The notes under the pieces were generated by a model. The model saw only the letters and a list, made by a program, of their open reading frames with translations. It was not told the DNA's origin and made no database searches. DNA of 29,440 bases from Saccoglossus kowalevskii (lineage: Eukaryota; Hemichordata; Enteropneusta; Harrimaniidae), in contig NW_003143795.1 in assembly GCF_000003605.2 (NCBI RefSeq), forward strand, positions 508,841 to 538,280, given 5' to 3'. A program made the translations under genes and the position numbers. Positions 1 through 29,440 of this stretch are shown piece by piece (the first letter of the stretch is position 1; each line of letters begins with the position of its first letter).

Positions 1-353
1 ACTACGGTAACTCGTATTAGATATAAAAATAAGTTTATACCTTTTTCTTAGCTCAGGACAATCTTTTTTCTAGTAGAAATTCAGAGATCAGAAGTTACAA
101 TACACATAGACTTCTATGAAGAAACTGCTTTGTCTCTTAGTACAATATTAATATTTATATTTTATGTAGCATGATAGCTTTATGTTCTTGATGTTCAGTA
201 TTAGAAACAGTATTACCTAGATATTGGTGATTTAATTGAAACCATGGTTGAAACCGAGTTAAAAGTTTCCTATACAAATAACATGTGGAAAGTTTCCGAG
301 TCCTCATGATGTAACATGCAAATTATCTTCTTTTCTTGATTTTGTATTTTCAG

Positions 354-503
354 CTTGGTGAATTTGAAACATTGGCTTCCACATCGAGTTCAGAAGAGGA
401 GAGTCGAGAGAAGCTGATAAAGAGTCATTACGGCAATAGAATAGCTGAATTAACTACTCAGATGCAGAAGTCCGACAGTCAGGCTGTTAATTTCCATGCT
501 GAG
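354..503 (+). CDS. Internal coiled-coil exon, PPP1R21-like
   Basis: A 50-codon exon in phase 0 at both ends, bounded by a tttgtattttcag acceptor and a GAG|gtgaga donor. It begins LGEFETLASTSSSEEESREK and continues through a heptad-like segment, KSHYGNRIAELTTQMQ, to FHAE. An acidic/Ser-rich lead followed by an amphipathic helix is plain in the sequence. From memory, the C-terminal coiled coil of the PPP1R21 family (an endosomal coiled-coil protein) contains a similar 'HYxxRIxELTxQLQxADSKxVxFHAE' stretch; this was not checked by search. The next exon found, at 8793, needs two bases from the preceding exon, so this one cannot splice directly to it. At least one unseen exon must lie between, or this exon belongs to another gene. 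Confidence 0.72.
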
Positions 504-1085
504 GTGAGATGTTCAAAATAAACACTTTTAACTAAACCATGTACATAGTGTAGTGATTGTACTGTACTGATTCCTCTGAAGATTTGAAGAAATGAATGTC
601 AAATTAATGAATTGATTAAATAACATAAACTACATTGTACTATGTGGTCATAATCAACAATGAAGTGATAATATTGACACACATATTACTATCAACAAAA
701 TAAAATCCTAAGATCATTGCAGTACCCTAATGATAAAGAAATGACAGAGATTTGAGTCTACTCTGACAATGACTCAACTCAACTCAGCTCATTCATCATG
801 ATGTTTTCTTGACTGTATACCTGTGTCATGTATGATTGTCATCTAAGACAGATAAACAGACTGGTGTGTGAGTAACTGGAGGCATGCACCCTTCTCTCAT
901 GTAAGCCATGTTTATGTAAATTGGAAGAACAGTGCATGTGATGATGGGCGAGAATGATACATTATTTTAGAAGCAAATAAGTCATTTGCGTCTAAAGTTG
1001 CGTGTACAGACTTCATCATTTCTAATTCTTCCAACCTCAACTTGGCAGTGCACAGTCCGAAAACGGGGACTTATGTTTTGACCTC

Positions 1086-1112
1086 CGTGCGTGCGTGCGT
1101 CTGTGCGTGCGT
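1086..1112 (+). repeat. GTGCGTGC-rich simple tract heading a dispersed repeat
   Basis: A run of (GTGC/GTCT/GTCC) tetramers interrupts AT-rich DNA and stands directly before the duplicated element at 1205. It is probably the 5' part of the same repeat family. Confidence 0.5.
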
Positions 1113-1204
1113 CCGGACCTGTATCTTAGAAATGCCTGGACCAATCACAATCAAACTTCACACATACATCATATATGATATTATACATATGCACGTCAAT
1201 TTGT

Positions 1205-1790
1205 TTCACGCTCTGATTCAAGATGGCCGAATGGCAGCCATTTTTGTGCTAAAAATCATCAAAATCAAGCATTTCTCGGGTGTTTACAGATGGATTTTGT
1301 TCAAACTCAGTATATACATTAGACATTATGGGACCTTGATGCAAATAATTTTGTTTTTCAGATAAGATTCAAAATGACCAACTGGCGGCCATTTTGTTTC
1401 AATGAATGTGGTTCTCGTGCCATATCTCTGACTTGCTTTCACTGATTATGTTCAAATTTTAAATATTCATTATACATCATGTCATAGATAAATAGTTACA
1501 TTGGTTTGACAATCCTATTCTAAATGGCCGAATGGTGGTCATTTTTGTGCTAAAAAATCATCAAATATCAAGCATTTCTGGCATTTATGGATGGATTTCG
1601 TTCAAACTTGGTACATATATTAGACATTACGGGTTCCTGATGCACGGCATTTTTTTTTTCAGATTGAATTCAAAATGGCTGACTGGCGGCCATTTTGTTT
1701 TAATGATTGGGCTTATAGAGCCTACTCTTAAATGCTTTGACTGATTATATTCAAATTTTATATATTCGTTATACATCATGTGATATATAT
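1205..1790. repeat. Two diverged direct copies of a ~290-bp sequence
   Basis: Copy 1 (about 1205-1495) and copy 2 (about 1507-1790) share ordered landmarks at 301-bp spacing. These are a 'atggccgaatgg' start, 'catttttgtgctaaaa', 'tagacatta', 'ctggcggccattttgtttyaatga' and 'ttatacatcatgt'. They are preceded by a GTGCGTGC-rich tract at 1086-1112. This looks like a dispersed non-coding repeat; the short frames inside have no protein features. Confidence 0.75.
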
Positions 1791-3104
1791 ACATGTATTC
1801 AAAATGGCTGATTTTGAAGTACTTGTTTGATGATCAGATACAAATGTCAATCATTTTAATGTTAAAAAACCATATTCCTGACATGGTTATATTCCAGCTA
1901 TATTACTATAAACAAAACTATATTTCTTAAATTTAATAACTAATGGGGACTGTGCCATGCATGGGCTTGTTTTTTATTGTGCTTGTGAAAATCTATGATG
2001 ATGCAACTCTTTTCACAATTTGATTTTCCTCAAAAATACATAATATTCCCTCTAATCCGGCACATGATGAACACAAATGGATGATTTGTAGAGGAATTAT
2101 CATGGTTACAATGTTGAGCCAAAAAAATTGTACTCTTTTCTGAGGTGGTTCTTGGGTGTACTCACTTTTCCTGATTTTACATGTTGAGGCCCCTGGACTT
2201 GGGAATTACGGTACTTATACGAATAGACAAAATTGAGGAGTTGTATTAGTTTACTGGAGGAGGTTTTGTAATTATAAATAAAATTCTAGTAATGTTTTAT
2301 GTACTCATAATCTATATATTTTTGGAATAACTGGACACCATTATAAGAATCTCTGTTGTTCAGCTGAATGTAAAAGTATGCCATGTAATTAGTTCCATAT
2401 ACGCTAGTAGGTTGTCACGACCTATGACCCCTGAATTGATTCATAGTTTGTTGTGACATTAAATTGTGGAACTGTGATGTAACTGTCTTGACCTTTAACC
2501 TCCACTGCTACAGTTGTTACTTTAAATTAAAGTGATAAATTGTCTTAAATCGGTCATTCAGAGCTCACTGAAAGCGTAGGTTCTTGCCCTTAGTGTGTAT
2601 CAGGTGAAAAACCGAGCATTGTTTGTACAGATTACTTGTTTTGACTGGGCCATGCTGATTCAATATTTTGTTACTCACCATAGTAGTTTCTCACTATTTT
2701 TAACTAGCCAGAATGATGGTAGGTACTGTATGCATAAAATTGAATTATAAAAAAACTAAACATCTCATACAATATAGGCAGCTGTCGTCGCGCTGCACAT
2801 GTGCGATATTTTTGTTGATAAACATTGATTTTCCCACAATCCAATGCACTCTTCTAATGGAAATCCCAAGTATAAGGTTTGACCTGGGCACGACTTGCAC
2901 TAGTTGACGCCGGTGACTCTTTCAATACCTCCCAACCACCTAGAAAAAACCTAATTAAAGCTTCGTAACGTCTCAGTTTGTACTTGTTGATCTGCGCAAC
3001 AGTCAAAGTCGCCATCTTTGTTTATATGAGACCCATATATCTTGCATGCTTGTAAATTACATAAGTATATCTATGTTCAAAATAAATTATATTAATTATA
3101 ATAT

Positions 3105-3175
3105 TTCAGTGTACAATAAATACAATTTTTGGTTTAAATGCTCTTCTATTGAAAATGCATTTCTTATAGAACTGA
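3105..3175 (+). repeat. Dispersed repeat fragment, copy A
   Basis: Shares an ordered match with 8097-8167: 'ttcagt', 'acaa(t/c)aaat', 'caatttttg', 'cttctattg' and 'tatagaac/atagaac'. Too short and diverged to classify. Confidence 0.5.
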
Positions 3176-4309
3176 TTGTTTTGATGTACTCGTCTCTAAT
3201 TTTTATATTTTTTGAGTCTGTGAAAATCCCAATTTTGTAGCCAGTAACAAATTTTCTGCTTTCTCACAAGAAAAGTCAGTGACTGCCTCAAAATTTTGCC
3301 TTCATAAAATCATCAAGCTGCAAAAGCAGATTACAATATTTTCTGTAATTCATGCATATACAGACAGACCTTCAAAGATTTCACTTAGTGTCAAGACAAA
3401 AATAAAACTATATGAATGATCTCATATTAAAACTTTAAATGTTCTAAAATGGCTTATGTCTGCTTGACCTTGATATGTTGGTATACAGCAAATTAATGTA
3501 AAAATCTTCACAAGTGAAACCAAAATGTTATAATTGTACACACTTGTAAATTCTTAAATTAATTACATAAAATTAATTAATCTAGAACAATGTCAAAATA
3601 TTGATAATAAAAAAAAATGGAAATATTGTGAATGAGCTCCTAGGTATTTCTTCAATTTCAATATATCTTAAACTACATGTATATATAGGAAGTGAAATAA
3701 TTGTGGTGAAGTAAAAACTGCTGTGTACCAGTCCTGAGTGTAGCATTCCACTGTAACCAGGCAACAAGTCTTTTATCTGAGATATCCAGCTGAAGTCTAT
3801 CATTCACTGCATCAATAAATAAACACTAACTATATTTAAACAGTTTAAAGGCTATTAAAATGCAATAAATTTATTTAGACAAAGTTGAGTGTTTGTTCAG
3901 CCATCAAATGTCCTGTTTTGTAAACCTATGGCTTCCTCTCTGCATTCCCTGTGTGTGACTTACTGCCATTATAAGTGTACGATTACATCTCAGAAAACAT
4001 ACAGTTTCATGTAAAACTGTTTTGATTGTGGTGAAGAAGTTTTCAATTTTAAAATATTTAGTGTTTGGTTTATAGTTTGTTTTTTCAGGTTCTGTAAATA
4101 GGTGTAGATCTTAAAAAAAGTTTAATTTTTATCTCTTTGTGAGTTAATGCTCAAATTACATTTACTTAGTGTTTCTTGGCTGTCCAAACATGTAGCCAGT
4201 TTGTGGCGAGTCCATTCTCTGTTCAATTCAGTTGACATGCGATATTTATTCTTTCCAATAACCTTACAGCCATATAGTGTACAGTAACAAGTAACACGTT
4301 GAACTTTTT

Positions 4310-5110
4310 AGCTCCGCTGTCGACTTTGTCGAGCGGAGCTTATCATATGAGTGATTGTCCGTCGTCGTCGTTCGTCGTCTGGCGTCCGTGTCAATGTTTT
4401 ACTTTTTCGACTTCTCCTTGAAAACTACAAGTCTAAATGCTTTGATACTTGGTGTATATTTGCCTTGGGTAGACCTCTCTAAGATTTGTTCATTTCATGA
4501 TCATATCTTCAATTCTCTAATTTTGGTGAATATTTTTTCTCATTTTTGGTAAAAAGTGATATTTTCGATTTCTTGTTAAAAACCGCAAGTCCAATTGCTT
4601 TGTTATTACATATATAGGTATTACGTGTGGACCTCTCTCACATTTGTTCATTTTGTAATGATATCTTTAATTCTCTAATTTGGGGGAATATTTTTATCAT
4701 TTTTGGTAAAAAGTGATATTTTCAACTTCTTGTTAAAAAACACAAGTCCAATTGCTTTGATATTACATATATAGGTACTACATGTAGACCTCTCTCAGAT
4801 TTGTTCATTTTGTAATGATATCTTCAATTCTCTAATTTGGGGGAATATTTTTGTCATTTTTGGTAAAAAGTGATATTTTCGACTTCTTGTTAAAAACGAC
4901 AAGTGCAATTGCTTTGATATTATTACATATATAGGTACTACATGTGGACCTCTCTCAGATTTGTTCATTTTGTAATGATATCTTTAATTATCTAATTTGG
5001 GGGAATATTTTTGTCATTTTTGGTGAAAAGTGATATTTTCTTCTTGTTAAAAACCACAATCATTTATGGTGAAAAATGATATTTTTGAATTCTTGTTGAA
5101 AACAGCAAGT
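4310..5110 (+). repeat. Hairpin-headed array of ~157-bp tandem repeats
   Basis: A near-perfect palindrome, AGCTCCGCTGTCGAC / GTCGAGCGGAGCT with a TTT loop (4310-4340), is followed by a GTCGTC-rich stretch. Then come at least four tandem units. The landmark 'ttttc(g/a)actt' recurs at about 4403, 4562, 4719, 4876 and 5036, and truncated copies follow to about 5110. Each unit holds 'ggacctctctcagatttgtt' and 'ctaatttgggggaatatttt'. The form is of a hairpin-ended mobile element with internal tandem repeats. Confidence 0.85.
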
Positions 5111-7360
5111 CCCAAAAAAACAAAAACAACAAATAAACAAGGAACTGTTTGCAAGTCTACAGTTTATAGTATTTCACATATTTTTCAAAAACATTATTTT
5201 TTTATGTTTTACAAATATTTCTGTGTACTCCATTTGTTGCTATTTTACTAAGCCTGCCAGTGTTGATTCAGTGATACTGTTTATTGCTGTATTCCTCTCA
5301 TTTAATAGGTTTCCTTGGTTACTAGATAATGATATCATGATATCACAAATTATTGTTTCCTGCTTCTTAAGTGCTTTATGAATAATTTGTAACCATTTAA
5401 ACGTAACACAGATGCCTACAATAAAAATGTTCGATGGAAAACTAATACCTGTATGGTAAAATCTACACCTAAAATCATATGTTCAATCTATATCATACCA
5501 GCCTCTATTTTTTATGAGCTTGAAACTGCCCGTGAATGGTATCCTAGCAACCAGAGTAGCTGAAGCTATGTTATTTCTAATACCAAAGTATTACATGTTT
5601 AAAATAATACTATGGAATGAAAGACACATTAAACAGAACAAAGGTGTCCCATGATTCCATGCAGCTGTTATTGGAATTGACAAACTTTAAACAGAAACTC
5701 AAAGATGTATGGTTGCCTACAAAAAAAAATAGGTTACCTGTACTAACAAAATGAGGTCAATTATTGACAAAGTAGTCCCAAGAGAGTGGTGATATTGGAT
5801 ACTTATTGAGAGTGATCAGGTTACGTGAACCTGAGTGCTTCCTCAACAAAGCCGTCTCCATGCTCAGTGGCAGAACTTTTCATATGTTTATTGTAAATGG
5901 AAGTGAAAGACAAAAGTTGTTTTGAAGAACAGAGAGTTGGTTAAATAAGTTAATTATGAGTTTAGTTTTCAGCTTTTTCTGACCAGTTTTAGCTTTTCAT
6001 CATCCATGTTCTTTGCTTTCCAATCAAAATGTTGACCAAATGTATGAAATAATCATATCATGTCAAACCTTTGAACAATGTCAAGTTCTGTATGTTTGGT
6101 ATAAAATTATCATAAATGGGAAAAAATTACTGAAAATGTAAGAAAAATGTGCTCTAAATTGTGGAGAGTTAATGTCTGGTGATTTAATTAATATTTAATA
6201 TATGAAAAAAGAAAGGAACCAGATGTTTCTTTTATAGGATATATCAGTATCTCAGGAAATTACATTGAATTGATTTGCCTTATGTTGGGCAGACATGTAA
6301 GGATTATTTTGATGGGGACGTAATAAATTTACCTATTGCTAATTTTGGATTTTATTTAAAAAAAAATTCAGACAGCAAATATCTTTTAGTTATTTTGACG
6401 ACTGCCTGTTTCTAATTAAAACTAAGTCTCTTTTTCTTTTTTATTGAGTCCTGAATTATGTGTTCCCTCACACTCTGTAGTGAATGTTTGGGTTGACAAC
6501 AATTACATTTTTGTGTGAATTTATTACCGCTGCCGTGGTAGCCAATATATTCTGATCGGTTTACGCCATGTAGCCATGGTTGTCTGTAAAAATATTCGTT
6601 TGTCGTCACCTGACATTTTTTCCAGTATTTGTGCTTTTTGTGCCATTGCAGTTTATTTTTAGAAATAATGAGCTGTTGTTTATTTATGTGTATTTATTTT
6701 TTAGCAGATTTCATTCATTAACCATTTGTTCATCATATTTTTTGCATAAATGTTGGTAGCTTTTTGCACATTTTAAGGTTTTTTTCATAATATCTTTATA
6801 AATTTTGAACCAATTAGTTACTTTCCATTGGCTACAGGTCTTTATAATAAAAAAAATTGAAAAACATTCTGAAGAATTTTGATTTGTTGAAGGTGACAAA
6901 AGTTGAATGGGTCAAATAATGTTATTATTAAACCACCATTTTCTACTTAATTTTGTATCTACTTGCTTAAATTAAACATTTGTATCCACTTACTCTATTG
7001 ATGTAACGATGCTCAGGATATCAAAATCATAATTAATATTTTATATAATATTGAAAACAGTCAAAATTAGGAAATTGACTGCAGTACAAAATCTTGAAAA
7101 TAAAAAGTCCGATATTTTTACCTTGCCCGTATCATCAAAGATGAAAGGAAAAGTTATATTAAGGGAAATATATTTGTGCCTGTCGTCACTTGCAGACATG
7201 AAATGTCACAGAGGTCGGGTCACACTCTGAAAATACAGCCTGAATTGTATGTAACTAAAGGAAATACATTTTTGGACGTTACTAAATGTGGTCATATTTT
7301 GTGGACACATGAGAAATAGGAAATATGCTGATACATGTAATGTGCATGAAAACTGCTGAC

Positions 7361-7761
7361 CGGTCACTAGTAGCATAGTGGTTGTCGCATCAGACTCATG
7401 ATTGGTAGACCCAAGTTCAAATCCTACCTTAGGCTGAACATCGAAGGGTCGACCCCTACCCTTGGTGAGTGTGCCACAGACTCAATGGAAAGGCCAATTC
7501 CACTGGCTGAGATTCATTCACTAACGAATGCGACTTTGGGGGAACCTTAGTTAAGGACAGCAGGTGCTTGTGTTCGACGAAGCCTGGTTGATGCCAGGAT
7601 AGCACATTGAATTGCCATTTGATAGAGAGATGGCCACACAGCCCTGTCATGTAGTCCCAAACATGAATATGTGTCACCACGAGCACTTTGCACATATCGG
7701 TACTAAAAAAAACACACAACAGTGACACTCAATGTCCAGAACTGTGCCTGGCAAAAAAAAA
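7361..7761 (+). mobile_element. tRNA-derived SINE
   Basis: A box TAGCATAGTGG (7371-7381) and B box GTTCAAATCC (7415-7424) are about 34 bp apart, as in tRNA genes and the RNA polymerase III promoters of tRNA SINEs. The head is followed by a unique body of about 300 bp and A-rich tracts at 7703-7711 and 7753-7761. No intact tRNA cloverleaf or coding frame is evident. The exact 3' limit is uncertain. Confidence 0.75.
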
Positions 7762-8096
7762 GTGCATGTTTATAATGTTGTATGCATTCGTTAACATGCT
7801 AGTATGGGACTGATTGAATGCAGCTGTTTCTCTTGTCTGTTTTATGTCTGTGAATGCTCCCTCAAACACAAATGTTACTCTGATGTGTCAGCATGTTTAG
7901 AAAATACAAATTAATATTTATCTGCCTATTAAAAACACTATGTTTTTATATTCTGATGTCTGTTGTCTCTTCTGCAAGAAGTCAGTACTGACAGTATCTA
8001 TAGTGTATTTTATTTACTGTACCACATATGGAAATGTTATTCACTAAGGAGTTTCCATGATCGAAAGTCCAAATCCAAAGTCATATGTTAATAATT

Positions 8097-8170
8097 CAGT
8101 ACACAACAAATGCAATTTTTGTTTGATATGCACTTCTATTGGTGATGTGCTTCTAATAGAACAAATACGG
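8097..8170 (+). repeat. Dispersed repeat fragment, copy B
   Basis: Counterpart of the fragment at 3105-3175, ending at ACAAATACGGTA. That string is also the right terminus of the inverted-repeat element at 9232-10423. Confidence 0.45.
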
Positions 8171-8792
8171 TAATGTGCTTTACCAACTATGTGACATTGC
8201 TATAATGACCATGTTTCCTCCTATCAAAATGACGAGTCTCTTGTTAGAAACCTTTCACCATAATCACCTGGTTGCTTGGTTTACCTGGATTATCTACTGA
8301 CGCCTAGTATTGCATGCTGTTTGTCTCATAACCAAACTTGAATGAAAACGTGTGGATCTAAAGGCTGTTGTCATTGTAATTGTTCAACAAATTTTAGAAA
8401 ATATTAAAATAATCGAATGGGTGAGTTTGGACAACTGAGTTTCAACTATTTGAAAACAAAAGATTTTTTTTTATGACAGAGAGGGCGCTACAATGTTACA
8501 CTAAGTTTAGCTCTGAATCGCTATAGTGAACTTCTGTTTAGACCTAAATAAAAGATTTGATTTTTAAAAAATAATTGAAAAAATTCAAACAAACAAACAT
8601 GAACATCGCAATACCAGAAACATATATTTTTGTGTGTGGAAATTTTGAGAGGTTTGGGCATCTCTTACCTGACATGTTTCAACCTTTTAATGAAATTTAG
8701 TTCTTTCTTTGGCATTTCTTGACTCCTCTTCATCTATAGAATTATTTAAGACAATTTAAATTTATTTTGTATATTTTTGTTTTGTTTCACAG

Positions 8793-8958
8793 GCTTGAAG
8801 GATTGGTATACCAACAAAAACAAGAAATTGAGCGCCTCAGGAATTTTCATCGACCTCATGGAATGTTTGGAAGTAGTCGAACAAGTACATCTACTAGCCC
8901 CACCCCACCATCTATCAATTCATATCAACCATCATCTCAAACAAACTCACATGATAAG
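8793..8958 (+). CDS. CAP-Gly gene exon: coiled coil and Ser/Pro linker
   Basis: Acceptor tttgtttcacag precedes this exon and AAG|gtgaaa follows it. The first base completes a codon begun upstream, so the incoming intron is phase 2; the outgoing one is phase 0. It encodes LEGLVYQQKQEIERLR, a short heptad-type helix, then a turn into a Ser/Thr/Pro-rich stretch (SSRTSTSTSPTPPSINSYQ). The helix aligns plausibly with the end of the PPP1R21-type coil (QREEID-L), which supports linkage with the exon at 354 if about 60 residues of coil lie in unseen exons. Confidence 0.85.
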
Positions 8959-11900
8959 GTGAAAATAATACATTATCATTTGCATTTGATTTACATGTTG
9001 CTTGTTTCATATAATTTTCGAGTAATTTGCATATTATTTACAAATTACCGGTACATACAAGTTGCATTTAATTTACATATAATTTGCATGTAGTTTGCCT
9101 ACTGTTTGAACAATGGCATCCTAGTTTCATTTCATTTGTTTGTTATGGTTAATTATGGTAAACACTTTTCAGTAGTCGCTTTAGTTTAAAAAGTGTTAAG
9201 TTTTAAAACTGCATTTATTAATATATATATTCTACCGTATTTGTCTTCAATTAGGCGCCACTTTCACTTTCATTTCATGGTGGCGCTTATTTGTGGTTAA
9301 ATTTGAGCAACTTTGTTTCAAATGGCGCTTATTTCAAGCACTTCAAGTTCTAGTACCGGTACAAATGTAACTGTGTTACAAGCCGTTGTTTTTGCTCCAT
9401 TCTGGTGATAGATTATTGGCAATATTTTACATTACAGTCTGACGCTTAGTCACTGTAGCCTTTATTTTAAATACGGAGTAAATGACCCGTTTTCAGACAG
9501 TCTAGAAAGTTATACAAAAATTATCATCCTTTAGAAAACATTCACAGTTTGCCGTACGATCAACAGAAAAATAAAACAAACACAAATGCATCGCTTAGTA
9601 GTCAATGATCATGGTAGCAAAATCCGGTCATGCTGCATTCCACGGTTACGATTATTACTCAGTAGTAATTATAATAACGTACAAAAAATAAAATGCAAGT
9701 AAAATTCAACTTAATTTCATCGTAAGCGAATGATTCTGGTCGCATGTAAACGCTCAACGCGATTCGATATCTGCCATGCTTCCTGTCTAGGACTTGACCT
9801 GGAACGTGTTTTTTGACCTGATAGGTCAAGTCATTAATTAACCAATCAAAATGCTGGATGATGCCAACATGATCAAATTACCATAGCTCATTTAAATAAT
9901 GTATGAACGCAATGCGGAAGTGATTTGCTGATGTTTGCGATATTTTGGCTTTGATTTTGGTGGGAAAAACTGCATGATTTTTTTTCAAATCAAGAAATTA
10001 GTTATTTTTGGAAAGTAAACTGAGCATTTAAAGAATAATTTAACACTGTTCACTGTGACAACAGCGCATTTGAAACAGAACATTTTCGCGTTGTTTTAAT
10101 TTCGTTTTTATGGATATTTTCTACAGTAGACTAAAGGGACATGTTTCAAGAGATTATAGACCGATTTCTTAAAATTTGTTAGAAACAAAACCAATTTTTT
10201 TTTTACATAAAAGCCATTCGTACAGTAACAGCGAGGGACTTCCGCAATCGCGTCCATCGCTACTAACCGGTAATCGGTAGTCGATCCGCCGGCGCCCAAT
10301 TCATGATCATTACGTGCCAAAATTTCAACTTTGTCTGGCGCTTAATTGAGGTGTAAAATACAAAGTTTTTGTGGCACTGGCGCCTGATTGAAGGTGGCGC
10401 TTAACTGAAGACAAATACGGTAGTTTAATTTCTATTTATGAATTTATTGTCATTTTCATTCCAGGAATGTATTAACAGGCCTTGTTCTCAGTGTAGTCAG
10501 TGTTCCTCAGCCTTGTCATCGCCCAAATTAACAAGATCTAACGTAGAGTCACAATCATCACCGTTAGTATCCCCAATACGAAGACCAAGAAATTCACGTA
10601 ATTTTACACAAGGATCAAGTTCAAATGAAAGCATTCCAAGTGATAGTATACCAAGGTCAATACCTCAACAAAATGGAGTGGTGAGAAATATTTTTATTAG
10701 AAGCTCAGTTTCTATATTATTAGTTAGAGATTTACTCTGAGCACAACATCTTGAATTTATACTTGAAGTCAGCTATTCAGTCAGCTTAACGTTACTTGTT
10801 TCCAATATCGACAATGGTTAGATTGCATGTGCAGCACATGTTTTGAAATCATGTGCTTTAAACCATTTAGTGAAATAGCTCACAGTGCTGCAAACTATCG
10901 TAATATTTAGCCGACTGATTGGATGATTAGGAGTCAATGGTGTCCTCTCACAGAATTGATTTTGTAGGGATCCTGAGTTAAAGTGGAATGCTTCAAAATC
11001 AAGTTGAGTTGCTTACTGCCTGCTGGGGACGTCAGTTTTTAAGACAAAAATAAAGTTGCTTATGACTGTATAGGTGTCTTGAGACACAAACAAAAATACA
11101 GTGGCCCTGGCTTCCTTCTGTTTTTACTCTTATTTTATTTATAAAATGTGAACTTCATTTTACCAACATTCAAATTCCATATAGTAAGATGTTTTTCAAG
11201 ATCACTATATCAATGTATGATTCTCTGTTGCATCAATGATGCGCCAGTGAATTACCACAACTAATTGTATCACAACAAATCATTATACATCAGTTGCACG
11301 TCATATTGGTCTAGAGGGTGCACATATTCACAGGTATATTCAGAGATGTTGCACCCAGAGTAAGTTTATTAGGTTGTTTTACTGTATGTGCTTGTTTTAG
11401 TGTGTGCAGGGTTCTGCCCAGCCTGATAAACAAATAGAATAGTGCCGTTCGCCAAGTTTTTGTCCTGGTTGGAAATTCTCAGTGCCGGTCACTAGCAACC
11501 AGCATTTCATAAATTACTGAAAATACAATTTGTTGTGAGAATAATTTGGGTTAATAGTGAGCCTAATGGTATTTATTATTGTGTTCATTAGGTGGCGCAT
11601 AAAAATCGTACATTACCAGTTGAGATGGTCAGCAACTTGCCAAATACAACAACAACAACAAAAAGAGTACATCCCATTGCTAGATGCAGCAAAGAAGTAC
11701 AATGTTCATTGGTCAATGCTGACCAACTAGAAAAGAAATGCCAAGACGGTAAGTGAAATAGATTCATTTTCCCTGAAAATGACAACGCTAACATTTGATG
11801 AAATATTACTTATTATTACCATGAAATATATTGAGCCAATCGACTGACAGTTACTTAAAGCCTAGTCACCTAGGATTCATAATACTTACAATAGCAATGA

Positions 11901-14900
11901 TTTGCTCAAGGAATTGATCACAATGTCAATTTTTCCAAAATTCAAGATGGCCATAGTCTCTGTCAGAGGACAAAGAAAAAAAGACTTTCAAACCAATGAC
12001 ATTTTATTGTCTTGAACACATCCACAGTAATGGGAAATGAAAATATTTAACCTGAACTTGATTCCATTCATCGCCAGAAAAATAGACTTTCAAACCAATG
12101 ACATTTTATTGTCTTGAACACATCCACAGTAATGGGAAATGAAAATATTTAACCTGAACTTTATTCCATTCATCGCCAGAAAAATTCTCCAATTTTCTGG
12201 ATCTTATTGGTACTACTGCAAGGTGATTAGGTTTTGTTTCTATTGTGGTGCTGTGAAGCTCTACTGTAATGTTGTTTGCATATTGACTTCACATTACCTT
12301 TTCCTGCATCTGGTTTTACCAGTGACAGTCACATACTTGTTATCTTCTCTTTTCAGCCAATAATGCCAGAATACAATTAGACAGAGAACTGAAAATCGCC
12401 AAAGATGAAATACAAAGATTAAAAAACAAATTAAAAACATTAAAAGAACTACAAGAGGATGTAAGTATATCATAAGATGCAGTTTTAATTTCAAAATCCA
12501 TTTTTTATATTTTGAACATTTAGACAACAACAACTATGAAACTTGAAAAATATATACAGTGTACTCATAAAAATTATTGTAAATTCAGGATTTTGTAACT
12601 TTTTTTGAATTTATTTTTTTCATCTATGTACATTATAAAGATCTTCATACACATTCTGTCACAATTTTGCAGAATGTGTTTGAATGTACATGTTTTGCAC
12701 TGTAGGCATTTATGTTGTTTTCTGATTCATATTAATTTTGTATTCACAGAGAACTAGAATATGTGAGGTGAGAATAGAGAATGAAGTGAGTTCAACATCT
12801 CATACTGATGACCAAGTTAATCATGATCACTCTGAATCTGAAATGTCTGTTAATTTACCATTTATACCAGCAAGGTAAGCTCAGGGTGGTGCCTTCCTCT
12901 GTTTGTTCCAATTGGTCATAGAATCAATTCTTTCACTTGTACTGTAAATGCATTAATTATTCACTGGATTTTAATTTCATTATTTTCAATATTAAGTAAA
13001 ATCTGCTAAATTAAATTTATGTGAACAAGTAAAATAACAATAAAACTCATTGTTTCTTTGACAAATTTGTGAAATTAAAATACAGTGAATATGCTCAAAA
13101 CATCAAAATAGTGAAAATAAATGGTTTTACAGTATTTAAGGATAGGACCTCAAATAAACTGACACCAAAGATTTGGTATTTTTCAGGCAATTTTTTATTT
13201 GTACAATTCATAAAGCAAAGATTTGTTTTGCTAAATGCATATAGATTTGTTGTTGTTTATGTTTCTAAATCACTGAATGGGATCAGTTATTATTCTTAGA
13301 AAAAAAACACATTGAATTAAATCAGATTGGAAAATACACTTTTGGTAAAGTTTTGTCGATTGTTTCAACTCTGATTTGGTTTTCCTGTATCTTGCAACAG
13401 TGACATAATCTCCAAAACGCCATGTACACTGTTTTCAGAGTGGTTTAGATTTGAACTGAAGAGTACTTGAATGTTTGTACACAATTTATAGCAACATGTC
13501 TCAGACGTCATTTAATCCTGGGAGACCAATAATTTTATCAAGAGCAAGGTTTTAATAGTTGTTCTATGTTTATATGGGTACACCTAATAACCCATTGCCT
13601 CCATACCTGCTAGGTGTACAATACATAAAATAAGTTAACTATCACCCCTTCTCCTTCCACTCCAACTAACTTGGTGCATGTCTGAATATAAGATTTGTGA
13701 ATTTAACAGAATCAAATAATGCTTAAACAGTAACTGTATTTGATTAGTATGAAAATCTATTTATATTTATATGTAATTGTAGTAATTCACATATATTTTA
13801 TCTTTTTCAGTGTTAACAGTAAAACAAAACCTCCAATTGTACCACGTCCACAGAACATGGGTACTTTGGCTTTAACCGGTCCTCTGATAGGTTGTAAGTG
13901 TACTACATGCAACACATTGGATGAAAACGGCTATAAAAGAGTATCATTAAATATTCTAATGGAAAGAAACTCAGTACTTAACCATAGAAAGTAAGAAATT
14001 TTACTTATATATATATATATATTCTCATGATACATCTCCTTTTATTTATGATGATCAACTAAGATTTGTATCAGGGAGGATCATGGGAAATAGAATTCAT
14101 ACAGCGGTCCACTGTGCCTAGCTACAATGCTTGTAATATCTCAATAACCATGTAAATTTTTGAAAACATGTGGGGAATACCCTTAAATCGTGACTTTCAA
14201 ATGATTGATAGGGATAGTGATTGTGTTGACTTCATTTCTATTCAAGATATTGCAACAAGAGGACATAGAATTCATACAACGGTCCATTGTGCCTAGCTAC
14301 AATGCTTGTAATATCTCAGTAATCATATAAATTTATGAAAACAGACCAGGAATACGCTTTAATCGTGACCTCCAAATGATTGACAGTGATTGTGTTGACT
14401 TCATTTCTATTCACAATATTGTAATTAGTTATCAGAATAGTGGCTCATTTAGAATACTGTAAAATACTTTATTTTAGCTGGAATTAATTTTCACTGAATT
14501 TTCATTTGTTTTGTACTTTGTATGAAGTTTATTTCCAAAGACTGTTGACAAGTTAAATGTAATCACTGATTCATTCATTCAGTGTATTTTTACAGTACAC
14601 TGTAACTAAACAGACAGTTTATTCGTTTTGTCCTTCTAAACACAAATTTTATAGTGTAAAGCTGTAAATATTTACAATGTATTTTCAATTGTTGCTGACG
14701 ATTCACAATTATTATTTATAGCCGAATAACAAAAGACTCTATTCTTGTCTTTTTCGCTGTGAACCTACTTTGCAGTACTCTGCTTCTTATTTGGAAGTAT
14801 AATAACATTGTAACCAATTTACTGTGTTTTCAGGCAACCTATTGAATTAGATGACCATGTCGTTGTGAGGGGAGAACGGACCGGTCATGCTAGGTATATA

Positions 14901-17900
14901 GGTCATCTTGATAATGTAGGAACTACACATGTTGTATATGTAGGACTGCAACTAGATGCACCAGGTGAGTTTAGTATATAAGACTATCTGTCATTGGCTA
15001 TTTGAGATTCACCAGGTGAGTTTAGTATATAAGACTATCTGTCATTGGCTATTTGAGATGCACCAGGTGAGTTTAGTATATAAGACTATCTGTCATTGGC
15101 TATTTGAGATGCACCAGGTGAGTTTAGTATATAAGACTATCTGTCATTGGCTATTTGAGATGCACCAGGTGAGTTTAGTATATAAGACTATCTGTCATTG
15201 GCTATTTGAGATGCACCAGGTGAGTTTAGTATACAAGACTATCTGTCATTGGCTATTTGAGATGCACCAGGTGAGTTTAGTATATAAGACTATCTGTCAT
15301 TGGCTATTTGAGATGCACCAGGTGAGTTTAGTATATAACAGTATCGGTTATTGGCTATTTGAGATTCACCAGGTGAGTTTAGTATATAAAAGACTATCTG
15401 TCATTGGCTATTTGAGATGCACCAAGTGAATTTAGTATATAAGAATATCTGTCATTGGCTATTTGAGATGCACCAGGTGAGTTAAGTATATAACAGTATC
15501 TGTTATTGGCTATTTGAGATGCACCAGGTGAGGTCAGTATATAAGACTATCTGTCATTGGCTATTTGAGATGCACCAGGTGAGTTCAGTATATAAGACTA
15601 TCTGTAATTGGCTATTTGAGATGCACCAGGTGAGTTTAGTATATAAGACTATCTGTCATTGGCTATTTGAGATGCACCAGGTGAGTTTAGTATATAAGAC
15701 TATTTGTCATTGGCTATTTGAGATGCACCAGGTGAGTTTAGTATATAAGACTATCTGTCATTGGCTCTTTGAGATGCACCAGATGAGTTTAGTATATAAG
15801 ACTATCTGTCATTGGCTATTTGAGATGCACCAGGTGAGTTTAGTATGTAAGACTATCTGTCATTGGCTATCATAATCTCTAACCATTCAAGGATTGTTTG
15901 GTTTGATAACACAGAGGGCGCTCTCGGGTCTCTGGATTAACATGAATACATAAATCGTAAATCACTTCATTTTCAGGTAAGACAAATTTCACCCAGTGAC
16001 TTTCGGGAATTACAAGTATATCTCCATTCAACTTTTTGTCACTTTTCACAAAATAAAACCCAGATTTTTCACATTTCCCCCCAAAAATTTGATCAAGAAC
16101 TGTACCTAATAGACAAAATTATATAAAGAGGGGAGGCAAGGGGGGTAGCTGGTACGGTTTTACGGGAAATAAAAAGGGCACAATTTACGAAGAAAAAAAA
16201 GACGTTTTTACAGTTTACAGTGTTAACAAATGGAACATTGAATGGTCCGAAGAGCTCTTCGACTCAAATTCTCCGCCATTGCTGCGCCGTGTGAAGAGAC
16301 GCATGCGCATATTACCCTCGTAATGCTCTTCATTCGGTTAGAGGGCCTTTTATGTCTTGACATTCAATTTTGTAGTGAATTGTGTCATCTAGTCGTTTTA
16401 CAGTTTCTAAAATGTAATTTCCCTGGATTATTCTTTACGATTTTTTTATTTGGATGTGAATTTTTGTACGTATATATATACGTATGAGAAAAATGACACA
16501 TTTTTACAGTGTACGAAAACAATATTTGATTGATTACGTTGTACGTCTAGCCTGTGATTACAGAATTACGGAATTTATTTTTTCTATTTACGTTGTACGA
16601 ACAAAAAAATATTGCAATTACGTTGAACGAAAATAACCCTTGCCCCCCCCCCTCTATAAAAAATGTTATGTTTTTTTGTTTCTATGGCACCACTGTGCTG
16701 TAGAATAAAGTTCTAATTGTGCAATTGGTGTTGTTTATTAGGGTACTAGACCAATAGTAAATATATGTGATAAAATTTTCATGCATTTAACCTTTGTTGT
16801 CTTCCAGTGGGACGCCATGATGGTTTTTTGAATGGAAAACGTTATTTTTGGTGTCATCGTAACCATGGAGTGTTTTTACCAATGCAGGACATCATATGTG
16901 TTCTTAACAAAAAGGTGATCATTTGTACATTATAAGATTGTGTGTGTGGCAACCATTTGTAGTGACTTGTATTCCGATAATAGGGGGAGCTATTATATGC
17001 ACTGTAACATCATGATATTCTGAGAATGACAGGACTTGAACTTCAGAGTTGAGAGGGCAAACAGTTTCATGGTTAAGATTGATAAAATTGCTGTCATCAT
17101 AGAAATACTAGGGATTGTTGAAGGGCAACTTTGTTCAGCATCAACACAATTGAGGAAGTACAAGCTTTTGAGTGTGTAGAATCTGTAAATTGTAATACAT
17201 ACACAGTATTGCTGAATGTTACTATTATACCCATGATAGCCAATCAGATTGGCTTATTTCAGGTGGACATATTTAGTATAATAATACTAAATGTTCACCC
17301 ACCTCTGTAGTTCTGTAGTGACCCACATAGCTCATTGTCAACCTGTATGTCCACCTCTGTTGGAATGAACATTTGTATAATGTTTTTTTCTCCCAAAAAT
17401 ATATACATGTATTGCATATGTGTAATTTAAAGTTAGCCACAGCTTGCCCCCCCCCCCCCTCTTCTCTTTCACCTTTCTTTCGACTAAATGAGCACAAAAA
17501 CCCAGATGATGGCTTTGTGTGCTTCCGTTTCTCTGAAATCAGTAGTATAGCCAAGATGGTGTTATTTGTTTCCCATTGCTCTGAACTAGTGTTAATATAG
17601 TTCTCACACTTTTTTTCTATTTTTAGGTCTGCACACAAATGAGCCAGAGACCTAAAACAGGAGTAATACGTAGGGCATCCGAAGACAGTATGAACTCTTC
17701 CAAGACAGTAAACAGTAACCATAGCAATAGTAATGGGTACTATCATTCAAATAGTCATTCACACATGAGAAAAAGAACAAAATCTGCACCAGGTAGAAAA
17801 CTTATAACAGCTGACAGTAATCAATTGAAAGTTAAAAGGTAAGATTTTCTTTTAGTCCTCGTTTCAAATGAACTCTAAAACGCCGGCTAACTGTGGATAT

Positions 17901-17989
17901 ATCCAAGATCTCATCGCAACTTTTCTTTTAATTGAAATTAACTTTTCTGTTTTATTAGGGAAAATCACTCTTCTCAAGGCTCTCTATGA
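8793..17989 (+). CDS. CAP-Gly domain coiled-coil protein, C-terminal 476 residues (10 exons, 5' end not found)
   Basis: Gene-level entry for the exons at 8793, 10465, 11592, 12357, 12750, 13811, 14834, 16808, 17627 and 17959. All junctions are GT-AG and the phases (0,0,1,0,2,2,1,0,2) agree throughout, giving one frame ending at TGA 17987-17989. Numbering from the first residue here: coiled coil 1-18, Ser/Thr/Pro-rich low-complexity linker 19-128, Cys/Thr segment and second coiled coil about 170-215, acidic/His region 216-256, Pro-rich and CKCTTC segment 258-295, CAP-Gly domain about 319-395, basic tail 397-476. CAP-Gly domains bind the C-terminal EEY/F of alpha-tubulin or EB proteins, so a microtubule-associated role is likely. 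The first coil also resembles the end of PPP1R21, suggesting a composite architecture. I cannot assign an orthologue symbol. Confidence 0.85.
9232..10423. mobile_element. 1.19-kb non-autonomous DNA transposon with ~30-bp inverted termini
   Basis: The left end CTACCGTATTTGTCTTCA(a)TTA(g)GCGCCAC is the reverse complement, with few mismatches, of the right end (gtggcgcttaactgaag... acaaatacggtag). TA dinucleotides flank both CCGTATTTG/CAAATACGG ends, consistent with a TA target duplication. Several subterminal TGGCGCTTA copies are present. No transposase frame is visible. It lies in the intron between the exons at 8793 and 10465. Confidence 0.85.
10465..10680 (+). CDS. CAP-Gly gene exon: Ser-rich linker
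   Basis: A 72-codon phase 0/0 exon between cattttcattccag and GTG|gtgaga. It starts ECINRPCSQCSQCSSALSSP, with a closely spaced CSQCSQC motif, then a Ser/Arg/Pro-rich disordered segment including SPLVSPIRRPRNSRN. SP and RxxS patterns are frequent, as in phosphorylated linkers of microtubule-associated proteins. No folded domain is visible. It lies only 41 bp after the end of a 1.2 kb transposon-like element. Confidence 0.87.
10681..11591. other. Intron, nothing notable
   Basis: AT-rich intronic DNA of 911 bp between two phase-0 exons. I see no exon, repeat or structural element in it. Confidence 0.7.
11592..11748 (+). CDS. CAP-Gly gene exon: Thr-rich linker into second coil
   Basis: Acceptor ttcattag is followed by 52 codons plus one base, with a consensus donor g|gtaagt. 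It encodes VAHKNRTLPVEMVSNLP, a run of five Thr, then RVHPIARCSKEVQCSLVNADQLEKKCQD. The last 15 residues begin the helical segment that continues in the next exon. The split codon with the next exon gives Ala. The acceptor is short on pyrimidines, but frame and phase fit. Confidence 0.85.
11982..12185 (+). repeat. Near-identical 102-bp tandem duplication
   Basis: 11982-12083 and 12084-12185 differ by a single base (G at 12060, T at 12162). It lies in the intron before the exon at 12357 and must be recent. Confidence 0.95.
12357..12460 (+). CDS. CAP-Gly gene exon: second coiled coil
   Basis: Starts after a strong ttatcttctcttttcag acceptor and ends at GAT|gtaagt. Two bases complete the Ala codon, then 34 codons encode a Lys/Glu/Leu-rich amphipathic helix, including IQLDRELKIAKDEIQRLKNK. 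Leucine/isoleucine spacing of 3 to 4 residues supports a coiled coil, probably for dimerisation. Confidence 0.9.
12750..12874 (+). CDS. CAP-Gly gene exon: acidic/His linker
   Basis: Acceptor tttgtattcacag; donor AG|gtaagc; 41 codons plus two bases. It encodes RTRICEVRIENEVSSTSHTD, then an Asp/His/Ser stretch and MSVNLPFIPA. No domain is recognised. Phase 0 in and phase 2 out match the neighbours. Confidence 0.85.
12940..13134. mobile_element. TACTGTAAA fold-back element, copy 1
   Basis: The left end TACTGTAAATGCATTAAT and an internal 'tattcactggattttaattt' are mirrored by the right end (aaattaaaatacagtgaata ... ttttacagta). About 195 bp, no coding capacity, MITE-like, in the intron after the exon at 12750. 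Confidence 0.65.
13811..13990 (+). CDS. CAP-Gly gene exon: Pro-rich and CxCxxC segment before CAP-Gly
   Basis: Preceded by a strong atttattctttttcag-like tract (exactly ttttatctttttcag) and followed by AA|gtaaga. One base completes a Ser codon, 59 codons follow and two bases are passed on. It encodes SVNSKTKPPIVPRPQNMGTL, then GPLIGCKCTTCNTLDENGYKR and ILMERNSVLNHRK. The CKCTTC cysteines could bind metal or form a small knuckle; this is only a suggestion. It leads directly into the CAP-Gly domain. Confidence 0.9.
14090..14424 (+). repeat. Diverged ~175-bp tandem duplication
   Basis: 14090-14264 and 14265-14424 share 'atagaattcataca(g/a)cggtcc', 'gtgcctagctacaatgcttg' and 'ttgtgttgacttcatttcta' in order. 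Intronic, between the exons at 13811 and 14834. Confidence 0.9.
14455..14596. mobile_element. TACTGTAAA fold-back element, copy 2
   Basis: Starts TACTGTAAAATACTTTATTT and ends TTTTTACAGTA. Its first 38 bases match the copy at 19217 almost exactly, while the right arm is short. Intronic, about 240 bp before the first CAP-Gly exon. Confidence 0.65.
14834..14964 (+). CDS. CAP-Gly gene exon: N-terminal half of the CAP-Gly domain
   Basis: Acceptor tactgtgttttcag; donor CCAG|gtgagt at 14965. It encodes QPIELDDHVVVRGERTGHAR followed by YIGHLDNVGTTHVVYVGLQLDAP. This matches the CAP-Gly pattern V-V-x-G-x-xTG-x-xRYIG...VGLxLD. The aromatic Trp common in 'WVGVEL' is replaced here (VVYVGLQL). The exon ends in phase 1, one residue before the GRHDG signature. 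Its last 11 bases are the seed of the downstream 51-bp minisatellite. Confidence 0.93.
14955..15870 (+). repeat. 51-bp minisatellite, 18 copies, starting at a 5' splice site
   Basis: Unit starts (GATGCACCAG or GATTCACCAG) fall at 14955, 15006, 15057, 15108, 15159, 15210, 15261, 15312, 15363, 15416, 15467, 15518, 15569, 15620, 15671, 15722, 15773 and 15824. Spacing is 51 bp except for one 53-bp unit with two extra A's; the last copy is truncated at about 47 bp. The first ten bases of copy 1 are the end of the CAP-Gly exon and the rest is intron. Copies are nearly identical. CAGGTGAGT is exact in 15 of 18; copy 12 has CAGGTGAGG, copy 10 CAAGTGAAT and copy 17 CAGATGAGT. Because 51 is divisible by three and one frame lacks stops, long repetitive open frames appear that are unlikely to be genes. 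Confidence 0.97.
15961..15985 (+). promoter_or_regulatory. Candidate recursive splice site (acceptor fused to donor)
   Basis: The sequence cttcattttcag|gtaaga (junction 15976/15977) joins a good 3' splice site directly to a good 5' splice site, the arrangement used by zero-nucleotide exons in recursive splicing. It sits about 105 bp after the end of the minisatellite, inside the same intron (14965-16807). The intron is short for recursive splicing, so chance is a real alternative. Confidence 0.3.
16125..16655. mobile_element. Possible ~530-bp element with G/C-run inverted ends
   Basis: The left edge 'aagaggggaggcaagggggg' is roughly the inverse of the right edge 'cccttgcccccccccctcta'. Inside are repeated 'acgttgtacga'-like motifs and an 18-bp perfect palindrome TACGTATATATATACGTA (16468-16485). 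Intronic, no protein-coding content recognised. Confidence 0.4.
16808..16914 (+). CDS. CAP-Gly gene exon: C-terminal half of the CAP-Gly domain
   Basis: Acceptor ttgttgtcttccag; donor AAG|gtgatc. Two bases complete a Val codon, then 35 codons give GRHDGFLNGKRYFWCHRNHG and VFLPMQDIICVLNKK. GRHDG corresponds to the GKNDG signature that forms the EEY/F-binding groove; G-x-RYF-x-C and HGVF are the other CAP-Gly hallmarks. The Lys-to-Arg and Asn-to-His changes are conservative, so ligand binding is probably kept. Confidence 0.93.
17261..17304. repeat. Short imperfect hairpin
   Basis: AGGTGGACATATTTAGTAT pairs with ATACTAAATGTTCACC(c)ACCT across a short AATA loop. It may be the end of a small fold-back repeat; intronic. 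Confidence 0.6.
17627..17838 (+). CDS. CAP-Gly gene exon: basic Ser/His/Asn-rich tail
   Basis: Acceptor ttttttctatttttag; donor AG|gtaaga; 70 codons plus two bases. It encodes VCTQMSQRPKTGVIRRASED, an Asn/Ser/His-rich stretch, then HMRKRTKSAPGRKLITADSN. The RRAS motif is a basophilic kinase-type site (inference). Arg/Lys-rich tails next to CAP-Gly domains commonly strengthen microtubule binding. Confidence 0.88.
17959..17989 (+). CDS. CAP-Gly gene terminal coding exon
   Basis: After a tgttttattag acceptor, one base completes an Arg codon, then ENHSSQGSL and TGA at 17987-17989. The intron before it is only 120 bp, and the phase (2) matches the upstream donor. The chain therefore ends ...KVKRENHSSQGSL. 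Confidence 0.8.
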
Positions 17990-18310
17990 TAATAAGGAGT
18001 CACCTGACAATCACATCACATGACAATAGAGAAGGGAGATGATTGGTTAACGAAGACAATTTGAGAAGTCACAGCAATGGCAACTATTGGTCTGATCAGA
18101 ATGATAGCTGGAATGTGATTGCTAAGAAAATGCTGAAATCTTATTGGATTTTGCCAAATCACATGACATGAAAGATGGGATAAGATTGGTTGTGACAAAA
18201 TCACATGACAGCAGTGCTAGATGTCTTTAGTTGGGCACTTTTGGGGTTTTAGTGATCTGCCTTCTCAGTCAATATTGTGGGCTTACTAATAAATATAATT
18301 AAATTTTTCT
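17990..18310 (+). other. Probable 3' UTR of the CAP-Gly gene with AATAAA
   Basis: Sequence after the stop has no continuing frame. It contains three copies of a short 'tcacatgaca'-like motif (near 18014, 18160 and 18200) and an AATAAA hexamer at 18288-18293, followed by T-rich sequence. The extent is inferred from that signal only. Confidence 0.45.
18288..18293 (+). terminator. Candidate polyadenylation signal AATAAA
   Basis: First canonical AATAAA downstream of the TGA at 17987, about 300 bp into the putative 3' UTR. In AT-rich DNA the hexamer is common, so the support is positional only. Confidence 0.4.
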
Positions 18311-19216
18311 GAATGCTATATTAAATTGTGATGTATTTTGACAAACCATTTTCTTGGTGCATCTTGAAGTATTTCTGTGCATATAGTATGTATATATGAG
18401 GAAAAAACCAAATGGATTTAGTAAATTTTTTAGACACCCCCCCCCCCTCTTCCTGAATTCATCATTATAGTGTTTTCAACATTTTCTGCTTGTGAACAGA
18501 TGGTTATACATATGCAGAATAACAAATTGGGCATTGAACCAAATTTTTGAGGAAAACATTTTTATTTTATCCTGAAACACTAAAATCTATGAAGATTCTT
18601 TATTATGAAAAATCATAAATTTGAAATAAGGAAACAATGTTTTGGAACTACATTTAAATTTAAAAATGTAAGTATATGGAGTACAAATAATATTAAGTTT
18701 GTTGTACGCTCTGAGTGATAAAATGTGTTCACGTATGAAATCCTGTGAATCTACTTTAAACCCAATCCCATACAAAATGTTGAAAAAACTATTATACTTG
18801 TTATACCTACGCAGTGTCTGACCTACACACATATTGTGACATTGGATTATTGTTTGATTGTAGATATTACATGACAATATAGTTTTTGAAATATGAACCA
18901 CAATTGTACGCATTTTCAATTTAAAGTGGCTACCAAAATAAGGCTCAATGGTATGGAAGAAAATCGTGTCATTGTTTCCATGGATACAAGTTTGCTTTTG
19001 GCATTTAATTCATAGAAACTATCAAATATCAAATATTTACTTGGTTATTATTTTTGGGACTTTTGATATCGTAACTTGCACACTGTGTTTAACTTTCTGT
19101 GAAAGTGATATGAAACGATGTGGATATACATACTTCTAAACAAAAGTATTCAGACTTTGAACCCTAGAGGGCAGGTGTAGTTCAAACTTTAATAACAATA
19201 TTTTTTTATCAATTGT
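18311..19216. other. Intergenic DNA downstream of the CAP-Gly gene
   Basis: AT-rich, with a poly-C tract near 18435-18447 and no coding frame with domain features. Confidence 0.6.
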
Positions 19217-19427
19217 TACTGTAAAATACTTTATTTTAGCTGGAATTAATTTTCGCTGAAAAGACTTTTTGGGTGTTTTGTATGGAATTTATTTTCTTGA
19301 TTTTTGACGAGTTGAATGGAAAATGTAGGAAAAAAGGTATATTCGCTGGATTTTATTTTCACTAAATCATTCCTTCAACCAAAATAGCGAAAATTAATTC
19401 CAAGAGAAAACAAATTATTTTACAGTA
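19217..19427. mobile_element. TACTGTAAA fold-back element, copy 3
   Basis: About 211 bp with inverted arms of about 40 bp. The left arm has 'ggaattaattttcgct' and the right arm 'agcgaaaattaattcc', with TACTGTAAA/TTTACAGTA termini. No coding capacity. It lies in the intergenic DNA downstream of the CAP-Gly gene. Confidence 0.75.
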
Positions 19428-19719
19428 AATAGTGGAAGACCCATATAGCATAAAATGAAATATTCATGTATTGGTCATTGTGTGCGTCACTAAAAAATGT
19501 GAAAAAACACAATTTGAAAAATAATTCAAATTTTTATTTTTTGTAAGATAAAACTCCTCTCCTCCAACATAATGTCTGATTAAAATAAAAGCATTTTATG
19601 ATTTTTCTATGAATTATGCCTTGACATAAATATGGGTAATCTACTAACTGAATGTTATCATTTAATAATTAGCATTTAAGGATAGTGCTTTAATGAAAAT
19701 AATGTATTTGCAACCCTTT

Positions 19720-19930
19720 AAAGCAGGCGGAAGGGGTGTCACTTGCACATGCGCAGGAATTGAGTCCCAAGCGGCGATATCAACACATGCCAAGAACGCA
19801 AAGTCTCGTGGGTAGACACTTGTTCGTAAACAATGACATGCTATGGCCACCTGACGCATGCGTAGGTGACGACTCCCCCGCTTCAACTTTTTGTGCAGGG
19901 CACAAAACAGAAGTAACGTTGCTATACTGT
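19720..19930. other. CpG-richer patch in intergenic DNA
   Basis: GC content and CpG density rise clearly over the flanks, with GCACATGCGCAGG and GACGCATGCGTAGG (NRF1-like) and a (CTGT)n run at 19928-19942. Overlapping frames exist on both strands but none has recognisable protein features. It may be an orphan promoter or a repeat fragment. Confidence 0.35.
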
Positions 19931-20668
19931 CTGTCTGTCTGTGTTGAGAGTATCCATCCCGTTTATTGATGTTTGTGTTATTTGCGAGTATCAAACACTG
20001 AATGCTCCATGTGACATTTCCCCATTTGAATTCTCTGCCTTACATTCAGTGGTTCAAAGGTCACCATCTAAATTCTCTATTAATCCCATTGTAAATAATA
20101 CCCGTTTTTTCCTCTGTTGATAAAAACCATTCAAAACACTGATTAAAAAACTGATTGTAATACAGATTTTCTAATGAAATCATTAAGGTTTAATTTAATA
20201 ACAAAGAATACTGAATATTTTGGTAGATATTCAAAAAAAATGCGCACACTGAATCGTATCCACCTGGCTAATACTTTGAGCATTCACCTGTCTAAACAAG
20301 CTGTATTACCGGTAAGTAAATATTGAAACTTGGATTGGTACTTTCAGTGTCATGAAAATAGCTTAACAATAGTATGTATATAAATTTATATATTATTTGT
20401 AACTGATATAAACATCTATAGTTCATAACAGTGTCACATTATTTGAGTGCAAATTGAATTCATTTTTGTGCTTTCTTTGTATATATCTGGAGTATTTTGC
20501 TGACTTTTTTGGCAGACTTTATACGGTTTATATACATGTATTTACACCTATGTACTAACAAATGTGTTTTTTTAAATAGCTGAATATTTGGATTCATTAA
20601 TAGCTTTCTTTGTAATTGTGGTAATTATGGTAATTACCATCCAGTACAAGACTACTTTTAAGGGGACA

Positions 20669-21367
20669 GGTAGACTGGCAAAGACGGGACTTCTTTTTTG
20701 TTTTACAAAAATAAATAATTAAATGTTCTTTTAGTCCTTTTAGCGTGATCGCGAAAACTAACCTGACCTCCAAAGAAATCCCGACTGGACGCATCTGCGG
20801 GTATTTGACTGTTATTAATTACTCATGATGTCATTGATTATTCATGAGTGGGTGTGTGAAAGTAAACATGACATGAAGGTTGATTAGATTCGATCGCAAA
20901 GATGGATACTTTATGTGATAGATAAGTGAAAACTCGTAATTCGGCATAAAATGAATGGATAATTGCACCAATACTGTTTGAGAAGGAAAAAAGATTAAAA
21001 CAATTGATATACTACCTCATTTTTGGTAGAATATGTATATATTTTCTACAAAATTTTGTAATACGGTCATTACATTCAAAATAATTACGAAAAATTATTG
21101 AAAACTTCGAAATATACTATAATGTGGTTCCCTATGGACGCTTAACACACGTACATTAACATAGATAAGATATGACGTATACAGCTGCACATCGGAGTGA
21201 TTTAGCTCCAGTTTTCACTCCAACGCGGGGGGTCGCCTGCAGATGCGTCCAGTCTGAATTTCTTTCGCAGTCACACTAGTGTTCGCGAACACGTTAAAAG
21301 GGCTAAATTGACAATTATATTTTTTTTTTGTAAAACAAAAAAGAAGTCCCGACTTTGCCAGTCTAGG
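20669..21367. mobile_element. 700-bp inverted-repeat (fold-back) element
   Basis: Left arm 20669-20801 and right arm 21237-21367 are inverted copies. 'tagactggcaaag(a/t)cgggac' pairs with the inverse of 'gtcccgactttgccagtcta', and 'gactggacgcatctgc' with 'gcagatgcgtccagtc'. Arms are about 130 bp with indels around a loop of about 435 bp. No transposase frame. Confidence 0.8.
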
Positions 21368-22622
21368 TAGAGTTACTGTAGAATTGTTGGGATGGGGGTA
21401 TTTTGGGAAAACTTTTGCTGATATATTTATTAAAACCAATTTTATCACATGAATGCTGTCTTTAACCTTTGAGCAGGTCATCTTTTTTTTTATTTTCAGT
21501 GATTTTATGGAATAAAAAGTAACTGGTCATTGGTTGTCTAGTGGATTCATATAAATTGCCTTAGTTTCTCTATTCCCAGTATCTTAATTGTGCACATATA
21601 CCCTCTCTTTCACACATTGCAAATGATTCTTGCTACATTTTTTTTGCTCTATTAGTAGCGTATCAATTTAATTAAAATAAAGTGGTATTTCATCATTTTT
21701 GGTGTTAGTCACCTTTGTGGGGATTAATGGTAAAACCAAAAAATAAACAAGATAATGCTAAATAAAATAAATATAAATATTAAAAAAAAATCAATAAAAC
21801 AAGTTATATTTTAAAATATAATACAAAAAAATCCCACGAGATATTATTTTAATCAGGTTGGTGGTGTAGGTGTTTCCATCATAACAAGTTTTCGATGGTT
21901 AAATTAATTCATATTTTAATGATTTTGTATATAATATGCGTTTTTTGATTTGTTGCACATAGTAGAGATGTGTAATGGAACAAATATGGAATAGTGGATA
22001 TAATTTCACTTGTGTTATGGTACATTATATTCTTTCCTGCATTTATGCAATCCTTTCCATATTTTGTGCAGGATTTAGTATCTTAGAACACCAAATGTAT
22101 TGCCTTTGAAGTAAAGATAGCCACCAAATCACTGTATTGGAAATATTAAGAAGTAAAATTATGGCCGGTGTATTTGTAAAGTTGAGTGGAAATTCAAGTA
22201 AAATTGTATGAAGTTAAATTTATGAGAAAAAGTGCGTATCGTTGCATGTAAAGTAAGAATTAGATAAATTTGCTTGGAAAGTCAGTAAATTAAAAACTTA
22301 AAGGATTATTTGACTTTTGTTACTATGGAAACAAGGAATAAAATTTAATGGATTACGTTATTGAGGGGGCTTTAATCATTTTCTCATTGTAATAATTCAG
22401 TATTTTGGGAAAGATATTATACTTAATTGACATAAACTCCATCAAATTACCAAGTGGTAACAGGAAACAACGTTTTCACAGCGACAGTTACTAGGTTTAT
22501 AATAACCTATTCTTCAAAATTTCAGAGATTAGGTGAGAAATAAACGTTTAATAAATCCCCATGGTTACTCCAGAGAAATAATAAATAACATGATGCCTGT
22601 TCTCTGACAGAGAACCAATAAT
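21368..22622. other. AT-rich intergenic DNA
   Basis: No exon, RNA gene or ordered repeat recognised between the fold-back element and the 3' end of LRR gene 1. Confidence 0.6.
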
Positions 22623-22636
22623 GCGCCCTCTAGTGG
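22623..22636 (-). promoter_or_regulatory. CTCF-consensus-like motif beside LRR gene 1 3' end
   Basis: The minus strand reads CCACTAGAGGGCGC, matching the bilaterian CTCF core CCASYAGRKGGCR at every position. It lies 37 bases downstream of the LRR gene 1 stop. Motif match only. Confidence 0.35.
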
Positions 22637-22671
22637 TTGTGTTTTCAAAATGGAGAAGCAACGTCTAAACA

Positions 22672-22677
22672 TTTATT
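22672..22677 (-). terminator. AATAAA overlapping the LRR gene 1 stop codon
   Basis: The minus strand reads ...AAAAAATAAATG, so the TAA stop is embedded in an AATAAA hexamer. If used, the 3' UTR would be only about 20 bases. AT-rich composition makes chance likely. Confidence 0.2.
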
Positions 22678-23830
22678 TTTTTCGCCGACACCAAACAACA
22701 GCGCCTATGACGGCCAATGTCAAAAGTACTGTACCAACAGCGCTACTTATTGATGCCACAATTATGAATGTCAAGTTGACATCATCTGGGCCATCAGCAG
22801 AGCCGGCTTCATAAACCTCCTCAGTTGGGGCTTCGTATTCGAATATTTCAACTTGCTCAGAGTCCTTGATAAAAGTCCTGCACAGTTCCTGAGGTGGAAC
22901 GTCCCACAGATTCATACCCCTTAATTTAGTTGGGAACGCACACGTGATTGTATTGTCTAGAAACATTGGCATTGTGGGCCACACGTCCACAACCCTCTTC
23001 ATGTCACAGTCACATACCCACGGATTGTCTTGTACGTTAAGCCAGAACGAGACTGGATTCGAGACTTCGTAAAACTTGAGAACTTGAATAACGTTTAGGG
23101 GAATGGTCCTAAGTTGGTTTCTATTCAATTCAATTGACCCTATGGTTGATATTTCGTGCATATACGCGGGATTTACAGTTTCGATACGATTACCCTCTAA
23201 ATAAAGATGGACGTTTTCTAACCCTGTAATGTTCGGCATGCGTTGAAGATGGTTGAATGCCAAGTTTATAAATTGCAGAGTCGTGCCACTAAGACTGCTA
23301 TCTCCAATTTCCTTTATAGAACTGTTACTTGCAAAAAGAACTACTAGGTTGGGTAGATGTGAAAACACTCCGTTTTCTAGACTCTCTAAGTTTGGACAGA
23401 ATCCAATAAACAATGTTTGTAAGTAGTTCAATCCTGTGAAGATCCGAGGCGAGAGGCGACGTATGAAGTTCCCTTGCATAATCAACTCACCGAGGCTACC
23501 AAGGCTTTCGAAAGCATCATCATCAATATGAGAGATTCGATTGAATCCGAGATTTAAACTGTATAACTTTGGTAGATTTGTATTAAATGTGTCTTTGGAT
23601 ATCTCTTCTATCTCGTTGTACGACAAGTCAATTGTGTCTGCTTCTGCGGGAAAGTGCCGTGGCACCGTTTTCAGTCCCTGGCTCTTGCAGTTTGCAAACA
23701 ACGCCTCGTCTGGTGCCGTCACACACAGACAGTTCTCTGGACATATACCTTTCCATTCTTGCCACGCATGCGTAGTGGAAGCTATTAGAAGAACAGTAAA
23801 ATACGCAGTACTGTACTGATGTCGCATCAT
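22673..23830 (-). CDS. LRR cell-surface receptor (LRRNT-LRR-LRRCT-TM), gene 1
   Basis: 385 residues in one coding exon, starting MMRHQYSTAYFTVLL at 23830. This ATG is chosen because a 3' splice site (tttatttcag) ends 12 bases upstream and a hydrophobic signal peptide follows (residues 1-22, cleavage near THA|W). LRRNT cysteines are at about 30, 34, 36 and 48. LRRs run from about 65 to 260, with LxxLxLxxNxI motifs such as YSLNLGFNRISHI. An LRRCT follows: NPWVCDCDM (269-277), then TITC and PTKLRGMNLWDV, ending in C317. An acidic stalk (322-350) leads to a transmembrane helix (about 353-380) and a CRRKK stop-transfer tail. Extracellular binding and membrane anchoring are likely; the ligand is unknown. 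A longer frame extends upstream but crosses the acceptor, so it is not used. Confidence 0.9.
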   Translation of the reverse strand: MMRHQYSTAYFTVLLIASTTHAWQEWKGICPENCLCVTAPDEALFANCKSQGLKTVPRHFPAEADTIDLSYNEIEEISKDTFNTNLPKLYSLNLGFNRISHIDDDAFESLGSLGELIMQGNFIRRLSPRIFTGLNYLQTLFIGFCPNLESLENGVFSHLPNLVVLFASNSSIKEIGDSSLSGTTLQFINLAFNHLQRMPNITGLENVHLYLEGNRIETVNPAYMHEISTIGSIELNRNQLRTIPLNVIQVLKFYEVSNPVSFWLNVQDNPWVCDCDMKRVVDVWPTMPMFLDNTITCAFPTKLRGMNLWDVPPQELCRTFIKDSEQVEIFEYEAPTEEVYEAGSADGPDDVNLTFIIVASISSAVGTVLLTLAVIGAVVWCRRKK

Positions 23831-23842
23831 ATGACCTGTGTA
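23831..23842 (-). other. 5' UTR remnant of LRR gene 1 after a 3' splice site
   Basis: On the minus strand a strong T-rich acceptor (tttttttttatttcag, ending at 23843) precedes 12 untranslated bases and then the ATG. This implies a 5'UTR intron. A possible upstream donor (minus strand, gtaagt, near 24557-24562) is present but unproven. Confidence 0.6.
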
Positions 23843-26455
23843 CTGAAATAAAAAAAAAATAATTACTTCTATAATATAAACCTCTCGAATGCTCTCCTTC
23901 AAACATAATTTGGTTTTCGCCACTCTAAATATAGATTTGGCAGAAAATAACCGCGTGTCAACGCTTGATATCTTTAAACTAAAACTTCTTAAAAGCCCGA
24001 CTCAAAAAATCATGAAATCAATTGGAGAGGGGAGAGAGGATATATTCAAATACGCGGAGTTTATTTTAATATAGTGGGTATGATGTTAAATAATCGCTCA
24101 ACGCCGCCGTAGTGTTCGGGAATCAGCGTTTTCGAGTTGGCTATACCAATTAATAAATTGCTATTTTTGTTTGAGTGACTTGTGTTGCTCCTTCTGGTAC
24201 TATACGTCAGTGGCAGGTGATACATTGTACACCATGTTACTTATTTTGTCTAGAGATAATATTTTGAATAGATCGATTGCAAAATTTGAACTATGCACCA
24301 TGACACCAATTAACCGTATCTAGTATGGATTTTTTGAAAGCGTGCTTGTCTGAAATGAACACAGTAATTTCCTTTCCACAAAATTAAACTTCAGAAAATA
24401 TTCAACCTGGTAGGTAAAATACGACATCGCCCTTAATGGTCAGTTTTAAAACACTTGGCGACAACATTGGAAATTGATACTTAACCAAAATGAAAACACA
24501 CTATAGATTGGTTCTCATGTAGAAATAGTGTATGTACTTTTAAAACAATTGATTCTACTTACTAAAATTATTCGGAATGCAGTTTTCAGGCTGTTTAGCG
24601 CCAGTCTCTATATAAAAATACGATTCATCAGTTTGGTGGGAAAGAATAAGTCATATACGCTGAGACATTAACCCTTTAGTAGGCCCACGGCTCACAGGTC
24701 AGGGAGTGGTCATGTATATTATACGCTATGAGGTCAAATAACTGGTAGTTATGAAGCGAATATAACAAGCATCCTAACAGTATACGATACTGGTAGTTTT
24801 AAGAACAAACGATACTTTAAAGCTACCGATCAGGAAAGCATGTCTGAGCGTAAATTAGGGACGGTCCAATAATAATCTTTCAGCATTGGACAGTTTTGCT
24901 GTTAGAGAACAAACAAACAAACTATAAATATATTACAGATCTAATTCTAGTCAGTCACGTGCCTCTCGTGTGGTTTGAATGTTCTGTTTTTTTGTTTGTT
25001 TTTTTTCGTTTTTTGTTTTTTTCGAAAAACGCTTGTATGAATATATTTCTTTGTTTATTAATTTTGCCTACGAATAATCACTGGAAATTCGCCAATAAGC
25101 TGTGTGAATAGTATTTAGAGTAGAAAACAGCGTACAATGTCGAACTAGAAATAGTGTTCTAACATTCGATTGTGGAATGGTGGTCGTCGAAAATGATCGG
25201 TTCGGCAGTGACCGGAAAAGTTCGATTATTCGCATTTTTGGCCAGATTTCTTGTTATAAGTGCACTTTCGTTCCTTCAAATGTCACTTATTGGAATTCAT
25301 ATATAGCATTTAACATTTTTTGCAAAGTTGGAATGCAACTTTCAGGTAGAAGCCATTTTCAATATTTTTCAAAAAATGTTATTTTTTTTTAAAACAATTC
25401 CATAGAACACAATGTTAAAGAAAAGTTGCATATTTGAAACTTTTTAAACACTATTTTTTTTTTCAAATAATTCAGGAAAACAAAAAACATAAGTATCACA
25501 ATCTGAAATAGAAAATGGTGGTAGCGGGTTATCTCTTATTTGATAATCAGTGAATTGTTTAAAATCTTGTATAGAAATGTACCAGTATATCGATAAAAGT
25601 AAGAATACACAGAATGTTCTTGATGTGTATATACAAATATTCTAACTGCCCCCCTCCGATTTCAAACGGCCAATCCTTAATCTGTTTTAAGATACATTTT
25701 TTCGATCCCTTAGTCGATATATTATACGTTATTATGAATTATATATTATATATATTTCATATTAATAACGTAACAGTGCTAATATTTGTACAACCTTATT
25801 TCTATACATTCACAGTTGAATGTGTCATATGTATAGGCATTGTAACTTTACGGTATCAAACTGTTTTTGTTGTTTTGTTTTTTTGCAGCCTGGACGTGAA
25901 TATTTTTGCATTTAAATTCCAATGGAATTTATCACTAATATCTATTCTATCTTCATCCAATTATTCTTTGACCTACTTGACCGTATTTTGACATTTTGAC
26001 ATTTAACAAGTTTCTTTACAGCACACGAATTGTTCCCATTGTACAACCAGACCTGACCCACAGTTATGTAAATATGTTAAATACATGAAGAGTTACTCTG
26101 TATAAAATAAGTCACATGAACAAAGAAACCCGCAATTGTTAGGGGATGGCCACTTCATGCTTTATATTTGAGCTAAAGTTTTGATCTGGTTGAGCCTCAC
26201 AGTAATTAAATATTATCAAAGTTATATTAAAAACTAATATCGAAAATAAACCATAATTATCACACAAATTGCTATAAATAACATTCAATATCCATACATA
26301 ACTCGAAGTTCTTTTTAAGTTCAATTATCCGACTTATCGGAATTTCAGATTGGGATTTCCGTTATTTCCTGTGACCTCTGTTTTAATTCGTATACTTTAA
26401 CATTTGTTTCGTCACTGACCTGTCGAAAAGACTCCTTTACGATAATTGAACCATC
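23843..26455. other. Divergent intergenic/5'UTR-intron region between the LRR genes
   Basis: The head-to-head interval must hold the promoter and first exon of LRR gene 1. A TATATAAAAATA string occurs at 24609-24620 and a minus-strand gtaagt at 24557-24562. No protein-coding exon is recognised. Confidence 0.5.
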
Positions 26456-26467
26456 TGCGCAAGCGCA
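26456..26467 (+). promoter_or_regulatory. NRF1-like motif upstream of the LRR gene 2 candidate first exon
   Basis: TGCGCAAGCGCA differs by one base from the palindromic NRF1 site TGCGCATGCGCA. It lies 15 bases before the candidate exon's ATG in otherwise AT-rich, CpG-poor sequence. Function is inferred from motif and position. Confidence 0.3.
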
Positions 26468-26482
26468 CATTGAACAGATCTA

Positions 26483-26575
26483 ATGAGTACAAGTGTTTCC
26501 ATGAGAAGTGTTGTTGTTGCACAATTAGTGGTGATTAACGGACTTCAATTGTTCCCTGGTTGCTGCAGATTGGGG
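26483..26575 (+). other. Candidate first exon of LRR gene 2 (5' UTR, with upstream ORF)
   Basis: An ATG at 26483 opens a 31-codon frame (MSTSVSMRSVVVAQLVVING then LQLFPGCCRLG) ending at a consensus donor GGGG|gtaagt. If spliced to the acceptor at 28107 the frame continues IPLNTIP and stops at TGA 28129-28131, overlapping the receptor ATG. If spliced instead to the acceptor at 28055 it would run in frame into the receptor. The exon lies just after a TGCGCAAGCGCA palindrome-like motif, as in a promoter. No transcript evidence is available. Confidence 0.35.
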
Positions 26576-28107
26576 GTAAGTTTTACCATTTTTGTCAAAT
26601 TCACGTGTATAAGTCTCGCTCTGTTCTTAGTAAATTTATCATCAATATTGGAACATGTCAACAAGCTTTTGAAAACACTACAAGGCAATCACTGATGCAA
26701 TTATGAAACTATAACATACATTGGCCCCATCGGGGTATCATAAACGATCTCGACTATCTGAAAAATATCATAATATAAAAGTCATCGCAGTAGGGACAGA
26801 TAGACTTTTAAGTATATTAGAGTAATGTTTATAGATCTCGCGTTACAGGGCCCTGCTGATTCAACACGTATACGATTTCCACGGTCATTGTTAATAGACG
26901 CCTAATGCGATCTTGGAGAGCTGTTGTCCTGAGGCATAAACAAATTTCACAATTAACATAATCCGTAAATACAGAACATTTGACTAATTAAGGGTCTGAA
27001 CGATCGCTTTGGTGTGGGAAATGGTGCACATCTCTTTGGTTGTATTCTAGAAACGTTCTCACAATAGCATTTTGAGTCACGTGATGCCAGGTCTGATATA
27101 AAGAATATTGAATCTTAAAAAAAATAACGTTAATTATGATTTGGTGCATACAGCGTACCTAAAAATGATTGGTAGGGTTCTGGAAATGTCGCCCACATTG
27201 ACGACAATGATCTTGATCGACGCCGGGAAATCTTTTAGTTAGCCAGCTGCCATGGGGCAAAATTCCAACTCCATGGCTGCACTTTGTCAACATCTTCGAA
27301 CTTTTGGTTTTTATTGAAATGATTCACACAAGTTCAGGTTAACCACTTGGCAGCGATAATAAACTAACTGACACTACATCCACTGCGACTGAAATCGCTC
27401 TAAGTATCCATGTTAAAAACAAATAATTGCGTTCGCTGTGTTTGAACAAAAGTGGCACTGTATAAATTATCGTATAATATAAATATTAATTTGGTAATAA
27501 TAATGGAGTAATAACAATACACTAGCTCGTGTAAACCCATTCATTTGTTTATAGCGTACACACAATGACATTGGTGTGATCATTATTGCAATGTTTACAG
27601 CTAAAACAACGTTTTGCAATGCTAAAATCATATATACTAGTAAATGAAGTTGTGTAGATATGTCCTAGTCCCTTCTGGCATTAAACACAATAACCTACTA
27701 TTTCAAACAAAAGAAATGCCTCGTTTTGATCACATTTGTATTGTGGTCTTTGCTACCAATATTGATATAGTTCTCTGTAATCAATTTTAGTTGTTATCTC
27801 AGATTGCAAAATACCTTAGATTATCCGATCATTTAATATCGCACAATCTTCATTCTACTTCCTTTATCGTATACATTTCTAAATTAACATTAAAAATATA
27901 ATGTGAACAACTTTGAGCGCTTTTAAATACCAGTATTCGTTCGATAAAATACTGAAAACTTTAATGCGCATGCGCCCTGGAATTATCTGTACGTACATGT
28001 AATTACAAACTCCTGTTTTGAGTATTTCATCAAACGAATACTATTGTATTTGCAGCCAAAACATTGTTCATTTTACGTTAATGTGATTTGTGTTGTTTTC
28101 ATTGCAG
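26576..28107 (+). other. Probable 5'UTR intron of LRR gene 2
   Basis: Runs from the gtaagt after the candidate first exon to the gttttcattgcag acceptor, with a second acceptor (tttgcag) at 28055. No coding content is seen. Confidence 0.35.
27965..27975. promoter_or_regulatory. NRF1-like palindrome upstream of LRR gene 2
   Basis: TGCGCATGCGC, an almost complete NRF1 consensus palindrome, 153 bases before the receptor ATG. It could mark an alternative promoter close to the coding exon. Confidence 0.3.
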
Positions 28108-28127
28108 ATACCATTAAATACCATACC

Positions 28128-29396
28128 ATGAATAAGGCATACACGAAATGTATGCTGTATTTGATGACGTCAGTTTTAATGCTACATTGCGTACAGGCAG
28201 GATGTTGGGATTACTGCGCATGTGCTCTTGGTAACTATGGTCACGATGACGAGTTTTACTTGGATTGCAGAGGAAGGCAGTTAAAATTTATTCCTAACGG
28301 ATCCTCCCATGGCGTCCAAGACTCGCTGTTGTCGGAATCTGCAGTGGGTCCGAGTCCGTCTTCCGCGGTGCGGCACAGATTGGTCTCTGTTGTTCCCTGG
28401 TCCAATTCTCGGACCTTGGCCAGTGAAGTTATTCACTATGCATGGTTCACTCATAACAACCTAACTAAGCTACATTCTAGAGAATTTCAATATTTACATA
28501 TTTTAATCGAGTTGCGTTTGTCATATAACCATATTACCGAAATACAGCCTAATGCGTTTGAAGGCTTAGTCCACGTGGAAACTCTGGATGTATCGCATAA
28601 CAAACTGATGGATGTGGACATGTCGCTGTTCTTGGGAATGGTGGGATTGAATGAATTGTCTTTAGCCCACAACTCTATTCAGAATACATTAATGGATTTC
28701 GATGCATTCTCTGGTACCAACAGTTCCAGCGAAACCCTGCCTATAGAAACGCTAGATCTCAGTCATAATCGCATCGTTAACTTTCCCCCAGGGTTCTTCG
28801 ACGTGTTCACCAGTTTACGTGACTTAGACGTGTCGTATAATCGACTCTTACAACTACCTCTCATTTCATTTCCATCATTTTCCAGATTCGCACATAATAA
28901 CATAAATAAACTTGAGAATTCTAAAATCGGCGACATGTCAAAGACAAGGTTACTGGAACTGAATAATAACAATCTATCATACATTAACCACACCACGGCA
29001 GCGATGTTGGAGATTTATTCTAATCCGAACCCTGACCTTGAGGTTATCAGCTTTGACAATCCCTGGCGATGTGACTGCGTCATGTTAAAACTACGCGAAA
29101 CATGGTCCAGACACCCCATCTTTCTCGCAGACGCCATCGAGTGTCAAGAACCCACTAAGTTAAGGGGACGGAATTTCTGGCAAGTTGATGAAACTGAACT
29201 GGTTTGTGGAAACGAGGAGGTTGAAAAATCAGTGACAGCGCCAACAATGTTGATTGTATGTGTGGTGGTGTCCAGTCTTGTGACACTGCTGCTCACGCTG
29301 GTGGTGGTGGTTATTGTGTGTCAGTGCCGATCAAAAAGATACAATATGAATAATTCTCCTAAAATTGAAACGACCGAAATGGACAAACAGGGGTGA
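28128..29396 (+). CDS. LRR cell-surface receptor (LRRNT-LRR-LRRCT-TM), gene 2
   Basis: 422 residues in one coding exon; stop TGA at 29394-29396. The start MNKAYTKCMLYLMTSVLMLH is preferred because a 3' splice site (gttttcattgcag) ends at 28107 and a signal peptide (about 1-25) follows directly. LRRNT cysteines are at 26, 30, 32 and 47. An atypical block covers residues 58-100. LRRs run from about 101 to 300 (e.g. VETLDVSHNKL, IETLDLSHNRI, LRDLDVSYNRL). The LRRCT has NPWRCDCVMLKLRETW at 311 and ECQEPTKLRGRNFW near 339, ending in C360. The transmembrane helix spans about 373-397, followed by CQC and a 22-residue polar tail. It shares the PTKLRGxNxW cap motif with gene 1 and is likely its paralogue, divergently transcribed. 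Confidence 0.9.
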   Translation: MNKAYTKCMLYLMTSVLMLHCVQAGCWDYCACALGNYGHDDEFYLDCRGRQLKFIPNGSSHGVQDSLLSESAVGPSPSSAVRHRLVSVVPWSNSRTLASEVIHYAWFTHNNLTKLHSREFQYLHILIELRLSYNHITEIQPNAFEGLVHVETLDVSHNKLMDVDMSLFLGMVGLNELSLAHNSIQNTLMDFDAFSGTNSSSETLPIETLDLSHNRIVNFPPGFFDVFTSLRDLDVSYNRLLQLPLISFPSFSRFAHNNINKLENSKIGDMSKTRLLELNNNNLSYINHTTAAMLEIYSNPNPDLEVISFDNPWRCDCVMLKLRETWSRHPIFLADAIECQEPTKLRGRNFWQVDETELVCGNEEVEKSVTAPTMLIVCVVVSSLVTLLLTLVVVVIVCQCRSKRYNMNNSPKIETTEMDKQG

Positions 29397-29440
29397 GCAA
29401 GAAAACGACGTTATCATCAGCATCGCGAGCACAGTCAGCT

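Follow-up and report, generated by a model that had tools for sequence, protein, structure and literature searches.

Tandem arrays that repeat an exon's own splice donor are already in print for human genes, and the array described here is a further case. The intron-18 VNTR of ABCA7 has a 25-bp unit in about 12–427 copies, and its first GT is the donor of exon 18 (PMC5954066). In the excerpted text of that report, one-unit retention accounts for 2 ± 1% of transcripts independently of VNTR length (the text's 'respectively' being so interpreted), transcripts with a premature stop rise with cycloheximide, and longer VNTRs are accompanied by increased skipping of the exon that follows and by lower expression (PMC5954066). 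In CBS, according to excerpts of a single report, the 31-bp VNTR c.1444_1467+7(16_21) comprises, by its HGVS name, 24 exon and 7 intron bases in 16–21 copies, and 844ins68 is a 68-bp duplication at the boundary of intron 7 and exon 8, tolerated owing to a strong preference of splicing for one of the two sites (PMC2630376). Another minisatellite supplying several splice donors is known by its title, and is cited as interfering with splicing (PMC3618361). The Rogers model describes intron gain through tandem duplication of AGGT-containing segments (potato RdRp), and 24-bp AGGT repeats of fission yeast have introns across four and two copies (PMC4974935, in excerpt). TERT VNTR6-1 was considered as a precedent and set aside; the excerpted source describes it as a G-quadruplex VNTR, not as copies of a donor.

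The window analysed here, a stretch of 29,440 nt of the hemichordate Saccoglossus kowalevskii, carries such an array at the 3′ end of a predicted CAP-Gly exon:

14834..14964, + strand: CAP-Gly exon, 131 nt, ending CCAG|GTGAGT (CAP_GLY match when joined to 16808-16914; phase fits the neighbouring exons)
14954..15870, + strand: 51-bp minisatellite, 18 copies, copy 1 overlapping the final 11 exon bases (Tandem Repeats Finder and in-register cutting)
16808..16914, + strand: next CAP-Gly exon, 107 nt, with acceptor TTGTCTTCCAG and a weak donor, AAG|GTGATC (-6.7 kcal/mol)

Tandem Repeats Finder placed the array at 14954-15870 with a period of 51, 17.9 copies, 95% matches and a score of 1662. Cut in register, it resolves into 18 head-to-tail copies, 16 of them 51 bp long, with copy 9 at 53 bp owing to a 2-bp insertion and copy 18 at 48 bp, its end having been set by us at 15870. 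A first-pass annotation, made from the letters alone, had described a 51-bp unit repeated about 18 times across the donor of a CAP-Gly exon, and this was borne out by both procedures. It had counted ten exon bases per unit and started the array at 14955; there are in fact 11 (AGATGCACCAG, 14954-14964), and the start moves to 14954. The consensus unit is AGATGCACCAG|GTGAGTTTAGTATATAAGACTATCTGTCATTGGCTATTTG, the exon bases followed by the intron part. In nearly all units the boundary reads AGATGCACCAG, or else AGATTCACCAG (two copies) or AGATGCACCAA (one copy). The donor core CAGGTGAGT is intact in 15 of the 18 copies, as had been noted and as the copy-by-copy comparison agrees, and GT is present in 17. 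Copies 10 (CAAGTGAAT), 12 (CAGGTGAGG) and 17 (CAGATGAGT, in which GT is lost) depart from the core sequence.

Pairwise identity among the copies, with the copy 9 insertion removed beforehand, averages 0.954 with a minimum of 0.882. Six copies match the consensus throughout, whereas the other 12 carry changes of their own or shared ones. Copies 8 and 11 have three changes in common, copies 2 and 9 one, and copies 12 and 13 one, which suggests block copying or exchange inside the array. The earlier view that near identity reflects recent expansion or homogenisation is consistent with these values, that is, with a mean identity of 95% and six consensus-identical copies.

Assignment of the donor to a CAP-Gly exon, also proposed in the first-pass annotation, is supported by two results. 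When 14834-14964 and 16808-16914 were joined, the product (QPIELDDH...LDAP|VGRHDG...NKK) matched Pfam CAP_GLY at 64 bits (cut-off 26.5), and a chain of five predicted exons (12750-12874, 13811-13990, 14834-14964, 16808-16914 and 17627-17838) gave an open frame of 251 codons, the two other frames containing many stops. The five-exon protein retains the CAP_GLY match, at 60.6 bits. Among solved structures, the best sequence relatives are CAP-Gly chains with the names CLIP-115 and CLIPR-59 (E up to 0.01; 33 distinct sequences). Since the 11 exon bases of the unit encode part of this conserved domain, the exon is taken as the probable source and the intron copies as its derivatives. An exon-like stretch at 354-503 (+), upstream on the strand of the CAP-Gly gene, matches Pfam PPP1R21_C at 59.5 bits.

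Comparison with the human arrays shows shared features and several differences. As in the ABCA7 and CBS types, the unit length lies within roughly 10–100 bp, the first unit holds the donor of a coding exon (here a predicted one), and that donor is repeated. As in ABCA7, the array begins at the exon's own donor, and the excerpted report describes a donor one unit downstream that keeps 25 bp and leads to a premature stop (PMC5954066). The ABCA7 unit, however, starts at the GT and shifts the frame with its 25 bp, whereas the unit here adds 11 exon bases, measures 51 bp (17 codons) and carries an in-frame TAA. The exon bases in each unit and the 17-codon unit are particular to this array. Length variation and RNA have been measured for ABCA7; the Saccoglossus array was analysed in one sequence. 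The CBS 31-bp VNTR likewise has a unit spanning an exon end and its donor, but, as excerpted, that unit is mainly exon sequence, is 31 bp long and is polymorphic in people (PMC2630376). CBS 844ins68 also duplicates a splice junction; it is a single duplication in which, according to the excerpt, the distal copy is favoured, and the title cited there concerns 3′ splice site selection (PMC2630376).

The repeated donors and the first stop codon are located as follows:

14965..14970, + strand: donor 1, GTGAGT, the sole donor predicted to keep the CAP-Gly frame open (1/18 products open), with the strongest U1 duplex among the six exon donors scored
14979..14981, + strand: TAA, in frame with the exon, at which every donor 2-18 product first stops (17/17)
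15016, 15067, 15118, 15169, 15220, 15271, 15322 and 15373, + strand: donor copies 2-9
15426 (CAA|GTGAAT), 15477 and 15528 (GTGAGG), + strand: donor copies 10-12
15579, 15630, 15681, 15732, 15783 (ATGAGT, no GT) and 15834, + strand: donor copies 13-18 (copies 2-18 span 15016..15839)

The duplex with the U1 tail was predicted at -11.7 kcal/mol in 15 of 18 copies and at -11.6 in copy 12, whereas the five other exon donors scored gave -4.5 to -9.7 (four lie in the five-exon chain; the fifth, at 503, is unplaced). The donor of copy 10 fell outside the best 40 GTs between 14001 and 17000 in the ranking by U1-tail duplex. Each of the 18 donors was then joined to 16808. The product from donor 1 was open, and the other 17 all stopped at one common codon, the TAA listed above. 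Donors 2-9 add exact multiples of 51 nt and keep the frame after the array, but the stops are encountered earlier. The CAP-Gly part terminated at this TAA scored 19.4 bits, under the cut-off. The description of the array as a set of equal donors therefore holds for predicted strength in most copies, and the claim that only the first is productive agrees with the predicted products.

The constancy of CAGGTGAGT had been singled out as notable, but uniform mutation yields much the same. In the nine donor columns 4 of 162 cells were changed, against 18 of 753 elsewhere (Fisher p = 1). When the 17 distinct changes were placed at random columns, 14.6 ± 1.7 intact donors were expected and 15 were observed, with 4 of the 17 changes falling in the donor against 3.0 expected; with so few distinct changes, a neutral history and weak selection give indistinguishable outcomes. 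Purifying selection on the repeated donors is thus unsupported, and nothing in these columns points to selection favouring or disfavouring the extra donors. Their conserved look is as recent copying would produce, and equal rates of change in donor and non-donor columns are as expected for unselected copies.

The reading we consider likely is that of an unselected, recently homogenised minisatellite that is spliced mainly at donor 1 and carries its extra donors as passengers. A stretch across the junction, with 11 exon and about 40 intron bases, would have undergone tandem duplication, and slippage or unequal exchange would have enlarged it to an intronic minisatellite. Its surplus donors would be removed with the intron, since the spliceosome would mainly use donor 1, the one next to the real exon. 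If a later donor, most likely donor 2, were used now and then, the product would contain the premature TAA and would probably be destroyed by nonsense-mediated decay. Predominant use of the first donor, with minor leakage and decay, is suggested by the requirement that the CAP-Gly domain stay intact and by the behaviour measured for human ABCA7. By analogy with ABCA7, donor 1 should be dominant and donor 2 should account for a few percent; any length effect would be expected on the 16808 exon with its weak donor. The abundance of other tandem arrays nearby is in keeping with this origin. A 51-bp segment drawn at random from the gene span would include a complete donor with a probability of about 3%, taking six donors in 9 kb, so that accidental capture would be unremarkable at genome scale.

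Against this reading, where two donors are equal the intron-proximal one is often used, and splicing rules as such give no preference to whichever of several equal donors lies closest to the exon. DOK7 is a case in which the intron-proximal donor of a pair was preferred, yet it was also the stronger, and giving the two identical sequences weakened the preference, according to the excerpted report (PMC5585400). The array amounts to a natural series of 17 GT donors, of which 15 share one 9-base core, spaced at 51 bases (once 53) and facing one acceptor. As each unit includes exon bases, the sites differ in position and not in strength, and counting transcripts donor by donor would gauge the part that position plays in the choice between equal donors.

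One alternative, which we regard as unlikely, is that copy number tunes expression, the extra donors competing for U1 so that longer arrays yield more premature-stop products or more skipping of the 16808 exon. The early stop in each of the 17 products from later donors would suit this, as would the weak donor of the next exon (-6.7 against -11.7 kcal/mol), the length effects on exon skipping and expression in the ABCA7 excerpt (PMC5954066), and the title of the 2001 paper by Lievers, which ties the CBS 31-bp VNTR to reduced enzyme activity. No constraint is seen in the donor columns, however, and in ABCA7, as excerpted, one-unit retention is independent of length, and hence there is no tuning via donor choice there (PMC5954066). 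The first-pass annotation had offered a choice between an enforced first donor and noisy splicing in which copy number tunes expression. With retention in ABCA7 near 2% and independent of length, this is not the natural choice. Of its overall interpretation, the equal predicted donors, the single productive one and the recent expansion are supported, and the notable constancy is not.

Active enforcement of donor 1, whether by exonic enhancers, RNA folding or U1 spacing, appears improbable. It would account for donor 1 alone being productive in a series where CAGGTGAGT is identical in 14 of the 17 later copies, so that strength cannot decide, but ordinary exon definition may suffice. Predicted folding gave z = 0.23 for one unit, -0.50 for a pair of units and 1.49 for the stretch with the exon and donor 1. 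A comparison donor at 8957, being out of register, was set aside, as was a 1037-nt fold for want of a shuffled control. By predicted unpaired probability donor 1 ranked 6th of 18 in an 80-nt window and 4th of 18 in 250 nt, and was near zero, like most copies, in 150 nt. The most open donor in all three settings was the mutated copy 10, and a single-copy form gave unpaired values similar to those of the array. Folding that hides donors 2-18 was accordingly rejected, donor 1 having no consistent advantage in predicted local folding.

The same intron holds a sequence resembling a recursive splice site, noticed after looking:

15966..15982, + strand: recursive-splice-like site TTCATTTTCAG|GTAAGA, cut 15976|15977, 106 bp downstream of the array end

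It fits an AG|GTRAG fusion of acceptor and donor, and is best treated as a lead. Stepwise removal would first take out the array by joining donor 1 to 15976|15977 and would then splice the donor so restored, CACCAG|GTAAGA, to 16808, a route that we consider quite doubtful. The donor half scored -11.0 kcal/mol. The acceptor half scored 7.6, second in the intron but 33rd of 1399 AGs on the + strand, on a matrix built from eight visually selected acceptors, of which those at 353, 8792 and 10464 were not placed in the five-exon chain. The eight scored 3.5 to 14.5 when held out. The true acceptor at 16808 scored 13.9 as a member of the training set and 3.5 held out, below the 15976 site. A first-order Markov model of the window minus the array gave an expectation of 0.09 such sites per strand, with one seen on + and none on -, although for a site spotted after looking the chance over both strands is nearer 0.2. 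The intron is merely 1.84 kb long, and the site alone would not make donor 1 preferred.

An assembly artefact, the true genome having a different copy number, is very unlikely. Six consensus-identical copies and 95% mean identity are typical of what would raise that concern, such arrays being hard to assemble, but changes, private or shared, occur in 12 of 18 copies and a 2-bp insertion in copy 9, which makes stutter of a single copy unlikely.

In the Rogers model, as in this array, tandem duplication of AG|GT multiplies splice signals (PMC4974935, in excerpt). Here, in contrast, it is the donor of an existing intron that was multiplied, the predicted intron ends being donor 1 and 16807 rather than two units, and the AGs at the unit ends are poor acceptors. 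Two of them scored -1.2 and -4.5, placing 394th and 700th among the 1399 AGs, none was among the top 12 acceptors of the intron, and they lie below the lowest held-out acceptor (3.5). The other AG of the unit (TTTGAG) was likewise low, at 1.7 (15518) and 0.4 (15620). By these scores the units are improbable as new acceptors, and intra-array splicing or intron gain by this route appears unlikely. We give very little credence to the idea that the array and the 15976 site together form a self-correcting splice ratchet, in which splicing from donor 1 to a unit AG, or re-splicing after use of a later donor, would restore the correct mRNA junction because the unit boundaries repeat the last 11 bases of the exon, and excess donors would be repaired instead of wasted.

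Two open reading frames run along the array on the + strand (14956-15429 and 15486-15875, 157 and 129 aa), repeat MHQVSLVYKTICHWLFE and are probably due to chance. A protein-coding role for the array was rejected, as the frames lie outside that of the exon and are interrupted between the two stretches. A 119-aa piece of the first had no Pfam match over the cut-off (best 16.5 bits against 25). Most units contain TATATAAG and CAGGTG, which we take to be TATA-box-like and E-box-like, respectively, and the array as DNA could bind transcription factors. The unit had no exact 44-base match among viral contigs, which is expected for a eukaryotic intron and little informative.

Tandem Repeats Finder reported three further arrays over 200 bp in the window, at 4469-5059 (157 bp × 3.7, 591 bp), 11974-12185 (102 bp × 2.1, 212 bp) and 14086-14421 (175 bp × 2.0, 336 bp), and three more under 75 bp. 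The four long arrays make up about 7% of the window, and the locus seems prone to tandem duplication. Long leucine-rich-repeat open reading frames occur at 22673-24001 (-) and 27948-29396 (+), with Pfam LRR_8 matches of 83.5 and 90.1 bits, and both have, as judged by eye, a hydrophobic stretch near the C-terminus.
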